From Psychrobacillus soli (lineage in GTDB: Bacteria; Bacillota; Bacilli; Bacillales_A; Planococcaceae), in NCBI RefSeq assembly GCF_006861775.1, contig NZ_VDGG01000006.1:1-64000 (forward strand): a stretch of DNA of 64,000 bases. The letters run 5' to 3'. Below, one piece after another: positions 1 to 64,000 of the stretch; positions within the stretch are counted from its first letter, which is position 1, and the number at the start of each line of letters is the position of its first letter. The notes beneath the pieces were generated by a model. That model made no database searches and was not told the origin of the DNA. It saw only the letters and a list, made by a program, of their open reading frames with translations. Made by a program: the position numbers and the translations under genes.

Positions 1-92
1 TAATGAGACTTCTCAGGCGTCCGCCTAAGCGGCGGTGAAGGCTCATCGCTTACCCGGTGGAAAGCGTACGACTGCAGTGAAAATCCTAGCGG
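1..92 (-). repeat. Partial copy of the palindromic repeat, cut by the window edge
   Basis: This stretch is the reverse complement of much of 9115-9230. Shared blocks include CGCCTAAGCGGC, ACCCGGTGGAAAGCGT and the terminal part GAAAATC. The rest of the copy should lie left of the window. It has no open reading frame of interest. The element family is described at 9115-9247. Confidence 0.75.
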
Positions 93-129
93 TCACCTAA
101 TAGCTCTTTTACCGCGCAGTATCTCTATA

Positions 130-260
130 CAGTGTTGTATTTCAATGATATAAGTATCCAGTAAATAGCTATGAGCAATCAGATTGTTGGTGAAAGCAAC
201 GAACTTTATCCTAGTAAATGCTCCACTTATTTGGAGGCAACATTTTCTAATTTGGTTTTT
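130..260 (+). repeat. Degenerate copy of the long dispersed repeat
   Basis: The order of blocks TATCCAGTAAATAGCT, GAGCAATCA and GGTGAAAGCAAC parallels the copies at 19375-19735 and 27495-27890. Identity is clearly lower than between those two. No gene is visible between here and the terminator at 341-373. Confidence 0.5.
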
Positions 261-340
261 AAATTAGTGTAGTGGGCCTGATAAATTTAAATCTCCACTA
301 ACTGCAGATTCCAAATTAGCGCTTATAAATTTTATAAACA

Positions 341-373
341 TAAAAAAATCGGCGACCAGTTTTGGTCACCGAT
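341..373 (-). terminator. Rho-independent terminator of the predicted sRNA
   Basis: Read on the minus strand, the stem ATCGG-N-TGACCA type arms (348-358 with 363-373, one internal mismatch, GTTT loop) is followed by seven U residues (342-348). No protein gene on the minus strand ends here, so it must end a non-coding or very short transcript starting before position 520. Confidence 0.7.
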
Positions 374-485
374 ACAAATATATGCACGATCTTAACGTTG
401 AGGGGGGTTAAGTGTGCGAACATCAGCCACAATTTTGGAGAAAAGTCGCTGGTTAGAATCTTCCCCATTAAGAGTAAGTCTCTAT
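341..485 (-). ncRNA. Predicted Fur-controlled small RNA with a C-rich hairpin loop
   Basis: A good minus-strand promoter (-35 TTGACT, 17 nt, -10 TATCAT) overlaps a Fur box, and a strong terminator follows about 145 nt later with no convincing coding sequence between. In the RNA, CUUAAC and GUUAAG (minus copies of 407-412 and 391-396) pair and display a ten-base loop that is mostly C (complement of 397-406). Small RNAs of Gram-positive bacteria such as FsrA and the Rsa family use C-rich unpaired regions to cover Shine-Dalgarno sequences. By that logic this could be the iron-sparing sRNA of this organism. Homology to FsrA was not shown, only analogy of promoter control, size class and C-rich loop. 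Confidence 0.55.
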
Positions 486-491
486 ATGGTA

Positions 492-520
492 ATGATAATC
501 ATTTTCATTTAAAAAGTCAA
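492..520 (-). promoter_or_regulatory. Minus-strand sigma-A promoter of the predicted sRNA
   Basis: The -35 is TTGACT (515-520) and the -10 is TATCAT (492-497), with a 17-nt spacer. Transcription would start near 485 and run leftward to the terminator at 341-373. The Fur box covers the -10, as expected for repression by iron-loaded Fur. Confidence 0.6.
493..507. promoter_or_regulatory. Fur box
   Basis: TGATAATCATTTTCA matches the 7-1-7 Fur motif TGATAAT-N-ATTATCA with one mismatch. It overlaps the core of the leftward sRNA promoter. It also lies about 45-60 bp upstream of the fhuF-like start, so it may control both directions. Confidence 0.75.
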
Positions 521-551
521 CCATTTTGATAAAGTTTTGTATAATAAACGT

Positions 552-1244
552 ATGACTACTTTATCGAATGATCAAATCAGACAATTAAATAATTATAGTG
601 TGTATGTAGAACCTATTGGAACTCCCCTTTTCCATGCCAAAAACGTAGATAGTTCACTTTCCATGATTAAGTTAATCTCTAGCGCTCCGACTGATCCTAT
701 TGCTGCTTCTTTTTTCATGCGTAGAGTTGGTATGTTCATTTCCATGCAGTTTTATATGATGACGATGTACGATGAAATTTGGGATGGTCCACTAGAAGAT
801 TTAACGTTTTTCGCAACAACCGAGTATGGAAATAAAACAATAAGCACATATATACGAAAAGAACATTTTCGCGAGACAAGGGAAAATCGCTCAAAAGATG
901 TACAGCTAATTTGGGAGCATCAATGCTATCCAATTATTCAACAATTGCGCGCGATATGCAGCGTGTCACCTCTCACTCTATGGGAAAACGTCTTTGGCTA
1001 TTTACTTTGGCATTACTACGTTTTTTTCGATAATGAAGCAATTGCAGAACAAGCAAAGCATGATTGGGCAATTATGCAAGATGAATCCATTTGGACTACT
1101 TTTACTTCAAAATCATTTTTATCCAACTATTTGAAAGGGAAAAATCCAGCACATTTAATCAATAGCCCAGTTCGTACAACTTGTTGTTTTTCTAAGGATG
1201 TACCAGGACTTCAAAAATGTGGGTTTTGTCCATTTAATTCCTAA
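552..1244 (+). CDS. FhuF-like siderophore-iron reductase
   Basis: The product resembles the ferric iron reductase FhuF family, which releases iron from imported siderophores in the cytoplasm. The C-terminus has the family's [2Fe-2S] ligand pattern C-C-x10-C-x2-C (the four cysteines lie in the last 20 residues). The N-terminal part is weakly conserved, as usual. A Fur box upstream fits an iron-starvation role. The reading frame is open back to a TTG at 537, but that codon abuts a perfect -10 TATAAT at 540-545, so the ATG at 552 is the better start; this puts the start codon at or next to +1 and leaves no room for a ribosome binding site. Family assignment is fairly firm, substrate unknown. Confidence 0.8.
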   Translation: MTTLSNDQIRQLNNYSVYVEPIGTPLFHAKNVDSSLSMIKLISSAPTDPIAASFFMRRVGMFISMQFYMMTMYDEIWDGPLEDLTFFATTEYGNKTISTYIRKEHFRETRENRSKDVQLIWEHQCYPIIQQLRAICSVSPLTLWENVFGYLLWHYYVFFDNEAIAEQAKHDWAIMQDESIWTTFTSKSFLSNYLKGKNPAHLINSPVRTTCCFSKDVPGLQKCGFCPFNS

Positions 1245-1316
1245 AAAAAATATGCATGATTACTCTCCCTCTGGACATAACTATAAATGGTTCTAAGAAG
1301 AAAGGAGTGTATGTGA

Positions 1317-1631
1317 ATGGCAATGAATATTGATGACCGTCTAGATGCTAAGCTAAGTAGTATTAACTCGGAAGAAAAAGAAGAAATCCTTAAAAATTTC
1401 ACTACTTTTAAATCGTATTTAGCTAGTAAAGTTGCCGCTGGTGAAAAACTAGGTTTAAGTGAAGAAGCACTAGCTAAAGCTACGGAAAAAGTAGCAGGTT
1501 ACCTTGCAAAACATGAAGAGCCCCGTAACCGCGAAGAGCATCTCCTCCAACAACTTTGGAAAAGTGGAGACAAAGAACAACAACATGTGCTTAGTCACCT
1601 GCTTTTAAACCTTGTGAAAAATGAAGGATAA
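1317..1631 (+). CDS. DUF3243 family protein (YmfJ-like)
   Basis: This small, highly charged and probably helical cytoplasmic protein of 104 residues resembles YmfJ of Bacillus subtilis (DUF3243), whose function is unknown. Recognisable parts are the LSSINSEEKEEILKNF helix near the N-terminus and the C-terminal HVLSHLLLNLVKN. The start is set by AAAGGAG nine bases upstream. It overlaps the next small gene by 11 nt, suggesting translational coupling, and both end at the terminator at 1841-1873. Confidence 0.75.
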   Translation: MAMNIDDRLDAKLSSINSEEKEEILKNFTTFKSYLASKVAAGEKLGLSEEALAKATEKVAGYLAKHEEPRNREEHLLQQLWKSGDKEQQHVLSHLLLNLVKNEG

Positions 1632-1830
1632 AATCCGAAAAGATGCACAAGGACGCTTTCTAGATAATCCAGATGGCGTACGCACGACAAAAGAAAGCCT
1701 ATTTGATATGCACGAAGATATGCAAACAGTAGATCCTCTTCCTGTGGAAGAACTCAACATACAAGTGCAAGACGAGGCATTCCACCACCATACAAAAAAT
1801 CGTTCGTTAAGCGAAGAACGATACCCCTAA
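1621..1830 (+). CDS. Small hypothetical protein overlapping DUF3243 gene
   Basis: I do not recognise this 69-residue acidic, hydrophilic protein. Its ATG lies inside the last codons of the preceding gene (ATGAAGGATAA), so it could be translated by re-initiation; there is no independent strong ribosome binding site. It ends 10 bases before a strong terminator, which fits a real two-gene unit. No membrane segment or motif is visible. It could also be a chance ORF. Confidence 0.45.
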   Translation: MKDKIRKDAQGRFLDNPDGVRTTKESLFDMHEDMQTVDPLPVEELNIQVQDEAFHHHTKNRSLSEERYP

Positions 1831-1840
1831 AACGTAAAAA

Positions 1841-1873
1841 ACTTGCCTGAATCCCCTCAGGCAAGCTTTTTTA
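1841..1873. terminator. Bidirectional terminator between DUF3243 unit and bioY
   Basis: The arms CTTGCCTGA and TCAGGCAAG form a GC-rich stem with A-rich and T-rich flanks on both sides. It serves the rightward small genes and the leftward bioY gene, whose stop codon overlaps it. Confidence 0.85.
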
Positions 1874-2410
1874 TATTAGTTTTGCGGCAACTAAGCGATT
1901 TCTTATGAGAATCCCTATAATCGCAGCTACGATTGCTTTTACTAGATCCGGCAAAATAAAAGGAATCATGCCTCCTTTAAATGCTCCATTCCAAGGTAAA
2001 TCGGCAGCTACTTTCAACCAAATGGACCCTAGAACTAAAATAATCAATACAGCAATCATATTCGCGATAATTGCTTGTACTTTTGTATGTCCGAAATTCT
2101 CTAAATACCACCCAATAAATAATGCAGCAGGAATAATAGCGACAATATAGCCTCCAGTTGGACCTAACACAACTCCAAATCCGCCTTTCATCCCTGCAAA
2201 TACAGGAATACCGATAACCCCCATCAACACGTACACTGCAACAGCAAGGGCACCGTATTTTGCCCCTAAAATGTTTGCTGTTAACATTACCGCTATCGTC
2301 ATTAACGTAAATGGTACCGGCGGAATATTAATTATTATCTGTGCAGCAACTGCTATAATTGCAGCAAATAATGCAGCTACAATCATCATTTTTAAACGTT
2401 CATTTCTCAT
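1871..2410 (-). CDS. bioY: Biotin transporter substrate-binding subunit BioY
   Basis: BioY is the membrane S component that captures biotin for an energy-coupling factor (ECF) transporter. The 179-residue protein has about six hydrophobic segments and the family signature around residues 50-95 (ILGAKYGALAVAVYVLMG, then GGFGVVLGPTGGYI). It stands alone between two terminators, so it would rely on a shared ECF core encoded elsewhere or at 20.1-22.5 kb. GGGGGAAA precedes the ATG. A perfect BirA-type operator lies just upstream (2431-2465), so expression should fall when biotin is plentiful. A second bioY occurs at 26716-27267. Confidence 0.93.
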   Translation of the reverse strand: MRNERLKMMIVAALFAAIIAVAAQIIINIPPVPFTLMTIAVMLTANILGAKYGALAVAVYVLMGVIGIPVFAGMKGGFGVVLGPTGGYIVAIIPAALFIGWYLENFGHTKVQAIIANMIAVLIILVLGSIWLKVAADLPWNGAFKGGMIPFILPDLVKAIVAAIIGILIRNRLVAAKLI

Positions 2411-2430
2411 ATTATTTCCCCCGATGTAAA

Positions 2431-2465
2431 ATGAGTTAACTACACAACATTAAACGTTAACTCAT
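2431..2465. promoter_or_regulatory. BirA operator of bioY
   Basis: ATGAGTTAAC and GTTAACTCAT are perfect 10-bp inverted arms separated by exactly 15 bp, which is the layout of BirA operators in Bacillales (GTTAAC half sites, about 15-bp spacing). It sits 21-55 bp upstream of the bioY start. Confidence 0.88.
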
Positions 2466-2502
2466 TTTCATCATAATTAAAAAGTAAGTTCACGTCAATA
2501 GA

Positions 2503-2541
2503 GAAAAACAGAGTTCCCATAAAAATGAGAACTCTGTTTTT
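2503..2541 (-). terminator. Terminator after the DUF1992 gene
   Basis: CAGAGTTC (2509-2516) and GAACTCTG (2529-2536) form the stem. Leftward reading gives a run of U after the stem. It overlaps the stop codon of the DUF1992 gene. Confidence 0.85.
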
Positions 2542-2848
2542 ACCATCTTTGACTAGCTGCTTCGATTGTTTCTAAGCGAACGGTACCTTTTTGCATAGGA
2601 GGTGGACAGGATTTGTTATATTCCATTATTTTTTCGTTCAGCTTTGTTACTCGGAACTGCAAACCATCCTTTTGTCCATTTGTATACTTTTCGGTAATAT
2701 CTTTTAATTCATCGCGAATCGCGTGTTGTAACTTTAGCCAATGAGGTTTAAAGCCCGCATCCTTCGCTATCTTTTGAAAATGTTGAAATAGGTCTCCTGA
2801 AAAATAATCAGCTGGTAATGGTTTTCCTTGCCCTTTTAAATTATCCAT
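2540..2848 (-). CDS. DUF1992 (DnaJ-homologue C28 domain) protein, 5' end probably frameshifted
   Basis: The product carries the DUF1992 signature DNLKGQGKPLP near its N-terminus. In the same frame the codons upstream of this ATG still encode family-like sequence (DLIGDILRDYEKTGG), back to a stop at 2924-2926, but that segment contains no ATG, GTG or TTG. One base out of frame there is an ATG at 2924-2922 with a GAGGG ribosome binding site eight bases before it; it reads MDKQFQ and then stops. A one-base indel in the A/T-rich stretch around 2905-2920 would join the two. So either the gene is recently damaged, or the read has an indel error, or a shortened protein starts at 2848. The cellular role of the family is unknown. 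Confidence 0.7.
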   Translation of the reverse strand: MDNLKGQGKPLPADYFSGDLFQHFQKIAKDAGFKPHWLKLQHAIRDELKDITEKYTNGQKDGLQFRVTKLNEKIMEYNKSCPPPMQKGTVRLETIEAASQRW

Positions 2849-3014
2849 ACCGCCCGTTTTTTCATAATCTCTTAGGATATCCCCGATTAAATCATTACTT
2901 GGTTTATTGAAATTGTTTATCCATTAGTCGAACCCTCATTTCATCAAGTGAATATGTGGTGCTTTTCTAATAAAAACATAATTTCGCTTAAGTTTTAGAT
3001 CATCGTGCCATCTT

Positions 3015-4094
3015 CTAAACAGATTCCGTTGCGGCTTCTTTAATTTCTCCTCGGTGTGCATAAATATTTTTTAGTATCGCTTTTATTACTGCATAAGTAG
3101 GAACCCCTAAAATAATCCCCCATAATCCTGCAATATTTCCCGCTGCTAAAATAATCGTAATGACAGTCAAAGGATGAATATCTAATGATTTACCCATTAC
3201 ATTGGGTGTAATGAGATTGCTTTCAATTTGCTGCGAAACGAGCATAATAATCGCTACATAAATCGCCAGCTTTGGCTCTTGATAAAATGCGATAATAAGT
3301 GCTGGTACAAGCGCAATATAAGGTCCTAAAAATGGGATCACGTTCATCATCATCCCAAATACACCAAGCAATAATGCATATTCAAGTCTAATCGCGGAAT
3401 ACCCAATGAATAACATGACGCCAACTAAAAAGCTGACAAATAATTGTCCTTGAATATAAGAACGTAATACATCGTCAATATCAGCTAATGTTTTGCGAAT
3501 CCAAGTTTTCTTATCCCCTCTAAAGAAATTCGCTATAAAAGGAGCAAACTTTTCATGATCCTTCAACATATACACAAGGAAAAACGGAACAAGAACAAAT
3601 AAGAAAACACCTTGGAACACATTTTGGATAAACTTGATCAATAACGAACCAGCACCAACCGCAATCGTATCTACCTTACCCGACACTTCTGTAATTGTTT
3701 TTTGCAGAAACTCTGGAAATCGCTCTTGGTTGTCAGATACATACTCCGAAAATTGCAGTACTTCCGACACAATCTCCGGTGTATTTTTCACAAGCGCGTT
3801 TACTTGTTTTGTTAAAGGGGGGCCGACTAATCCATAAAAACCCCACCCAACTAATCCAATCACTACAAACACGGACAGTATACTAGCCCATCTTGGAAAT
3901 TTTAAAGACTCTAACCATTTTAAAAGTGGTTTTGTTAAATAAAACAAAACGCCTCCTATCAGTAATGGCATAAAGATCGTTTGTCCGATAATAACGAATG
4001 GCGAAAAAATACTTTTTACTTGCATAAATAAAAAAATAATTAATAATGTCAATAGTATTGCAACACCTATTTGAAACCAACGCTTATTTGTCAC
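3015..4094 (-). CDS. AI-2E family transporter (YubA/YueF-like)
   Basis: This integral membrane protein belongs to the AI-2 exporter superfamily, which includes B. subtilis YubA and YueF. It has two N-terminal hydrophobic segments, a soluble region near residues 95-150, and a C-terminal bundle with the typical PFLGPYIALVPA and ITPNVMGKSLDIHPL motifs around residues 255-320. Length (about 360) is normal. Proposed substrates in the family range from AI-2 to sodium/protons, so transport function here is open. The frame extends to a TTG at 4097; the GTG at 4094 has better spacing from AAGGATG. It is a single-gene unit. Confidence 0.88.
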   Translation of the reverse strand: MTNKRWFQIGVAILLTLLIIFLFMQVKSIFSPFVIIGQTIFMPLLIGGVLFYLTKPLLKWLESLKFPRWASILSVFVVIGLVGWGFYGLVGPPLTKQVNALVKNTPEIVSEVLQFSEYVSDNQERFPEFLQKTITEVSGKVDTIAVGAGSLLIKFIQNVFQGVFLFVLVPFFLVYMLKDHEKFAPFIANFFRGDKKTWIRKTLADIDDVLRSYIQGQLFVSFLVGVMLFIGYSAIRLEYALLLGVFGMMMNVIPFLGPYIALVPALIIAFYQEPKLAIYVAIIMLVSQQIESNLITPNVMGKSLDIHPLTVITIILAAGNIAGLWGIILGVPTYAVIKAILKNIYAHRGEIKEAATESV

Positions 4095-4230
4095 CAACGC
4101 TCACATCCTTACTTTTTACTCCTTAATAGAATATACGATTCCCTATCATGGAGGTTTCACATTATTATGTATCTTACCATTTTTTCCTGTAAACTAATAA
4201 TAGAATCTTGCTCTTGAAAGGATATTACGT

Positions 4231-4674
4231 ATGGAATATTACAAGGAACTTCGAAAATATGTTGGGCATAGTCCGCTAATACTTCCAGGCTCTGCTGTGC
4301 TTATAGTAAATGAGAAAAATGAAGTATTGCTTCAAGAAAGAGAACTTGGAGTTTACGGCTTGCCAGGTGGGTTAATGGAGCTTGGAGAAAGTTTAGAAGA
4401 TACCGCACGCCGTGAAGTTTTAGAAGAAACGGGATTACATATTGGAGGACTAACATTATGTCATGTGTATTCCGGTCCAGACTATTATATAGAAAATCCT
4501 AATGGAGACACTTTTTATGCGGTAACCGCAGTTTATAAAACAAAGGAATACAAGGGAGAACTTGCTCCGGATGGGATTGAAACTTTAAGTCTCCAATTTT
4601 TTAATCCGAATAACCTACCAAGTGGGTTATTGCCATCTTATCGAACATTTATTGAAAACGAGCTTGGAGTTTAG
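4231..4674 (+). CDS. NUDIX hydrolase
   Basis: The 147-residue protein has a complete Nudix box (G-x5-E-x7-REVLEETG, about residues 46-68), which binds the divalent metal and hydrolyses a nucleoside diphosphate linked to another moiety. The central YSGPDYYIENPNGD segment resembles ADP-ribose or NADH-type Nudix proteins of Bacilli, but the substrate cannot be told from sequence. GAAAGGAT precedes the ATG at normal spacing. The stop codon lies in the loop of the terminator hairpin at 4657-4691. Confidence 0.87.
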   Translation: MEYYKELRKYVGHSPLILPGSAVLIVNEKNEVLLQERELGVYGLPGGLMELGESLEDTARREVLEETGLHIGGLTLCHVYSGPDYYIENPNGDTFYAVTAVYKTKEYKGELAPDGIETLSLQFFNPNNLPSGLLPSYRTFIENELGV

Positions 4675-4691
4675 TTCACTCCAAGCTCGTT
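4657..4691. terminator. Terminator at the end of the NUDIX gene
   Basis: AACGAGCTTGGAGT and ACTCCAAGCTCGTT form a perfect 14-bp stem with a 7-nt loop that contains the NUDIX stop codon. It may also act leftward for dbpA. Confidence 0.85.
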
Positions 4692-4735
4692 TATGTGGTG
4701 CTCGTTCCTGGTTATGTGGTACTCATTTCTATTTA
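4691..4735. repeat. Two-unit degenerate tandem repeat of about 21 nt
   Basis: TTATGTGGTGCTCGTTCCT is followed directly by TTATGTGGTACTCATTTCT, then the repeat breaks off. It lies between two convergent genes. Similar period but unrelated sequence is seen at 19465-19585 and 48145-48190. Confidence 0.6.
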
Positions 4736-6165
4736 TGCGCAATATGCACTTTTAGTAATTTGCCTTTAACAGTTGTGTTTCGCATCGTTTTTAAAACAAG
4801 TGGGCCTTTGCCATTTAGTATTTCTACGTAGGTTACATTGTCTTGGATTGTAATAATACCGATATCGTCTGCAGACATTCCGTTTATTTTAGCTATGGTA
4901 CCAACGAAATCTACTGCGCGAAGTTTCTTCTTCTTACCACCATTGAAATATAGTTTGGTGATATTGGCATTTAATTGTTCGCTTTTTGATTTTTTTATTT
5001 CTGGCTGTTCTTGCATCTTCAAGTCAAATGCAGTGCGATTTTTTGCCACTTCTTCCGCTGATAACGCAGGACCAACTGGAATTTCAAAGCCAATAAAGCC
5101 TTCAATTTCTTTTACAAATTTATCCTCGTGTGGCGTAGCAAGCATAATTGATTTTCCGCTACGACCAGCACGTCCCGTTCTACCAGTACGATGCACATAG
5201 CTTTCTTGCTCTAGTGGCACATCATAATGAACAACATGCGTAATATCTTCAATATCAATTCCTCGAGCCGCAACATCTGTAGCGATTAAATAGCGGAAAT
5301 CGCCTTTTCTGAAGTCATCCATTACTTCAAAGCGGTCTTCCTGCATCATACCGCCATGAATTTTATCTGCCGTATATCCTTTTTCGTCTAATATGTCTAC
5401 AAGTTGTTCCACTCGTTCTTTTGTACGACAAAAGATTATGCAACTGTCAGGGTTTTCAATAATCGTTAGTTTTTCGAGGAATGAAAGCTTAAGTTCCTCC
5501 TGCACTACATACTTCACATGCGCAATATCCGGAGCATTTTCTTCGGCAGCATCGATTTCAATCGAAACGGGTTGCTTCATATACTTACTACTCAACTTTT
5601 TGATCTCATCAGATAAAGTAGCTGAAAATAACATTGTTGTGCGTTTTGAAGGAAGTAATTTAATGATTGATGTAACTTGTTCCAAAAAGCCCATATTCAG
5701 CATTTCATCTGCTTCATCAATGACTAGATATTCGATTTTCGATACATCTAGCGTCCCTTTTTCAATATGGTCAAGAACTCGTCCTGGTGTCCCCACAACT
5801 ATATGTGTTTTTTGTTTTAATGCAAGCTTCTGTTTCGCAAATGGTGATTTCCCATATAGGGCTAGTCCTTTTACACGCTTATAACGCCCGATATTCGTAA
5901 TATCTTCTTGAACTTGAACAGCTAGTTCTCTTGTCGGTACCAGTACTAGTGCTTGTGGTTTGTTTTCTTCCCATTCAACCAGTTCACATAGTGGCGTTGC
6001 AAACGCTGCTGTTTTTCCGCTACCGGTTTTTGATTTCACCAAAATGTCTTGTTTTTCGAGTGCAACAGGAATGACTTTCTGTTGTACTTCCGTCGGCTCT
6101 GTATAACCTAATTGTTCGATTGCTCGTAAAATCTTTTCGTCTAATTTTAGTTCGTTAAAATGCAC
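4729..6165 (-). CDS. dbpA: DEAD-box RNA helicase DbpA (YxiN-type)
   Basis: This ATP-dependent RNA helicase acts in assembly of the large ribosomal subunit. It has the core motifs SKTGSGKT (I), PTRELA (Ia), DEAD (II), SAT (III), ARGID (V) and [10 protein letters not shown] (VI). The C-terminus carries the DbpA RNA-binding domain ([19 protein letters not shown]), which in YxiN/DbpA recognises hairpin 92 of 23S rRNA. The frame is open to an ATG at 6192, but AGGAG lies at proper distance from the GTG at 6165, and the protein from there starts MHFNELKL as expected for the family. It lies directly downstream of the cupin gene, probably in the same transcript. Confidence 0.92.
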
Positions 6166-6181
6166 TATGCATAATCTCCTC

Positions 6182-6481
6182 TTAATTTCCAATTTTAATA
6201 ACGATTACGTCTGCATCTTCCATTGCTTTTAATGCATGTTTTTCTAGGGGATTCATATGAAGGATGTGTCCTGTCGTTACTAGTTGTTCCACGCCATCTA
6301 CTGTAAATAATATTTTACCTTTTCTAACAACAATTAAAACATATTCTTTAGCATCATGTTCTTTTATTTCTTCTCCTGATCGCAATTGAATATTCATCAC
6401 TTGATAGTTGTCAAATTGAACCACTTTCGACACATGCTTCTCTTTTTCTTCCAATAAGTACGGCGTTTCGATTAAATTCAT
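6182..6481 (-). CDS. Small cupin-domain protein
   Basis: The roughly 100-residue product is a single cupin barrel (motif [21 protein letters not shown] followed by the second motif [14 protein letters not shown]). Only some of the usual metal ligands are present (H at EEIKEHD, E, and H at EKH), so metal binding is uncertain. GGGAGGAG eight bases before the ATG at 6481 fixes the start, although the frame is open to 6502. It precedes dbpA with the stop next to the dbpA ribosome binding site. Its substrate or ligand is unknown. Confidence 0.75.
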
Positions 6482-6686
6482 GCGTACTCCTCCCAAAACC
6501 AATCTCTTAACACTATCATATACAATAATTTCTGGAAATCAAAAAGTGCACCTTGTTGTCCGGTGATTTTTTCCGAAGCTTACTACCAATTACATCTAAT
6601 AATCCCTATCACGCATTTTAATAGTTTATTTATGTTATAATAGAAGTATCGCTATTTGCGGAATAAACTAGAATAGAGGCAGATAC

Positions 6687-6908
6687 ATGAGTTTCCAACG
6701 ACAACCAAAAGAAGTTTCCGACTTCGTAGCAGCACGGAAAATTGATGAGAAGATCTCTTTTTCTCGTAACGATCACGAAGTACAAGGCACTATCTTCAAA
6801 ATTTTAGAACACTCAGTTATTGTTGAAATATCTACAGAAGATGCGAAGAAGATTAATGTACCTTCTAATTTAACAGTAGTGTCACATAAAAACTATACGG
6901 TGGTATAA
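6687..6908 (+). CDS. DUF2187 family protein (YkvS-like)
   Basis: This 73-residue protein has the DUF2187 sequence pattern: ISFSRNDHEVQGTIFKILEHSVIVEIS followed by LTVVSHKNYTVV. It is probably a small beta-barrel of the KOW/SH3-like type, with no established function. AGAGGCAG precedes the ATG. Its last 16 bases overlap the 3' end of recQ on the other strand, so the two transcripts converge head-on without an intervening terminator. Confidence 0.8.
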   Translation: MSFQRQPKEVSDFVAARKIDEKISFSRNDHEVQGTIFKILEHSVIVEISTEDAKKINVPSNLTVVSHKNYTVV

Positions 6909-8659
6909 GAGTTAATTTCTTCAAGGAAAGCCTTACCGTATTTATCTCGTTTATTTGCACCTACACCGTGCACCTCTAATAATTGTTCTTCGGTTTGCGG
7001 ACGTTTTACACACATATCTTGCAATGTTTTATCAGAAAAAATAACAAACGGTGGTACACCGGCTTCGTCCGCAATTTTTTTCCGAAGTGCTCTTAAACCT
7101 TCAAATAATGGATCGTTCTTCGCAATTTGCTTCGTTACTGCGACTCCTTTACGCATTACTTGCCTTTTCCCAAGCAATACATCTTTCCCTTTATCTGACA
7201 CATATATTGTCGGTAAACTTCCGTGTTTCACTAATAGGATTCCTTCTGATATCATAAACTCCATTAATCCCGACACTTCTTTTAATGATTGGTTCTTCAA
7301 TATTCCATAAGTGGATAATTTCGTAAAACCGAAATCGATTACTTTTTTGTTTTGTGAACCGGTTAAAACCTGCGCTGTAATGGTTTTTCCAAACTTCTGT
7401 CCCATTCGAACAACACAGGATAATACCATCTGTACTTCTTTTGTAACGTCTTGAACTTCCCTGGAATCCGTACAGTTTGCACATCGACCACAGTCCTTCG
7501 CATCTGGTTCTCCGAAATAGGTCACGATAAACTGCTGTAAACAATTTTCCGTATGACAATAATCGACCATCCCTTGCAACTTCTCTAACTCCCCTGGAAT
7601 TCGTTCACGATCCAAAGCTTGATCGATTAAAAAGCGTTGAGTTTGCACGTCTTGAGATGCATACAACACAACACATTCACTTGGTAGTCCGTCTCGTCCA
7701 GCTCTTCCTGCTTCCTGATAATAGCTTTCCATATTTTTTGGAAGCTGATAATGAATCACGTATCTGACATTCGATTTATCGATTCCCATTCCAAACGCAT
7801 TTGTTGCAACCATTACTTGCGCTTCATCCGTTAGAAAACGCTCCTGCTCTTTATTGCGAAATGCTTCTGGAAGCCCTGCATGGTACTTCGCCGTGCGTAC
7901 TCCCGCTTTATTTAGCAATTCATATAGCTGATCCACCGTTTTTCTTGTCGCCGCATATATAATTCCTACTTCTTGCGCATTCTTTTTAATAAAATCTTTC
8001 AGAAATTTGTTTTTGTCTTGTCCAAGTACGACAGAAAACCTTAAATTTGTGCGCGCAAATCCCGTGATTACAGTGCTATCTTCTTCAATTTGAAGCAATC
8101 TACATATATCCGCTCGTACTTCTGGAGTTGCCGTAGCTGTTAATGCAAGTACGACTGGTTCTACTTCAAATACGTCCTTAAGTCTATGGATAGCACGGTA
8201 GCTTGGTCTGAAATCATGCCCCCATTGAGAAATACAATGTGCTTCGTCGACTGCGATTAATGGTACTTTGACACGTTTTAATTGATTTAAAAAGCTTTGA
8301 GATTCTAATCGTTCGGGCGCAATATAAAGTAAACGATACTGTCCATTTTGCACTTCTTCCATCGTTTCTCTTACTTCTTGTGCAGTTAATGTACTATTGA
8401 TAAAAGTGGCTGAAATGCCGGCTTGTACTAAAGTATCTACTTGATCTTTCATAAGGGAAATAAGGGGGGAAATAACGACCGTAGTTCCATCTAACATTAA
8501 AGAGGGGATTTGATAACAAAGTGACTTCCCACCCCCAGTTGGCATTACACAAAGACTTGAATGACTGTTTAGCACATAGTTAATGATCGTTTCTTGTCCT
8601 TCTCGAAAGGAATCGTATCCAAAATAATTTTGCAATAATTGGCGTGCATGCTCGAGCAT
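6893..8659 (-). CDS. recQ: ATP-dependent DNA helicase RecQ
   Basis: RecQ unwinds DNA 3' to 5' during repair and replication restart. The 588-residue protein shows FREGQ, MPTGGGKS (Walker A), DEAHCISQWGHDFR (motif II plus aromatic loop), the RQC zinc cysteines (CGRCANC near residue 375), a winged-helix region and a C-terminal HRDC domain (last 75 residues, LEVHGVGANKRDKYG). The domain set equals full-length RecQ rather than the short RecS form. It is monocistronic or leads from 8659 with the small membrane gene upstream. Confidence 0.93.
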   Translation of the reverse strand: MLEHARQLLQNYFGYDSFREGQETIINYVLNSHSSLCVMPTGGGKSLCYQIPSLMLDGTTVVISPLISLMKDQVDTLVQAGISATFINSTLTAQEVRETMEEVQNGQYRLLYIAPERLESQSFLNQLKRVKVPLIAVDEAHCISQWGHDFRPSYRAIHRLKDVFEVEPVVLALTATATPEVRADICRLLQIEEDSTVITGFARTNLRFSVVLGQDKNKFLKDFIKKNAQEVGIIYAATRKTVDQLYELLNKAGVRTAKYHAGLPEAFRNKEQERFLTDEAQVMVATNAFGMGIDKSNVRYVIHYQLPKNMESYYQEAGRAGRDGLPSECVVLYASQDVQTQRFLIDQALDRERIPGELEKLQGMVDYCHTENCLQQFIVTYFGEPDAKDCGRCANCTDSREVQDVTKEVQMVLSCVVRMGQKFGKTITAQVLTGSQNKKVIDFGFTKLSTYGILKNQSLKEVSGLMEFMISEGILLVKHGSLPTIYVSDKGKDVLLGKRQVMRKGVAVTKQIAKNDPLFEGLRALRKKIADEAGVPPFVIFSDKTLQDMCVKRPQTEEQLLEVHGVGANKRDKYGKAFLEEINSYTTV

Positions 8660-8699
8660 TCTCGTACCTCCTATCTATTTAAGAAAAAAGGAAAACAGA

Positions 8700-8927
8700 T
8701 TACTTTCTGCTTCCCTTTTTGTTTGTATGTTGCTGATTTGGTTTCGGATCCACTTTTTGAACATCAGATCCTAGTAATAAGTAGCCAAGTCCTCCAGATA
8801 TAATACAAGCACCTATTGTAATAAGGACCTTATGGAGAATTGGTACATCCGTATGATCCTTCAAAATCCATGTGGCGAGTATCGCTACAACGATCATAAT
8901 CGGAATGACAACTTTCGACTTTTTCAC
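8700..8927 (-). CDS. Small membrane protein of unknown function
   Basis: A long reading frame (to 9245) passes through here, but its upstream half lies inside a repeat element and is not protein-like. The likely gene starts at the GTG at 8927, with AGGAAGG about nine bases before it, giving 75 residues. The product has a short basic N-terminus, two membrane segments (about residues 5-21 and 35-55) and a lysine-rich tail. I do not recognise the family. It may be cotranscribed with recQ, 40 bases downstream. Confidence 0.6.
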   Translation of the reverse strand: MKKSKVVIPIMIVVAILATWILKDHTDVPILHKVLITIGACIISGGLGYLLLGSDVQKVDPKPNQQHTNKKGSRK

Positions 8928-9114
8928 AACGAACTTCCTTCCTCGTACATATGTATAGTATATTGTACCATAAACAGTTTTATAAGGAGCGAGTGAGAGT
9001 ATATATACATCTAGTCTTCTTAATAATACTTTCTTGGTTATTCTTAACAAAAAATACTCTACTAAAAGATATTTTGTACAATATAGGGAAAGTTCGTCTA
9101 TAACAGTATCCGCT

Positions 9115-9247
9115 GTGATTTTCGCTGCAGGGCGGACGCTTTCCACCGGGTGAGCGATAAGCCATTCCCGCCGCTTAGGCGTACGTTGGAATGTCTCATA
9201 AAGCCCACTCATCCGGTTGGAGTCACCGCCTGCAGCGAAAATCAATG
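9115..9247. repeat. Palindromic intergenic element, about 130 bp
   Basis: The ends are near-perfect inverted repeats: TGATTTTCGCTGCAGG at the left and CCTGCAGCGAAAATCA at the right. The interior is GC-rich (GCTTTCCACCGGGTGAGCG, GCCGCTTAGGCG, TTGGAGTCACCGCC) against an AT-rich background. A second copy in reverse orientation is at 1-92, and a shrunken one (GATTTTCGCAGGGTGAGCGAAAACC) at about 27520-27545. Strings of this type recur between genes in Bacillaceae and Planococcaceae genomes; I know of no assigned function. Confidence 0.8.
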
Positions 9248-9450
9248 AAAATTACTTATTTACCCAGTATCGACTCGCTTAAAACAAAATTTCCACAGTT
9301 TTTCGACTGTGTAAAACCAATAAGTGGCTTAGGGCAACAAATCATTCAGTGAAAGCAACCATTTCTTATAATTACAAGTTTACTTGAGGTGAGATGACAA
9401 TGACTGTGATTCATTATTTAAATAATGAGTCGGAAGAAGTTTCCGCTACA
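9240..9450. repeat. Long dispersed repeat, copy A
   Basis: Blocks such as CAGTTTTTCGACTGTGTAAA, GTGGCTTAGGGCAA, GTGAAAGCAACCA and CAAGTTTACTTGAGGTGAGA align in the same order with copies at 19375-19735 and 27495-27890. The 24-codon ORF inside it (starting 9401) is not conserved in the other copies. The rest of 9450-9660 shows no gene. Confidence 0.7.
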
Positions 9451-9660
9451 AGATGGTCGCTTTTTAGCGAGTGAGCGCTGTGATAAATTCGAATAACGGT
9501 TGAATGATACAATATATTCCACGAATGAGACAAACTGGACTAGCAGATGTTAAGAAGTATTATCCCAATACCACATTTAATAGATGAAAGTTACATACTT
9601 TGTGTGATTTGGAGAAATACATTCGCAAGCCATAGATTTTATAATTTCCTAATGAATGAC

Positions 9661-9692
9661 AAAAAACCGCATTTTCCAGGTAGAAAATGCGG
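9661..9692 (-). terminator. Terminator of the ArsR/SRPBCC pair
   Basis: CCGCATTTTC (9667-9676) and GAAAATGCGG (9683-9692) form a perfect stem followed leftward by six U. Confidence 0.85.
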
Positions 9693-9708
9693 CTATTTTG
9701 AAAATATA

Positions 9709-10209
9709 TTATTGACCTGTATAACTAATTTTTCCTGTTTCAAGTAATTCTTTCAGTCCCATGAACATTAAATTCCAACCATGTTCAGATCCATCGTGAT
9801 ATTCTCCGAGTGCTTTCTCAATATCAGATTCTGTCCAATTTTCTTCATGCGCAACGTGAATTTTTTGTGAAAATGTCATTTCGCATCCTTGGGAAAGTTC
9901 TTTTAGCTCTACTGTAATCGTATCTTCTAATTCACTGAATTGAGGCATTTTAAAAGTAAATACCAATTTTTGAGGAGGATCTATTTCAAGATATTCTCCA
10001 ATTGCTCGGTAATCTTGACCACCTCGATGATCGACAATTTCCCATGTCCCGCCTACTTGCGGATTGTTTTGTGCAACCTTGTTAGTCCCCTCCAATGTAA
10101 AAAACCATTTTCTCATCATCTCAGGATTCAGCCATGCATCAAACACTCTTTCTGCTGCTACGTCGAATGTTCTTGTCATTGTTAAAGTCGTTGTGGATAA
10201 ATTGTTCAT
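9709..10209 (-). CDS. SRPBCC (AHSA1-like) domain protein
   Basis: The 166-residue protein is an SRPBCC/START-like fold of the activator-of-Hsp90-ATPase homologue (AHSA1) type. The motif RTFDVAAERVFDAWLNPEMMRKWFF at residues 13-37 and the C-terminal helix GWNLMFMGLKELLETG are typical. Such proteins bind hydrophobic ligands; no enzyme activity can be inferred. AAAGGAG precedes the ATG. It follows an ArsR-type regulator gene by 20 bases; this pairing is common in Firmicutes and suggests that the regulator controls it. Confidence 0.88.
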   Translation of the reverse strand: MNNLSTTTLTMTRTFDVAAERVFDAWLNPEMMRKWFFTLEGTNKVAQNNPQVGGTWEIVDHRGGQDYRAIGEYLEIDPPQKLVFTFKMPQFSELEDTITVELKELSQGCEMTFSQKIHVAHEENWTESDIEKALGEYHDGSEHGWNLMFMGLKELLETGKISYTGQ

Positions 10210-10228
10210 GTGATTGCTCCTTTTTCGT

Positions 10229-10570
10229 TTAATGTTCTTTCCTTTTCGCCTTCATTAGCTCGCTTTCAAGCAGATCAAAGCGTTTACTCCAAAATTTCTC
10301 GTAAAAGTTAAGCCATTCTGTTGCTTGAGATAGTGATTCAGTCTTTAAGCGACATATATGCGTTCTGCCGTTTATTACCCGCTCGACTAAATTTGCCCTT
10401 TCCAAAACTTTTAAATGCTTGGAAATTGCAGCCAAGGACATGTCAAACGGCTCTGCTAGTTCAGAAACCGTCCTTTCTTCCATTGCCATCATACGAACCA
10501 TATCTCTTCTCGTGTCATTTGCTAAAGCATGGAAAATTTCATTTAGACTTTCTTCATTTTGATTAATCAT
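10229..10570 (-). CDS. ArsR-family winged-helix repressor
   Basis: The protein has an ArsR-type HTH: IFHALANDTRRDMVRMM, then TVSELAEPFDMSLAAISKHLKVLERANLVE. It lacks the cysteine metal sites of ArsR/SmtB, so it is of the non-metal subgroup that usually pairs with SRPBCC genes. The frame runs to 10636, but a sigma-A promoter (-10 ending at 10578) lies just before the ATG at 10570. That ATG is therefore the likely start, on an almost leaderless mRNA. A palindrome over the -35 suggests autoregulation. Confidence 0.82.
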   Translation of the reverse strand: MINQNEESLNEIFHALANDTRRDMVRMMAMEERTVSELAEPFDMSLAAISKHLKVLERANLVERVINGRTHICRLKTESLSQATEWLNFYEKFWSKRFDLLESELMKAKRKEH

Positions 10571-10577
10571 GTAGTTT

Positions 10578-10616
10578 AATATAACTGATTTCTGATAAAC
10601 ATTCAACCATGTGGTT
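10578..10616 (-). promoter_or_regulatory. Promoter and operator of the ArsR/SRPBCC operon
   Basis: On the minus strand: -35 TTGAAT (10601-10606), 17-nt spacer, -10 TATATT (10578-10583). The start codon ATG follows after only seven bases, placing it at about +1/+2. The palindrome AACCA-TG-TGGTT (10605-10616) overlaps the -35 and is the likely repressor site. Confidence 0.65.
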
Positions 10617-10728
10617 AAATACAATAACATAATCAATTATGAATTAAATTATCCAATTCATCGCATTTCTTTTTTTAAGTGCTTTCATATGTGATAATAA
10701 AGAAAAACAAACTTCGAGGATGACAATC

Positions 10729-11919
10729 ATGCATAAAGAAATAGATATAAAAATAAAAGATGCCCTAGCGCAAGATTTACAAAAAGGAGTTCCTATTTTA
10801 CTAAAAGAAGGGTTCAACGATATAGCCTCTTTACCTGAAGGAGCAATTTTACAACTGCGCAATCCTGCTGGCAAGTTTGTTGGCAAAGGCTATGTAGGAA
10901 TGCAAAATAAAGGGATGGGCTGGCTTCTGACGAAAAATGAAAATGAACCAATCGATACGCACTTTTTCCAAAAGAAAATTGCAACTGCGATCAAACATCG
11001 TGTGGATTATTTCAATAGTAGCGATACTACCGCTTTCCGTGTATTTAACGGAGAGGGCGATGGAATTGGCGGATTAACGATTGATTATTTTGACGGATTT
11101 TACTTAATCAGCTGGTATAGTGAAGGGATTTACTCGTTCAAAGAAATGATTTTGGCTGGACTCGAAGCTTCTGTCAGTTATAAAGGAATTTATGAGAAAA
11201 AGCGCTTCGATACGAAAGGGCAATACTTAGAAGACGATGATTTTGTAAAAGGCGAACGTGGGGAATTTCCATTAATCGTGAACGAAAGTGGACAAAAATT
11301 TGCAATCTACTTGAACGACGGGGCAATGGTTGGTGTATTTTTGGACCAACGTGACGTTCGTAAAAAAATTCGTGATACTTATTCTAAAGGAAAAACAGTG
11401 CTTAATACATTTTCTTATACGGGTGCTTTTTCTGTTTTCGCTGCTGCAGGTGGCGCAACGAAAACGACAAGTGTGGACTTAGCAAAACGGAGTCTCAGCA
11501 AAACTACTGAGCAGTTTGAAGTGAACGGAATCGATGCTGAGAAACAAGATATTATCGTGATGGACGTATTCGATTATTTTAAATACGCCAAACGAAAAGA
11601 ATTAGCTTTTGATGTAGTGATTCTAGATCCACCAAGCTTTGCACGTTCGAAAAAATACACGTTTAGCTCTTCTAAGGATTACACGAACCTATTGAAAGAT
11701 GCCATCGCTATTACAGAGAAAAACGGAGTGATTGTCGCTTCCACAAACAACGCAACGTTTGGGATAAAAAAATTTAAAACTTTTGTGGAAAAAGCTTTTA
11801 AAGACAGTAATCGTAAATACACCATTGAAGAAGAATTTTCCCTTCCTAATGATTTTAGAACGTCTCCGCTTTTTAAAGAGGGGAATTATTTGAAGGTATT
11901 GTTTGTGAGAGCTAAATAA
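10729..11919 (+). CDS. Class I SAM-dependent rRNA methyltransferase, RlmI/YwbD-like
   Basis: The protein has an N-terminal PUA domain (LPEGAILQLRNPAGKFVGKGYVG), a central RlmI-like region (FRVFNGEGDGIGGLTIDYFDGFY), and a C-terminal Rossmann methyltransferase with NTFSYTGAFSVFAAAGGA (SAM site) and the catalytic-type VILDPPSFARSK. E. coli RlmI makes 5-methylcytidine in 23S rRNA; the exact target here is inferred only. GAGG lies nine bases before the ATG at 10729; the frame also contains an ATG at 10720. It is monocistronic, ended by 11951-12000. Confidence 0.88.
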   Translation: MHKEIDIKIKDALAQDLQKGVPILLKEGFNDIASLPEGAILQLRNPAGKFVGKGYVGMQNKGMGWLLTKNENEPIDTHFFQKKIATAIKHRVDYFNSSDTTAFRVFNGEGDGIGGLTIDYFDGFYLISWYSEGIYSFKEMILAGLEASVSYKGIYEKKRFDTKGQYLEDDDFVKGERGEFPLIVNESGQKFAIYLNDGAMVGVFLDQRDVRKKIRDTYSKGKTVLNTFSYTGAFSVFAAAGGATKTTSVDLAKRSLSKTTEQFEVNGIDAEKQDIIVMDVFDYFKYAKRKELAFDVVILDPPSFARSKKYTFSSSKDYTNLLKDAIAITEKNGVIVASTNNATFGIKKFKTFVEKAFKDSNRKYTIEEEFSLPNDFRTSPLFKEGNYLKVLFVRAK

Positions 11920-11950
11920 CAGAAATAGTCGCTAGTTAAATTTTTATTCT

Positions 11951-12000
11951 AAAAAACCTCCCGATTGTATAGCATTGGCTAAATAATCAGGAGGTTTTTT
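11951..12000 (+). terminator. Terminator after the methyltransferase gene
   Basis: AAAAAACCTCC-CGATT and AATCAG-GAGGTTTTTT form the stem; a T-run follows on the plus strand. Confidence 0.8.
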
Positions 12001-12034
12001 GCTATTCCTCGTTCCTTTGTACTTAAATAAAGTA

Positions 12035-12062
12035 TTGACGTGGTAAACTTAAATTCTATTAT
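12035..12062 (+). promoter_or_regulatory. Possible sigma-A promoter of the sigma-54 activator gene
   Basis: TTGACG (12035-12040) and TATTAT (12057-12062) with a 16-nt spacer lie about 100 bp before the TTG start. Confidence 0.45.
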
Positions 12063-12163
12063 ACTGAAAATATAGAAAAGCATGAGATATACATTTAAAA
12101 ATGGGTCACTTGATTCTAGATTAGAACATAAGGGAATCAGGTTTAAAAGGAGATTATGTACAA

Positions 12164-13525
12164 TTGGAAAAGTATGTTGAATCTGTCGATTATAAAAAAA
12201 TTTGCGATGAATTATATGATGGGATTTATATCGCTGACGAAAAAGGAAAGACTTTATATGTCAACAAATCCTACAGCAGAATAACTGGATTGTCACCAGA
12301 ACTAGTTTTAGGCAAGTATGTAAGTGACCTCATGAAGGAAGGATTATACAAAAATGCAATCACACCTGACATTATTAGAACAAAGAAACCAATTAATGCA
12401 ATGGCAGAAATCCGTACAGGGGTAAAAGTATTACTTTCTGGATCACCTATTTTAGACCATGACGGAAACATAAAAAAAGTCGTTGTTATTAATCGGGATA
12501 TGTCGGATCTATTAGATATGCAAAAGAAACTTGTTGCATCACAAAATGAAATTGAACATCTGAGGAATTTGCAAATAACTAATAAGTTAATAGGAAAAAG
12601 CCATCAAATTCAACCTATAATTCAAATGGTTCACCAAGTAGCCAATTTAGATGTAACTGTTCTTATAACGGGAGAAACAGGGGTAGGCAAAGAAGTTATA
12701 GGAAATGAAATTTATATGAATAGCAATCGACACGGAAAACCTTTTATTAAAGTCAATTGTGCAGCAATCCCTGCTAACCTATTAGAAGCAGAATTGTTTG
12801 GATACGAAGCAGGCTCCTTCACTGGAGCATCTAGTAAAGGGAAAATAGGAATGTTCGAATTGGCGGACAAAGGCACATTGCTTTTAGATGAAATTGGCGA
12901 AATGCCCCTTGAATTACAATCAAAACTTCTTAGGATCATCCAAGAAAAAGAAGTCACACGTGTAGGCGGAACGAAATCAATTAAATTCGATGTTAGGATT
13001 CTTACTGCAACCAATTGTGATTTATATGAACTAGTTAAAAAAGGGAAATTTAGGGAAGATTTGTATTACAGGTTGAATGTATTTCCTATTCATATCCCTC
13101 CTCTACGAGATCGATTTTCAGATATTGAATTATTAACGAAACATTATTTGGACATTTATAACACGAAGTATGGAAAACAAGTATTATTTGATCGTGAAGT
13201 GTATGAGGTGTTCAAAACGTATACATGGCCAGGAAACATAAGAGAGTTGCAAAATGTGGTGGAGCGCTTAGTTATTACGTCAGAAAAACATAAAACAATT
13301 AACGCTGAATTATCCAGAAACATATTAAATATTGAGCCGGAAAGTATAGAAACATCAACTGGTGAGCTAAGTCTTAAAGAAACTGTAGAAAAAGTAGAAA
13401 AGAAGATAATAGAAAAGGCATTAAAAGATTATGGCAGTACAAGAAAAGCAGCTGCAGTTTTAAAAATTAGCCAGTCATCTGTAGTAAAAAAAGCAAAAAA
13501 ATTAGGAATTCAAATAAGTGATTAA
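12164..13525 (+). CDS. Sigma-54-dependent activator: PAS, AAA+, Fis-type HTH
   Basis: This is a bacterial enhancer-binding protein that uses ATP hydrolysis to open promoters bound by sigma-54 (SigL) RNA polymerase. Residues 8-120 form a PAS sensor, 140-370 the AAA+ domain with Walker A (GETGVGKE, near 170), the loop GSFTGA (217-222; the canonical form is GAFTGA, Ser here) and Walker B (LLLDEIGE), and the last 45 residues a Fis-like HTH (TRKAAAVLKISQSSVVKKAKKLGI). The start is a TTG preceded by AAAGGAG at 11 bases. It directly precedes the BKACE operon, which has a -24/-12 promoter, so it should be the local regulator, with the PAS domain sensing a pathway metabolite or redox signal. Confidence 0.93.
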   Translation: MEKYVESVDYKKICDELYDGIYIADEKGKTLYVNKSYSRITGLSPELVLGKYVSDLMKEGLYKNAITPDIIRTKKPINAMAEIRTGVKVLLSGSPILDHDGNIKKVVVINRDMSDLLDMQKKLVASQNEIEHLRNLQITNKLIGKSHQIQPIIQMVHQVANLDVTVLITGETGVGKEVIGNEIYMNSNRHGKPFIKVNCAAIPANLLEAELFGYEAGSFTGASSKGKIGMFELADKGTLLLDEIGEMPLELQSKLLRIIQEKEVTRVGGTKSIKFDVRILTATNCDLYELVKKGKFREDLYYRLNVFPIHIPPLRDRFSDIELLTKHYLDIYNTKYGKQVLFDREVYEVFKTYTWPGNIRELQNVVERLVITSEKHKTINAELSRNILNIEPESIETSTGELSLKETVEKVEKKIIEKALKDYGSTRKAAAVLKISQSSVVKKAKKLGIQISD

Positions 13526-13607
13526 AAAAGGAATCGAAACTGATTCCTTTTTTAATCGCCAACGAACAACAAGAATTGACAGATAACGATGATTTCAATT
13601 AATAATC

Positions 13608-13623
13608 GATGAATTATTTCATC
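13608..13623. promoter_or_regulatory. Predicted enhancer site of the sigma-54 activator
   Basis: GATGAA-TTAT-TTCATC is a perfect inverted repeat 50 bp upstream of the -24 element. A half site GATGAT lies 20 bp further upstream (13588-13593). The same motif occurs three times before the second operon at 19172-19274. Confidence 0.7.
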
Positions 13624-13673
13624 ACCTTATTTTAGACGAGGAAAAAAAGCCTTTCATATTGCGTTTTTTATAG

Positions 13674-13690
13674 TTGGCACACAAATTGCA
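13674..13690 (+). promoter_or_regulatory. Sigma-54 (-24/-12) promoter of the first BKACE operon
   Basis: TTGGCAC-N5-TTGCA matches the -24/-12 consensus TGGCAC-N5-TTGC exactly. The BKACE start codon lies 48 bp downstream. Confidence 0.9.
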
Positions 13691-13737
13691 TTATATAAAG
13701 TGAATAACCAATTATATAGAATGCGAGGGGTAAAGCG

Positions 13738-14568
13738 ATGGAAAAACTAATCATTACTGTGGCACCTACAGGAGCACAAACTACTAGAGAACATACACCA
13801 TATGTGCCGCTATCTCCAAAAGAGATTGCAGATTCAGTCTATGAATCGTGGAAAGAAGGGGCAGCTATTGCCCATATTCATGTTAGAGATTATAAAGGAG
13901 ACAACACACTTGATTTAGACACATATAAAGAAGTAATAGATCGAGTAAAGGATAAATGCGATATTATTCTAAATTTAACAACAGCGGGCGGATTAGGGAA
14001 TAATGAAGAAGCAAGATTGAAAGTTTGCGAGCTAAATCCCGAAATGGCTACATTTGATGCAGGGACTATGAACTTTGGTCAAGACGTTTTTCATAATACT
14101 CCTACTTTTTTAGAAGAATTGGCAGCGATTACAAAAGAACGTCAAATAAAACCGGAAATTGAGATCTTTGATGTTGGAATGATAGATAATGCTTTAAGAA
14201 TTGCGAAAAAAGGGTTATTGGAGAAACCATTTCATTTTCAGTTTGTATTAGGTGTCCATGGTGGCATGGCTGCTACCCCTAAAAATCTAATGTTTTTAGT
14301 AGAAAGCATTCCCAAGGGTTCCACATGGTCAGCAATAGGGGCTAGTAAGGATCAACTAACCATTAATACGATGAGTATACTTTTAGGCGGTCATGTTCGA
14401 GTTGGAATGGAAGACAGTGTGTACTATCAAAAAGGAGAGTTAGCTACTACCAATGCACAATTTGTAAAAAGAATAGTTGAATTGGCTGGCGTTCTAGGAA
14501 GAGAAGTTGCTACACCAGATGAAGCACGGAAAATTTTACAACTATCCAAAAAACTAATCAAGGGGTGA
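13738..14568 (+). CDS. Beta-keto acid cleavage enzyme (BKACE, DUF849), first copy
   Basis: BKACE enzymes condense a beta-keto acid with acetyl-CoA and release acetoacetate plus a new CoA ester; the founding member is Kce (3-keto-5-aminohexanoate cleavage enzyme) of lysine fermentation. The 276-residue protein has the zinc-binding HIHVRD (His46, His48), the TTAGG and FDAGTMN segments, EIFDVGM, and HVRVGMEDS with the conserved Glu. GAGGGG lies seven bases before the ATG. It heads an operon with a PanE-like dehydrogenase and a permease, so the substrate is probably an imported hydroxy acid that is first oxidised to a beta-keto acid. Substrate identity is unknown. Confidence 0.88.
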   Translation: MEKLIITVAPTGAQTTREHTPYVPLSPKEIADSVYESWKEGAAIAHIHVRDYKGDNTLDLDTYKEVIDRVKDKCDIILNLTTAGGLGNNEEARLKVCELNPEMATFDAGTMNFGQDVFHNTPTFLEELAAITKERQIKPEIEIFDVGMIDNALRIAKKGLLEKPFHFQFVLGVHGGMAATPKNLMFLVESIPKGSTWSAIGASKDQLTINTMSILLGGHVRVGMEDSVYYQKGELATTNAQFVKRIVELAGVLGREVATPDEARKILQLSKKLIKG

Positions 14569-14574
14569 CTATTT

Positions 14575-15618
14575 ATGAAAATAGGCGTATTAGGAGTAGG
14601 TTCGCTTGGGACAATTATCGGTGCACTGATCACTAAAGGAGGATATGATGTTGATTTGATTGATATTAATCAACAAAATGTCGATGAACTAAATCAAAAT
14701 GGTGCAAAAATAACAGGATTTTTAGAAGAGACAATTCCTGTAAAAGCTAAACATCCAAACGATTTAACTGGAAAGTATGATGTGATATTCCTTCTTACAA
14801 AGCAAGTTTATACAAAAGATTCATTGGAATCGATTCTACCTTTTTTAAATGACGATAGTGTAGTGTGTACGTTGCAAAACGGAATACCTGAAGAAAACGT
14901 TGCCGCTATCGTTGGAAAGGAAAGAACTATTGGCGGTGTAGTAGGCTTTGGGGCCACTTGGACAGGGCCTGGAGTATCTGAGCTTACAACAGAATTAGAG
15001 GTAGTGAAGAAATATGCTTTTGATATTGGGGAACTTACTGGAGAAACAACCGAAAGATTAAAAACGATCAAAGACATTTTAGAAACGGTTGGTTATTGCG
15101 AAATGGTTACTAATATTAATGGAATGAAATGGTCTAAGCTGTTAATGAATGCCACCTTTAGTGGGATGTCTGCAGCATTAGGGTGCACATTCGGAGAGGT
15201 ATTATATAACCAAGATGCCATGAGAAGCCTGGCAAACATCGCAGATGAAACGATTAAAGTAGCTCGAGCAAATAATGTTCAGCTAGTAGAAATGCAAGGG
15301 AAAGACTTTGAGTTTTTAGAGTTAGAAAAGCAAGAAGATATCGCTGAAAAAATGGCATTTTACGAAGAAGTGTGGGGACCTCACGCAAACCTCAAGGCTA
15401 GTATGTTGCAAGATTTAGAGAAAGGTAGAAAAACAGAAATCGATTTTATTAATGGCCATGTTTCGAAAAAAGGAAGAGAGAAAAACATTCCTACTCCTTA
15501 TAATGATTTGGTTTGTACCCTTGTAAAAAAATCAGAAGAAACAAAAGAGCTGCCTGTTTTTGCAGAAAATATGAAGGAATTTAATCTAGTAAACATGGAG
15601 CAAAAAGCAATCAATTAA
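14575..15618 (+). CDS. Ketopantoate reductase-like dehydrogenase (ApbA/PanE family)
   Basis: The 347-residue protein has the Rossmann motif GVGSLG at residues 7-12, the NGIPEE motif near 100, and the C-terminal helical domain of the PanE/ApbA family (LLMNATFSGMSAALGCTFGEVL). It is longer than typical PanE (about 300) and sits between a BKACE and a permease gene, seven bases after the former. It is therefore more likely a pathway-specific oxidoreductase that makes or reduces the keto acid than the vitamin B5 enzyme. Which reaction direction and substrate apply cannot be seen. Confidence 0.78.
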   Translation: MKIGVLGVGSLGTIIGALITKGGYDVDLIDINQQNVDELNQNGAKITGFLEETIPVKAKHPNDLTGKYDVIFLLTKQVYTKDSLESILPFLNDDSVVCTLQNGIPEENVAAIVGKERTIGGVVGFGATWTGPGVSELTTELEVVKKYAFDIGELTGETTERLKTIKDILETVGYCEMVTNINGMKWSKLLMNATFSGMSAALGCTFGEVLYNQDAMRSLANIADETIKVARANNVQLVEMQGKDFEFLELEKQEDIAEKMAFYEEVWGPHANLKASMLQDLEKGRKTEIDFINGHVSKKGREKNIPTPYNDLVCTLVKKSEETKELPVFAENMKEFNLVNMEQKAIN

Positions 15619-15638
15619 TAGAAACAATATGTAGGAAA

Positions 15639-15658
15639 GAGCGGGAATAATCCCGCTC
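15639..15658 (+). other. Perfect hairpin within the BKACE operon
   Basis: GAGCGGGA-ATAA-TCCCGCTC is a perfect 8-bp stem between the dehydrogenase and permease genes. No T-run follows, so it is more likely a processing or mRNA-stability element than a full terminator. Confidence 0.55.
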
Positions 15659-15693
15659 TCAAGCAAGGCAAATGAAAAAGGACGGTGCAGCCA

Positions 15694-17082
15694 ATGTTTA
15701 TCGAAGTTTTTGCTATTCTTCTCTCATTAGGGTTACTTATATTTTTAGCCTATCGTGGTTTTCCAGTCATAGTCATTGCCCCCATTGTAACTTTACTAGC
15801 AGTTGCTCTATCCGGCGCTGCTCTATTACCTAGTTATACAGAAGTTTATATGCCGAATTTAGCAAACTATATTAAAACATGGTTCCCTATTTTTATTTTA
15901 GGTGCGGTATTCGGAAAGTTAATGGAGTTAAACGGAGCGACGACCGCAATTGCGAAAAAGATTATGGACATCTTTGGTATTAAAAGAGCGCTTCTGGCAA
16001 CCATACTCGCTTGTTCTATTTTGACTTATGGTGGAGTTTCCCTGTTCGTTGTAGTTTTTGCAGTATATCCATTTGCCGCAGCAGTTTTTCGCGAGGCAGG
16101 TATACCTAAGAGGTTCATTCCTGCAGTAATTGTTTTGGGTGGATGTACATATACAATGGATGCTTTTCCAGGTACACCTCAAATCCAAAATATTATTCCG
16201 ACAAATTATTTTGGAACGGATGCTTATGCTGCCCCTATAACAGGACTTGTTGCAGGATCAGTCATTTTCTTGCTAGGCTATCTTTGGTTATTAAGAAGAG
16301 TAAATAAAGCAAGTTTAGCTGGAGAAGGTTATGGGGAAGGTCACACAAACGAACCAGTTATCAATCCAGATGAAAAGGTTATCAATTTTTGGGTAGCAAT
16401 TATCCCTTTGGTAGTTGTTGTCATTCTTAACTTTGTATTTACTAAAACAAGTTTTGCAGTTAATCACTGGTATACTCCTGAATTTTTGGAAGAAACTTTT
16501 AATGTTCAAAACTTGAGCAGTTTGAGTTCCACATGGGCACTTATTGTTGCGCTTGTTTTAGGGATTATTGCTGCGTTATTTATCAATATAAAATCATTTA
16601 CTCCTTCCAAGCTCTCTTCCGGACTCACTTTGGCTGCAAGCGGTTCCTTATTAGCTGTATTCAATGTGGCTTCAGAAGTAGGTTTTGGAAATGTTGTGAA
16701 AACACTACCAGGATTTGAAGTAATTAGGAATGCGATTACCGGAGTCTCTTCCCATCCATTAATATCCGAGTCTATCGCCGTTAACGTACTAGCTGGTGTT
16801 GTTGGATCCGCATCAGGTGGGATGTCGATTGCTCTTGAAGTAATGGGACAACATTATCTTGACTTAGCGAATTCCATGGGGATTGATCCAGAATTTCTTC
16901 ACAGGGTTGCCTCTATGTCAGCAGGCGGCTTAGACTCACTGCCACATAGTGGTGCGACGATAACTATTCTTGCCATTTGTGGTCTTACTCATCGCCAAGC
17001 ATATGGGGATATTTTCGTAATTACAATTATGAAGGCACTTGTAGCGTTTAGTACTGCTGTGATACTTTCTTTAATCGTTTAA
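15694..17082 (+). CDS. GntP-family permease
   Basis: This 12-or-more-segment inner membrane protein resembles GntP/gluconate-type proton symporters, which take up hydroxy acids such as gluconate and 3-hydroxybutyrate. Family motifs are FILGAVFGKLMELNGA, FPGTPQIQNIIPTNYFGT and ALEVMGQHYLDLANSMGIDPEFLHRVASMSAGGLDSLPHSG. The reading frame begins at a GTG at 15685, but AAAAGGA is too close to it; the ATG at 15694 has better spacing. Co-expression with BKACE and dehydrogenase genes indicates that it imports the pathway substrate. Confidence 0.85.
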   Translation: MFIEVFAILLSLGLLIFLAYRGFPVIVIAPIVTLLAVALSGAALLPSYTEVYMPNLANYIKTWFPIFILGAVFGKLMELNGATTAIAKKIMDIFGIKRALLATILACSILTYGGVSLFVVVFAVYPFAAAVFREAGIPKRFIPAVIVLGGCTYTMDAFPGTPQIQNIIPTNYFGTDAYAAPITGLVAGSVIFLLGYLWLLRRVNKASLAGEGYGEGHTNEPVINPDEKVINFWVAIIPLVVVVILNFVFTKTSFAVNHWYTPEFLEETFNVQNLSSLSSTWALIVALVLGIIAALFINIKSFTPSKLSSGLTLAASGSLLAVFNVASEVGFGNVVKTLPGFEVIRNAITGVSSHPLISESIAVNVLAGVVGSASGGMSIALEVMGQHYLDLANSMGIDPEFLHRVASMSAGGLDSLPHSGATITILAICGLTHRQAYGDIFVITIMKALVAFSTAVILSLIV

Positions 17083-17101
17083 TTTGATAGATTACAATCA
17101 G

Positions 17102-17141
17102 AAAGGGTGTCCAAATATACAGATTTGGACACCCTTTTCTT
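17102..17141 (+). terminator. Terminator of the first BKACE operon
   Basis: AAAGGGTGTCCAAAT and ATTTGGACACCCTTT form a long perfect stem with T-rich 3' flank. Confidence 0.88.
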
Positions 17142-17225
17142 TATATTTCCTATTAAACATGTGATAGATAATTGGACGAAGAAGCCAACCAAGTTGGGAA
17201 AGCGGTCCTAACAAAAACAATAAAA

Positions 17226-17270
17226 GATAGTATCTAAAATGGATTACGATATTCCAAATACTATCTCTCA
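17226..17270 (-). terminator. Weak possible terminator of the second BKACE operon
   Basis: GATAGTAT and ATACTATC arms enclose a 24-nt loop; leftward reading reaches a T-rich stretch (TTTTATTGTTTTT). The stem is AT-rich, so the call is tentative. Confidence 0.4.
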
Positions 17271-17280
17271 TAGATCCCTA

Positions 17281-18228
17281 TCATTCCATATAACATCTGG
17301 ATGCTTTTAGTTGGTGAATAAGCCTTCTATTAAATTGTTTTTTAATCTCTGCACTTTGCTTTTCATCGTACTCAAAAAAACCTTTTCCTGTTTTAATGCC
17401 AAGCTCTCCATTAGATATTTTGCTTCTTAATAGTTCATTGGATTGTTGACGATTGTCCATTACCTTTAATAAATTATCCCCCACTGTACACCAAATATCG
17501 AGTCCACCCATATCAGCAATTTCCAGCTGACCTGCCGTGGCATAACGGAAAGCTGGACCGAATTTCAGTGCACGGTCCACATCCTCGTAAGAAGCAATAC
17601 CTTGCTCAATAATCGAAAATACTTCCCTTGCGATACCTTGTTGAATACGATTCGCCACTAGGCCCGGCACATCCTTTAATACTTTAACGCATTGCTTATT
17701 AATCGATTGATAGAGCTTGTCGACTTTTTCATAAATATGTAGTGGCATATTGCCAAAGAAGGACAGCTCCACAATTGGCATAATATGGGCCGGATTGTAC
17801 CAATGATTGATCATCATACGTTGTTTACGCTCTTCGCTCACGAGCTCCATCATACTTTCCAAAGCTAAACTAGATGTATTACTTGCTAAAATCGTATGCT
17901 CAGGACAATAGGCATCTAATTGTTTAAAAAGTTTTTGTTTTAGCTCTATAATTTCAGGAGCCGCTTCAATCACATAATCGCATTGTGAAACAGCTTCACA
18001 TAAATCATTGAAATAACTTATTTTTTGGAGCGCTTTCAAAACAATAGCTTCTTCGATCACTTTTTCATCACTTAATAAACGAAGCTCTCGTTCTATATCC
18101 CCCGCAACACTGTTTACTCGTACCTCGTCTACATCGTATAGACGGATTTCATATCCGCCAATAGCAAAGCTTATTGCAATACTATGTCCCATTGTGCCAG
18201 CACCGATAACACCAATAGTCTTTATCAT
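17281..18228 (-). CDS. 3-hydroxyacyl-CoA dehydrogenase family protein (beta-hydroxy acid dehydrogenase)
   Basis: The 315-residue NAD-dependent dehydrogenase has GVIGAGTMGHSIA at residues 6-18, EAAPE, the NTSSL segment and a catalytic histidine in the motif NHWYNPAHIMPIVE, which differs from the HFFNPxxxMxLVE of 3-hydroxybutyryl-CoA dehydrogenases. Free-acid members of the family, such as L-carnitine and L-gulonate dehydrogenases, also depart from it. In carnitine degradation such an enzyme makes 3-dehydrocarnitine, which a BKACE then cleaves. Here it lies 17 bases downstream of a BKACE gene, so an analogous step is likely. Substrate is not determined. Confidence 0.83.
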   Translation of the reverse strand: MIKTIGVIGAGTMGHSIAISFAIGGYEIRLYDVDEVRVNSVAGDIERELRLLSDEKVIEEAIVLKALQKISYFNDLCEAVSQCDYVIEAAPEIIELKQKLFKQLDAYCPEHTILASNTSSLALESMMELVSEERKQRMMINHWYNPAHIMPIVELSFFGNMPLHIYEKVDKLYQSINKQCVKVLKDVPGLVANRIQQGIAREVFSIIEQGIASYEDVDRALKFGPAFRYATAGQLEIADMGGLDIWCTVGDNLLKVMDNRQQSNELLRSKISNGELGIKTGKGFFEYDEKQSAEIKKQFNRRLIHQLKASRCYME

Positions 18229-18245
18229 TTCCCCGCACCCTCCCC

Positions 18246-19070
18246 TTAGTTCAACCCTAAAATTTGTCGTGCTTCCTCAGGAGTTGCGACTTCTTTATTT
18301 AATTCATGAATAATTCGAACGGCTCTTTCCACAAATTCGGCATTCGATTTTGCCATCTGCCCTTTTGCATAATAAATATTATCTTCCATCCCCACTCGAA
18401 TATGGCCACCCAGTGCTAATGTCGTATATAGAATCGGTAAATGACCTTGCCCAATTCCAAAAGCAGACCATGTACAATTTTCAGGAAGTAAACTTTTTAA
18501 ATAGACGAGGTTTTCAACAGTAGCTGCTGTACCACCTGGTGCACCGAGTACAAATTGATAATGTGTAGGTTCTGCGACCAGTCCTTTTTTTACATAATAA
18601 AGGGTATTGTATAGCATACCTGCATCAAAAACTTCAATTTCTGGTTTCACATTGTTATCTATCATCACTTGTCCAAGCTTTTCTAAAAAACTTGGTGTAT
18701 TTAAGAAAATTGTTTTATGCATCCAATTCATACTACCAGCGTCAAACGATGCCATCTCAGGTTTTAGTTCAATTAGATGTGCCATACGTGTCTCATCCGT
18801 CGCATTCAAATCTCCTGAGGTTGTTAAATTTAAGATAATATCGCATTCTCGTTCACGAACAAGCTCTACCGTTTCTTTAAATCTTTCTTTATCCATCGTA
18901 CCGTTACCTTCTTCATCAATCATATGCAAATGCGCGATCGCAGCACCTGCTTTCCACACGTTAATTACATCATCCGCGATTTCTTTAGGTGTCAAAGGAA
19001 TATTGGGGTTTTTATCCTTCGCTGGAAATGCACCTGTCAAAGCTGCTGTAATAATTACTTTGTCTTTCAT
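18246..19070 (-). CDS. Beta-keto acid cleavage enzyme (BKACE, DUF849), second copy
   Basis: This is a paralog of the gene at 13738 with the same zinc motif core (AHLH), TTSGD, FDAGSMN, EVFDAGM and HIRVGMEDN. The residue after the metal motif differs (HLHMID against HIHVRD), so the substrate pocket probably does too. The frame starts at a GTG at 19079, but AAGGAG is eight bases before the ATG at 19070. It leads an operon with the hydroxyacyl dehydrogenase, driven by a sigma-54 promoter at 19106-19122. It may act on a different substrate of the same route or on the product of the other dehydrogenase. Confidence 0.87.
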   Translation of the reverse strand: MKDKVIITAALTGAFPAKDKNPNIPLTPKEIADDVINVWKAGAAIAHLHMIDEEGNGTMDKERFKETVELVRERECDIILNLTTSGDLNATDETRMAHLIELKPEMASFDAGSMNWMHKTIFLNTPSFLEKLGQVMIDNNVKPEIEVFDAGMLYNTLYYVKKGLVAEPTHYQFVLGAPGGTAATVENLVYLKSLLPENCTWSAFGIGQGHLPILYTTLALGGHIRVGMEDNIYYAKGQMAKSNAEFVERAVRIIHELNKEVATPEEARQILGLN

Positions 19071-19105
19071 TAATATCACTCCTTCTTTTTATTACTTATC
19101 TTTAT

Positions 19106-19122
19106 TGCAAGATGCATGCCAT
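19106..19122 (-). promoter_or_regulatory. Sigma-54 (-24/-12) promoter of the second BKACE operon
   Basis: On the minus strand TGGCAT-GCATC-TTGCA matches the -24/-12 consensus (TGGCAC-N5-TTGC) with one change. It lies about 40 bp before the ATG at 19070. Confidence 0.85.
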
Positions 19123-19171
19123 ATTTCAAATGGCTTAGAATAAGCGTTTGTCTAATAAAAAAAGAAAAAAC

Positions 19172-19187
19172 GATGAAAATAATCATC
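19172..19187. promoter_or_regulatory. Predicted enhancer site or hairpin
   Basis: GATGAA-AATA-ATCATC fits the operator pattern GATGAW-N4-WTCATC. The palindrome extends by C/G at each end and is flanked by A and T runs, so a terminator-like hairpin is an alternative reading. Confidence 0.55.
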
Positions 19188-19236
19188 GCTTTTTCTTTCA
19201 CTTTTAGGAAGACAGCTTCATATAGAGATGTCTTTT

Positions 19237-19274
19237 GATGAAATTATTCATCACACATGATGATTTATATCATC
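19237..19274. promoter_or_regulatory. Two predicted enhancer sites, 22 bp apart
   Basis: GATGAA-ATTA-TTCATC (19237-19252) and GATGAT-TTAT-ATCATC (19259-19274) are perfect inverted repeats of the same class as 13608-13623. Their centres are 22 bp apart, two helical turns, and they lie 115-150 bp upstream of the sigma-54 promoter. This is the usual layout for an enhancer-binding protein. Confidence 0.75.
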
Positions 19275-19374
19275 TATCTAACTAATCACTAATTTCTTCA
19301 CCCTTTTAATCGCGTCCAATCAACTACATTTTATAATAGGACCCCACTGAAACGATTGTTTAAGAAAGTCGATG

Positions 19375-19735
19375 GAAACTGCTGAATTATCAGTTCCATC
19401 TCACAAAAAAGTAAAAGATTAGCGAATTTTTCAATCGTGTGAATCCAGTAAATGGCTTAAGGCAATCAATTGGTCATTGAAAGCAACTAATTCTATTCCG
19501 AAAGCAACCAAATCAGCGCGACAGCAACTAAATTGCCAATGAAAGCAACTAATTCTTGAAACAGCAAGTTTACTTGGAGTGAGACGATAAGAACTGTGAC
19601 TTGTCTTTTGTAAATGTTGCGCAAATGCTCTTCAACGTTGCGCATTAATAAATACCTATTATAATTCGTCAAAAAATAGAGCCGATACTTTGCCATAAGA
19701 CCCATTATCCCTGTTTCACATACAAAGTAAAAAAT
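19375..19735. repeat. Long dispersed repeat, copy B, with 20-nt degenerate units
   Basis: The copy shares ordered blocks with 27495-27890, for example GAATCCAGTAAATGGCTTAA, GCAAGTTTACTTGGAGTGAG, TTGCGCAAATG, GTTGCGCATT and a tail ATACTTTGCCATAAGAC. The part 19465-19585 consists of about six units of 19-21 nt with consensus AAGCAACTAATT-N7. ORFs crossing it are not conserved in other copies. It fills the gap between the sigma-54 control region and the CHY gene terminator; no gene is visible. Confidence 0.75.
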
Positions 19736-19760
19736 CCCAAGAGATTTCTTTTGGGATTTC
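19729..19760 (-). terminator. Terminator of the bioY-ecf operon
   Basis: AAATCCCAA and TTTTGGGATTT form the stem, with A-runs on the left giving U on the leftward transcript. Confidence 0.8.
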
Positions 19761-19775
19761 ACCTTTTGGGGAAAA

Positions 19776-20084
19776 TCATTCAAAATATATCGGATAATGC
19801 GCACTACAACGCTCGTTAAAAGTTGCCTGGCAATGCGGACAGCTGGCTGTATGCATATACGCAAGAATCGTTAACTCTTTCTGACAACTCCCACAAAGAA
19901 TAGCCAGTTCATCAAACTGCTCCTTTTGCCAACGTTCGATTTTGTGATCAGCATCTTCCTCATGGCATTTATAGCAAGGATAGTAGTGATTACAGCACTT
20001 AAATTTTATGGCAATAATATCTTTTTCTGTGTGATAGTGCGTACAGCGCGTTTCATTGTCCACGACAGCACCGTATACTTTCAT
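19776..20084 (-). CDS. CHY-type zinc-finger protein
   Basis: The 102-residue cytoplasmic protein has the CHY zinc-finger pattern: TRCTHYHTEKDIIAIKFKCCNHYYPCYKCHEEDADH, then CGSCQ and CPHC. Several zinc ions are expected. The function in bacteria is unknown; eukaryotic CHY domains occur in ubiquitin ligases. AGGGGGG precedes the ATG. It abuts ecfT with no gap and is the last gene of the operon that begins with bioY. Confidence 0.85.
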   Translation of the reverse strand: MKVYGAVVDNETRCTHYHTEKDIIAIKFKCCNHYYPCYKCHEEDADHKIERWQKEQFDELAILCGSCQKELTILAYMHTASCPHCQATFNERCSAHYPIYFE

Positions 20085-20888
20085 CTATAACCCCCCTAAC
20101 CGTATAATAATCACCGTTATTACAAACAAAACAGCGATCATCCCTACAACATAATCTATTTGCTGAAATTGCAATAGCTTATACGCAGTTCTTCCTTTTC
20201 CCTTGCCATAAGCACGCGCATCAATTGCATATGTCAACTGCTCCGCACGCTGAATAGTAGTGAACAGCAAAGGAATTAATATTGGAATATAAGCGAGCAT
20301 ACGCTTTACTAACGGTAAATGAACGATATCATGCCCTCTCGCTTTTTGAGCGAGTATAATCCGGTCTAGCTCCTGCAAAATCGTTGGGATAAAACGAATC
20401 GCAATAACAATCATTAAAGAAAACTGTTCGACTGGCACATGGAATTTAGATAGCGGTGCTAATAGTTTTTCAAGACCACTTGCTAATTCTAAAGGCTTTG
20501 TTGTTAATGTTAATATGGAAGCTAGTAAAACAAGTAAAATAATACGCCAGACGAAGCGAACCCCATTTTGTAGCCCTTCCGCAGTCACATCGATAAAAGA
20601 CCAAGACCAAATGACATTCCCTTTGGTGAGCAAAACATTGTAAACGAAAGTAAACGTCAAAATAAATAAAATGGGCTTTAACCCTTTCATAAAAACAGGA
20701 AATGGTATTTTCGAAAGCATCAAAATACCAAAGACGAAAAGAGACACAATCGTAAAACTAGTAGCAGTTTTAAGCATTAGAAAACTAAGCATAATGATAA
20801 ACAAACTTAGAATCTTCGTCCTTGGATCAAGTCGGTGAAACACGGAATTCGTCTCCATGTACTGACCTATTAATATGGTATCAGACAT
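20085..20888 (-). CDS. ecfT: ECF transporter transmembrane component EcfT
   Basis: EcfT couples ATP hydrolysis by EcfA1/EcfA2 to vitamin release from S components. The protein has several membrane segments and the two coupling-helix motifs with Ala-Arg-small (QKARGHD near residue 165 and DARAYGKG near 210) that contact the ATPases. The reading frame extends to 20930, but AAGGAG eight bases before the ATG at 20888 fixes the start, overlapping ecfA2 by 8 nt. Most Bacillales keep one shared ecfAAT set in the ribosomal protein region; this set is joined to bioY, suggesting a dedicated or additional biotin system. Confidence 0.9.
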   Translation of the reverse strand: MSDTILIGQYMETNSVFHRLDPRTKILSLFIIMLSFLMLKTATSFTIVSLFVFGILMLSKIPFPVFMKGLKPILFILTFTFVYNVLLTKGNVIWSWSFIDVTAEGLQNGVRFVWRIILLVLLASILTLTTKPLELASGLEKLLAPLSKFHVPVEQFSLMIVIAIRFIPTILQELDRIILAQKARGHDIVHLPLVKRMLAYIPILIPLLFTTIQRAEQLTYAIDARAYGKGKGRTAYKLLQFQQIDYVVGMIAVLFVITVIIIRLGGL

Positions 20889-21738
20889 TTTGAAGTCTCC
20901 TTGCTTTCCAAACTGGTATAACCTTTTCAAAGATTTCCTGTTCCCTACAACTGGAGACTTGAATCTTCTCCCCAGTTAGTTCCTCTACTAGCTTTAATAA
21001 TTGTACAGATTCTGGTAGCGACAATCCTATTTTCTCTAGTAGATGGGATTGTTCCAAAAATAATGTACGAGTATCCAATTGCCCTATTAGACAACCTTCA
21101 TGAAATACGATTACCTCATCTGAGTACTCCGCGACATCTTCCATTTGATGGGACACGAATATAAGCGTCCGGTTTACTTGCTGCTGCCATTTTTTAAGCA
21201 ATTGTAATAACGCGACTTTACTGATTGGATCCAGACCTGCAGTTGGTTCATCCACGATGAGCAGTTTCGGGTTCATCATTAATACCGAGGCAATAGCTAC
21301 ACGGCGTTTCAGACCACCACTTAATTGGAATGGAGCTAATGGTAAAATGTCTTCTGACAGGCCAAGTTGCGGTAAAATTTTTGATATGCTCTTTGTTATT
21401 TGCTGATTAGACATGCCCTGTTGCTTCGGTGCAAAAGCAAGCTCTTTGAATACGGTCGTTTCAAATAGTTGGTGCTCTGGGTATTGAAAAACAAAGCCGA
21501 TTTCCGGAATAACCTTTAGCTGCCCCTTAGCATCTCTTTTAACAGGTTGTTGATCGATTAAATAGTCCCCATCTATATGAGGAATCAATCCTTTGAGCAC
21601 TTGGACGAACGTCGACTTTCCTGCGCCTGTTTGACCTATAACGGAAATCCACTTACCTTCTTCCATTGTGCAACTTACATTTCTTAATGCCGTTTGACGA
21701 GAATAGTTCACACTCACATTGTTTAATTGATAGACCAT
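20881..21738 (-). CDS. ecfA2: ECF transporter ATPase EcfA2
   Basis: This ABC ATPase has Walker A GQTGAGKST, Q-loop FQYPEHQLFE, signature LSGGLKRR (degenerate at the fifth position compared with LSGGQ), Walker B LLIVDEPT and the H-loop SHQMEDV. It pairs with EcfA1 as the asymmetric ATPase dimer. The start is placed at the ATG at 21738, after AAGAAGGGA, rather than at 21762. It overlaps ecfA1 by 16 nt. Confidence 0.9.
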   Translation of the reverse strand: MVYQLNNVSVNYSRQTALRNVSCTMEEGKWISVIGQTGAGKSTFVQVLKGLIPHIDGDYLIDQQPVKRDAKGQLKVIPEIGFVFQYPEHQLFETTVFKELAFAPKQQGMSNQQITKSISKILPQLGLSEDILPLAPFQLSGGLKRRVAIASVLMMNPKLLIVDEPTAGLDPISKVALLQLLKKWQQQVNRTLIFVSHQMEDVAEYSDEVIVFHEGCLIGQLDTRTLFLEQSHLLEKIGLSLPESVQLLKLVEELTGEKIQVSSCREQEIFEKVIPVWKARRLQNV

Positions 21739-22523
21739 TGTGAACGAATCCCTTCTTTCCAATTTACTGTGAACGGTGGGTCTAGTTGGAGTGTTTTACG
21801 TAAACGGACAGCAAACGGTAATTGTAATTGATATTTCTCTACAGACATTGTTTCAAAAAAAACGAAAGGATCGCCATCGAATTCCAGATGTCCTTCATGT
21901 ATGAGTAAAATACGCTCGGCAGACAGCACTTCCTCCATATGATGCGTAATATGAATAATTGTCATGCCTTGGTCATGCAGTTCATGCATAATAGATAGCA
22001 CTTGCTTTCTTCCTTGTGGATCAAGCATCGAAGTAGCCTCGTCAAAAATAATCATTTTTGGTTGCATCGCCAATATTGCAGCAATAGCTACCCTTTGCTT
22101 TTGACCGCCTGATAATTGGTGCGGCATCGCTTCTAAATATTCCTCCATCTGAACAGCGCGCAAGGCAGTATCCACTCTCCCCCGCATTTCTTCCCTTGGG
22201 ACGCGAATATTTTGCAAGCCAAAAAGCACTTCATCCATAACAGTTGTTGTAATGAATTGATCCTCTGGATTTTGAAAGACGAAGCCTACTTGTTGATGAA
22301 TTTTCATTAGTTCATCAGGATTTGTCGTATCTAATTGTTGAAACTTTACCGTTCCTTTCTTAGGTAAAAGCAATCCGTCGATTAACTTTGCAACAGTGGA
22401 TTTCCCACTCCCATTTGCTCCCACAATCGACACAAATTCCCCCGCTTGAATCGTAAAGTTTACATCGTTTATGATGGTCTGACCTTTTTTATAATAAAAA
22501 TGAACATGATCGAAAGTAAGCAT
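21723..22523 (-). CDS. ecfA1: ECF transporter ATPase EcfA1
   Basis: The 266-residue ATPase has Walker A GANGSGKST, Q-loop FQNPEDQF, signature LSGGQKQR, Walker B MIIFDEAT and HITHHMEEV. FQNPEDQF is characteristic of EcfA/CbiO proteins. It follows the SDR gene without a gap, so it is clearly in the same operon as the fatty-acyl type enzymes. Confidence 0.92.
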   Translation of the reverse strand: MLTFDHVHFYYKKGQTIINDVNFTIQAGEFVSIVGANGSGKSTVAKLIDGLLLPKKGTVKFQQLDTTNPDELMKIHQQVGFVFQNPEDQFITTTVMDEVLFGLQNIRVPREEMRGRVDTALRAVQMEEYLEAMPHQLSGGQKQRVAIAAILAMQPKMIIFDEATSMLDPQGRKQVLSIMHELHDQGMTIIHITHHMEEVLSAERILLIHEGHLEFDGDPFVFFETMSVEKYQLQLPFAVRLRKTLQLDPPFTVNWKEGIRSQWSIN

Positions 22524-23345
22524 CTATTTACTTCCCTTTCGACTATGCCATGTAGTAAAAAATTCATCTATACTATTTTCCGAATATGCAGCAACCGGCT
22601 TTTCCCACTTTGTCACTTTTGAACCGTTAACACCAAATATTTCACCCGTTAAATCCGGATCTTGCTGTGCAAGAAGCGCCACTACAAAGCGAGCGACATC
22701 ATCCGCCTCTCCCACTTTCCAAAAATCCGGAAATGGCTCGTTTTTACTGGCATATTTGTTCTTTACATGTTCAATTACAGGTCTAGTCATATCCGTTAAA
22801 GCAGCTGGCGAAATAGCATTCACTCGAATGTTATCGCGCTTTAGTTCCGCTGCAAGCGTCCATGTCATACCGAGTATTCCGGCTTTCGCCGCACTATAAT
22901 TCACTTGACCAATAGAGCCCCCGAGTCCTGCAGTAGAAGTCATTAATAGAATGTCACCACCACTTACTTGCATATGTGGAAGCACTCGCTGAATGCTATA
23001 AAAAGCACCATTCAAATGGACATTTACTACAGATCTCCACTCTTCATCTGTCATCTTTATACATTTTTGATCATGCAAATTACCTGCATTATGTACGAGC
23101 ACATCTATGCGACCAAATTGAGCCATAACTGCATCAACCATTTTAGTAACTGCAATTGGATCAGCAATATTCCCAACATAACCTTTCGCATCACCGCCAG
23201 CTCGATCAATATCTCGCACAACCTCGTCTACTAACTCCTGTTTAGTTCCATTCACGACAATCTGATAATCTGATTGTCCAAGATGCACGGCGATACTTCG
23301 CCCAATCCCCCTCGTAGAACCCGTAACGATCGCTACTTTTTTCAT
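22524..23345 (-). CDS. Short-chain dehydrogenase/reductase, probable 3-oxoacyl-CoA/ACP reductase
   Basis: This classical SDR has TGSTRGIG at residues 8-15, NAGN near 88, catalytic Ser in MTSTAGLGG, YSAAK near 155, and a longer C-terminal tail (about 30 residues) than FabG. Its position beside two MaoC-type proteins recalls the multifunctional enzyme type 2 of beta-oxidation, where the same domains reduce or oxidise 3-hydroxyacyl-CoA. In this operon it would be the ketoreductase after the thiolase step, or the dehydrogenase in the oxidative direction. AGGAG is nine bases before the ATG. Confidence 0.85.
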   Translation of the reverse strand: MKKVAIVTGSTRGIGRSIAVHLGQSDYQIVVNGTKQELVDEVVRDIDRAGGDAKGYVGNIADPIAVTKMVDAVMAQFGRIDVLVHNAGNLHDQKCIKMTDEEWRSVVNVHLNGAFYSIQRVLPHMQVSGGDILLMTSTAGLGGSIGQVNYSAAKAGILGMTWTLAAELKRDNIRVNAISPAALTDMTRPVIEHVKNKYASKNEPFPDFWKVGEADDVARFVVALLAQQDPDLTGEIFGVNGSKVTKWEKPVAAYSENSIDEFFTTWHSRKGSK

Positions 23346-23686
23346 CGTTGCAACTCCTTCACTAAAAAAGTCCCTGCAGCAATCTTATCGCCAGTTTCCG
23401 TCGTAACCGTCACTTCCACACTATCCTCCACGCGCTCAAAATTAAAAGTGGCTACCGTATCCACCAAAAGCGGCTTTTGAAATTTCATGTTATATGCTGT
23501 AACCCACTGCGTAAGATGCTCTTCTATGTACAAAGATTGTGCTAACCCCATAATATACATGCCGTGGGCAAGAGGACGCTCGAATCCAGCTTTTCTCGCC
23601 GCATCCACATCCAGATGAATTGCCGCTTTATCTTTTGAAACAGCTGCATACTTTTCGATTGCTTCAACTGTTATATGTTTTTTCAT
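23342..23686 (-). CDS. MaoC-like (R)-specific enoyl-CoA hydratase
   Basis: The protein is a single hot-dog fold with the hydratase-2 motif: SKDKAAIHLD-x-DAARKAGFERPLAHGMYIMGLA, where Asp and His are the catalytic pair. It hydrates trans-2-enoyl-CoA or dehydrates (R)-3-hydroxyacyl-CoA. The frame is open to 23695; the ATG at 23686 after AGGTGA is preferred. It overlaps the preceding MaoC N-type gene by 23 nt; such pairs often form heterodimers in which only this subunit has the active site. Confidence 0.83.
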   Translation of the reverse strand: MKKHITVEAIEKYAAVSKDKAAIHLDVDAARKAGFERPLAHGMYIMGLAQSLYIEEHLTQWVTAYNMKFQKPLLVDTVATFNFERVEDSVEVTVTTETGDKIAAGTFLVKELQR

Positions 23687-24062
23687 GGGGGTCACCTACT
23701 TGGATTAATACTGTTTCCGCTGTAACAATGAGATCATCATTATATTTACAAACGAGCGTATGTGTTAAAAAAGTAAGCACTCCCTGTTTTCCTACCTTTT
23801 TCTCCACATTCGTTAACGTTAACTCACAATCTAGCACCATTTCTGCTATGATTGGTGTTTCATATGTAAAGTCCTGTGTGCCATGAATCAATACTCCAGC
23901 TTCTTTGAGCCAAGGAATATCGAACTCCTGCCAAAAAACAATAGGCATTGTGGAAGGGGCAATGTATTTACCATCGACTATTTGTAAAGGAGCGTCTAAA
24001 CTTTGTGCATACTGCGAAATCCACTCCGACGTCACATACAGCTGTTGTTGCACCCTGTTCAT
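23664..24062 (-). CDS. MaoC N-terminal-type dehydratase subunit (FAS1-like)
   Basis: The 132-residue hot-dog protein resembles the MaoC_dehydrat_N domain found as the partner half of bacterial beta-hydroxyacyl dehydratases (as in HadAB of mycobacteria). Visible parts are PIVFWQEFDIPWLKEAGVLIHGTQDFTYETPI and the strand-rich C-terminus. It lacks the D-x4-H catalytic pair. Start and stop overlap with both neighbours, giving strong evidence of a coupled operon. It would bind the acyl chain in a dimer with the next gene product. Confidence 0.78.
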   Translation of the reverse strand: MNRVQQQLYVTSEWISQYAQSLDAPLQIVDGKYIAPSTMPIVFWQEFDIPWLKEAGVLIHGTQDFTYETPIIAEMVLDCELTLTNVEKKVGKQGVLTFLTHTLVCKYNDDLIVTAETVLIQVGDPHEKTYNS

Positions 24063-25210
24063 TCAACTGCCTCTACAAGCGTTGCAAGTCCTATCCCACC
24101 GCCAATGCCCAGTGTAGCAAGTCCTTTTTTATAAGGTTTATGCAGCATTTCAGCACATAATCTTGTCATTAAAATTGCACCCGATGCACCGTATGGATGA
24201 CCAATTGCTAATGCACCGCCTCCACGATTTACTTTTTCCAAAGGAATATGAAGTTCCTTTAACGAAGCTAATACTTGCGAGGCAAACGCTTCGTTAAACT
24301 CTACTATATCTAAATCGGCTACCGTCAGTTGTTGCCGCTTTAACACTTTTTGTACAGCCTGAATCGGACCAATTCCTAAATAGTTTGGATCCACACCAGC
24401 CGCTTGCGCATCTACTACACGTAAAATCGTCTGAAGATTTAGCTCTTCACATTTCTCGCGAGACATGATTAAAATAAGCGCTGCCCCGTCATTTAGAGGA
24501 CAGGCATTTCCCGCAGTAACCGTGCCATTTTCCTGGAACACAGGTAACAATTTTCGCAACTTTTCCATACTCGTATTCGCTCTTGGGCATTCATCTTCGG
24601 TAATCCATTTCCCATTAACTTGAAGCGGTACAATTTCCTGCTCAAATCGTCCGGTTTGCTGAGAATGAATGGCTTTTCGATGACTTTCCAAAGCAAACTG
24701 ATCTTGTTCTTCTCTCGAAATGACGTATTTTTTTGCCACGTTCTCGGCCGCAACTCCCATATCTGGATCACCGTAACTACTCGGCGTAAACTTAGCGCGT
24801 GTATATAGCTCTGGTACACCCATAAGATTTTGTGGCTTAGCCATTTTCCAAGGAGCCCGACTCGTACTTTCAACGCCTCCCGCTAAATAAACCTCCCCAG
24901 CGCCACTTTGAATTAATCTAGCAGCTATATTAATCGCCTCTAAGCCTGAGCCACATTGACGGTCAACAGTAACGCCAGGAACGGTGACAGGAAGACCCGC
25001 TTCTAGTGCGGAAACTCTCGCAATATTGCCACCCGGCCCTACTACATTACCAATAATCACATCATCGATTATGTCTTTTGGCAAATTCGTTTCCGCTACA
25101 ATATGCTTGATAAGCGGTGCTAGTAATTTCTCTGGTTCAAGTAGGCTTAATACGCCACCCATCTTCCCTATTGGCGTGCGTTTTGCCATGACAATCACAG
25201 CTTCCGTCAT
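24059..25210 (-). CDS. Thiolase (YhfS-like acetyl-CoA acyltransferase)
   Basis: The 383-residue protein has the nucleophile motif DRQCGSG (Cys86) and the histidine motif GGGALAIGHPYGASG (His338). At the second catalytic cysteine of ordinary thiolases (CxGGG near the C-terminus) it reads GIGGGIG, so the acid/base cysteine is Gly (residue 368). The order bioY - acyl-CoA ligase - thiolase is that of yhfU-yhfT-yhfS in B. subtilis. It may condense an acyl-CoA with acetyl-CoA or cleave a 3-ketoacyl-CoA; the missing cysteine makes the direction and even the activity uncertain. It overlaps both neighbours by 4 nt. Confidence 0.88.
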   Translation of the reverse strand: MTEAVIVMAKRTPIGKMGGVLSLLEPEKLLAPLIKHIVAETNLPKDIIDDVIIGNVVGPGGNIARVSALEAGLPVTVPGVTVDRQCGSGLEAINIAARLIQSGAGEVYLAGGVESTSRAPWKMAKPQNLMGVPELYTRAKFTPSSYGDPDMGVAAENVAKKYVISREEQDQFALESHRKAIHSQQTGRFEQEIVPLQVNGKWITEDECPRANTSMEKLRKLLPVFQENGTVTAGNACPLNDGAALILIMSREKCEELNLQTILRVVDAQAAGVDPNYLGIGPIQAVQKVLKRQQLTVADLDIVEFNEAFASQVLASLKELHIPLEKVNRGGGALAIGHPYGASGAILMTRLCAEMLHKPYKKGLATLGIGGGIGLATLVEAVE

Positions 25211-26688
25211 ACCATCACCTTCTCCATATAGTCTTTCATTGCCTGACGTGCCAATTTCCCACTACTCGTGTAAATAAAATCATCCACCGTTATAAGTTGC
25301 TTCGGCACTTTATAACTGGCTAAATAACTTCGACAATACTCTTTCACTTCTTCTATTGATAGACGTTGTTGCCCGTCCCATTTTATAAGTGCCGTTACTC
25401 GTTCTCCCCAGTATGCATCTGGTATCCCAAGCACCATCACTTCTCGAATAGCTGAATGTGTCCGCAACACAGACTCTACTTCTTCTGGGTAAATATTAAG
25501 ACCACCAGATACCAACATATTTTTCACACGACCTGCCAAATACAAATATCCCTCTTCGTCCATGGACATATAATCCCCTAGTAGGAGCCAGCCGTCCCGA
25601 AAGGCCGCTTTCGTCTCTTCAGGTAAATGATGATACCCTAAAAACATCATGTCACTTCGAATACAAAGTTGCCCGATTGTTCCGGACGGCACTTCCTGAA
25701 ACTGTTCATCGCGAATCGATACTTGAACGCCGGGAAAAGGCTTCCCTAATGAATTGGGCTTTTCTTTCGCATTTACGTCTAAATAACTTATATAACTTGC
25801 TTCGGATGAGCCATAGAATTCATATAACCTTGCTTCACCAAACACTTCCTTCGCTCTTTTGATGGAAGCCTCCGACCACTTTGCTCCTGAGGAAACAAGC
25901 GCTTGGATATGCACCTGCCCTGGAGTAACCTGTTCAAGTATCGGTTCAATCATCGTTGGAACTACAAACAATATCGCATTGGAATGCTGACTGCAAATCC
26001 TTAAAACTTCCTTCGCACTAAATTTACGAACGATATGAAAAGTTGCTCCACTATATAGACTCTGCATTAAAGCAAACAATGACAATGATTGGACGAACGG
26101 ACCTGGCGCTAAAATATGCTCCATCTCGTCGAATTGGAATGCTTCATTCGTCGCGGCAAAACTCTTGATCCACGACAAATGAGTGCGCATATACCCTTTT
26201 GGGATACCTGTTGTGCCCGATGTAAAACCAATAAATAATAACTCGTTTGTATCATCCATTTTAGCTTCCGGTTTTAAATGCGCTATCCAGTTAGCATAGG
26301 AACCTGTTTCATCTGCAGAAAAGGTCAGCATTTGCATCTCTCTATCTCGTAAATTTAGATTTGATAATAGTGCATCCTCTACAAAAATCTTTTTAGGTTT
26401 ACACTGCTGTAAAATGGTCGTCAATTCATTTGTACTCCATTTTGGATCTAGTGGGATAGGGACACATCCTGCATAAATAGTTCCAAGAAAAACTTCTACA
26501 AATTCGATACGATTCGATGATAAAATAGCGATATTTTCATGCTTGAAACCATTTCGATATAACCCGTTAGCTACCTTTTTCATAGACTGTACAAGTTCTG
26601 AGTATGTACGGGATTCTTGTCCATCCGTTAAGGCAATTTTATTAGGGTGCCGTGTTGCATTATGTAGTAAGGTTTCTACTAGATTCAT
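25207..26688 (-). CDS. Acyl-CoA synthetase (AMP-forming), YhfT-like
   Basis: The 493-residue ligase has the AMP-binding motif TSGTTGIPKGYMRTH (about residue 163), YEFYGSSEASY, the GDYMSMDEEGYLYLAGRVKNM hinge region and the C-terminal catalytic lysine context SSGKLARQAM. It activates a carboxylic acid to its CoA thioester. Its place between bioY and the thiolase matches B. subtilis yhfT, a gene reported in the BirA regulon. A natural hypothesis is activation of a biotin precursor such as a dicarboxylic acid, but acyl specificity cannot be read from the sequence. Confidence 0.9.
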   Translation of the reverse strand: MNLVETLLHNATRHPNKIALTDGQESRTYSELVQSMKKVANGLYRNGFKHENIAILSSNRIEFVEVFLGTIYAGCVPIPLDPKWSTNELTTILQQCKPKKIFVEDALLSNLNLRDREMQMLTFSADETGSYANWIAHLKPEAKMDDTNELLFIGFTSGTTGIPKGYMRTHLSWIKSFAATNEAFQFDEMEHILAPGPFVQSLSLFALMQSLYSGATFHIVRKFSAKEVLRICSQHSNAILFVVPTMIEPILEQVTPGQVHIQALVSSGAKWSEASIKRAKEVFGEARLYEFYGSSEASYISYLDVNAKEKPNSLGKPFPGVQVSIRDEQFQEVPSGTIGQLCIRSDMMFLGYHHLPEETKAAFRDGWLLLGDYMSMDEEGYLYLAGRVKNMLVSGGLNIYPEEVESVLRTHSAIREVMVLGIPDAYWGERVTALIKWDGQQRLSIEEVKEYCRSYLASYKVPKQLITVDDFIYTSSGKLARQAMKDYMEKVMV

Positions 26689-26715
26689 ATCTCATCATCC
26701 CAGTTTATCGTTTTT

Positions 26716-27267
26716 TTAGTTATTAACTTTTTGCTCTATTGGACTAACGGCTTTTATTTGCATGACTATAATAGCTACAATAATGGCTTTTATTAAATCT
26801 CCAGGTAAAAATGCCGTAGCACCTACAAGTCCTGCCCAAATAGACGTATTGGTGATAATCGCCATTACAGGTGCACCAATCAAACTAACAAGTACAACGC
26901 CAAAAATAAAATTGATAACGATTACTTTCCATATCTTTAACGTTGACCAGACTTTTTCAATAGCAAGTCCGATACAAAATGCGGCAATTGGCCAACTTAA
27001 AATATAACCAGCAGATGGACCAACTAACGGAGCAAGCCCTCCCCTTCCACCTGACAATAAAGGTAAACCTAAAGCGACTAATACGATAAATAAAACCAAA
27101 CTAAGCGCTCCCGTTTTCTTCCCTAAAAAACTTCCCGCAAGCATAACACCAAGTGTTTGTGCTGTGATTGGCACTGGTATAAAGCCCAGTGGAATTGGCG
27201 GGATCATGCCCAAAACTCCTATTAATGCAGCAAATAATGCAGCGAATACCATCTCTTTTGTTTTCAT
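26716..27267 (-). CDS. bioY: Biotin transporter substrate-binding subunit BioY, second copy
   Basis: This 183-residue membrane protein has the BioY hallmarks PVPITAQTLGVMLAGSFLGKKTGALSLVLFI and GGRGGLAPLVGPSAGYILSWP. It differs clearly from the other BioY (1871-2410) and resembles YhfU. It is the first gene of a nine- or ten-gene minus-strand unit that runs to 19776 and contains its own EcfA1-EcfA2-EcfT set. Upstream are a sigma-A-like promoter (TTGAAA, 16 nt, TATATT near the start) and a possible BirA operator at 27359-27390. Confidence 0.92.
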   Translation of the reverse strand: MKTKEMVFAALFAALIGVLGMIPPIPLGFIPVPITAQTLGVMLAGSFLGKKTGALSLVLFIVLVALGLPLLSGGRGGLAPLVGPSAGYILSWPIAAFCIGLAIEKVWSTLKIWKVIVINFIFGVVLVSLIGAPVMAIITNTSIWAGLVGATAFLPGDLIKAIIVAIIVMQIKAVSPIEQKVNN

Positions 27268-27358
27268 TTTCTTCCCCCGTTAATATAACAAATAATTACA
27301 AATTTTCAAAAGAAGTCGACATCTATGAATAAATAAATCATAGCTTGAAACTCCATTT

Positions 27359-27390
27359 GTGTAAACACATTTTTTTAAATCGGTTAACTC
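27359..27390. promoter_or_regulatory. Possible BirA operator of the second bioY operon
   Basis: GTGTAAAC and GTTAACTC are imperfect inverted half sites with a 16-bp spacer. The right half plus flank (GTTAACTCATTTT) is identical to that of the perfect operator at 2456-2468. It lies about 92 bp upstream of the start codon. Confidence 0.5.
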
Positions 27391-27494
27391 ATTTTATTTT
27401 AAATAGTTCAAATCGCTAAAGAGCCAGTTCCTGGCCCGATATAGAAAATGCGAACGATCCATGGAATGAGGCACATAATAGGGATAATGCATCT

Positions 27495-27890
27495 TAAACA
27501 TTATCCCCTAAGATTTTCGCAGGGTGAGCGAAAACCAAGGAAAATTGCTTAATTACTCGTGATCGACTGACTAAAAACAAATTTTTATACAGTTTTTCAA
27601 CTGTGTAAATCCAGTAAATGGATAAGAGCAACTAATTGCTCATTGAAAGCAACCACTTCTTAAAATAGCAAGTTTACTTGGAGTGAGATAACCATGATTG
27701 TGATGCATTATTTATAAACTTTGCGCAAATGGACCAGAATGTTGCTCGTATGCGTTTAACGTTGAGAGTAATGACTGGAATGTTGCGCATTTTTTATTTG
27801 ATAATCCTCTCCCGGTGAACAGGGCATATACTTTGCGATAAGACGCTTCATCCCTCTATCACGTACAATATAAATAATTCCATAATTTTC
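27495..27890. repeat. Long dispersed repeat, copy C
   Basis: The copy begins with a shrunken palindrome (GATTTTCGCAGGGTGAGCG, AAAACC) and continues with CAGTTTTTCAACTGTGTAAA, TCCAGTAAATGGATAAGAG, GCAAGTTTACTTGGAGTGAG, TTGCGCAAATG, GTTGCGCATT and ATACTTTGCGATAAGACG in the same order as copy B. It lies between the bioY control region and the ferritin terminator; no gene is seen in 27391-27934. Confidence 0.75.
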
Positions 27891-27934
27891 GTTAAACGGA
27901 AAAATCATCCGAATTTTATGGTTTCCTAAATATA

Positions 27935-27974
27935 AAAAAATCCCAAGAAGAATCGATTTTCTTCTTGGGATTTT
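27935..27974 (-). terminator. Terminator of the ferritin gene
   Basis: AAAATCCCAAGAAG and CTTCTTGGGATTTT form a perfect stem with A-runs on the left. Confidence 0.85.
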
Positions 27975-28019
27975 CTATTTGATCAATCGATTATAATCGA
28001 ATGATTTGAGCATTACTAT

Positions 28020-28529
28020 TTACCCTTCGTTTGGTGTAAATGTACGTGATGCTAATTCGGAGTCTAGCATAAAAATGGCATTTGAGTCATTTTCAATACG
28101 CTTGATTTTGTTAATAAGCGTATCAAATGTTGACTCCTCTTCTACTTGCTCATCGATAAACCATCTTAAAAACGCCATTGTTGCATGTTCTCGCTCATCT
28201 AAAGCGATATCAGATAAATTATAAATACGACGTGTCACTTCTTTTTCGTGTGATAATGCAGTTTCAAAAGTATCCAAAATAGAGGTAAAATCGTTTTGTG
28301 GATTTGCAAACCCATCAATCGTAGCTCTGTATCCTAAATCACTTAGAAAGTTGTAAAACTTCATTGCATGGAAACGCTCTTCCTCTGCTTGTACTAAAAA
28401 GAAATTAGCAAACCCGTCATACGCTTCTGCTGTGCAGTATGCAGCCATTGAGAGATACGCATGTGCAGAATAAAATTCGAAGTTCATTTGTTCGTTCAAT
28501 GCTTCATGTAGTTTTTCAGATAACAACAT
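28020..28529 (-). CDS. Ferritin (FtnA-type, non-heme)
   Basis: The 169-residue four-helix protein oxidises and stores iron in a 24-mer shell. Ferroxidase-centre residues are visible: Glu in NEQMNFEFYSAHAY, EEERFHAMK (E-E-x2-H), and E/Q in helices C and D (EKEVTRRIYNL, FIDEQVEEE). GGAGG precedes the ATG. It is monocistronic. A Fur box sits upstream of a weak promoter rather than over it, which suggests activation by iron-loaded Fur. Confidence 0.93.
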   Translation of the reverse strand: MLLSEKLHEALNEQMNFEFYSAHAYLSMAAYCTAEAYDGFANFFLVQAEEERFHAMKFYNFLSDLGYRATIDGFANPQNDFTSILDTFETALSHEKEVTRRIYNLSDIALDEREHATMAFLRWFIDEQVEEESTFDTLINKIKRIENDSNAIFMLDSELASRTFTPNEG

Positions 28530-28615
28530 AGGTTCCTCCTCTTATTGTAAGTATGGTATTTGGAAATATTCACCTTCAATTATTAGTATACAACTAGGAA
28601 CATTTCCAATGCAAT

Positions 28616-28630
28616 TGATAACGATTATCA
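28616..28630. promoter_or_regulatory. Fur box upstream of ferritin
   Basis: TGATAACGATTATCA matches the 7-1-7 Fur motif with one mismatch. On the minus strand a -10 TATACT (28585-28590) has no good -35, and the Fur box falls at about -38 to -52 from the expected start site. Confidence 0.7.
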
Positions 28631-28671
28631 CCCTTAAAATTAGGCAATATACTAGAACCTTGACCTAAGTA

Positions 28672-29274
28672 CTATTTCCCTACATATTCAAATGAATAAA
28701 TATGTGTTTTTGATAAATCAATTACTTCCTGTATGAACTCTTCTTGAGAAGTATGGAAGTCATTTGAAATCCAATGGATGATAAGTCCGTAAAAACCATA
28801 AGACGTATAACGTTTAAAATAATCCATATTAACAGGTATATCGTTAATCGTTTTAAAAATAAATTGTTCATTGTAAATTTTGGAAATCGTAGATGGTAAT
28901 TGCGTATGTAAACCAGGTAATGTGTCCTCGTATTTAATTAACTCAAAAAACTGGCGATGTTCATAAATATAAGTGACAAGATTAAAGGAGGGAAAATTCA
29001 AATTGGTTGTATATACTTTTTGCCCATGAACATATGGTTTCCCAACTGAATCCTCTAGACCTTGAAGCATTGAATGAAGTAAATCATCTGCTAATTCTAT
29101 TTTATCTTGATAATGTAAATAAAAAGTACTCCTATTATAAGTGGCTTTATCAACTATGTCTTTAATCGTAACAGCATGATAGCCCTTTTCTTTTATCAGT
29201 TCGATAAATGCTTGTTTTAAATGTTTTCTTGTCCGATTTTGCCGTTGTGAAAGTTCATATTGTTCAATGTTCAT
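28672..29274 (-). CDS. TetR-family transcriptional regulator
   Basis: The 200-residue regulator has a TetR HTH at residues 15-60 (RKHLKQAFIELIKEKGYHAVTIKDIVDKATYNRSTFYLHY). The C-terminal ligand domain resembles those of DhaS-like regulators (TetR_C_7/33 type). It is divergent from an SDR gene at 29460, and palindromes lie in the 185-bp gap, so it probably represses that SDR gene and itself. The effector is unknown. Confidence 0.88.
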   Translation of the reverse strand: MNIEQYELSQRQNRTRKHLKQAFIELIKEKGYHAVTIKDIVDKATYNRSTFYLHYQDKIELADDLLHSMLQGLEDSVGKPYVHGQKVYTTNLNFPSFNLVTYIYEHRQFFELIKYEDTLPGLHTQLPSTISKIYNEQFIFKTINDIPVNMDYFKRYTSYGFYGLIIHWISNDFHTSQEEFIQEVIDLSKTHIYSFEYVGK

Positions 29275-29311
29275 GAATTAACCTCCTGAAAATAGACGAA
29301 TCCATTCCAAA

Positions 29312-29367
29312 TGTCTACAAGTTAGACAATTAATGATTTTCTAATGATTGATTGGTTTGAACAAACC
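29312..29367. promoter_or_regulatory. Inverted repeats in the TetR/SDR intergenic region
   Basis: TGTCTA-N5-TAGACA (29312-29328) and GGTTTG-AA-CAAACC (29354-29367) are candidate operators of the TetR regulator. Confidence 0.5.
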
Positions 29368-29459
29368 GATAAAATTAAAGTGTAAGCAAAATAGTTTAAC
29401 TAGTCACTATATCTTTCCATTATAACAAACACGCATAATCAATTCTGGAGGCGATTCTT

Positions 29460-30197
29460 TTGGGTAAATTACAAGGCAAAGTAGCAGTCATCACAGGTGG
29501 GGCATCAGGTATTGGTGCTGCAACAGCAAGACTTTTTGTTTCAGAAGGTGCCAAAGTCGTACTAGTAGATTTAAATGAAGAAAAAGGGAAAGCTTTCGAA
29601 GAAGAATTAAAAGCAAACAACGCAGAAGCAATTTTTGTGAAAGCAAACATTACAAGTGAAGAAGAAGTACAAGCTATTTTTAAACAAACAATTGAAGCTT
29701 TTGGTAAAGTAGATATCGTTTTCAATAATGCAGGAATTGGTCGTGTACAACCATCACATACACTAGAATATGCGGAATGGCGCAACACGGTAAATGTTGA
29801 CTTAGATGGCGTATTTTTAGTCGCTCGTGAAGCAATTCGTGAAATGCTTAAATCGGGGGGCGGCTCTATTGTCAATACAGCCTCTATGTATGGCTGGGTT
29901 GGATCACCTGGTTCAGCAGCTTACAATGCAGCAAAAGGTGGCGTTATTAACTTAACACGCTCACTTGCACTGGAATATGCAGAGCAAAATATTCGTGTAA
30001 ACTCATTATGCCCAGGTTTCATTGACACTCCGATTATTCCTGAAGAAAGCAAACAAATACTAGCATCAATGACACCAATGAAACGCCTTGGTCATTCGGA
30101 AGAAATGGCAAAAGCTGTACTTTTCATGGCTTCTGATGATTCTTCATTCATGACAGGTAATAGCTTAACGGTTGACGGTGGATATACAGCTCAATAA
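29460..30197 (+). CDS. Short-chain dehydrogenase/reductase
   Basis: This classical SDR of 245 residues has TGGASGIG (residues 12-19), NNAG (88-91), catalytic Ser in NTASMYGW, YNAAK and the C-terminal FMTGNSLTVDGGYTAQ. It resembles the glucose 1-dehydrogenase/3-oxoacyl reductase group; the substrate is not predictable. The start is a TTG preceded by GGAGG. The divergent TetR gene is its likely regulator. Confidence 0.87.
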   Translation: MGKLQGKVAVITGGASGIGAATARLFVSEGAKVVLVDLNEEKGKAFEEELKANNAEAIFVKANITSEEEVQAIFKQTIEAFGKVDIVFNNAGIGRVQPSHTLEYAEWRNTVNVDLDGVFLVAREAIREMLKSGGGSIVNTASMYGWVGSPGSAAYNAAKGGVINLTRSLALEYAEQNIRVNSLCPGFIDTPIIPEESKQILASMTPMKRLGHSEEMAKAVLFMASDDSSFMTGNSLTVDGGYTAQ

Positions 30198-30210
30198 TAG
30201 ATCATTATAT

Positions 30211-30242
30211 AAAAAAACCAGACAAACTTTGTCTGGTTTTTT
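30211..30242. terminator. Bidirectional terminator between SDR and the 34-codon gene
   Basis: AAAACCAGAC and GTCTGGTTTT form a perfect 10-bp stem with a 7-nt loop and A/T runs on both sides. It directly follows the stop codons of genes on both strands. Confidence 0.88.
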
Positions 30243-30243
30243 A

Positions 30244-30348
30244 TTATGTTCCATTCTTTTTTTGCTTTCCCATTGAGACATGTTCCAGCTGTTGAACCGC
30301 ATTTTGGTTTTCATCTGACTCGCATGTATCCTTATTTCTTACTTTCAT
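30244..30348 (-). CDS. Small hydrophilic protein, 34 residues, unlisted
   Basis: On the minus strand an ATG at 30348 with GAGGAG eight bases upstream opens a 34-codon frame that stops two bases before a strong terminator. The product is hydrophilic (it begins MKVRNKDTCESDENQ and ends GKQKKNGT), with one cysteine. I do not recognise it. The combination of ribosome binding site, length and adjacent terminator argues for a real gene, possibly one of the many small sporulation or stress proteins of Bacilli, but that is inference. Confidence 0.55.
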   Translation of the reverse strand: MKVRNKDTCESDENQNAVQQLEHVSMGKQKKNGT

Positions 30349-30361
30349 TTTATCTACTCCT

Positions 30362-30684
30362 CAATTGGATTTTCTTTATTATTCAACCAAAAGAGTTCGT
30401 AAAATATATTAAAATAGAGCACGTTCATAAAAAGATTTTATAATTTTCGAACATATAGAAATGCTAAATATGAATAATCTAAAACAGTTCGTATAAGTGT
30501 ACTTTTAAGCTCGCAGGTATTGAACGATAGCGTGATAAAATAGAAGCGGAATTATTTTGTAACAAGAAATAATATATCAGTTTTTAATCACTATTGTTAC
30601 CTCTGATACAGTCTTATCTGTTTGATATAGATAAAGAGAAGTTTTTAAAACTAATACTTACGCTATATTCTTTGAATTTATCCA
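30362..30684. other. Intergenic region without recognised features
   Basis: Plus-strand ORFs at 30246-30443 and 30594-30809 have no ribosome binding site and run into other genes or their antisense; I consider them chance. I see no convincing promoter, repeat or RNA motif. Confidence 0.5.
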
Positions 30685-30720
30685 TAAAAAAAAGCATGGA
30701 CAAATTGTGTGTCCATACTT
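30685..30720 (-). terminator. Terminator of the amidohydrolase operon
   Basis: ATGGACA and TGTCCAT (30696-30716) form the stem, with eight A on the left giving a U-run leftward. Confidence 0.8.
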
Positions 30721-30728
30721 TCATCTTA

Positions 30729-31742
30729 TTATTTCCGAAACAAGGAATTACTTGGCTGTATAGTAGATGCACGCTTCATCACATCAAGCGCTTCGCTCTC
30801 ATGCCCTAAATTCCATAAACTATTTGCTAAATGGAAAAGATAATCTGTTCTAGTTGGAGCTTGTTCTAAAAGCTTTCTCATTATTTGTACGGCTTCCTCG
30901 TGTTGATTACCTTCTCTAAGAAAGTTAGAATAATGGTATTTAATGAATGGGTTTTCGTGAATTTCTCTAAGAAAAGGCTTAATAAACAAGTTGGCGTCTT
31001 CCCATCCTGTGAATCGCTTTCTCGTTAGAAATTCATAGTAAATAAAAGAACTTTTATCTTCCTCTGACAAGCGATTACGAGCTTCTCGACAGTGAGCTAG
31101 AGCGGTATGGTAATCATCTCTATCATATGAATCGATAAAAGCCATAAAATAATCAAGACTCTTCCAGCTGAATTTATCAGCTGGGAGCTTATCTTCAATT
31201 TCTAGATTTAAGAAATATGCATTAAAGTACATTTGCTTTAAAATAGGTAGACTGTCCGACTGTATTTGCGCAAAACTCTCTGCTTTCGTACTCAACCAGT
31301 CTTCTGCTGATTTCCCATCAAAATCTCTCTTTCTCCAATCCGCTCCACTGCGATTCAAAATATAGACGATAAGTTGATAAAGTTCACTATCATCACCAAG
31401 AATCAATGCTTCCTGGAGAGCTGTCCATCCTAAATAATTAGCGTGATTTACATCTACTCCCCAATAGACTCCTTCTCTCACTACGGATACATGCCCTTTT
31501 TCACTAGAAGGTAAGAGAATAGTACCTCCAAATCGATTTAACGCGTTTGGGTCTGCCCCTGCTCTATAAAGAATCTTCATGCCTTTTGTAAATCCAATTG
31601 CTGCCGCCGCAACAATGGGTGGTAACCCTACTTCGTTGGTACTATCTGAATCTGCTCCCAGTGCAAGACATTTCATCAACTTCATATCGTCAAATTGTGA
31701 AATGGCTTCAAATAGGTCGTGCATGATTTGAGTTTTCTGCAT
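30729..31742 (-). CDS. Ankyrin-repeat/TPR protein
   Basis: The 337-residue protein has about four ankyrin repeats in its first 140 residues (for example AVVAAAAIGFTKGMKIL-like helices, RAGADPNALNRFGGT and GVDVNHANYLGWTALQEAL) and TPR-like helices in its last 150 (EEAVQIMRKLLEQAPTRTDYLFHLANSLWNLGHESEALDVM). No signal peptide or catalytic motif is seen. It overlaps the amidohydrolase gene upstream by 35 nt and ends the operon, so it is made together with the enzymes. It might be a scaffold or regulator; function unknown. Confidence 0.8.
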   Translation of the reverse strand: MQKTQIMHDLFEAISQFDDMKLMKCLALGADSDSTNEVGLPPIVAAAAIGFTKGMKILYRAGADPNALNRFGGTILLPSSEKGHVSVVREGVYWGVDVNHANYLGWTALQEALILGDDSELYQLIVYILNRSGADWRKRDFDGKSAEDWLSTKAESFAQIQSDSLPILKQMYFNAYFLNLEIEDKLPADKFSWKSLDYFMAFIDSYDRDDYHTALAHCREARNRLSEEDKSSFIYYEFLTRKRFTGWEDANLFIKPFLREIHENPFIKYHYSNFLREGNQHEEAVQIMRKLLEQAPTRTDYLFHLANSLWNLGHESEALDVMKRASTIQPSNSLFRK

Positions 31743-32961
31743 CGCGACTCACTTCTCCATATGTCTGTTTGCCCTTATAAAAGATGGCTTCTCTTTTAGA
31801 AGTTCGAGCTACAGCCTCTGCGCTAGAGGTGGCGTTGATGAATACAAACGTTGCTTCATCGCCTACTTTTGGCCATTGCTGTTCTCCTGAAACAGATAAA
31901 GGAGTAATCCCCCCTGTAATAAACTTCAAATTACGTGCCAATTGGTCTTCTTGAGCCTGACGATAGACAAGACTATATTTCGTTGATTTTTCAAGTAAAT
32001 CCCCTGTTCCAAAGGAGGACCATGAATCATAGAATCCATCGCAACCAAAATGTACCTTTACACCCGAATGATCTAATAGATCAATTGGGGGAATTGAACG
32101 AGTCAAAGGTACAGTAGACATAATAGCAGTTTCTGTCTGTACGAGTTCTTCGATCAATGTACGTTGCTGAACTTCCGGAATACTACCCAATGCAAAAGCA
32201 TGGCTGACAACTGTTCGCCCTTCCCACCCCTGACTCCGAACAATCTCTAAGAGTTTAGAGATTGTATATGCACCTACATGTCCTTCATCATGCAAGTGAA
32301 TATCAACATCCGCATCGTATTGCTCTGCAAGTTGCATCATAGTGCGTAGTGAAGTTTCAATTTTCCCATCAATGCCTGCAGGGTCTAATCCACCGATATG
32401 GGTAGCTCCTTCACGCATAGCCTCATGCATTAGGTCAACTACTCCGGTGTTTAACAGCCCATGTTGTGGAAAAGCAACGATTTCATAACTCAGTTTATCC
32501 TTGGATTCCTCTAACGCTTCTCGAACTGAAATTAAATTCTGGAGTCCGATGTACGGGTCAATATTTACATGTGTCCGGATATGCGTTGCGCCTTGTGAAG
32601 CAAGCAGATCAATCATCGCCAATGCTCGTTGCTTTCCTGACTGTGCAAGCTCCGCAAGTTCAAGTGCCTCCATTCTTAGGCGTTCTTTTAAATTTGCTGC
32701 TGGCCTAATCGATTTCCATTCCAACGATAGGTATGTTTTGTCCAAATGATTGTGCATTTCGCGAAATCCAGGCATTAATAGCAAACCATTCATCGATTGA
32801 GACTGAACATTAGCCGGGAGGGGAACTTCAGCAGGTTGAAGGGACTTTATCTTTCCTTCAACTATCTCAAGGGAAACAAACTCAGTAATGGTATACAGTG
32901 TTCTACCTGCATCTGTTTTTCGCCCTGTCTCAATCTTCACATCCGTTAACCAAAGTGTCAT
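31708..32961 (-). CDS. Amidohydrolase, cytosine-deaminase-like, second of three
   Basis: The 417-residue metal-dependent hydrolase of the cytosine deaminase branch (AtzF/CodA-like amidohydrolase superfamily) has HNHLDKT, RTHVNIDP, FPQHG, DIHLHDEG (metal His), SHAFALG and the FGCDGFYDSW aspartate region. CodA itself has HxHLD, so the metal pattern fits. The protein hydrolyses a C-N bond, probably in a small ring or amide compound. It overlaps its upstream paralog by 4 nt. It is one of three paralogs in this 15-kb island, each near an oligopeptide-type binding protein. Confidence 0.85.
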   Translation of the reverse strand: MTLWLTDVKIETGRKTDAGRTLYTITEFVSLEIVEGKIKSLQPAEVPLPANVQSQSMNGLLLMPGFREMHNHLDKTYLSLEWKSIRPAANLKERLRMEALELAELAQSGKQRALAMIDLLASQGATHIRTHVNIDPYIGLQNLISVREALEESKDKLSYEIVAFPQHGLLNTGVVDLMHEAMREGATHIGGLDPAGIDGKIETSLRTMMQLAEQYDADVDIHLHDEGHVGAYTISKLLEIVRSQGWEGRTVVSHAFALGSIPEVQQRTLIEELVQTETAIMSTVPLTRSIPPIDLLDHSGVKVHFGCDGFYDSWSSFGTGDLLEKSTKYSLVYRQAQEDQLARNLKFITGGITPLSVSGEQQWPKVGDEATFVFINATSSAEAVARTSKREAIFYKGKQTYGEVSRDAENSNHARPI

Positions 32962-34196
32962 GAATAAACGCCTTCTTCCACACCTTGTTCAGGAACGAAT
33001 ACATTTCCCTTTCCATACACAGCGCTAATTGGTTTACGTCTTGCAATAGCCTCTGCACTGCAGGTAGCGTCGACTAACAAGAATGAAGCATTATCTCCCA
33101 ACTTTGGCCACTGTTGGTCTCCAGTTGGTGATAGTGGCGTCACACCACCTGTAGCGAAGCGAAGTAATTGGCTTAGACCAATTTCATCACTAATACGAAA
33201 ACGCTCTCCCAATAATGCTAATTTCTGAATGGTATCTCCTGTTCCAAATGGAGACCAGTGATCTGTAATACTGTCATGTCCAACTGAAACCGGAACATTG
33301 TTTTCCCAGAGGAATGGAATAGGTATGGTCGGTCGATTGACAGGTACTGTAGTCGTTACATCAATACCAACCTCTGCAAGTCTTTCGGTTACTGTCTGTA
33401 ATCGTGGATCGACGAGATCTCCGAGAGCCAAAGCGTGGCTGATTGTTACCTTACCTTGTTTTCCTGATGCTTCTGTCAGTTCTGCAATCTGTTCCATTTG
33501 GAAGGCTCCAAGGGAATCCGGATCATGTAAGTGAATATCAATAGGTGCATCAAATTCCTGTGCAATTGAGAAGACAGTTTCTAAGCTTTTTTCGATGTTA
33601 CGGTCAACAGTTGCTGGATCGACACCCCCAACATGCGTTGCTCCATTGGCCATCGCTTGACGAACAAGTTCGACTGAATCACTACGTAGTAGTCCGTGTT
33701 GTGGGAAAGCTACAATTTCATAGGTGATCAAGTCTTCATAGGCTTTCAACGCTCTGACTGTAGCTTTTAAATTCTCAATTCCGACGACTGGATCGATATT
33801 ACAATGTGTACGTATATGTGTATGTCCATTTCGGATCAACAATTCGAGCATTTTCTTTGCACGCTCTTCAACTGTTGGCAATTGGTCTTTTAAAATCTTT
33901 TGTTCTTCCTCTATTCGAGTGAATATTCCGTTTATTGCTGGTCTGACTGCCTTCCAAGGTCCACCGTAGTATGTTTTATCAATGTGAATGTGCATCTCAC
34001 GGAATGCGGGTAACATCAACGCTCCATTCGCGTCTAGCCCTTCACTTCCAGATGGAGGCGCTTCTGTGGTGACGTTGGCAATTCGCCCTCCATCAATTTG
34101 AATATTCACCAGTTCAGTCAATGTTTTAGCGACTGTATTTTCAGATTTTTCGTATCCTGTTTCAATTCGAACGTTTGTAATCCAATAATTATTCAT
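32958..34196 (-). CDS. Amidohydrolase, cytosine-deaminase-like, first of three
   Basis: The 412-residue paralog has HIHIDKT, RTHCNIDP, FPQHG, DIHLHDPD, SHALALGD and SVGHDSITDHWSPFGTGD. GGAGG seven bases before the ATG sets the start. It follows the binding protein gene at 34260 in the same minus-strand operon, so the substrate is probably delivered by that transporter. The two adjacent paralogs may be a heteromer or act on successive intermediates. Confidence 0.86.
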   Translation of the reverse strand: MNNYWITNVRIETGYEKSENTVAKTLTELVNIQIDGGRIANVTTEAPPSGSEGLDANGALMLPAFREMHIHIDKTYYGGPWKAVRPAINGIFTRIEEEQKILKDQLPTVEERAKKMLELLIRNGHTHIRTHCNIDPVVGIENLKATVRALKAYEDLITYEIVAFPQHGLLRSDSVELVRQAMANGATHVGGVDPATVDRNIEKSLETVFSIAQEFDAPIDIHLHDPDSLGAFQMEQIAELTEASGKQGKVTISHALALGDLVDPRLQTVTERLAEVGIDVTTTVPVNRPTIPIPFLWENNVPVSVGHDSITDHWSPFGTGDTIQKLALLGERFRISDEIGLSQLLRFATGGVTPLSPTGDQQWPKLGDNASFLLVDATCSAEAIARRKPISAVYGKGNVFVPEQGVEEGVYS

Positions 34197-34259
34197 CTAT
34201 TTCGTCCTCCTTTAATAGTCAGTGACAACACCTTAAATGGTGTTGACAAGATATGATGA

Positions 34260-35816
34260 TTATTCAGTAATCTTTACATCCTCAATCATGAGATAGTTCG
34301 AGGCGTTTAACCAATACCCAGACACATTCTTGTTGGATACAGCCAAGTGCTCATAGTTACGGATTGGTACATATACAGCTTCGTCTAACTCAATTTGTAG
34401 TACTTTTTCGTAAAGTGCTTTACGCTCATCTGAGTCTGTTGCTTGTCTTGCCTGCTCAATTATATTGTCGACTTCTGGATTATCGTAATAGAATGAGTTT
34501 CCGGCAGGTCCATGTGATGAGGAATGGAACAGATTATACTGATTGTAGTCTCCATCTCCTGTTGCATTACCCCATCCTGAGATAAACATTTCATGTTCAC
34601 CGTTGTTCGTCATTTCAATAAATGCTCCATATTCCATCACTTGAATCTCAACATTAATACCAATGCCTTTTAATTGAGACTGTATGACTTCAGCCATGTT
34701 AATACGTTCCTTGCGGTCACTAGTCAACAACGAAATTTTGTACCCTTCTTTAATACCAGCTTCTTTTAATAATTCTTTCGCTGCGTTCAGATCATAGGCA
34801 AGTGGTTTAGAAGACTCGCTATAACCGAAGACCTTTGGGCTCATCGCAGAGTTCGCTAATGTACCGACATTATTGTAGACACCAGAAATAATAGCTTCAC
34901 GCTCAATTGCGTGGCTGATTGCTTGGCGTACACGCACATCATTAAATGGTTTTTTTTCAACGTTGAACCCTAGATACTCAACTGCAAGACCTTCCGTTCG
35001 ATAAAGTTCCATCGTATCCGAATCTTCAATTCGTTCAATCTCTGTTACTGGAACTTGGTCGTTAATATGCGCTTCACCTGTTTCAATCATAGCCAGACGT
35101 GTAGCGTCTTCCGGCACCACTTTAAAGACCACACGTTCAACAGAAACTTCTTCTCCCCAGTAGTCTGGATTCTTCACAATAGAAACTTCTTGCCCCGAGA
35201 TCCAATTCTCAAATGTATAGGGTCCGGTACCTACCGGGCTCTCTTTAAGGGCTTCTGCATTTTCTGAGATAGCTGTTGGGCTAATCATACTACCCTCTTG
35301 ACTTGCCAAAATTGAAAGCAATGGAGCGTATGGATATGAGAGATGGAAACGAACCGTCTGTTCATCAACAATCTCTACTTCTTCAATCATTGAAAACTTT
35401 TCACGTTGCGGTGACCCTACAGCTGGATCTAAAAGACGATCTATAGTTGCTTTCACTGCATCAGCGTTAAATAGAGTACCATCATGGAAAGTCACACCCT
35501 CCTGAAGTTTGAATTCCCAAGTAGTATCATCGATTACGTTCCATTCTTTTGCCAGACCAGGTTGAATCTCAAAGTTCTCATCAGGCTTTACTAAGGTTTC
35601 ATAGACCTTCTGATACAAAATATTTGCTGATGGGATATCCGTAATAAAATGGGGATCTAGATTTGTAGCATCTGACAGACGGACTACGATCAACTCTTCC
35701 GCCGTATTTTCTACCCCTTCAGCTCGATTCTTTGTCTCTGTCGAACTGGCAGTCGAACACGCAGCTAATAGTAGCGTGATACTCCCTGCAAGAAACAAAT
35801 GTTTCATCTTCTTCAT
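34260..35816 (-). CDS. Oligopeptide/dipeptide-type ABC substrate-binding lipoprotein
   Basis: This is an SBP_bac_5 family protein of about 520 residues with a signal peptide and lipobox (LLLAAC), so it is anchored outside the membrane. Typical motifs are LDPHFITDIPSANILYQKVYETLVK, EWNVIDDTTWEFKLQEGVTFHDG, PVGTGPYTFENW and NVRVRQAISHAIE-like DVRVRQAISHAIE. It heads the amidohydrolase operon and is divergent from the permease genes. Despite the family name such proteins also bind non-peptide solutes. The ATG at 35816 (AAAGGA upstream) or 35825 could be the start. Confidence 0.9.
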   Translation of the reverse strand: MKKMKHLFLAGSITLLLAACSTASSTETKNRAEGVENTAEELIVVRLSDATNLDPHFITDIPSANILYQKVYETLVKPDENFEIQPGLAKEWNVIDDTTWEFKLQEGVTFHDGTLFNADAVKATIDRLLDPAVGSPQREKFSMIEEVEIVDEQTVRFHLSYPYAPLLSILASQEGSMISPTAISENAEALKESPVGTGPYTFENWISGQEVSIVKNPDYWGEEVSVERVVFKVVPEDATRLAMIETGEAHINDQVPVTEIERIEDSDTMELYRTEGLAVEYLGFNVEKKPFNDVRVRQAISHAIEREAIISGVYNNVGTLANSAMSPKVFGYSESSKPLAYDLNAAKELLKEAGIKEGYKISLLTSDRKERINMAEVIQSQLKGIGINVEIQVMEYGAFIEMTNNGEHEMFISGWGNATGDGDYNQYNLFHSSSHGPAGNSFYYDNPEVDNIIEQARQATDSDERKALYEKVLQIELDEAVYVPIRNYEHLAVSNKNVSGYWLNASNYLMIEDVKITE

Positions 35817-36025
35817 CGCTCTCATTTCCTTTCCCTATGGAATTGATGCACTGCATCTATTGGTTACAGTACCTATAGTACTTAAATGTTTCGCATGCGT
35901 TTTGCATTATCTTTACAAATTGTTTTAATATTTTAACGATATATTCAAAACACATTTACTTTTCTACATAGTCTGATAATTTTAAGCTATCTTACTGATT
36001 TTGAATTGAAAAAGGAGAGAACACT

Positions 36026-36925
36026 ATGACGACGATTCAAAAGACAGATACACTTGCTGTCACTCAAGTATTAGGCGCTCCCAAGGAGTCAGCTTGGCGC
36101 AATTTTATTTCTCAGTTCTTCCGAAATAAAGCGGCTGTTGTTGGAGCTATCATTATTGCCTTCTATATTTTTATTGCCACCTTTGCTCCACTACTTGCTC
36201 CTTATGATCCTTACGAGATTCAATTGGAGAACAAGCTTCAATCCCCTTCTCTTGAACACTGGATGGGCACTGACGACAAAGGACGTGATATATTAAGCAG
36301 AATTCTTTATGGCTCTCGTCTCTCTATGGGAGTTGGATTTGCTGCTGTAGCCTTTGGTGCCTTCTTTGGAATTCTTTTTGGCTTGATCGCAGGTTATTAC
36401 GGAAAATGGGTAGATTCCGTCATTATGCGCTGTATGGATGTACTTCTTGCTTTCCCAGGAATTCTCTTAGCACTTGCTATCATCAGTGCATTAGGACCAG
36501 GAATGATCAATGTAACGATAGCTGTAGGAGCATTTTCAGTACCTTTATTTGCTCGAATCGTCCGTGGGTCTACTTTAGAAGTAAAGCAATTAGAGTATGT
36601 AGATGCTATTCGCTCATTAGGTGCTAAAGATAGTACAATCATCTTTCGCCACATCTTGCCTAACATTCTATCACCGATTATAGTGCAAGGAACATTAAGG
36701 ATTGCTACGGCAATTTTGTCTGCAGCGGGATTGTCCTTCCTTGGTCTAGGTGCCCAACCCCCATCGTCTGAATGGGGAACTATGTTAAGTGGTGGACGTG
36801 ATTTCTTATTCTCTGCACCTTACATTGCGATTTTCCCAGGAATGGCCATCGCCATTCTCGTACTTGGCTTGAACATCTTTGGCGACGGATTGCGTGATGC
36901 ACTCGATCCGCGTATGAAAAATTAG
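36026..36925 (+). CDS. ABC transporter permease, DppC type
   Basis: The 299-residue membrane protein has the DppC/OppC N-terminal anchor, the LSRILYGSRLSMGVG segment, and the EAA-loop (VRGSTLEVKQLEYVDAIRSLGAKDSTIIFRHILPN). AAAGGAGAG precedes the ATG. It is the first gene of a plus-strand operon (dppC-dppB-dppD-dppF-kinase-regulator-symporter) divergent from the binding protein. Confidence 0.92.
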   Translation: MTTIQKTDTLAVTQVLGAPKESAWRNFISQFFRNKAAVVGAIIIAFYIFIATFAPLLAPYDPYEIQLENKLQSPSLEHWMGTDDKGRDILSRILYGSRLSMGVGFAAVAFGAFFGILFGLIAGYYGKWVDSVIMRCMDVLLAFPGILLALAIISALGPGMINVTIAVGAFSVPLFARIVRGSTLEVKQLEYVDAIRSLGAKDSTIIFRHILPNILSPIIVQGTLRIATAILSAAGLSFLGLGAQPPSSEWGTMLSGGRDFLFSAPYIAIFPGMAIAILVLGLNIFGDGLRDALDPRMKN

Positions 36926-36936
36926 GAGGTGCGTAC

Positions 36937-37857
36937 ATGATTTGGTTCATCATAAAACGTTTAATGCAGACCATACCGGTCATTATCGGAGTTACTATTG
37001 TAGTATTTGTCATTATGCAACTTGTTCCTGGAGACCCTGCTGTCCTACTTGCTGGTGAAGGAGCAACAAAAGAGACGATTGAAGCACTTCGTCAACAACT
37101 CGGTCTTCATCAACCTCTCTATATACAATATTTCGATTACGTTAGCAATCTACTGCGAGGCGATATGGGCTTCTCACTCAAAAACAACCAACCAGTGTTA
37201 CAAGAAATCATGACTCGTCTACCGATTACATTAGAGCTTGCTATTTTCAGTACTCTTATTACAATCGTCCTTGGAATGTTGGCAGGAATCGTCTCTGCAA
37301 TCAGACCATATTCCATCTTGGATACAGTTGTTATGGTTGTTGCATTACTAGGTATCTCACTACCAAGCTTCTGGTTCGGTTTGATGTTGATGTACTCCTT
37401 TTCAGTCAAACTTCAAATTTTCCCTGTTGCAGGATGGGATAGCATGTTACACATTGTACTTCCTGCGTTCACATTAGGAGCCGGTGGAGCTGCGATTGTG
37501 GCTCGAATGACACGTTCGAGCATGCTAGAAGTTATACGTCAAGATTATATTCGGACAGCGCGTGCAAAGGGAGTTAAAGAGCGTGTAATTATCTACAAGC
37601 ACGCACTAAGAAATGCCCTAATCCCTGTCATTACTGTCGTCGGATTGCAATTCGGTGCGCTTTTAGGTGGAACTGTACTAGTGGAGTCCATCTTTGCAAT
37701 CAATGGGTTAGGTCGTATGATTGTCGACGCAATTCGTATGCGTGACCTGCCAGTCGTCCAAGGCGGCGTCCTTGTCGCTTCTCTTGTATTCGTTGTAGTA
37801 AACCTAATCGTAGATATTCTATATCGTCTATTCAATAAACGTATCGAACTTAATTAA
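36937..37857 (+). CDS. ABC transporter permease, DppB type
   Basis: The 306-residue permease has the DppB start [19 protein letters not shown], the VPGDPA motif, and the EAA-loop [41 protein letters not shown]. It pairs with the preceding DppC-type protein. The order C before B is less common than B before C. Confidence 0.92.
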
Positions 37858-37879
37858 TTCAGGAAAGCAGGTGATTATT

Positions 37880-38881
37880 ATGTCAAAAGAAGTCATATTA
37901 GAAGTTAAAAATTTGCAGACTCATTTTATAACTAAACGAGGGACAAGTAAGGCAGTGGATGGGATTGATTTTATACTTCACAAAGGAGAAACTCTTGGAA
38001 TTGTAGGGGAATCGGGATGTGGTAAGAGTATCACTTCTCTTTCACTCTTACGTCTAATCCCCTCTCCTCCCGGAAAAATTGCCGGAGGAGAGGTTCTCTT
38101 TAAAGGTAGGAACCTAGTCGAACTGCCTGAATCTGAGATGAGAAAATTACGTGGGAATGAGATCTCAATGATTTTTCAGGAACCAATGACATCGCTGAAC
38201 CCAGTACTTCCTGTTGGTGAACAAATTGCAGAAGCTATCCGCCTTCATCAGAACTTAAATAAAAAAGAGGCTGCTAAAAAAGCAGTAGAAATGTTACGTC
38301 TTGTAGGTATCCCATCTCCTGAAAAACGTGCAAAACAAGAGCCATTTCAATTAAGTGGAGGCATGCGACAACGTGTCATGATTGCGATGGCACTCTCATG
38401 TAATCCTGAAGTTCTTATTGCAGATGAACCAACAACCGCATTAGATGTAACCATTCAAGCTCAAATCTTAAGATTGATGAAAGAACTGCAAGAACGATTA
38501 GGGATGGGTGTCATACTCATCACACACGATTTGGGTGTGGTCGCCGAGACTTGCGATAAAGTGGCTGTGATGTATGCAGGAAACATCGTAGAACATGCAA
38601 CTACGGAAACGTTATATGAAACTCCCTTGCACCCGTATACGCAAGGACTACTAGCCTCATTACCAAAAATCGATGAGGATCAAGAAGAACTATATACAAT
38701 CGAAGGAAATGTTCCAAGTGCCTTCAATATGCCACCTGGTTGCCGTTTTGCTTCTCGATGTCCGTTGGCAACCAACCTATGTCGTGAGCAGAAGCCTGAA
38801 TTAATTGAACATGAAAGCGGATCAAAGGTACGATGTTGGGTTTACAGTAATAAGTGGCGAGAACAGGAGGTAGTTATGTAA
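37880..38881 (+). CDS. ABC transporter ATPase, DppD/OppD type
   Basis: The ATPase has Walker A GESGCGKS, signature LSGGMRQR, Walker [12 protein letters not shown] and the C-terminal oligopeptide domain ([17 protein letters not shown]), whose cysteines in OppD-type proteins can hold an iron-sulfur cluster. The frame opens at a GTG at 37871; the ATG at 37880 is preferred. The stop and the next start overlap (TAATG). Confidence 0.9.
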
Positions 38882-39879
38882 TGGTAAATGTTCAAGAACA
38901 AAAAGTTCTCCTAGAAGTACAAAACCTTAAACAGTACTTCTCTGTAAAGCGAGAAAAGTTGTTGCAACCTAAGCTTTCTGTGAAGGCAGTAGATGATATT
39001 AGCTTCACACTATGCGAAGGGGAAACGTTGAGTATTGTAGGAGAAAGCGGTTGTGGCAAATCTACAACTGGTCGAGCCATCCTAAGATTAGACGAACCGA
39101 CAGCGGGAAAAGTAGTGTATAATGGTAAAAATATATTAGATTTGTCAAAAAAGGACTTGCGTACATTACGGGGTGAGTTACAAGTAATATTTCAAGATCC
39201 ATTCGCATCTTTAAATCCACGACAAACGATTCAGCAGATCCTTTCTGAAGCCATGTCGATTCAAAATTCCGTTCAGAAAGAGTTAAGAAAAGATCGAATG
39301 AGAGAACTTATGCATCTTGTAGGACTACCTGAAGAAGCATTATCTCGGCATCCTCATGAGTTTAGTGGTGGACAGAGACAGCGTATAGGAATTGCACGAG
39401 CATTGGCTGTGAACCCTAAACTGATAATTTGTGACGAAGCCGTATCTGCCTTAGATGTATCGATTCAAGCACAAATCTTGAATCTATTAAAACGCCTACA
39501 ACGTCAATTGAATTTGACATTTTTGTTCATATCACATGATTTGAGCGTTGTTCGTCATATCTCTGATCGTGTCATGGTAATGTACCTTGGAAAAGTAGTA
39601 GAAATTGCGCCTAAACACGCCCTGTTTAATCAACCAACGCATCCGTATACTCGAGCATTACTCTCATCAATACCTGTACCTAATCCTAAGGTACAAAAAG
39701 AACGTATTCTTTTATCAGGGGATGTCCCCTCACCGATCAATCCGCCATCGGGTTGTCGCTTTCATACTCGCTGTCCTTTTGCGACAGAATTATGTAGTAG
39801 CAAGGAACCAGAGACAGTAGAAGTGCAAAATGGACACCATGTTGCGTGTCACTATGCGAACGATTTCTTCTCTGCTTAA
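38881..39879 (+). CDS. ABC transporter ATPase, DppF/OppF type
   Basis: The ATPase has [29 protein letters not shown] and the C-terminal PPSGCRFHTRCPFATELC region. GGAGG ten bases before the ATG at 38881 sets the start (the frame is open from 38854). It is the fourth transport gene; the two-component genes follow 27 bases later. Confidence 0.9.
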   Translation: MVNVQEQKVLLEVQNLKQYFSVKREKLLQPKLSVKAVDDISFTLCEGETLSIVGESGCGKSTTGRAILRLDEPTAGKVVYNGKNILDLSKKDLRTLRGELQVIFQDPFASLNPRQTIQQILSEAMSIQNSVQKELRKDRMRELMHLVGLPEEALSRHPHEFSGGQRQRIGIARALAVNPKLIICDEAVSALDVSIQAQILNLLKRLQRQLNLTFLFISHDLSVVRHISDRVMVMYLGKVVEIAPKHALFNQPTHPYTRALLSSIPVPNPKVQKERILLSGDVPSPINPPSGCRFHTRCPFATELCSSKEPETVEVQNGHHVACHYANDFFSA

Positions 39880-39906
39880 CCGATTGTTAAAAAGGAGTCA
39901 GAGCGT

Positions 39907-40689
39907 ATGTTAACAATTGAGGCTTTTACGATATTCATCGCCCTCTGCATTCTGGCTCCTATCTTAGGAGCGCTTGCTCTATTATTTTTATTAGCTTATG
40001 AAAATCGAATTGATTTACTAGAAAAGCAAAAGAAAGAAATGGCTTTAGAACGCGATTTACAGGAAGCACTCTACATTCAACTCAATCAAGAAATTCAACC
40101 ACATTTCTTTTTTAACACGTTAAACTCCATGCTAAGTTTAGCAAGACTTGGACGAAAAGATGAGTTAATTTCAGGACTCGAAAACTTCTCAAAGTTATTA
40201 AAACACAAATATATTACTACTGACAGAACTCTAACCTTGCGAAAGGAACTTGAATACGTCGAATACTATTTGGCAATTCAACGGATTAGGTTCCGTGAGC
40301 GCCTTGAGATCGTTTGGCAAACGGAACCGCAAGTATTGTCTGCTCTTACTATTCCATATTTAGTCCAAACATTAATTGAAAATGCATTTAAACATGCATT
40401 TGAAAAGAATATAGGACGTGCTCATTTAATCATTTCTGCGAATCGTAAGGGGACGCAAGTACAAATAACTGTCACGAACAATCTTGTCGTTTCTCCAAAG
40501 GATAAAGAAGATACTATAGGAATAGGGTTATCAAACTTAGAGAATCGTCTCTCACTCTTGTTTTCGAAAGACGAAGTGTCTATTGAAAGTCAAATAAACG
40601 GGGAATGGATCACCGTATCCATTTCGTATCCATTTCAATATTGGGAAGAAAGGGAGGGGTATAAGGATGAACATTTTAGTAGTAGATGA
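39907..40689 (+). CDS. Sensor histidine kinase, LytS/YesM type with minimal sensor
   Basis: The 260-residue kinase has one N-terminal membrane helix (residues 7-30), a short coiled coil, the phospho-acceptor motif NQEIQPHFFFNTLNS (canonical NPHFLFN; Gln for Asn before Pro) and an ATPase domain with TLIENAFKHAF and GIGLSNLENRL. There is no periplasmic or cytoplasmic sensor domain. It could take its signal from a partner, for which the co-encoded symporter-like protein or the ABC transporter are candidates. Confidence 0.86.
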   Translation: MLTIEAFTIFIALCILAPILGALALLFLLAYENRIDLLEKQKKEMALERDLQEALYIQLNQEIQPHFFFNTLNSMLSLARLGRKDELISGLENFSKLLKHKYITTDRTLTLRKELEYVEYYLAIQRIRFRERLEIVWQTEPQVLSALTIPYLVQTLIENAFKHAFEKNIGRAHLIISANRKGTQVQITVTNNLVVSPKDKEDTIGIGLSNLENRLSLLFSKDEVSIESQINGEWITVSISYPFQYWEEREGYKDEHFSSR

Positions 40690-41362
40690 CGAACCTCTTG
40701 AGATCGAACAGATGGTCTATCTCATTGAAAAACATTTTCCTACTGCTACAGTGTGGAAAGCCCAAGACGCATCGCAAGCTATTCGTCTTGCCCGCAAGAC
40801 TTCTATTCGTCTTGCCTTTTTGGATATACAGATGCCCGGTAAAAGTGGATTGGACCTTGCGCAGGAACTTAGAACAGAGACAAAAGCTGACCTGGTTATG
40901 GTTACTGCATTTCAAAGTTTTGAGTTTGCACAACAGGCTATCAAAGTCGGAGTAATGGATTATTTGACTAAACCGATTATTGAAGAAGAGCTCGTGCGCG
41001 TGCTCAATCATTATACTGCTCATTCTCACTATTCCGAAACAATACGCCATACTCTTCAAATTATTCATGAAGAATTTGATGAACGCCTAACACTTAGCAG
41101 CTTAGCGTCCCGTATTCATATCAATTCGGCCTACTTAAGTCGAAAGTTCCAAGAAGAAGTCGGAACGGGGTTTGCTGAATACGTGAACCATTACCGTCTC
41201 CTCGCTGCCAAGCGAATGTTATGCGAAAAACCCGATGCCACAATATCATCTATTGCTGAAAGTTGTGGCTTCAACAGCCAGCACTACTTTAGTCAAATGT
41301 TTCGCAAAGAGTTTAACACCACCCCACGAGATTACAGAGCCAAGGAGCTGTACATGGAATGA
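40667..41362 (+). CDS. Response regulator with AraC-type DNA-binding domain
   Basis: The receiver domain (residues 1-115) has DD at 7-8, the phospho-acceptor Asp in LAFLDIQMPGKSG and Lys in YLTKP. The C-terminal AraC domain has two HTHs (LSSLASRIHINSAYLSRKFQEEVG and ISSIAESCGFNSQHYFSQMFRKEFNTTPRDYR). It overlaps the kinase gene by 23 nt and the next gene by 4 nt. It probably activates the divergent binding-protein operons in response to substrate. Confidence 0.9.
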   Translation: MNILVVDDEPLEIEQMVYLIEKHFPTATVWKAQDASQAIRLARKTSIRLAFLDIQMPGKSGLDLAQELRTETKADLVMVTAFQSFEFAQQAIKVGVMDYLTKPIIEEELVRVLNHYTAHSHYSETIRHTLQIIHEEFDERLTLSSLASRIHINSAYLSRKFQEEVGTGFAEYVNHYRLLAAKRMLCEKPDATISSIAESCGFNSQHYFSQMFRKEFNTTPRDYRAKELYME

Positions 41363-42663
41363 ACGACAAATGGATGCTCTATATGCGTGGGCCGGTTTCC
41401 TTTGGATTAGGATTAGCAATTATTACATTACTTGCACGGTGGGTAACCGGTAACACCATCCTCTCCTCACCTCAGACGCTTATTCAATATGGAATTGCTG
41501 GAAGTATCGGGTACGCCATTGCTGGCGGACTCGCTTTCTTTTTTCTTGGCCTTGTGGCGAAACGTGTCCGACGGAGTTTTCCTGAAGCCATAACGATTGG
41601 TGATGTGTTAAAGGAAAAGCTTTTGCCTACTTATCATCATACTTTTATTCTGTTGCTTCTTTTCATGGGTGCATATGCTCTTATGGTGCAATTTTATGCA
41701 GCTGGAACCCTATTTTATTATGTACTTCCGCAGTTCCCACTAATTGGTTTTGGAGGATTTTTGCTTTTAGTTATCTATTTGGGCGGGTATGGTGGGTTGA
41801 AAAAATTAACCACGCTTTCGTTCTATAGTGTCGTAATGATATTTCTGACGACTATCCTACTCCCTATTTATTCTTATCTTCAAAACGGGATAAGTCCCAT
41901 TTATGAGGGGGTCAAACTATATCACCCATATCTTTTTTTCATTGGAAGTCACGAGACAGTGTGGTTTGTGTCAGCTGCCGTCATTGTATTCACAGGGCAA
42001 ATTCTAACGGATAGCGCTACTTGGATGCGAATTTTTGTAACAAAACCCGAAAAGATTGGTTTAGCACTTCAATCGACTGGGCTTATTTGGGCGACTGTTC
42101 CCATGGCACTATTAGCATTGTTATTGTTCGCAATATCAGGGAAATCATTTGATCAAGTATACCTTCTTATACAAACAATGTTGCAAGCACTAGATGCCTC
42201 TTTCTTGATGATTATCTTTGTGGTCTTTTGCTTGATTGCAATGCTTACAGCGTCGAGTAGTGAATTACATGGTTGGACATCTCTACTAATCAGGAACGTA
42301 TGGCTAGAAAATTCATTAACAGATAAACAGATTACACGGTATCACCACCTTTCTGTTTGGATACCGGTACTTGTCCTTTTCGTAATCGTCGCGATTGTTT
42401 TACCTTCGTCTTTTTCCTTACTCTTCTTTTTTGGGAATCTGTACGCTTCTTTGATTCCAGCTGTGATGTATATCTTGATAACGGATCATCGCACGGGACC
42501 TGCCCCTACCATAATCGTTGCTATAGGTTCTGTCATAGGAATTGTGAGTCAGATATCACTTCATTCCTTCTTTTCAATTTGGGCAAGCTTTTTGACGGCA
42601 TTCCTACTTTTTATAGCATTTTATTTATTTAATTTACAAAAATATAAGAAACCGATGGAATAG
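41359..42663 (+). CDS. Sodium/solute symporter-like membrane protein
   Basis: The 434-residue protein has about 12 hydrophobic segments and a weak resemblance to the SSS (SLC5) family (GSIGYAIAGGLAFFFLGLVAKRVRR, TIGDVLKEK, the GGYGGLKKLTTLSFYSVVMIF helix, and ILTDSATWMRIF). The typical long Na+ motif of SSS proteins is poorly kept. The ATGA overlap with the response regulator gene ties it to the two-component system. It may import the inducer or act as its sensor, as SLC5 domains do in CbrA kinases. Confidence 0.7.
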   Translation: MNDKWMLYMRGPVSFGLGLAIITLLARWVTGNTILSSPQTLIQYGIAGSIGYAIAGGLAFFFLGLVAKRVRRSFPEAITIGDVLKEKLLPTYHHTFILLLLFMGAYALMVQFYAAGTLFYYVLPQFPLIGFGGFLLLVIYLGGYGGLKKLTTLSFYSVVMIFLTTILLPIYSYLQNGISPIYEGVKLYHPYLFFIGSHETVWFVSAAVIVFTGQILTDSATWMRIFVTKPEKIGLALQSTGLIWATVPMALLALLLFAISGKSFDQVYLLIQTMLQALDASFLMIIFVVFCLIAMLTASSSELHGWTSLLIRNVWLENSLTDKQITRYHHLSVWIPVLVLFVIVAIVLPSSFSLLFFFGNLYASLIPAVMYILITDHRTGPAPTIIVAIGSVIGIVSQISLHSFFSIWASFLTAFLLFIAFYLFNLQKYKKPME

Positions 42664-42675
42664 GAGGTCGATATA

Positions 42676-43118
42676 ATGACATGTACAATTGCTATTCCTC
42701 CTGACCTACATCCGACAAACCTAGAGGGAAGATAATGGTCTTAGGTACATTACAGCTCTCTCTGGATGGGGATTAGTGAATAACATTCCATCCTACGCTG
42801 CTAGTGCTGGATTCTTTACTTTAGGTCTCACCGTCTATGAGGTAATCGGTGTAATTCTTGCATCTGCAATCTGAAGTACCTTTCTTATGACGACAAATGG
42901 TGTCGCTAGAGCAAAGTATGGGATACAACATCCCGTCTTGCTTCAACTGATTTATGGTAAAAATGAAGCAAAACGTCCAGGCGTTCTAAGAGGTCTCTTG
43001 GCAGGTACCCTTACTTTTGTTAACGTGTGTCTCGGTGCTTACTGCCACTTGGATTGCTCCTCTCTTCATTTCTCTTCTTATTCGAGTAGAAGAAAGACGA
43101 CATCTGATTCCTTTCACA
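42676..43118 (+). pseudogene. Decayed NCS1-family permease gene (hydantoin/allantoin/cytosine type)
   Basis: After TAGGAGG and an ATG, a short frame (MTCTIAIPPDLHPTNLEGR) stops; one base out of frame the sequence continues as protein-like text: ALSGWGLVNNIPSYAASAG, GVILASAI, stop (TGA near 42872), then GVARAKYGIQHPVLL and KRPGVLRGLLAG. These match the N-terminal third of NCS1 permeases (NIPSYAAAxG, GAKYGIPFPVL). A further frame ends with TATWIAPLFISLLIR, which looks like a terminal membrane helix. So the gene has a frameshift, a stop and a large internal deletion. Its family fits the neighbouring amidohydrolases that act on such rings. Confidence 0.75.
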
Positions 43119-43119
43119 G

Positions 43120-43152
43120 AAAAAAAGCCTTCCTTAACAGAAGGCTTTTCCT
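43120..43152. terminator. Bidirectional terminator
   Basis: AAAGCCTTC and GAAGGCTTT flank a short loop, with A and T runs on both sides. It ends the third amidohydrolase gene (minus) and the pseudogene region (plus). Confidence 0.82.
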
Positions 43153-44348
43153 TAAAACATACGGACTCCCTTGGCAATTACTATCTCTCTAGGAGTGCGC
43201 CGTGCTATAAATTCTGCAGTACACTGAGCAGGTGTTAAAATCATCGTAGCATCTTGACCTACACGCGGCCAAAGTCTCTCACCTTGTTCGGAGAGTGGAG
43301 TGATACCATCTGTGATAAATTTGAGAGACGCAGCCAATGCCTTTTCGTTGGTCCAGCGATTTTTTTCTAGTAATCTCCCTAACCTTTCCACCAGATCCCC
43401 ATTGCCTGTCGGCCACCAAGAATCATAAATATTGTCGCTACCTAGATGCACGCCTATCCCTTGTTTATCTAACAAATCGACTGGAGGTGCGTTTCGACCA
43501 ATAGGGACTGTTGTAATAATTGCAATTTCCGCCTCTTTCATGGCCTGTATGACAGAACCTAGAGCTTCTGTCGACACATCTCCAAGCCCAAATGCATGAC
43601 TCACGTAAACACGCCCTTGAAGTTGGTATTCGCAAGTCAATTTCGCTAATCTTTCAATTGTATACGTTCCAAGGTGTCCAGGATCGTGCAAATGTATGTC
43701 GACACCGACATTACCTTCTACCGCCATTTCCAGTAGGGTACGAAGAGACTTTTCGATATCTTGATCAATAGTAGCCGGATCAACAGAACCAATAAAATCT
43801 GCCCCTTCTACAATGGCCTGACGCATGGCAGATATTGTATCGTCGTTTAGAAAACCATGTTGGGCAAATGCCACTATTTCTGTTTGAACTTGAGGATACT
43901 TCTCCGCCACTTTTTTTACTTCTCGATAAAAAGAGAGACCAACTTCAGGATATATGTCCACATGGGTACGAATTGAAGTGGCACCCATAGAAATTAAATG
44001 TTTAAATAAATTTTCAGCTCGTGTTTTAGCTGTAAGCTCAGCTTTCTCTAATATCGACTTTTCAATATGACTTCTCTTCAATACTGAGGAGGCTGGGATA
44101 CATGCTTTCCATGGCATACCGAAATAAGTTTTGTCTAAATGCACGTGTTTTTCAGAAATTCCAGGTAGCGCTAATCTCCCGCCACCATCTAGCCATCCTC
44201 CCCCCAAAGAATTCCCTTTCGCCTCATAAATCCGGACAATCTTTCCATTCTCCCACTCAATATCAACTAGTTCTGTAACTGTTTCTACGCGTTGTGCATC
44301 AACTTGACTCCATCCTTTTTCTATTCTTACATTTCTGAGACCTTTCAC
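43152..44348 (-). CDS. Amidohydrolase, cytosine-deaminase-like, third copy
   Basis: The 398-residue paralog has HVHLDKT, RTHVDIYP, FAQHG, DIHLHDPG, SHAFGLGD and LGSDNIYDSWWPTGNGD. Metal ligands are conserved as in the other two. The start is a GTG preceded by GAGGAGGG at seven bases. It follows the second binding protein gene by 51 bases, repeating the arrangement binding protein - amidohydrolase of the first operon, which suggests duplication of the unit and use of one shared ABC core. Confidence 0.86.
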   Translation of the reverse strand: MKGLRNVRIEKGWSQVDAQRVETVTELVDIEWENGKIVRIYEAKGNSLGGGWLDGGGRLALPGISEKHVHLDKTYFGMPWKACIPASSVLKRSHIEKSILEKAELTAKTRAENLFKHLISMGATSIRTHVDIYPEVGLSFYREVKKVAEKYPQVQTEIVAFAQHGFLNDDTISAMRQAIVEGADFIGSVDPATIDQDIEKSLRTLLEMAVEGNVGVDIHLHDPGHLGTYTIERLAKLTCEYQLQGRVYVSHAFGLGDVSTEALGSVIQAMKEAEIAIITTVPIGRNAPPVDLLDKQGIGVHLGSDNIYDSWWPTGNGDLVERLGRLLEKNRWTNEKALAASLKFITDGITPLSEQGERLWPRVGQDATMILTPAQCTAEFIARRTPREIVIAKGVRMF

Positions 44349-44399
44349 AAAATACCCTCCTCTAAATGGAAAAGAGGCTTCAAGGAAGCCTATCCAATA

Positions 44400-45959
44400 T
44401 TAATTGTTTATACGAGTTGTCGAAAGATCAATATATCCCGCTGGGGCGATATCAAAACCTTCAACATTTTTATGCACAGCCGCCACATTTTCTATCACAC
44501 GGACTGGTATATAGAGAGCGTCTTCCATCTGTTTGTGTTGCGCTTTGGAATAAAGCTCGACTCGCTTGTCACTATCCATCTCTTGTCGTGCTTGTTCAAT
44601 CCATTCATCAACTTGTGGATTTGCATAGAAGAATCTATTTCCACCCGCCCCATGTGTACTAGAATGGAGGAGATTATACTGGTTATAATCAGCATCCCCT
44701 GTAGCATTTCTCCAACTCAAAATATACATTTCTGTATTACCAGAATTCGTAGTATCTACAAACGTACCATATTCTAAAACTTCAATTTCAACTGTAATAC
44801 CAATACCTTTTAATTGAGATTGAATGACCTCAGCAAGGTTAATACGTTCTTTACTATCCATCGTTGTAAGTTTGATAGTCAGTCCATCCTTATATCCCGC
44901 TTCCGCCATCAAACGTTTCGCTTCGTCCAAATTATAGCTATACGGTTGCATAGTTTCATCGTATCCGAACACTTTAGATCCGAGAAGTGAATTGGCAACT
45001 CCACCAACGTTGTTAAATACTCCTTTTCGAATGGAATTAAGTTCAATTGCATGACCAACCGCTTTTCGTAAAAGTACATTATCGAATGGTGGCTTAGAAA
45101 CATTAAATCCAAGATACTCCGTACCATAGCTTTCACTTCGGTATAGATCACTGGACGACGAATTTTCAACTGTCTCCATCATCGTAACTGACAATGGTTC
45201 TGTCACGTGCGCCTCCCCGGTCTCAATCATTGATACACGAGTCGTTTCTTCAGGTACTACTTTAAAGACGACTTTCGCTAATTCACTAGCCGAGCCCCAA
45301 TATTCTTCATTACGGACTAAAACGATTTCTTGCCCTGGTTTCCAATGCTCAAAACGGAATGGTCCTGTGCCCACAGGTTCATTGATTAGTTCCTTCCCAA
45401 AGCGTTCAATTGCTTTTGGGCTGATGATTCCACTTTCATGACTTGCTAGAATAGAAAGTAAAGGAGCGTATGATTCACTAAGAATAAATTGTACAGTATG
45501 ATTATCAACAACTTTAATTTCTTGAACCATAGAAAGAGCTCCCGCTCGTGGCGACCCTACATTTGGATCTAACAATCGTTCGAATGTTTTCTTCACTGCC
45601 TCAGAAGTAAACGGTTCTCCATCGTGAAATGTTACATCTTCTCGAAGAGAAAATTCCCAAACCGTATCACTAATTTGTTCCCAGTTTTCAGCTAGAAGTG
45701 GCACAAACTCAGCATTTTTATCACGTCCTACCAGTCCTTCGTATACCTTCCCGTGTGTAACACTCGCTGCATTTATAGTCGACATAAATTGATGATCTAA
45801 GTTTTCTGCATCTGATAGACGTGCAATGATTAGCGTATCTGCGTCTGCCGCTTGCGCATCATTAGATGATTCATCATCTGATGAAAGCTGGGTAGAGCAT
45901 CCTGTTAAAATTAACAGTACAGTAATAGCCAAACCAAGCAAATATTTTTTCAATTTCAT
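44400..45959 (-). CDS. Second oligopeptide-type ABC substrate-binding lipoprotein
   Basis: This 519-residue paralog of 34260-35816 has a signal peptide with lipobox (LTGC near residue 21) and the same ordered motifs (LDHQFMSTINAASVTHGKVYEGLV, PVGTGPFRFEHWKPGQE, NATGDADYNQYNLLHSSTHGAGG). No permease or ATPase lies beside it, so it probably docks on the DppBCDF core at 36-39.9 kb. AAGGGGGAT precedes the ATG. It and amidohydrolase three form a two-gene operon. Confidence 0.9.
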   Translation of the reverse strand: MKLKKYLLGLAITVLLILTGCSTQLSSDDESSNDAQAADADTLIIARLSDAENLDHQFMSTINAASVTHGKVYEGLVGRDKNAEFVPLLAENWEQISDTVWEFSLREDVTFHDGEPFTSEAVKKTFERLLDPNVGSPRAGALSMVQEIKVVDNHTVQFILSESYAPLLSILASHESGIISPKAIERFGKELINEPVGTGPFRFEHWKPGQEIVLVRNEEYWGSASELAKVVFKVVPEETTRVSMIETGEAHVTEPLSVTMMETVENSSSSDLYRSESYGTEYLGFNVSKPPFDNVLLRKAVGHAIELNSIRKGVFNNVGGVANSLLGSKVFGYDETMQPYSYNLDEAKRLMAEAGYKDGLTIKLTTMDSKERINLAEVIQSQLKGIGITVEIEVLEYGTFVDTTNSGNTEMYILSWRNATGDADYNQYNLLHSSTHGAGGNRFFYANPQVDEWIEQARQEMDSDKRVELYSKAQHKQMEDALYIPVRVIENVAAVHKNVEGFDIAPAGYIDLSTTRINN

Positions 45960-46287
45960 TTGAACATCCCCCTTAATCCTTTTTATTTTTCAATTATACG
46001 GACTATTCTGATATTATTTTTTTAGTATTTTGACTTGAATTTGTGATATTTATTACTTTTTCTTAACAAATGGAATATTGGATAATAAGTAATCTGTATC
46101 CTCCAGTCAGTGAATCTCATTTGTTCGAGTCTAGGTATCGATAACCATCCTTATGGTTAACTAGAAATTTAATCAATACTCTATAACAGCTGAAGAGAAG
46201 ACATTGACGTAGTTAGGAGATCAAAAATCTCCCTTTGATTCGTATGTTTTCAACTAAATAGGCGTCTTATTTCTAATTACCTGAAAA
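45960..46287. other. Intergenic region upstream of the second binding protein
   Basis: This stretch must hold the promoter of the minus-strand pair. I see a short perfect hairpin (GGAGAT-CAAAA-ATCTCC near 46217) but no clear operator, ORF or RNA element. Confidence 0.4.
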
Positions 46288-46332
46288 CAAAAAAATCCCG
46301 AGAAGAATATTCAAATTCTTCTCGGGATTTTC
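46288..46332 (-). terminator. Terminator of the squalene/phytoene synthase-like gene
   Basis: AAATCCCGAGAAGAAT and ATTCTTCTCGGGATTT (with a short AT loop) form a very strong stem. Confidence 0.88.
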
Positions 46333-46339
46333 TATGTTT

Positions 46340-47161
46340 TTAAACTTCCGCCTGTACTTCTTCCACAGTAGCTTCTACTTCCGCACGAGTCATTTTCTCT
46401 TTCCCACTCTTCAACGCTTTTAATGTTTTATGAGCTAGTGCAAGTGGCAGCTTGCAAAATAATACGATACTTTTTCGTTTAATACTTTTGTTGTATTCAT
46501 CTGCTTTTGCTAAATTCTCTTCTGCATAGTGGAACATGTCTTCACGTGTCCAGCCTTCTGGGAAGAATTGAACCCCGCGTTCTTTATCCTCGTCTTTATT
46601 GCGCAAAATGTTTACTGCTTGCAAACCTCGTCCGTATGCAATCGCTAGTTCTCGATCAGTATCGATATCTGCACTCCACTTCCATAAATCCGAAAGCATT
46701 ACTCCAACTAAACCTGCAACATAATATGTATACTCATCCAGATCTTCTTTTGTTTTTACTTGCCAATTCTTTTCTACCCATTTAGCCATACCTTCTGCCA
46801 TCTCGCTTGAAGACTCTTTTACTTTGTCCACTAAATCTACTGGACAAATTGCTAGCCAGTCGCCAAGTCTTAAGGAAACCTCTGGCAATATGTCTTGGAA
46901 AGGTTGTACTAGCTGTTCGTACTCTTTTGTATTAAATTCAGTTGCTAACATTTTACTCGTTGCACGCAATAGGGCTTGTTTCTCTTGCGAACCTAGTGCT
47001 TCATGATCCTCTATTTCATCTATCGCACGCATGACTAAATAAGCAGAGGCAACCGCTTTTTTTAATTTTGGTTCCAAAAAAGTGATTGGTATGTAAAAAG
47101 TTCTGCTTGTCTTTTTTAGCATGTCCATTGCTTCTTTTTGTAAAGCTGCTACTTCCGGCAC
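46340..47161 (-). CDS. Squalene/phytoene synthase family protein
   Basis: The family joins two C15 or C20 isoprenyl diphosphates head to head, or in YisP of B. subtilis removes diphosphate from farnesyl diphosphate. Both aspartate-rich motifs are visible: DEIED (in RAIDEIEDHE, near residue 55) and NILRNKDEDKERG (near residue 190; canonical NxLRDxxED). So catalysis is plausible. The frame opens at an ATG at 47176, but GGAGG lies eight bases before the GTG at 47161. No other carotenoid or hopanoid gene is adjacent, so the product (squalene, dehydrosqualene or farnesol) is open. Confidence 0.85.
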   Translation of the reverse strand: MPEVAALQKEAMDMLKKTSRTFYIPITFLEPKLKKAVASAYLVMRAIDEIEDHEALGSQEKQALLRATSKMLATEFNTKEYEQLVQPFQDILPEVSLRLGDWLAICPVDLVDKVKESSSEMAEGMAKWVEKNWQVKTKEDLDEYTYYVAGLVGVMLSDLWKWSADIDTDRELAIAYGRGLQAVNILRNKDEDKERGVQFFPEGWTREDMFHYAEENLAKADEYNKSIKRKSIVLFCKLPLALAHKTLKALKSGKEKMTRAEVEATVEEVQAEV

Positions 47162-47354
47162 GACTAAGTCCTCCATTTCACCACTAAATGTTCTTATCTT
47201 CTATTGTATCGGATTTTCATGAAAAGATAAAATGACTTCGCTTGTTCATACAGAAGAAATGTAGCCTTCTTCTGTCCCTTGAATAAAATAGGAATAATGG
47301 GAAGTTGCACGGGAACACTAAACAATAATAAGCGTAGTAAAGGAGGTCAATACC

Positions 47355-48107
47355 ATCCATTATTTAGATATCGGTCAAGGCGAACCCGTAGTATTAATTC
47401 ATGGATTAGGAAGTTTAAAGGAATCCTGGGAGAACCAATACGAATTATCCTCCAATTATCGATTGATCATACCAGACCTTCGCGGACATGGTGAATCCGA
47501 AGAATACGATAATATTTCTATTTCTGTATTTGCACAAGACATTTTATCGCTTCTTGCCTCACTAGGCATTGAAAAAGCTCATTTTTGTGGACTTTCAATG
47601 GGAGGATTAGTCGTACAAGAAATTTATTGCCAAAATAATAAAATCGTACAATCTATGGTTTTATCTAATACTTTTTCTTATGCTCCCACATGTTTAGGGC
47701 AATTGACGGTTATGAAAGGTGCAAGAAACTTGCATTCATCAACAAGCGACGAGTATACAACGTACACTGCAGAAAAGTGTCTGTATCGAAAAGAGCCTAG
47801 TTTAATCAACGCGGCGAAAAAAATGTTTCTTATAAAAAAAACACCCTACATCGCGTCTTCTTTTTCGGCGATCAAATCTAATTATCTTCCCATCCTGCCA
47901 TTTGTCAGAGTTCCTACTTTAATCGTCGGTGGACAATACGATGAAATAAACCCTTTGTTTAGTGTCTTCCAAACAAAATGGTTTATGCCACAAGCTGAAT
48001 TGGCCATTCTCGGTAACTGTGGACATTTGCCTATTTTGGAGAAGAAAAATGAATACAATCATTTACTCACTCGTTTTTTTCATAAATACCAGGAAAACGC
48101 CCTTTAA
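47355..48107 (+). CDS. Alpha/beta hydrolase with apparent ATC start codon
   Basis: The frame encodes a complete alpha/beta hydrolase: oxyanion region IHGLGSLKESW, PDLRGHGESE, nucleophile elbow GLSMGG, acid Asp in VGGQYDEINP and catalytic His in NCGHLPILE. A standard start codon in frame occurs only at a TTG at 47463, which would remove the oxyanion strand. Upstream, AAAGGAGG (47339-47346) stands eight bases before ATC-CAT-TAT, exactly where homologs start (M-H-Y-x-D-x-G-x-G). So translation may begin at ATC (47355), or the ATG has mutated. The substrate is unknown; the fold resembles BioH/3-oxoadipate lactonase-type hydrolases. Confidence 0.7.
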   Translation: MHYLDIGQGEPVVLIHGLGSLKESWENQYELSSNYRLIIPDLRGHGESEEYDNISISVFAQDILSLLASLGIEKAHFCGLSMGGLVVQEIYCQNNKIVQSMVLSNTFSYAPTCLGQLTVMKGARNLHSSTSDEYTTYTAEKCLYRKEPSLINAAKKMFLIKKTPYIASSFSAIKSNYLPILPFVRVPTLIVGGQYDEINPLFSVFQTKWFMPQAELAILGNCGHLPILEKKNEYNHLLTRFFHKYQENAL

Positions 48108-48144
48108 TTATTAAATAATTACGCAATATATTGGCTAATCTAAA

Positions 48145-48190
48145 GATGAGATCCATAAATAGCAAGATGCACTCTCCGAATCGCAAGATA
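48145..48190. repeat. Two-unit degenerate tandem repeat of about 21-22 nt
   Basis: ATAAATAGCAAGATGCACTCT is followed by CCGAATCGCAAGATACCTCTT. Strings with GCAAGATA recur between genes in related Bacilli. Confidence 0.5.
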
Positions 48191-48218
48191 CCTCTTCACA
48201 ATGATGTATTCCTATTTT

Positions 48219-48252
48219 AAAAGCTATCCCCCAGGTTTAGGAGGATAGCTTT
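48219..48252. terminator. Terminator between hydrolase and MFS genes
   Basis: AAAGCTATCC and GGATAGCTTT form the stem; it can serve both converging genes. Confidence 0.82.
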
Positions 48253-48255
48253 ATA

Positions 48256-49431
48256 TTAGTTGGTTCGTTCCTTCCAAAATAGCGAAATTACAAAGCTAAG
48301 TGCAAGTACATACATCGATAATACATATGGATAATCGATATTTACATCAAATAATATTCCTGCAATTCCAGGTCCTATAATATTTCCTACACTCGTAAAA
48401 GTGGAGTTTAAACCACCAACAAAACCTTGCTCATTACCAGCTATTTTAGACAAATACGTTGTCAATGCAGGGCGTATTAAATCAAACATTAGGAAAATAA
48501 TAAAAGTCACAAGCAATATAGACCAGTATGCCGCCACTTTAATCATAGCAAATATGAATATTGCCGATACGCCCATACAAACTTGGATTAGCCTAATCTC
48601 CCCTATTTTCCCTACGATACGGTCAAACGATAAAACTTGAGCAATCACACCTAGGATTCCACTCACTGTAATGATTAAAGCAATATCTTTTGGTGTAAAG
48701 GCAAATTTATGATCGACGAAAAGAGAATAGACTGTTTCAAAAGCCGCTAAGCCAAAACTAGATACAAGGATGATAATCATCGGAATGAGATAAATCGGTT
48801 CCAACACTTTTCGGAACCCTGATTTTGCTACTTGCTTTTCTGTTTTCTTGTCTTCTATTTCTGGTCTTTTAGGTTCTTTCAGTATTACTAATGAAAAGAC
48901 AGATCCTAATAAACCTAAAGCTGCTGCAAAAAAGAAAGGCAGCCTTGTTCCATGTTCAGCCAAAAAACCACCAATTCCAGGACCTATAATAAATCCAGTA
49001 CTTATAGCTGCCGCAACATATCCCATTGCTTTTGGTCGTTCCTTTAAAGAAGTAACATCTGCAACAAAAGCAGTCACTGCCGGCATCATGAATGCTGCAC
49101 TAACACCGCCTAACATCCGAGAAACATATAATACCTTCACATCTTGTCCAAAACCGAAAAGCATCTCAGACAGTGCAAAAAGAAGCATACCGATTACAAT
49201 CATTTTCTTACGGCCAAATGTATCAACCCATCTCCCGGCTATAGGAGATACTAATAGTTGCGTAAATGCAAAGGCTGCTACTAAGTAACCCATTGTTGAA
49301 CCTTCTAGATGCATTTCTCTCATTAGCGTAGGCATTACGGGAATAACTAATCCTATCCCTAAAAACACAACAAATAAATTCACTAGCACTAAATATATTG
49401 TCTTATTCAAACTACTTTTTTGCATAACCAT
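48256..49431 (-). CDS. MFS multidrug efflux pump, Bmr/Blt/NorA-like
   Basis: The 12-segment proton antiporter of the DHA1 group has the motif-A region GRWVDTFGRKKMIVIG and motif-C-like GFIIGPGIGGFLAE. GAGGAG is seven bases before the ATG at 49431 (the frame opens at 49446). A MerR-type regulator lies immediately upstream, and a 19-bp-spacer promoter separates the two, as in the bmr and blt loci of B. subtilis. The pump probably exports hydrophobic cations that also bind the regulator. Confidence 0.88.
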   Translation of the reverse strand: MVMQKSSLNKTIYLVLVNLFVVFLGIGLVIPVMPTLMREMHLEGSTMGYLVAAFAFTQLLVSPIAGRWVDTFGRKKMIVIGMLLFALSEMLFGFGQDVKVLYVSRMLGGVSAAFMMPAVTAFVADVTSLKERPKAMGYVAAAISTGFIIGPGIGGFLAEHGTRLPFFFAAALGLLGSVFSLVILKEPKRPEIEDKKTEKQVAKSGFRKVLEPIYLIPMIIILVSSFGLAAFETVYSLFVDHKFAFTPKDIALIITVSGILGVIAQVLSFDRIVGKIGEIRLIQVCMGVSAIFIFAMIKVAAYWSILLVTFIIFLMFDLIRPALTTYLSKIAGNEQGFVGGLNSTFTSVGNIIGPGIAGILFDVNIDYPYVLSMYVLALSFVISLFWKERTN

Positions 49432-49476
49432 TTTCAAGCTCCTCATTATCTAGTAAAAAATTCTCTTTGTTTATTA

Positions 49477-49507
49477 AAAATAAACCCTATAGTAACTATA
49501 GGGTCAA
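49477..49507 (-). promoter_or_regulatory. MerR-type promoter with 19-bp spacer and central dyad
   Basis: On the minus strand -35 TTGACC (49502-49507) and -10 TATTTT (49477-49482) are 19 bp apart. The spacer carries the dyad CCCTATAG-TTA-CTATAGGG. The -35 overlaps the stop codon of the MerR gene. Confidence 0.85.
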
Positions 49508-50343
49508 GTAGCTTGAAGTCGTATTTTTAATTCAACCAAGAATTCATCCTCATTTGAAGCAGCGAAATTTATTGGCATCCAAACGTCATATACAATTGGC
49601 TCTATTTTCGTCTGATGTTGATCAATATAATCCATTAATTTTTGATAACAAGTTTCATATGCATTATCTTCTAATGCAAAGGTAATACTGAGATATTCTC
49701 CTTCAGGAATGGTGCTTATTTCGACGTCCTCAAAGTTAATATCAATTTCCTTGTCTGTCACGGTATGTGTGAATAGATAGTCGTAATGGATATCATCTAA
49801 TGATTCATATCTATCTAAAGAGTATGCCCCACCATATAACGTATCAAATACGCTCCCCATATCTTCTAACACTTTGCTTATAACACCGTATTCCATATTC
49901 GGGATGTCGTTAATGCTTATGTTAGAGGTTTTTATTTTCACTATTTTTTGTGCAGGCATTTTCTTTACACAAATATGCATTCTACTAGACTCAAGGACAA
50001 ATGATTGTATTTGTTCCTTTTTTCGTTTCAATACTTCTTTTGTTTCGATCAGTCTTTTAAATTCCTCTTCAATTCTATTTTCTTGATCCGCCAAGTAATT
50101 CACTAGTTCTTCGGGGCTCAATGTTAGTACAGATTTAACTTCTTCTAAAGACAAACCAAGATATTTTAGTGATTTAATAATGTCTAAATAATACAATTGA
50201 GTATTTTGATAATATCTATATTGATTATTGGGGTCGATTTTTATTGGTTTAAATAAATCTATTCGATCATAAAAACGTAATGTTTGAACGGATATATTAC
50301 TGAGTTTCGCCACTTCCCCTATTGTTAAGTAATGGACTTTCAA
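49504..50343 (-). CDS. MerR-family multidrug-responsive activator, BmrR/BltR-like
   Basis: The N-terminus has the MerR HTH (YLTIGEVAKLSNISVQTLRFYDRIDLFKP), followed by a long helix (LSPEELVNYLADQENRIEEEFKRLIE) and a C-terminal GyrI-like drug-binding domain (from about residue 120; MPAQKIVKIK start). It should twist the 19-bp-spacer promoter at 49477-49507 and switch on the pump when a drug binds. The start is a TTG with AGGAG seven bases before. Confidence 0.9.
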   Translation of the reverse strand: MKVHYLTIGEVAKLSNISVQTLRFYDRIDLFKPIKIDPNNQYRYYQNTQLYYLDIIKSLKYLGLSLEEVKSVLTLSPEELVNYLADQENRIEEEFKRLIETKEVLKRKKEQIQSFVLESSRMHICVKKMPAQKIVKIKTSNISINDIPNMEYGVISKVLEDMGSVFDTLYGGAYSLDRYESLDDIHYDYLFTHTVTDKEIDINFEDVEISTIPEGEYLSITFALEDNAYETCYQKLMDYIDQHQTKIEPIVYDVWMPINFAASNEDEFLVELKIRLQAT

Positions 50344-50522
50344 TAAATCACTCCTTTGTCTAAATGATCTTCGTATTTAGTTAATATTATAGTGCAAAAG
50401 CTATCTTATAATAAACTACGATAGCTTTATTTAATTATTTAAGTTGTATAGGAGTATTTTTTAGATTCTAGCTGAATCGACTTTAAACAGAATATTATAA
50501 CAACTAAAATAGAGGTACATGG

Positions 50523-50528
50523 TATAAT
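50523..50528 (+). promoter_or_regulatory. Extended -10 promoter of the toxin mRNA
   Basis: TGG-TATAAT is an extended -10 element; no good -35 is seen. The start site would be near 50535, giving an mRNA of about 300 nt up to the terminator at 50799-50834. Confidence 0.55.
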
Positions 50529-50629
50529 AGGAGAGTAATAGAATAGGGTGTTCATGGGCGGTCAGCATTTCCTTTATTCCTATTTACTATTTTTGTTTAA
50601 TACGAGAATAGGGAAAGGAGATGTTGCCA

Positions 50630-50716
50630 ATGTCAACTTTCGAAGCCTTGATGTTCGCTGTTGCGTTCGCTGGTTTGATTGTTTCCATTCTTACTTTTTC
50701 AAAAGAAAAAAAGTAA
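50630..50716 (+). CDS. Type I toxin, small holin-like membrane peptide
   Basis: A 28-codon frame, too short for usual gene finders, has AAAGGAG nine bases before its ATG. The peptide starts MSTFEALMFAVAFAGLIVSI and ends FSKEKK: one hydrophobic helix and a positive tail. This matches the putative holin-like toxin family of Firmicutes (relatives of TxpA/BsrE-type peptides), which disturb the membrane when overproduced. The mRNA is predicted to have a 95-nt 5' leader and a terminator at 50799-50834. A convergent antisense RNA overlaps its 3' half, as in txpA-ratA and bsrE-SR5. Confidence 0.8.
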   Translation: MSTFEALMFAVAFAGLIVSILTFSKEKK

Positions 50717-50851
50717 ACCGCCCCTGAGCCGCAAGCAATAGGGTGATTTACTCTTCATATTTGCTGATCGCCTTTGAAGCGATGCTATTTTATTACATGA
50801 CTGTTTGGTGTTGACCGCACCAAGCAGTCTTTTTAATATATCCTGATTATG
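50703..50851 (-). ncRNA. Predicted antisense antitoxin RNA
   Basis: A minus-strand promoter at 50857-50884 points at the toxin gene. Its transcript would end at a hairpin formed by AGTAAA (50712-50717) with TTTACT (50747-50752) and CCCT with AGGG, followed by a long U-run (complement of 50701-50711). The roughly 150-nt RNA is fully complementary to the last codons and the 3' untranslated part of the toxin mRNA. This is the layout of RatA and SR5 antitoxins. Confidence 0.72.
50799..50834 (+). terminator. Terminator of the toxin mRNA
   Basis: GACTGTTTGGTG and CACCAAGCAGTC pair (one G-U), with loop TTGACCG and a T-run. Part of the stem-loop (TGACCGC) is complementary to GCGGTCA in the 5' leader (50558-50564). 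Confidence 0.85.
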
Positions 50852-50856
50852 TTTTT

Positions 50857-50884
50857 ATTATACCATCTAAGTAGGGATTTTCAA
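50857..50884 (-). promoter_or_regulatory. Promoter of the antisense antitoxin
   Basis: On the minus strand: -35 TTGAAA (50879-50884), 16-nt spacer, TGG then -10 TATAAT (50857-50862). It is stronger by consensus than the toxin promoter, as expected for an antitoxin. Confidence 0.75.
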
Positions 50885-50921
50885 CCAAGTTGTCGAAAAA
50901 TTGATACTATAGGAGGTTTAG

Positions 50922-51113
50922 ATGAACAAGCGAGTTTTCATCTTTCTCATCTTATTATTAACAGGCTGTTCTAATATTGATTTACAAAAAAATGTCGACA
51001 AGCCCAATGAATTAGGGTTTGTCGACAGTCTTATTTATTCCTTCTCAATTCCTTTAATCGTCACTTCTTTAACAGGTAGGAATAGTTCTCCTGTGTCTAG
51101 ATATGTTACTTGA
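50922..51113 (+). pseudogene. Truncated lipoprotein gene fragment
   Basis: AGGAGG seven bases before an ATG opens a frame with a lipoprotein signal peptide (MNKRVFIFLILLLTGCSN). After about 25 residues the frame runs into the terminator of the convergent gene (50984-51027) and then into its antisense. So only the signal peptide and a few residues look genuine. It may be a relic of a lipoprotein gene or a very short peptide. Confidence 0.35.
50984..51027 (-). terminator. Terminator of the 554-residue protein gene
   Basis: TGTCGACAAGCCC and GGGTTTGTCGACA form a long stem with one G-U pair; leftward a run of seven U follows. Confidence 0.85.
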
Positions 51114-52699
51114 ACGATATCTCCTTCTGCCATATAAACCGCAAGTGGAGATATTTCGGAAGATACAATATAGTTTTCTTTATTATTGAGTAAGAAAGAA
51201 ACTTGAGTGAAGTCTCCAACACGTTCCTTGAACACGCGTGCAACTGTACCATTTACCGATTTTTCTTCCGCTTTTGAGCTGCCGTCCACTGAACTTCCAC
51301 CGCGTTGAATAGCTGTTTTATACAGTTTCAATGCTTCGTTCGGTGTATTTCCGTACACAGAGATTTCCGGATTTGCCGCTGATACGATGAAGTAATTTTG
51401 TAAAAATCCATTCGAATCCAGCACTGGAGTTAACCAACTTGCCTCTCCGTAGAAATTGTACAGGACTGGCATTTCCCCTTCCCATTTCTTCTCGATAAAT
51501 TTCTTTTCAATAATTTGTAGTGCCCCTTGTGAATCCATATACGAATCTTCTAAATTTCCAGTGTAATATGTCGCTTTACCAGTTCGACCATCTGTTAATG
51601 AATAACCGAGCATCGAATCGACGCCTTCTTTAGGACTCGTAAAGTCAGTGAAGTAATACATTTGACCATCTTCCCCGAAAATCGGACTAACATTTGCTTC
51701 TGTTCCTTCATCAGAAGGCAGCTTCACGTCTTTCTTACCGAACAAACTATTCATAAAACCATGTATATATTTCCCATAATAGCTATTTTGCAGACTAACC
51801 GTTTCTGGAGACACCGCTCCATCTATAAATGCCGGAACATCTGACAAAACGTAGGCATCTGTTTGACCGGTGGCAGGGTCTACTGCAACGATTCCCTCTA
51901 CATCAAAACCGTTACGAGCAGAGATGAATTTCCCATATGAACGGATATAATATGGTTTTCCATCCTCATCGATTTCTAACTGAACATCTCCATAAAATAT
52001 TTTCGTTGGATGCTTCATACGCATATGTCTTTCTAAATTTTTATGGAAGTAGGAAGACGGTGTGTAAGTCATATCAGCTTCGATAAATTCAGGATTATCG
52101 GATGAATCCGTCGCGCTCATCGTAAAATAACCTGGTGTCACATCTCCATTCCACCATTTGAAAAATCCAGAAAACTCTACCGGTGCAATATAAACGTATT
52201 CTTCATTGACTTTTTGAATTTGTAAATTTCCTAATTCATAATAACTTGTATTTGGAACTTGCCCAAATGCTTTTTTCATCTTATTTCGTGCAAATTGAGG
52301 TGGTACACTTGCAGGCGTTTTCGTTTCATCAAACGCTTCAATTTCTACTTTTTCATCCATTTTAGCTACTTCAAATTTTTTATCTGCATTCCCAAAAGGA
52401 GCAAATAACATATAGATTGCAACTACTAAACTGGCTAAGAAAAGCACACCTTTTGCTTTTTGTTCCATTCCTTTTGAAAGAATCATCCCAGCTAATGTAG
52501 CGAGTACAAGCCAAGGCCATAAAGCCGTCCAATTTCGGTCTAAATTTGTTAAATAGTATACAATGACCAGTAAAATAAATGTCGAAATCGCTAGACCAAT
52601 GAGAGAAGACACCATGTCCTTCCTTTTAGCAGTCAAAGGTACGACTAATAATGCAGTAACAATCGCTGCAACTGCCGAAATAATAAAAACAAACGTCAT
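51035..52699 (-). CDS. Large membrane-anchored protein of unknown function
   Basis: I do not recognise this 554-residue protein. Residues 1-105 contain four hydrophobic helices separated by short loops; the remaining 450 residues are soluble, mixed alpha/beta and acidic, and should lie on one side of the membrane. A domain with FKWWNGDVTPGYFTMSATDSSDNPEF and EGIVAVDPATGQTDAYVLSDVPAFIDG could be a repeated beta-rich sensor-like fold. The gene is alone, ended by a perfect terminator. The role is open. Confidence 0.8.
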   Translation of the reverse strand: MTFVFIISAVAAIVTALLVVPLTAKRKDMVSSLIGLAISTFILLVIVYYLTNLDRNWTALWPWLVLATLAGMILSKGMEQKAKGVLFLASLVVAIYMLFAPFGNADKKFEVAKMDEKVEIEAFDETKTPASVPPQFARNKMKKAFGQVPNTSYYELGNLQIQKVNEEYVYIAPVEFSGFFKWWNGDVTPGYFTMSATDSSDNPEFIEADMTYTPSSYFHKNLERHMRMKHPTKIFYGDVQLEIDEDGKPYYIRSYGKFISARNGFDVEGIVAVDPATGQTDAYVLSDVPAFIDGAVSPETVSLQNSYYGKYIHGFMNSLFGKKDVKLPSDEGTEANVSPIFGEDGQMYYFTDFTSPKEGVDSMLGYSLTDGRTGKATYYTGNLEDSYMDSQGALQIIEKKFIEKKWEGEMPVLYNFYGEASWLTPVLDSNGFLQNYFIVSAANPEISVYGNTPNEALKLYKTAIQRGGSSVDGSSKAEEKSVNGTVARVFKERVGDFTQVSFLLNNKENYIVSSEISPLAVYMAEGDIVQVTYLDTGELFLPVKEVTIKGIEKE

Positions 52700-52837
52700 A
52701 CGATCATCTCTCTTTCTTTTTTTCTACTTAGCTATTATACGGATGGAAGGAAGGTTGGTTTCAGGAAAAATGTCACACAACAAAAAGAACAGAACTTTCA
52801 GAATTAAATAGATTTCAGCTTCTACAAATGCTACACT

Positions 52838-53104
52838 ATTAACATATATATCCATGTCTCTATCTTATTATTCACCCCTATTGTCATTTCCTCCTTTGCT
52901 ACTAGCATATTATTAATTTTGATAGGTACTTAATCCATATTTAATTGATACGAAAGCAAGAAACGGGATCCACTTAACTTTTCTGTTGGTCTTTCTTTAG
53001 GTCTTTTCATCATTTATATGACTTTACTTAAGCTGATTAAAGACTATTTAATACTATTATTAGAGAGAAGAAATAAATATATTTCAAAGGAGAAAATTTT
53101 ATGA
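52838..53104 (+). pseudogene. Decayed small membrane protein gene
   Basis: One reading frame, broken by TAA and TGA stops, encodes hydrophobic stretches (SILLFTPIVISSFATSILL, then FSVGLSLGLFIIYMTLLKLI and a charged tail) and ends with TGA overlapping the ATG of the next small gene (ATGA). This overlap suggests a former two-gene operon whose first gene has decayed. No homolog is recognised. Confidence 0.4.
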
Positions 53105-53265
53105 AAGCAATAACGGGATTATATATCATCATTGTCTTCATGCAATTTATTACACTAACCAATATTACCTTATTCAATGGAGAATGGAACGGCATAGCAA
53201 TGGCGTTAAGTACGGGTTTGTTTATTGCTGGTACGGCATTTTACTTTATGAATAGGAAAAAATAA
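53101..53265 (+). CDS. Small two-helix membrane protein, 54 residues
   Basis: AAAGGAG eight bases before the ATG, and a frame of 54 codons. The product has two membrane helices (residues 6-25 and 32-50) and a basic end (NRKK). It is too short for the usual gene-length limit and I do not recognise it. It is preceded by a decayed membrane gene with which it overlaps by 4 nt. Confidence 0.6.
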   Translation: MKAITGLYIIIVFMQFITLTNITLFNGEWNGIAMALSTGLFIAGTAFYFMNRKK

Positions 53266-53313
53266 GATAATTTGCTTTTAATGGCGGATTATCTTTGAAG
53301 TCACATATTATCG

Positions 53314-53628
53314 TCAAGATACTAACTTCAAACCTATTGCTGCTCCTAATACCATTGCAATAAAAACAAGTCTTTTCCAATCTTTTTGTTCTCCGTATAA
53401 GATCATACCTAAAATAGCACCACCAGATGCACCGATTCCTGTCCAAATGGCATATGCCGTTCCCATAGGAAGAGTTTTCATCGCATATGCAAGAAGTAGG
53501 AAACTACCTCCAAATCCAAGAATTAAAAGAACGAGCGATTGCCAGTTACGTTCCTTATGCAATTTGTTAATCATCGCCACACCAAACATTTCAAAAATCC
53601 CTGCTACTATTAGTGAAATCCATGCCAT
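53314..53628 (-). CDS. SMR-family efflux subunit, YkkD/GdnD-like
   Basis: The 104-residue four-helix protein belongs to the small multidrug resistance family, with the essential Glu in the first helix (VAGIFEMFGVAMI), GTAYAIWTGIGASGG and the helix-4 dimer region. It is translated after its partner with overlapping stop/start (TAATG). Because the pair is under a guanidine-I riboswitch, the likely substrate is guanidinium. SMR pairs of this kind (GdnC/GdnD, YkkC/YkkD) act as heterodimers. Confidence 0.9.
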   Translation of the reverse strand: MAWISLIVAGIFEMFGVAMINKLHKERNWQSLVLLILGFGGSFLLLAYAMKTLPMGTAYAIWTGIGASGGAILGMILYGEQKDWKRLVFIAMVLGAAIGLKLVS

Positions 53629-53972
53629 TATGACTCATCTCCTTCTTGCACTTTGTCTTTCGTAACTAATTTCAATCCCACCACACCGGCCAATAAAATA
53701 ACGATCAACAGCATTTTACTTAGTTTGAACGCTTCTCCAAAGAACAAAATTTCCGAGATAACTGTTCCCGCTGTCCCCATTCCGACAAAAATAGCATATA
53801 CAGTTCCGACAGGAAGCTTACGGCCAGCGACTATCATCAAATAAAAGCTGACGATAATTGAAATAACCGTCCCTGACCAAGTCCAGAAATCATCAGCATG
53901 CTTCAAGCCAATCACCCAAAAAACTTCAAAAAAAGCAGCAATATACACTTTCACCCAATCTTTGTTCATCAC
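53628..53972 (-). CDS. SMR-family efflux subunit, YkkC/GdnC-like
   Basis: The 114-residue SMR subunit has the first-helix Glu in [33 protein letters not shown] and a charged tail. The start is a GTG at 53972 (GGAGG at eight bases) or the next codon ATG. It follows the guanidine-I riboswitch at 54090-54206 and an intervening 110-nt stretch with a second terminator-like sequence. A fragment resembling the start of this gene lies at 56800-56896. Confidence 0.9.
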
Positions 53973-53999
53973 AATATGAACCTCCTATTTTTCTAAATA

Positions 54000-54055
54000 T
54001 CAATAAACAAAAAAGCCTAAGAGAACAGTAAATACAGTTTTTCCTTTTTGTTCAC
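54000..54055 (-). other. Second terminator-like copy with a possible 12-codon leader ORF
   Basis: This segment repeats the 3' half of the riboswitch terminator in degenerate form (AAAAAGCCTAAGAGAAC against AAAAAGCCTAGGAGAAC). On the minus strand a GTG at 54055 with GGAGGGG upstream opens a 12-codon frame (MNKKEKLYLLFS) that ends within it. The frame may be chance. Confidence 0.4.
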
Positions 54056-54079
54056 AAAAACCCCTCCAAATTTCAAAAT

Positions 54080-54124
54080 AAAAAAGCCTAGGAGAACTGT
54101 AAAAACAGTTTCTCCCAGGCTTTT
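54080..54124 (-). terminator. Intrinsic terminator (expression platform) of the guanidine-I riboswitch
   Basis: GCCTGGGAGAAACTG and CAGTTCTCCTAGGC type arms form a long stem, with six U following on the leftward transcript. The 5' arm shares sequence with the aptamer 3' end (AAAGCCTGGGAGA), as in ykkC riboswitches. Confidence 0.88.
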
Positions 54125-54206
54125 ATCCTTCCGTGACACAGCCATAAGCTGCGAGTTTTCTCTCGGTCACGGACCAACTTACTTATTGCGGAACCCTAGA
54201 AAACAT
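54090..54206 (-). promoter_or_regulatory. Guanidine-I (ykkC) riboswitch
   Basis: On the minus strand the conserved ykkC elements appear in order: CTAGGGTTCCGC, GGTCCG, GACCGAGAGAAAAC, GTCACGG, and GGATAAAAGCCTGGGAGA. The class binds guanidinium and lifts termination of exporter genes. It precedes the SMR pair, which fits known targets. Confidence 0.93.
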
Positions 54207-54228
54207 TTAACGTATGCAATTAATTTAC

Positions 54229-54256
54229 ATTATACACATTTGGAAGGTCATTTCAA
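54229..54256 (-). promoter_or_regulatory. Promoter of the riboswitch/SMR operon
   Basis: -35 TTGAAA (54251-54256) and -10 TATAAT (54229-54234) with 16 nt between. It overlaps the 3' end of the upstream MFS gene. Confidence 0.75.
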
Positions 54257-55512
54257 GTTTTAGCTTTTGCTAATTGTTTATTTTTCATCTTAAGTTCAAT
54301 ATTTTTTCCATTTACCTCGAAGCCATTTCTCCAAGAGAAAGACACGAATACAGATGCTATGATTAGTATTCCACTAAGTATAAGGAAACAATAAATAATG
54401 AGACCTGCTGATACCATACCTGTAAAAATACTAAGTAAAAGAATCCTTAATAGAAGCCCAACCGATCGAAATAAACTATCCACTCTTCCTATTATTTCAT
54501 TCGGTATGCGGTCCATTAAGAAAGAATTTCGAGCAACACGCGCACCGCTGTTTCCAAGTGCAATAAAAAACATAAGTGATAAGAAGAAAGGTATATTAGC
54601 AATAACAATTAAAGAAATAGCAATGGTATAAGTAATAACACTATAAACTATTGTCTTTTCATCCCCCAATTTTCTAGCGATAATAGGAACAATAATCCCC
54701 GCACTTACTGCTCCTACCCCATAAACCATACTTTGGATACCGTAAAAACTTCCAGAAGCTTTTAGCACATCCGCTAAATAGACAGGAAACAAGTAATTGG
54801 TAATCATAACACCTATAAATGGCATGATCGAAAAAAATAAAAATAAGAACATGGCAGGACGTTTCAACATGTAGGTTAACCCTTCAGTACCTTTTGATTT
54901 GGAAATTCCCTTTGTTTCACTCTTCTTAAATCTCACATAAGGAATTTTAATGTACAAATAAATTGCTGCCATATAGGCAAATACATTAAGGAGCAAAATA
55001 TAGTGCAAATGCCACTTAGTCAGTAAAATGCTAGCTAATGCACCAGCTATGACACTTGATAACTGCCCCTGAACTTCCATTGTGCCATTTAGCGTTTTAT
55101 ATTGATCTTTATTAAAAATTTCTTGATTTAAAGCAAACATCGTTGGGAAAAAAACAGTGTAATACAAGCTTCCTATTATATAAATGATTATATAATGCCA
55201 GACCTCATAAGATAGACCTACAAATCCAATGACTGAAAAAAATAGCAACATTATGAAACTTACTATATTGCTCGTTAACAGCAATTTCTTTCGTGACATT
55301 TTATCGATTAGATTACCAACTAGCGGAGTAATTAAAAAACTAATAATTGTCATACATATTGTAACGTAGCCAAATACCGCACTCCCATTTTCACTTGATA
55401 CGAGCATCCACGGTACCGCGATCATCGTAATGCCAGATCCAATAGATGAAGCAATATTAGCAAAAATAATTAGACGGAATCGTGAATCGTTATATAGGTT
55501 TTTCATTTTCAT
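54253..55512 (-). CDS. MFS transporter, enterobactin-exporter-like (MFS_3)
   Basis: The 419-residue protein has 12 membrane segments, the N-terminal FRLIIFANIASSIGSGITMIAVPWML and motif-A-like GNLIDKMSRKKLLLTS. It resembles the EntS/MFS_3 group, which includes macrolide and siderophore exporters. No regulator or substrate gene is adjacent. It is a single-gene unit whose 3' end overlaps the promoter of the riboswitch operon. Confidence 0.82.
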   Translation of the reverse strand: MKMKNLYNDSRFRLIIFANIASSIGSGITMIAVPWMLVSSENGSAVFGYVTICMTIISFLITPLVGNLIDKMSRKKLLLTSNIVSFIMLLFFSVIGFVGLSYEVWHYIIIYIIGSLYYTVFFPTMFALNQEIFNKDQYKTLNGTMEVQGQLSSVIAGALASILLTKWHLHYILLLNVFAYMAAIYLYIKIPYVRFKKSETKGISKSKGTEGLTYMLKRPAMFLFLFFSIMPFIGVMITNYLFPVYLADVLKASGSFYGIQSMVYGVGAVSAGIIVPIIARKLGDEKTIVYSVITYTIAISLIVIANIPFFLSLMFFIALGNSGARVARNSFLMDRIPNEIIGRVDSLFRSVGLLLRILLLSIFTGMVSAGLIIYCFLILSGILIIASVFVSFSWRNGFEVNGKNIELKMKNKQLAKAKT

Positions 55513-55843
55513 GCACCCCTTCTATTGTGAAGTTACCTTGGATCCTAAGTTCACTTGACAAATATTCTTATTATTCTAATTGTAATTCTAATTCCCTATT
55601 CTGAATTCAGTCATAGGTCTTGAGTGAGCCTCATACTTATTACTGAACTATTAGGATAGAACTCAGGAAAAAAAGCAAAAACACCTAGTGAACTTCTATT
55701 CCTTAGGTGGTTTTATTCTTTATGCTTTTTAACGTCATTTGCAATTAAAAAATAGCCTTGCTACACTATTCATAAACAATCATCCCATATTCTTACTTAA
55801 GGGGTTATTCGTTCATTTTCTAAAGAAAATAAGAGGTGTTATT

Positions 55844-56737
55844 TTGTCTAAAATGACCAATAGAATAAAAAGTTCGCAATATGTCAGTGGATTAGAATCC
55901 ATTTTTCAATGTCCTATTTGTGACTCATCCATGAGCGTTAATGATTTACAAAGTTTAGTTTGCGTAAATAATCATACATATGATTTTAGTAAACAAGGAT
56001 ATATAAATTTGCTTGCACACCCGATTAAAACAAAGTACGGAAACGATTTATTTGAAGCACGGAGAAGGCTGATTACCGATGGGGCTTTTTTCGAACCAAT
56101 GAGTCAAGCAATAGCTAATATTGTCCAAAAGAAGCTCGTGATGAAAAGTGATGAAGCATTCATCCTCGATACTGGATGTGGTGAGGGTTCTCATTTGTCT
56201 TCTATATGCGATACGGTAAGTTCGGAGTTGGAGAAGCCTGTACATGGAATAGGCATAGATATTTCCAAGGAAGGTATATTAGCAGCAGCTAAAAACTATA
56301 CAGATAAAGTTTGGCTAGTAGCAGATCTAGCTAAAATGCCATTTCAAGAGGAACAATTTGATATTATTTTGAATATCCTTTCCCCTTCTAATTATGTGGA
56401 GTTTAATCGCCTATTAAAAGAGGATGGATTAGTGATCAAAGTAGTCCCTCAAACAGATTATTTAAAAGAGTTAAGAGAGATTGTCTATGATGAACCCGAA
56501 AAGCAAGCGTACTCTAATGCAGATACGGTGGATTTATTTAAAGAAAATTTCGAAATGGTGAATACTTCTCCAATACGTTATACGGTTAAATTGGACAATC
56601 CGCTCATCCATGCATTAGTTCGCATGACTCCTTTAACTTGGGCAGCTTCCGAAGAAAAGTTGAAGGACTTTTTGGAGAGGGAATCCGCAGAAATAACTGT
56701 GGATTTAGAGATTTTGATTGGAAAAAGATTTAGTTGA
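55844..56737 (+). CDS. 23S rRNA guanine-N1 methyltransferase, RlmA-like
   Basis: The protein has an N-terminal zinc ribbon (CPICDSSM - VCVNNH) and HTYDFSKQGYINLL, a SAM domain with LDTGCGEGSHL and the C-terminal RlmA motif VVPQTDYLKELRE. RlmA(I) and RlmA(II)/TlrB methylate G745 or G748 of 23S rRNA; TlrB-type enzymes affect tylosin sensitivity. Which base applies is not clear. The frame is open from 55739, but AGAGGTG precedes the TTG at 55844, giving about 297 residues, near normal length. Related terminator-like sequences (CACCTAG type) flank the gene on both sides. Confidence 0.87.
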   Translation: MSKMTNRIKSSQYVSGLESIFQCPICDSSMSVNDLQSLVCVNNHTYDFSKQGYINLLAHPIKTKYGNDLFEARRRLITDGAFFEPMSQAIANIVQKKLVMKSDEAFILDTGCGEGSHLSSICDTVSSELEKPVHGIGIDISKEGILAAAKNYTDKVWLVADLAKMPFQEEQFDIILNILSPSNYVEFNRLLKEDGLVIKVVPQTDYLKELREIVYDEPEKQAYSNADTVDLFKENFEMVNTSPIRYTVKLDNPLIHALVRMTPLTWAASEEKLKDFLERESAEITVDLEILIGKRFS

Positions 56738-56740
56738 ATG

Positions 56741-56781
56741 AAAAACACCTAGTAGCACTGATTGCGCACTAGGTGTTTTTT
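56741..56781. terminator. Terminator after the rlmA-like gene
   Basis: AACACCTAGT (56744-56753) and ACTAGGTGTT (56768-56777) with A and T runs at both ends. Confidence 0.87.
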
Positions 56782-56799
56782 CATTTTTATGCTTCGATT

Positions 56800-56896
56800 T
56801 GACTAATTCCAGAAGCCACAAGCATGCTTTAAACCGATAATCCAAAAAACTTTTTAATAAATCGGCAATGTAAACTTTCACCCAATCTTTATTCAC
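56800..56896 (-). pseudogene. Remnant of an SMR efflux gene start
   Basis: Minus-strand reading gives GTG-AAT-AAA-GAT-TGG-GTG-AAA-GTT-TAC-ATT-GCC, encoding [17 protein letters not shown], against [17 protein letters not shown] of the subunit at 53972. Homology continues weakly to FKACLWLLE, then is lost. The AGGGATTTTTGTG before it resembles the region upstream of the intact gene. So it is a decayed partial duplicate. Confidence 0.7.
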
Positions 56897-56978
56897 AAAA
56901 ATCCCTGCAAATAAAGAAGAAAACAATTTGAGATTAACGGTTCCGTACTCTTTGTTACTCAAAAAAAACAGGTATCTG

Positions 56979-57518
56979 TCATTCGACAAGAATATCTACT
57001 TTTCTCAATGCCTCTTCTGCGTTTTTTAATTGAGTTTCATTGTCTGCTAATAGTGTATGAAGGTGGATGCCGCCTTCCGTTAAGTTCAATAGGAAAACTG
57101 CTTTTTCTTCGTTAACTTTCTTGATAAATTCTTTTACTTCATTCCGGTTAGACACCATGATGGATGCACTAAGTTCGCCGTATACAGGATGTGCAATTTT
57201 AACGTCTTTAACAGTAACCCCGTTATCGACGAGGATGTTCAGTTCCTCTTCGGTCTGTTCCGGAGTATGGCGACATACAATCGTCTTTTTCATTTTTCCA
57301 GGAATTTCTTGTACATGCATATATACGTAACCTTGGCTTGTGGAAATAATTGGTTCATTTCGAGCCTTCAAAAGTGTAATATCGCTGACGATAACTTGCC
57401 GGCTTACATTAGTCATTTCTCCAAGTTCTCTTCCCGGAATCGGCTTATTGGTAGTTCGTAATGTTTGTACAATAAACTCCAGACGAGCTTCTCCCAATAT
57501 TTTTTCATTTTCATTCAC
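56979..57518 (-). CDS. niaR: Niacin-responsive repressor NiaR (YrxA)
   Basis: The protein has an N-terminal winged HTH (GRELGEMTNVSRQVIVSDITLLKARNEPIISTSQGYVY) and a C-terminal 3H domain named for three histidines, with CRHTPEQTEEEL, AHPVYGEL and GGIHLHTL visible. NiaR represses NAD synthesis and niacin uptake genes when nicotinic acid is present. The start is a GTG at 57518 with AAGGGGGG upstream (the frame opens at 57542). It follows nifS; a matching operator lies in the nifS-nadB gap. Confidence 0.9.
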   Translation of the reverse strand: MNENEKILGEARLEFIVQTLRTTNKPIPGRELGEMTNVSRQVIVSDITLLKARNEPIISTSQGYVYMHVQEIPGKMKKTIVCRHTPEQTEEELNILVDNGVTVKDVKIAHPVYGELSASIMVSNRNEVKEFIKKVNEEKAVFLLNLTEGGIHLHTLLADNETQLKNAEEALRKVDILVE

Positions 57519-57538
57519 TTTAATCCCCCCTTGCACTG

Positions 57539-58690
57539 TCACTTTTTCATCATTGGTGCATGGATTTTCTGTGCAATCTGAACGAGCTTATCCGTTAACG
57601 CATCGATGCTCTCCAAAGTTGTTCCGCTGCCAAAAGAAATTCTTATAAACTCCTTTGCTTTTTGCAAATCAACCTGTAACGCTATCAACACTTTCGATGC
57701 ATGCTGCTGTCCAACCTTGCACGCACTTCCAGTTGAAATAGCAAATCCGTGTCGATTCAATTCTAGCATAACCAACTGGCCCTCCACGTTTTTTATCCCA
57801 AGTCCGATGATTTGAGGAAGTTGTTGATCTATATCATTCGACTGATAAACCGTAAATAATTCCGAATGTTTCATAATTTTTTTTAGAAAAGCGTTCCGAA
57901 AGGCTCTGTATGTTTCTTGGTGAGTCAATGTTTCTTCCGTTTGTTTAGCTGCTGTTACAAATGCCGCAATACCAGGAACGTTGACTGTACCGCCTCTGAA
58001 GCCTGATTCGTGGACGAGTCCTGGGAAAACTGGGACAAGCCGATGGCGTGGATGGATGTACGCTACCCCAACACCTTTTGGTCCGTATACTTTATGGCTC
58101 GAAACTGTAAAGCTATCCACGATTTTTGCGACCTTCTTCAAATCTATTTTCCCAAAAGATTGCACACAATCACTATGAAAAAGAATAGAACGTTCCTTTA
58201 AGATCGCAGCAATTTTATCAAGCGGTTGCATCGTGCCAATTTCCGGATTGATATGTTGCACGCTGACTAGAATCGTATTACTTGTTAACGCTTCTTCCAA
58301 TAATTGAAGATCGACAAATCCTTCTTTCGTAAACGGGATTGCCGTCACTGTAAATCCGTCCTCTTTTAAATAGTCAAGTGCCGAATCAACGGAAGGGTGT
58401 TCACCTAAAGTTGTAATAATATGTTTTCCTCTATGTTTATTCGCTTTAGCAAGCGAAATGATAGACAATAGATTACTTTCTGTACCACCAGAAGTAAAAT
58501 ATACCCCAGCTGATTCCACACCTAGCATATTGGCAAGTTCTTCACGGCAAAAAGCGAGCATATTTTGCGCTACTCCTCCTATTTCATGTAAGCTGCTTGT
58601 ATTTCCAAAACACTCTTGAGAAATTTTCCCATAAACATGTGCTGCCTCCGGATGTAATGGTGTCGTTGCTGCATAGTCGAAATAATGCAA
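57539..58690 (-). CDS. nifS: NifS-type cysteine desulfurase for NadA cluster assembly
   Basis: This PLP enzyme removes sulfur from cysteine. It has FDYAATTPLHPE, the PLP lysine in SSHKVYGPKG, DCVQSFGKID, and the catalytic Cys in STGSACKVG. Next to nadB-nadC-nadA such NifS proteins supply the [4Fe-4S] cluster of quinolinate synthase, as in B. subtilis. The frame opens at 58813, inside nadB on the other strand; GGGGGAA before the TTG at 58690 gives a normal 383-residue start. niaR follows. Confidence 0.9.
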   Translation of the reverse strand: MHYFDYAATTPLHPEAAHVYGKISQECFGNTSSLHEIGGVAQNMLAFCREELANMLGVESAGVYFTSGGTESNLLSIISLAKANKHRGKHIITTLGEHPSVDSALDYLKEDGFTVTAIPFTKEGFVDLQLLEEALTSNTILVSVQHINPEIGTMQPLDKIAAILKERSILFHSDCVQSFGKIDLKKVAKIVDSFTVSSHKVYGPKGVGVAYIHPRHRLVPVFPGLVHESGFRGGTVNVPGIAAFVTAAKQTEETLTHQETYRAFRNAFLKKIMKHSELFTVYQSNDIDQQLPQIIGLGIKNVEGQLVMLELNRHGFAISTGSACKVGQQHASKVLIALQVDLQKAKEFIRISFGSGTTLESIDALTDKLVQIAQKIHAPMMKK

Positions 58691-58754
58691 TGATAATTCC
58701 CCCAGATAAAAGTATAAATTCATCTTGCCATAGTTTTTGAAATGTGTAAAGATA

Positions 58755-58768
58755 GGTGACAAGACACC
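58755..58768. promoter_or_regulatory. Predicted NiaR operator between nifS and nadB
   Basis: GGTG-ACAAGA-CACC (inside GATAGGTGACAAGACACCC) resembles known NiaR sites rich in GACAGGTGTC/GACACC. It lies between the divergent start codons, so one site can control both units. Confidence 0.6.
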
Positions 58769-58790
58769 CGCTATTTTTGGAGGAATGAGA

Positions 58791-60383
58791 GTGAAAATGT
58801 ACAATTGCATCATTGTCGGGAGTGGAATTGCTGCTATGCAGCTTGCGAATCACCTAAACAACAAGTCTCGCGTACTTGTTATTACAAAGTCTACGAGACG
58901 GGCGAGTAATTCATATCGAGCTCAAGGCGGTATTGCAGCTGCAATTGGAAAAGAAGATACACCGTTTTTTCATTATGAAGATACGATAAAGGCAGGATGT
59001 GACTACCATAACGAACAGGAAGTCCGTGTACTCGTTGAAAATGGTCCTGCACTCATTGAACAGTTGAAAAACGCTGGACTTCCATTTGATAAAGATGAAA
59101 TCGGGCAATTGGCTCTAGGGATGGAAGGCGCTCATAGTCGAAAACGAATTGTTCACTGCGGAGGTGACGCCACCGGAAAACATATGATGGAACATCTCAT
59201 CGCTTCGATAAGACCGACGATTGATGTAATAGAAAATCGTTTTGTTTACGAGCTCATGATTCACCCTGATTCAAAAAAGTGTATTGGTATTAAAGCGAAA
59301 GATCCAGATGGCAATAACGAAGTGTATTTTAGTGACAATGTCGTTCTAGCTGTCGGTGGAATAGGTGGATTATTCTCTTACACATCAAACGATTCTTCTG
59401 TTGCAGGAGATGGGGTTGCATTGGCATATCGAGCAGGTGCAGAAATTACAGATATGGAATTCATTCAATTTCATCCAACCCTACTCTATATAAACGGGAA
59501 AACAGCAGGATTAGTATCTGAGGCAGTAAGGGGTGAAGGGGCCCGATTGATAGATCAATCAGGAATTGCCTTGATGAAAGGGAAGCATTTACTTGAAGAC
59601 TTAGCGCCACGTCATATTGTCGCGAAGGAAATATTTCATCAACGTGCGACAGGAAACGATGTCTACTTGGACATTTCAACTATTCACCAATTTGAAGAAA
59701 AATTTCCGACGATTACAGCGCTGTGCTCCGTGAACGGGATTTCAATAGAAAGCGGGAAAATTCCGGTAGCTCCCGGCTGTCATTTTCTTATGGGTGGAAT
59801 CGCCGTCAATTCAGTTGGTCAAACCTCCATTGATGGCCTTTACGCAATTGGTGAAACGGCAGCAACAGGAGTTCACGGGGCGAATAGACTTGCCAGCAAT
59901 TCCTTGTTGGAAGGTCTTTATTATGGGAAGAAATTGGCGGTTCATTTGAATGAACAGATAGATATGAATGAAACTGGTGTTACTTCTTTTTATCCAATAA
60001 AAACATCATCTCTAAACATACCCGTATTCCCAAATAAAGAGGAAATACAAGAAAAAATGATGGCCTACGCTGGGATTATTCGAACACATTCGGAACTTGA
60101 GCTACTCAAAAAGTGGCTAAGCGAATACGATTATCCGAGCTTCATGGCTAATTCATTCGATGAATGGAGTATCGATAACATCCAAAAACTATTCATGCTT
60201 CAAACTGCAAAGCTTGTAGTAAATGCTGCATTGCTTAGAGAAGAAAGCCGCGGTGCGCATAACCGGAAAGATTTTTCTATGGAGAATAAACGATGGGGGC
60301 AATTACATATTGTCCAGTCAAAAAAAGGAATTGAAATGAGGGAACGACAACGTGAACACACTGAAATTGAAATCTATGCTTGA
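58791..60383 (+). CDS. nadB: L-aspartate oxidase NadB
   Basis: NadB oxidises aspartate to iminoaspartate, the first step of NAD synthesis. The FAD-binding motif is IIVGSGIAAMQ near the N-terminus; SYRAQGGIAAAIG, EFIQFHPTLL, RGEGARLID, HGANRLASNSLLEGL and the C-terminal RGAHNRKDF are all present. GGAGG is seven bases before the GTG at 58791 (the frame opens at 58737). It overlaps nadC by 32 nt. Confidence 0.94.
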   Translation: MKMYNCIIVGSGIAAMQLANHLNNKSRVLVITKSTRRASNSYRAQGGIAAAIGKEDTPFFHYEDTIKAGCDYHNEQEVRVLVENGPALIEQLKNAGLPFDKDEIGQLALGMEGAHSRKRIVHCGGDATGKHMMEHLIASIRPTIDVIENRFVYELMIHPDSKKCIGIKAKDPDGNNEVYFSDNVVLAVGGIGGLFSYTSNDSSVAGDGVALAYRAGAEITDMEFIQFHPTLLYINGKTAGLVSEAVRGEGARLIDQSGIALMKGKHLLEDLAPRHIVAKEIFHQRATGNDVYLDISTIHQFEEKFPTITALCSVNGISIESGKIPVAPGCHFLMGGIAVNSVGQTSIDGLYAIGETAATGVHGANRLASNSLLEGLYYGKKLAVHLNEQIDMNETGVTSFYPIKTSSLNIPVFPNKEEIQEKMMAYAGIIRTHSELELLKKWLSEYDYPSFMANSFDEWSIDNIQKLFMLQTAKLVVNAALLREESRGAHNRKDFSMENKRWGQLHIVQSKKGIEMRERQREHTEIEIYA

Positions 60384-61194
60384 ACACTTTTATATAGAGG
60401 ACATTGGAGACAATGATCTTTCCAGTGATTTTTTATTCCCAGAAGAAGTGACTGGTGAATTGAGTATCATCGCGAAAACGGATGGTATTTTTTGCGGTAA
60501 GAAAGTGATTGAAGAAGGATTGCGAGTTGTTGATCATTCATCAACCGCTATCTGTCATATAGAGGATGGCGAGCAGATTAGAAAAGGGACCGTAATCGCT
60601 ACTGCGAAAGGACCTGTACGTAGCTTGTTAAAAAGTGAACGTGTCATATTGAATCTGATCCAACGAATGAGTGCCATTGCGACCGAGACGCATAGAATTG
60701 TGGAAAAGATCAAAGGAACGGGAACGAAAGTGTGCGACACACGAAAAACGATGCCAGGCTTACGCATGCTCGATAAATACGCTGTCCGTACAGGCGGCGG
60801 ATTCAATCATCGCAACGGATTATATGATGCTGTTATGTTGAAGGATAATCATCTTGCTTTTGCAGGGTCCATTACAAAAGCCATCGAAGCTGTGAGAGTT
60901 ACTATTGGTCACACCGTCAAAATTGAAGTGGAAATAGAGACGTTTGAACAACTGCAAGAAGCGATTGCAGTTAATGCGGATATTATTATGTTCGACAATT
61001 GCACACCCGAAACAATTAAAGAATGGAAGAAGTTTGTTCCAGAAACAATCATTACGGAAGCGTCCGGAATGATCACGAACGATACGATTCGTGATTATGC
61101 AGAAGCTGGTGTTGACTATATTTCATTAGGCTACTTGACACACTCTGTCAAAGCTTTAGACATTAGCGCGAACGTAACAATTAGTACAAATTAA
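60352..61194 (+). CDS. nadC: Quinolinate phosphoribosyltransferase NadC
   Basis: NadC converts quinolinate and PRPP to nicotinate mononucleotide. The 280-residue protein shows [51 protein letters not shown] (active-site Arg and Lys) and DNCTPE. The start is a GTG inside nadB, with GAGGG upstream. Confidence 0.94.
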
Positions 61195-61207
61195 TGGAGG
61201 GATCGAC

Positions 61208-62317
61208 TTGTCTATCTTGCACTATTTCGAAGAGAAAAAGAGCGGTACATTACCCGAATCGTACAGGAACTTATCACGTGAGCAAATGGAAACACGTATT
61301 GCGGAGATCAAGCAGCAACTTGGCGAAAAACTTTTCATCCCAGGGCATCACTACCAAAAAGATGAAGTAATTCAGTTTGCTGATACATCTGGCGATTCCC
61401 TGCAACTGGCGCAGATTTGCGCTGCCAATGAAAAAGCAGAGCATATCGTTTTTTGCGGCGTCCATTTTATGGCGGAAACCGCTGATATTTTGACGACGGA
61501 TTCGCAGAAAGTGTATTTACCCGATATGCGTGCAGGTTGTTCAATGGCCGACATGGCGAACATCTTCCAGACGGACCGTGCATGGGATACATTGACAGAA
61601 ACATTTGGAGACACAGTCGTACCACTTACATACGTCAATTCAACCGCAGCAATTAAAGCCTTCGTCGGTAAAAATGGTGGCGCAACTGTGACTTCATCAA
61701 ACGCTCATCAAATGGTGAAATGGGCATTCACACAAAAGGAACGCATCTTGTTCTTGCCAGACCAACATTTAGGCAGAAACACTGCATATGATATCGGCAT
61801 TCCACTTGAGCAAATGGCTATTTGGGATCCGATAAACGATAAACTCGTCTTTGAAGGAGCAATCGAAGACGTTAAAGTGATCTTGTGGAAAGGACATTGC
61901 TCTGTCCATGAAAAATTCACCGTCCAAAATATCAACCATGTACGTGAAACATATCCCGACATGCGTATTATCGTACATCCCGAATGCTCACGGGAAGTCG
62001 TTTCATTATCGAACGACAGTGGTTCTACAAAGTACATCATTGATACAATGGAAAAAGCAGCACCAGGCAGCCAGTGGGCAATTGGGACGGAAATGAATCT
62101 CGTCAACCGCCTTATCCAACAGCATCCAGACAAACAGATTATTTCGTTGAATCCAAGTATGTGTCCGTGTTTAACTATGAACCGAATCGATCTTCCTCAT
62201 CTACTTTGGAGCCTGGAAAGCATTGTAAACAAAGAAGAAGTGAATGTTATCAAAGTAGACGAGCTAACTGCAAAAGATGCTATTACGGCACTAGAGCGGA
62301 TGTTGGAAAGAGCATGA
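61208..62317 (+). CDS. nadA: Quinolinate synthase NadA
   Basis: NadA condenses iminoaspartate and dihydroxyacetone phosphate. The 369-residue protein is the long Bacillus form, with [55 protein letters not shown] and SMCPCLTMN (cysteines for the 4Fe-4S cluster). The start is a TTG preceded by GGAGGG. It is the last gene of nadBCA; a terminator lies at 62558-62602. Confidence 0.94.
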
Positions 62318-62557
62318 AAATGTAAAGTAGGCACAGGTTCTGAAATGAACGGCACTAAAAAAAGTGTAATTGTAATAGAGTTGCTAGGATTTAGCTCATT
62401 GGCATTTGCTTTTCCCGAAGGAATCTCATACCGCCGTGATAAATCCTATTATATGCAACAAATAGGTGAACTCGAATTTTCACCTAATTCTTATGATCCT
62501 CTTTTCATAACAATAATGCCTTTGCCAAACCGTAGATAATTCTTCCATCATTAAGAT

Positions 62558-62602
62558 AAGCCGCAAGAAGAACATACTCTCTTTTTCTTCTTGCGGCTTA
62601 TA
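62558..62602. terminator. Bidirectional terminator after nadA
   Basis: AAGCCGCAAGAAGA and TCTTCTTGCGGCTT form a perfect 14-bp stem. The 240 bases between nadA and here hold only a doubtful ORF (62345-62539) with no ribosome binding site. Confidence 0.87.
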
Positions 62603-62612
62603 ATTTATTCAA

Positions 62613-62816
62613 CTAATTATGAAAAGCCAATGCCCCTTTTTCCTCGTAAGTCACATAGCATTCTCCGTCTTTTAGCATGATAATCGTTTCGATCCAACCA
62701 TCTGCTAGTAGCTTTTGCTTTTTTTCTGTGTCAGCCATGTTGATTTCCAACTCTTCATCACCGGATTCCCGCTCTTCATGGAGTTTTTTATAAAATACGT
62801 AGCGTAATATATTTGG
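62613..62816 (-). pseudogene. Truncated tandem copy of the acetyltransferase gene
   Basis: The minus strand encodes LRYVFYKKLHEERESGDEEL, then WIETIIMLKDGECYVTYEEK and a stop, matching the C-terminus of the next gene (LRYVFYKKLHEEREAGSEEL, then YVTYEEKG). The two 175-bp blocks (62636-62810 and 62848-63022) align without gaps at an offset of 212 bp. The 5' two thirds are missing. Confidence 0.8.
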
Positions 62817-62834
62817 TTGTCCTTAGCTATCTTT

Positions 62835-63524
62835 TTACATATACGAACCTTTTTCCTCGTAAGTCACATACCATTCATTCTCTTTTTGCAAAATACCTGT
62901 TCCGATCCAACCTTCTGCTAGTAACTGCTGTTGTTTTTCTGTGTCTCCCATAAGAATTTCCAACTCTTCGCTACCGGCTTCCCGCTCTTCATGGAGTTTT
63001 TTATAAAATACGTAGCGCAACATGTCTGCGTATTTATTTTTCAATGCACCGATGACCATACCTTGGCTTAACTTGTCTTTTAAACTTGCTATATTAAATG
63101 GTGCGACTGTTGCGCATACATGCGTATACGGAGATGCATCTAATAGTTCCATTACGATAGCTCCAAGTTTTTTTTGTAAACCAAATCCACGGTAGTCTGG
63201 GTGCACATTTGTAATTTCTTGATAGACAACTTGGCCTAATTGCGCTGTCTTCAGTCCGATATCATAACCAAGGTGATGTTCGTCTATTTCAGGTATCGCT
63301 AATGCGCGAAATGCGATTAACTTATCCTCTACGAATACACCTACCATTAGGCTTTTTGAAACAAAATCTTCGTATTCTTCCTTCGTTACTGGCGATAAAA
63401 AATCATTGTTTATTAGCGTTCTCAAAACAAGATCCTGGAGGAGTAAAATAGCTTCCACACTGTCTTTTTCCAATAAACGAACTACATAATCTTTTTCTCC
63501 GAGCTTACCTGTCCATTCTTTCAT
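62835..63524 (-). CDS. GNAT-family N-acetyltransferase
   Basis: The 229-residue protein has a GNAT core with the acetyl-CoA motif HPDYRGFGLQKKLG (R/Q-x2-G-x-G/A form) near residue 112 and the preceding strand QVVYQEITNV. The C-terminal 60 residues are an extra charged segment. It starts one base after the epimerase stop codon, so the two are cotranscribed. In cell-wall peptide recycling, epimerases and acetyltransferases occur together, but the substrate here is unknown. A truncated copy of its 3' end lies just downstream. Confidence 0.8.
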   Translation of the reverse strand: MKEWTGKLGEKDYVVRLLEKDSVEAILLLQDLVLRTLINNDFLSPVTKEEYEDFVSKSLMVGVFVEDKLIAFRALAIPEIDEHHLGYDIGLKTAQLGQVVYQEITNVHPDYRGFGLQKKLGAIVMELLDASPYTHVCATVAPFNIASLKDKLSQGMVIGALKNKYADMLRYVFYKKLHEEREAGSEELEILMGDTEKQQQLLAEGWIGTGILQKENEWYVTYEEKGSYM

Positions 63525-64000
63525 TTAAATACCACTTACTTTCGTCTGGAATACAGTTAGCTCTTGTAATATAGACTCGTCTACATCTACTCCAAGTCCC
63601 GGGCGTTCATTTAACTGAATGAAAGGCACGTCATAGTGTAGATTTCCAATATCTTTCGAGAATTTTAACGGACCTGTTAACTCGACACTTGTAAATGCTT
63701 TTTTCGAAAATGCTACGTGGAATCCTGCTGCTGATCCAATCGAAGACTCGACCATGGAGCCAATTTGACACTCGATTCCTGCCATTTCTGCCATATGAGC
63801 TAGCTTCATCGCTGGATAAATACCTCCGCATTTCATGAGCTTAATATTTACTTTATGAGCTGCTTGCTTCTCGATTAGTTCGCGCATATCGCGGAATCCT
63901 CTTAAACCTTCGTCCATCATAAGAGGTGTGCTTGTTTTTGCTTTTACTTCAACCATTCCATTGAAATCATCCGCAACTACAGGCTGCTCTAGCCAGTCTA
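63525..64000 (-). CDS. Enolase-superfamily epimerase, partial (dipeptide epimerase-like)
   Basis: The reading frame is open to the window edge, so the 5' part is outside. The visible C-terminal half has WLEQPV, DEGLRG (metal Glu/Asp region), the catalytic-type Lys in NIKLMKCGGI, ECQIGSMVESSIGSAAG and the terminal GLGVDVDE. This pattern fits the muconate-lactonising subgroup, especially L-Ala-D/L-Glu (dipeptide) epimerases; N-succinylamino acid racemase is an alternative. Confidence 0.82.
   Translation of the reverse strand, partial: DWLEQPVVADDFNGMVEVKAKTSTPLMMDEGLRGFRDMRELIEKQAAHKVNIKLMKCGGIYPAMKLAHMAEMAGIECQIGSMVESSIGSAAGFHVAFSKKAFTSVELTGPLKFSKDIGNLHYDVPFIQLNERPGLGVDVDESILQELTVFQTKVSGI

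Follow-up and report, generated by a model that had tools for sequence, protein, structure and literature searches.

A bioY operon of Psychrobacillus soli with a predicted BirA operator and a candidate CoA-dependent two-carbon extension set, perhaps restoring shortened biotin side chains

Rodionov et al. reportedly placed the yhf genes in the biotin regulon in 2002 (Genome Research). For years yhfT and yhfS have been listed as BirA targets; the literature cited here assigns them no function. In Bacillus subtilis, yhfU-yhfT-yhfS combines bioY, a ligase and YhfS under BirA, as in the operon described below, and BirA binds the yhfUTS operator only in the presence of biotin and ATP (PMC4016012). 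A previous reading of the present DNA from its letters alone (the sequence-only reading) had also named these genes as BirA targets. Judged by its published operon name, yhfUTS is without hydratase pair, SDR, ECF module, CHY gene or FabK. In Staphylococcus aureus, yhfS-yhfT is likewise a ligase/thiolase pair repressed by biotin (PMC6391492, PMC7235819), the repression being exerted by BirA (PMC6391492); unlike the operon studied here, it consists of two genes only and lies apart from bioY.

Gene content of the operon

The window, that is, the whole stretch of 64,000 nucleotides of P. soli DNA that was analysed, carries a minus-strand operon at 19776-27267, in which most neighbouring genes overlap or are separated by a few bases. 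The gene order is bioY, YhfT ligase, YhfS, hydA/hydB, SDR, ecfA1-A2-T and a CHY zinc-finger gene; all of the genes named in the sequence-only reading were confirmed as present and co-oriented. The first gene, bioY (26716-27267), specifies a YhfU-like, biotin-type S component (PF02632, 3.6e-35; 121 bits against a cut-off of 25). The two ATPase genes are ecfA1 (21723-22523; ABC_tran, and TIGR04520 with 325 bits, above the cut-off) and ecfA2 (20881-21738, with its ATG at 21738; ABC_tran, best NCBIfam match TIGR04521), and they are followed by ecfT of the CbiQ family (20085-20888, ATG at 20888; PF02361, 3.5e-39). With S component, both EcfA ATPases and EcfT all inside it, the operon encodes a predicted BioY-type ECF biotin transporter. 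A longer ORF for ecfA2, starting at a TTG, reaches 21762. The last gene, at 19776-20084 (PF05495, zf-CHY, 7.3e-13), had gone unnamed in the sequence-only reading; its position is conserved.

Between bioY and the ATPase genes lie the putative enzymes. The YhfT-like acyl-CoA ligase (25207-26688) matches PF00501/PF13193 (AMP-binding, 7.9e-69), its best NCBIfam match being the acyl-CoA synthetase PRK07638 at 444 bits, below the cut-off of 518. It is followed by a YhfS-like condensing enzyme of the thiolase fold (24059-25210; Pfam Thiolase_N/C), by hydA (23664-24062; FAS1_DH_region, 5.7e-06), encoding a non-catalytic-looking hotdog subunit of FAS1_DH/HadA type, by the MaoC/HadB-like hydB (23342-23695; MaoC, 2.6e-16), with a conserved Asp22-x4-His27, and by an SDR (22524-23345; adh_short, 1.1e-47) resembling the 3-oxoacyl reductases FabG and PhaB and carrying a YSAAK motif. 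HydAB is like mycobacterial HadAB in having two hotdog subunits with the catalytic Asp-His in one only, but the matches score weakly (21-38 bits, the cut-offs being 180-350) and the substrate is presumed to be bound to CoA and not to ACP. By family, then, the ligase, condensing enzyme, reductase and dehydratase of a reductive CoA chain-extension cycle are present; neither a thioesterase nor an enoyl reductase is among the genes of the operon. A condensing enzyme, an SDR reductase and an R-type hydratase are common to this set and to reversed beta-oxidation or PhaA-PhaB-PhaJ systems, whereas here the condensing enzyme lacks Cys378 (see below) and a ligase, a biotin transporter and a BirA-type box are added.

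Predicted BirA control and conservation

A BirA-type operator, GTTAAC-N16-GTTTAC, lies on the minus strand at 27361-27388, identified by sequence, position and conservation. The -35 element of a predicted sigma-A promoter (TTTACA-N17-TATGAT, minus strand, 27337-27365; spacing counted by hand) falls mostly inside the right half of this box, and a conserved palindrome, AGATGTCGACTTCT, occupies 27311-27324 of the leader on the same strand. In the family of the window genome, 10 of the 11 other operon loci (the exception being L055) have a box with no mismatch, nine of them found by pattern search and one (L048) by eye; when the upstream regions of the box-bearing loci were shuffled, an equally good match arose in 0 of 100 cases for each. 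Taken alone, the pattern shows no genome-wide enrichment (14 matches, compared with 27 for the reversed control); the evidence for the box lies in its position and conservation. The only convincing matches in the genome are three bioY promoters. One of these belongs to a second bioY of the window (1871-2410, minus strand), outside the operon, which is served by a separate BirA-type box at 2435-2461 and is predicted to be in the same BirA regulon. A candidate second BirA target that might encode the missing enoyl reductase in the window genome was rejected on the genome-wide box matches, the C77 box being near unrelated genes. The conserved operator over the promoter supports the BirA control claimed earlier and, by analogy with B. 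subtilis and S. aureus, we infer that BirA represses the operon.

At least 15 genomes from several genera of Bacilli share the order from ligase to ecfT, in most cases together with bioY and the box. The ten-gene order is common to Psychrobacillus and three further groups within its family, and the enzyme and ECF block is also found in four genomes of another family. Since the same order occurs in other genera amid unrelated surroundings, the ten-gene block is not a product of chance; the sequence-only reading had suggested checking whether gene block and BirA site are conserved across Planococcaceae, and both do recur in relatives. In these searches the hydA query by itself also picked up numerous MaoC pairs of the family that are unrelated to the operon; these were separated by score and neighbourhood. 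An apparent stop in hydA of genome G147 proved to be an alignment that overran the gene end, the ORF being intact. Values of dN/dS between the genes of the window operon and those of the P. lasiicapitis operon range from 0.04 to 0.21, indicating that the operon is under purifying selection, including in Psychrobacillus without bioA, bioD and bioB. In two genomes (L179, L180) the enzyme set has no adjacent bioY and no visible box, which loosens the biotin link. The units at L185-L187 additionally contain an amidohydrolase and an acyl-CoA dehydrogenase.

Active site of YhfS and the enoyl reductase step

YhfS keeps the nucleophilic Cys86, the Asn306 (NEAF) and the His338 (GHP) of canonical thiolases. 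Cys378, the catalytic base in thiolase (PMC3406046), is replaced: alignment with the Clostridium acetobutylicum enzyme, which provided the numbering, puts Gly368 of YhfS at position 378 and Cys237 at the position of Ser247. Every YhfS copy compared has Gly at 378 and Cys at 247, and in none was the CxG cysteine of canonical thiolases found. The reverse state (Cys378, Ser247) is seen in 31 canonical Bacilli thiolases; there are no intermediates, and a single branch with 100/100 support separates the two groups. YhfS is thus, by its active-site residues, not an ordinary thiolase, which the sequence-only reading was in no position to see. The base cysteine appears to have moved from position 378 to 247, which suggests a family of thiolase-fold enzymes with an altered catalytic base. 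An AlphaFold model (mean pLDDT 66.9, low around the active loops) was left out of the argument.

The statement that only an enoyl reductase is missing holds for the window operon and fails for related operons, which end in a FabK homologue (best match TIGR03151, E 1e-82 to 2e-88, below the equivalog cut-off; best PDB match C. difficile FabK, 7l00). This homologue would close the reductive cycle in the related operons, whose gene content would then cover every step of a reductive chain extension linked to biotin control. No FabK homologue was found in the operon, the 64-kb window or the other loci examined from the window genome. As B. subtilis- and Staphylococcus-type units comprise ligase and YhfS only, their remaining steps must come from elsewhere. 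Locus L194, in another genome, is a separate fabK-yhfS-yhfT unit with its own BirA-type box, without mismatch, 46 bp upstream.

De novo biotin genes and possible function

The pimelate route raised in the sequence-only reading, with glutaryl-CoA lengthened to pimeloyl-CoA as a substrate of BioF, is correct in its carbon arithmetic; the operon has a BirA-type box, and three genomes (G024, G162, G165) hold it alongside bioA, bioB and bioD. However, bioD was not found in 12 of the 15 genomes carrying the full set. In the window genome bioB is present, and the searches found no bioW, no bioD and no true bioA (the best match reaches 356 bits where the cut-off is 405 and true ones score about 570-580); its sole bioF-like protein scores 406.6 bits, short of the cut-off of 426, and by sequence resembles a glycine C-acetyltransferase. 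In P. lasiicapitis and two other Psychrobacillus, bioA, bioD and bioB were not found and the operon is intact, so pimeloyl-CoA could not become biotin there. Judged by gene content, the pimelate route is refuted for carriers lacking bioA and bioD unless non-homologous replacements of both exist; as a general account it is highly improbable, and the pimelate-supply idea for yhfT/yhfS falls away for most carriers. The chain-extension enzymes and ECF module of the same proposal stand. The co-occurrence with absence of bioW that it envisaged is seen in the window genome; because the downstream biotin genes are absent as well, it would not argue for a replacement route. The BioZ pathway (glutaryl-CoA to 3-ketopimeloyl-ACP; PMC11089781) likewise links a two-carbon extension to biotin, but BioZ resembles FabH and supplies the de novo pathway, whereas carriers of the window-type operon mostly lack the de novo genes.

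That the chain is extended reductively, and apart from de novo synthesis, seems to us probable. The analysis shows gene content, conservation, operator sequence, the lack of de novo genes, the residue swap and the FabK linkage; direction, enzyme activities and substrate we infer. Reductase, dehydratase and enoyl reductase together point to synthesis and not breakdown, and an operon that biotin represses is unlikely to serve for breaking biotin down. With sufficient biotin, BirA-biotinyl-AMP would occupy the operator over the -35 element and switch the operon off; at low biotin, the cell would make an additional BioY transporter, driven by a dedicated ECF motor, and a CoA-dependent chain-extension line acting outside de novo biotin synthesis. 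YhfT would convert a free carboxylic acid into its CoA thioester, YhfS would condense this with a two-carbon donor, the SDR would reduce the 3-oxo group and HydAB would remove water. The enoyl reductase finishing the cycle would be FabK-like in related operons and would come from elsewhere in the window genome. That this BirA-repressed extension perhaps restores bisnorbiotin-type side chains is the best explanation we can offer, and is put forward tentatively.

The main rival, which we regard as unlikely, is a biotin-sparing bypass in fatty-acid synthesis: as acetyl-CoA carboxylase fails and malonyl-CoA falls, reversed beta-oxidation would elongate fatty acyl-CoA from acetyl-CoA, with YhfT recruiting outside fatty acids. 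The enzyme set and the BirA timing suit it, as do the FabK-like reductase of relatives and the closeness of YhfT to general acyl-CoA synthetases, and independence from bioA/B/D would be expected. Gram-positive phospholipid synthesis, however, draws on acyl-ACP and acyl-phosphate, not acyl-CoA. Furthermore, the operon has no ACP or acyltransferase, and all YhfS lack Cys378, the base for acetyl-CoA condensation in ordinary thiolases (PMC3406046). Extension of another acid, structurally unrelated to biotin and needed only when biotin-dependent carboxylases fail (e.g., anaplerotic or branched acids), is also an unlikely reading. BirA control reports on the state of the carboxylases as much as on the vitamin and would agree with it, as would the bioY-less, box-less sets of L179 and L180; at most loci, though, the set comes with bioY or a BirA-type box. 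Breakdown or detoxification of side chains of BioY-imported biotin analogues (e.g., longer or unsaturated antivitamins), running oxidatively, strikes us as improbable: the same enzyme classes can work in that direction and the L185-L187 units include an amidohydrolase and an acyl-CoA dehydrogenase, but the window operon is without such a dehydrogenase, FabK is a reductase, and biotin repression would mean degradation during biotin scarcity.

For extension outside the de novo pathway, the most likely substrate would be a biotin vitamer whose side chain has been shortened, bisnorbiotin in particular, which the cycle would convert back to biotinyl-CoA; this assignment is more tentative still. Many carriers, soil bacteria, are unable to make biotin, which renders repair or salvage of scarce biotin-like compounds more likely than de novo synthesis. 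The complete repair scheme, with imported bisnorbiotin or tetranorbiotin re-extended by a CoA-bound reductive cycle and a new class of thiolase-fold condensing enzyme whose base cysteine moved from 378 to 247, is possible, if rather doubtful as a whole. Counting against it, no sequence feature names the substrate, and YhfS, should it require malonyl-CoA, would itself depend on a biotin enzyme. The salvage route raised in the sequence-only reading survives as a possibility, with a side-chain catabolite as putative substrate. If the substrate is indeed a shortened biotin, this would be a vitamin-repair pathway of a kind not found in the literature searched, affecting the ecology of biotin auxotrophs, microbial biotin assays and the view of the biotin-regulated genes of staphylococci. 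Bisnorbiotin occurs naturally; in human urine it accounts for 13-23% of biotin compounds (PMC9106636).

Operon layout and predicted control

The sequence-only reading had placed a single minus-strand operon at window 19776-27390, and this was borne out: ten genes follow one another on the minus strand, neighbours mostly overlapping or abutting. They are bioY (26716-27267), yhfT for an acyl-CoA ligase (25207-26688), yhfS for a thiolase-like condensing enzyme (24059-25210), hydA (23664-24062) and hydB (23342-23695) for a two-subunit MaoC-type hydratase, an SDR gene (22524-23345), ecfA1 (21723-22523), ecfA2 (start ATG at 21738), ecfT (start ATG at 20888) and a CHY zinc-finger gene (19776-20084). 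Upstream of bioY lies a BirA-type box, GTTAAC-N16-GTTTAC (27361-27388), whose right half is covered by the -35 element of a predicted promoter (TTTACA-N17-TATGAT). The box is conserved, with 0 mismatches at 11 of 12 loci of the family (one, L048, read by eye); in exact or relaxed form it also precedes bioY at L181, L182, L184, L188-L191, L193 and L195, among other fetched loci. All three bioY genes of the P. soli genome are preceded by such a box, the further two lying at window 1871-2410 and at C1:183456-183893, adjoining bioB. Across the P. soli genome the plain pattern shows no enrichment, so that the case for the box rests on position and conservation. No box was seen before bioY at L185-L187; L179 and L180 have neither an adjacent bioY nor a visible box. 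At the latter two loci a Vut_1 (YhhQ-like) transporter gene (5449-6162 and 5246-5959, respectively) takes the place of bioY upstream of the enzyme and ECF genes.

Between promoter and bioY, the leader contains a 14-bp palindrome, AGATGTCGACTTCT (27311-27324), kept as such or as close GTCGAC-bearing relatives in the leaders of L011, L012, L047, L048 and L181, from two families. It might represent a second operator or else a short upstream ORF. Beside the operon (window 12164-19079) are genes named by sequence only: two DUF849/BKACE-like, one 3-hydroxyacyl-CoA dehydrogenase-like, one carboxylate transporter-like and one sigma-54 regulator-like. The second of the BKACE genes, paired with the dehydrogenase gene, is also found directly downstream of the operon in genome G117.

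Conservation and biotin genes of the carriers

A search for hydA in 261 genomes of the order, the listed ones all from one family, gave high scores in 12. Eleven of these carry the complete operon in identical order amid differing surroundings; the remaining one (G082, locus L055) retains only bioY, yhfT, yhfS, hydA and hydB. For G198 and G199 the loci examined are L011 and L012. dN/dS values of 0.04-0.21 for every gene, between the window operon and that of P. lasiicapitis, indicate that the enzymes are under selection in this lineage. A class-wide search with the thiolase as query showed that the ligase-to-ecfT block also occurs in another family, in four fetched genomes (L179-L182), and found shorter versions: bioY-yhfT-yhfS-SDR, bioY-yhfT-yhfS, fabK-yhfS-yhfT, and ligase plus YhfS alone, the last in small, probably staphylococcal genomes. 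At L185-L187 the conserved order is bioY-ecfA1-ecfA2-ecfT, an adenine-deaminase-like amidohydrolase, yhfT, yhfS and SDR, followed by genes for a glycosyltransferase, an MFS-like transporter, a GT2-like protein and an acyl-CoA dehydrogenase.

The P. soli genome, 4.2 Mb in size with the window on its contig C58, has bioB. Neither bioW nor bioD was found there, bioA gave no match above cut-off, and the only bioF-like protein to score strongly (406.6 bits, cut-off 426) looks by its sequence like a glycine C-acetyltransferase. bioB without bioA and bioD suggests use of dethiobiotin. Both bioA and bioD are missing from 8 of the family's 11 genomes with a complete operon (P. soli, G117, G147, G198, G199, G051, G005, G042) and present in three (G024, G162, G165); bioB was not found in G147, G198 and G199 either. 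In the other family, the four genomes with the full set (G262, G433, G413, G593) gave no bioD either, making 12 of 15 without it. The operon is thus retained where pimeloyl-CoA is useless, and the pimelate/pimeloyl-CoA route proposed from the sequence alone is not supported as a general function; it is conceivable only for the few carriers possessing the downstream genes. Psychrobacillus genomes without the operon mostly lack these genes too, hence we claim no correlation between operon and gene absence.

The condensing enzyme and its possible substrate

The catalytic residues of the C. acetobutylicum thiolase are Cys88 and Cys378 (PMC4595758), Cys378 acting as the proton-abstracting base of ordinary thiolases (PMC3406046). 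Aligned to this enzyme, the window YhfS has Gly368 at Cys378 and Cys237 at Ser247. The pair Cys237 and Gly368 occurs in 43 of the 43 YhfS rows listed. Ser247 presumably faces the CoA-binding site. In a deduplicated Bacilli set (70 rows, 69 different), 39 have Cys237 and Gly368, 31 have Ser and Cys, none is mixed, and one branch with 100/100 support divides the two groups. In the GHP loop, the YhfS side has Tyr or Phe instead of Leu or Ile; the nucleophile, the NEAF Asn and the GHP His are retained. The simplest reading of the alignment is that the catalytic base has moved. Alternatively, YhfS might perform a decarboxylating condensation with malonyl-CoA, like ketoacyl synthases, which need no such cysteine for it. 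A C378G mutant thiolase, described by Palmer et al. in 1991, reportedly lost condensation strongly.

In the mechanism we propose, biotin-bound BirA would repress the operon, and at low biotin the cell would gain both the BioY-ECF importer and the CoA line. Most simply, the substrate extended would be a shortened biotin, because the product would matter only at low biotin, in cells without de novo synthesis. Bisnorbiotin accounts for 13-23% of the biotin compounds in human urine (PMC9106636). The main rival to extension of a shortened biotin is a lipid bypass that would spare biotin; loss of Cys378 makes plain acetyl-CoA condensation less likely.

Partner enzymes and a candidate enoyl reductase

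hydB retains Asp22-x4-His27 (8 of 8 rows) and hydA has no Asp-x4-His motif; likewise, HadAB-type pairs carry the catalytic motif in one subunit only. The SDR keeps YSAAK, and both AMP-binding domains were found in the ligase. The enoyl reductase, which the sequence-only reading had named as the one step lacking, is indeed absent from the ten genes, but a FabK homologue ends the related operons at L179-L182, in the position of the CHY gene. This 323-328 aa protein has FabK as top NCBIfam match (E 1e-82 at L179; the 278 bits scored fall short of the equivalog cut-off, 453), and its closest solved structure is C. difficile FabK. Its enoyl reductase activity is putative, as the NMO/FabK superfamily is mixed (the Pfam name is NMO). 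The same gene type comes first in the fabK-yhfS-yhfT units of L192, L194, L197, L198 and L210, with a 0-mismatch BirA-type box 46 bp upstream of fabK at L194. With this putative enoyl reductase added to the ligase, condensing enzyme, ketoreductase and dehydratase, the set is complete, and it points to a synthetic, not a degradative, direction.

Earlier papers describe the bioY-yhfT-yhfS unit of B. subtilis together with its control by BirA (PMC4016012), as well as the S. aureus yhfS-yhfT pair (PMC6391492, PMC7235819). A search of open-licence papers gave no description of the extended operon, the FabK partner, retention without biotin synthesis or the cysteine swap; an earlier account may exist elsewhere.

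At L194, two 4HBT-family thioesterase-like genes (6994-7488 and 11261-11641) flank fabK-yhfS-yhfT. The P. soli genome also carries, on contigs C25 and C41, two paralogous SDR-hydA-hydB-thiolase clusters whose thiolases are canonical, the C25 cluster lying near an acyl-CoA dehydrogenase-like gene.
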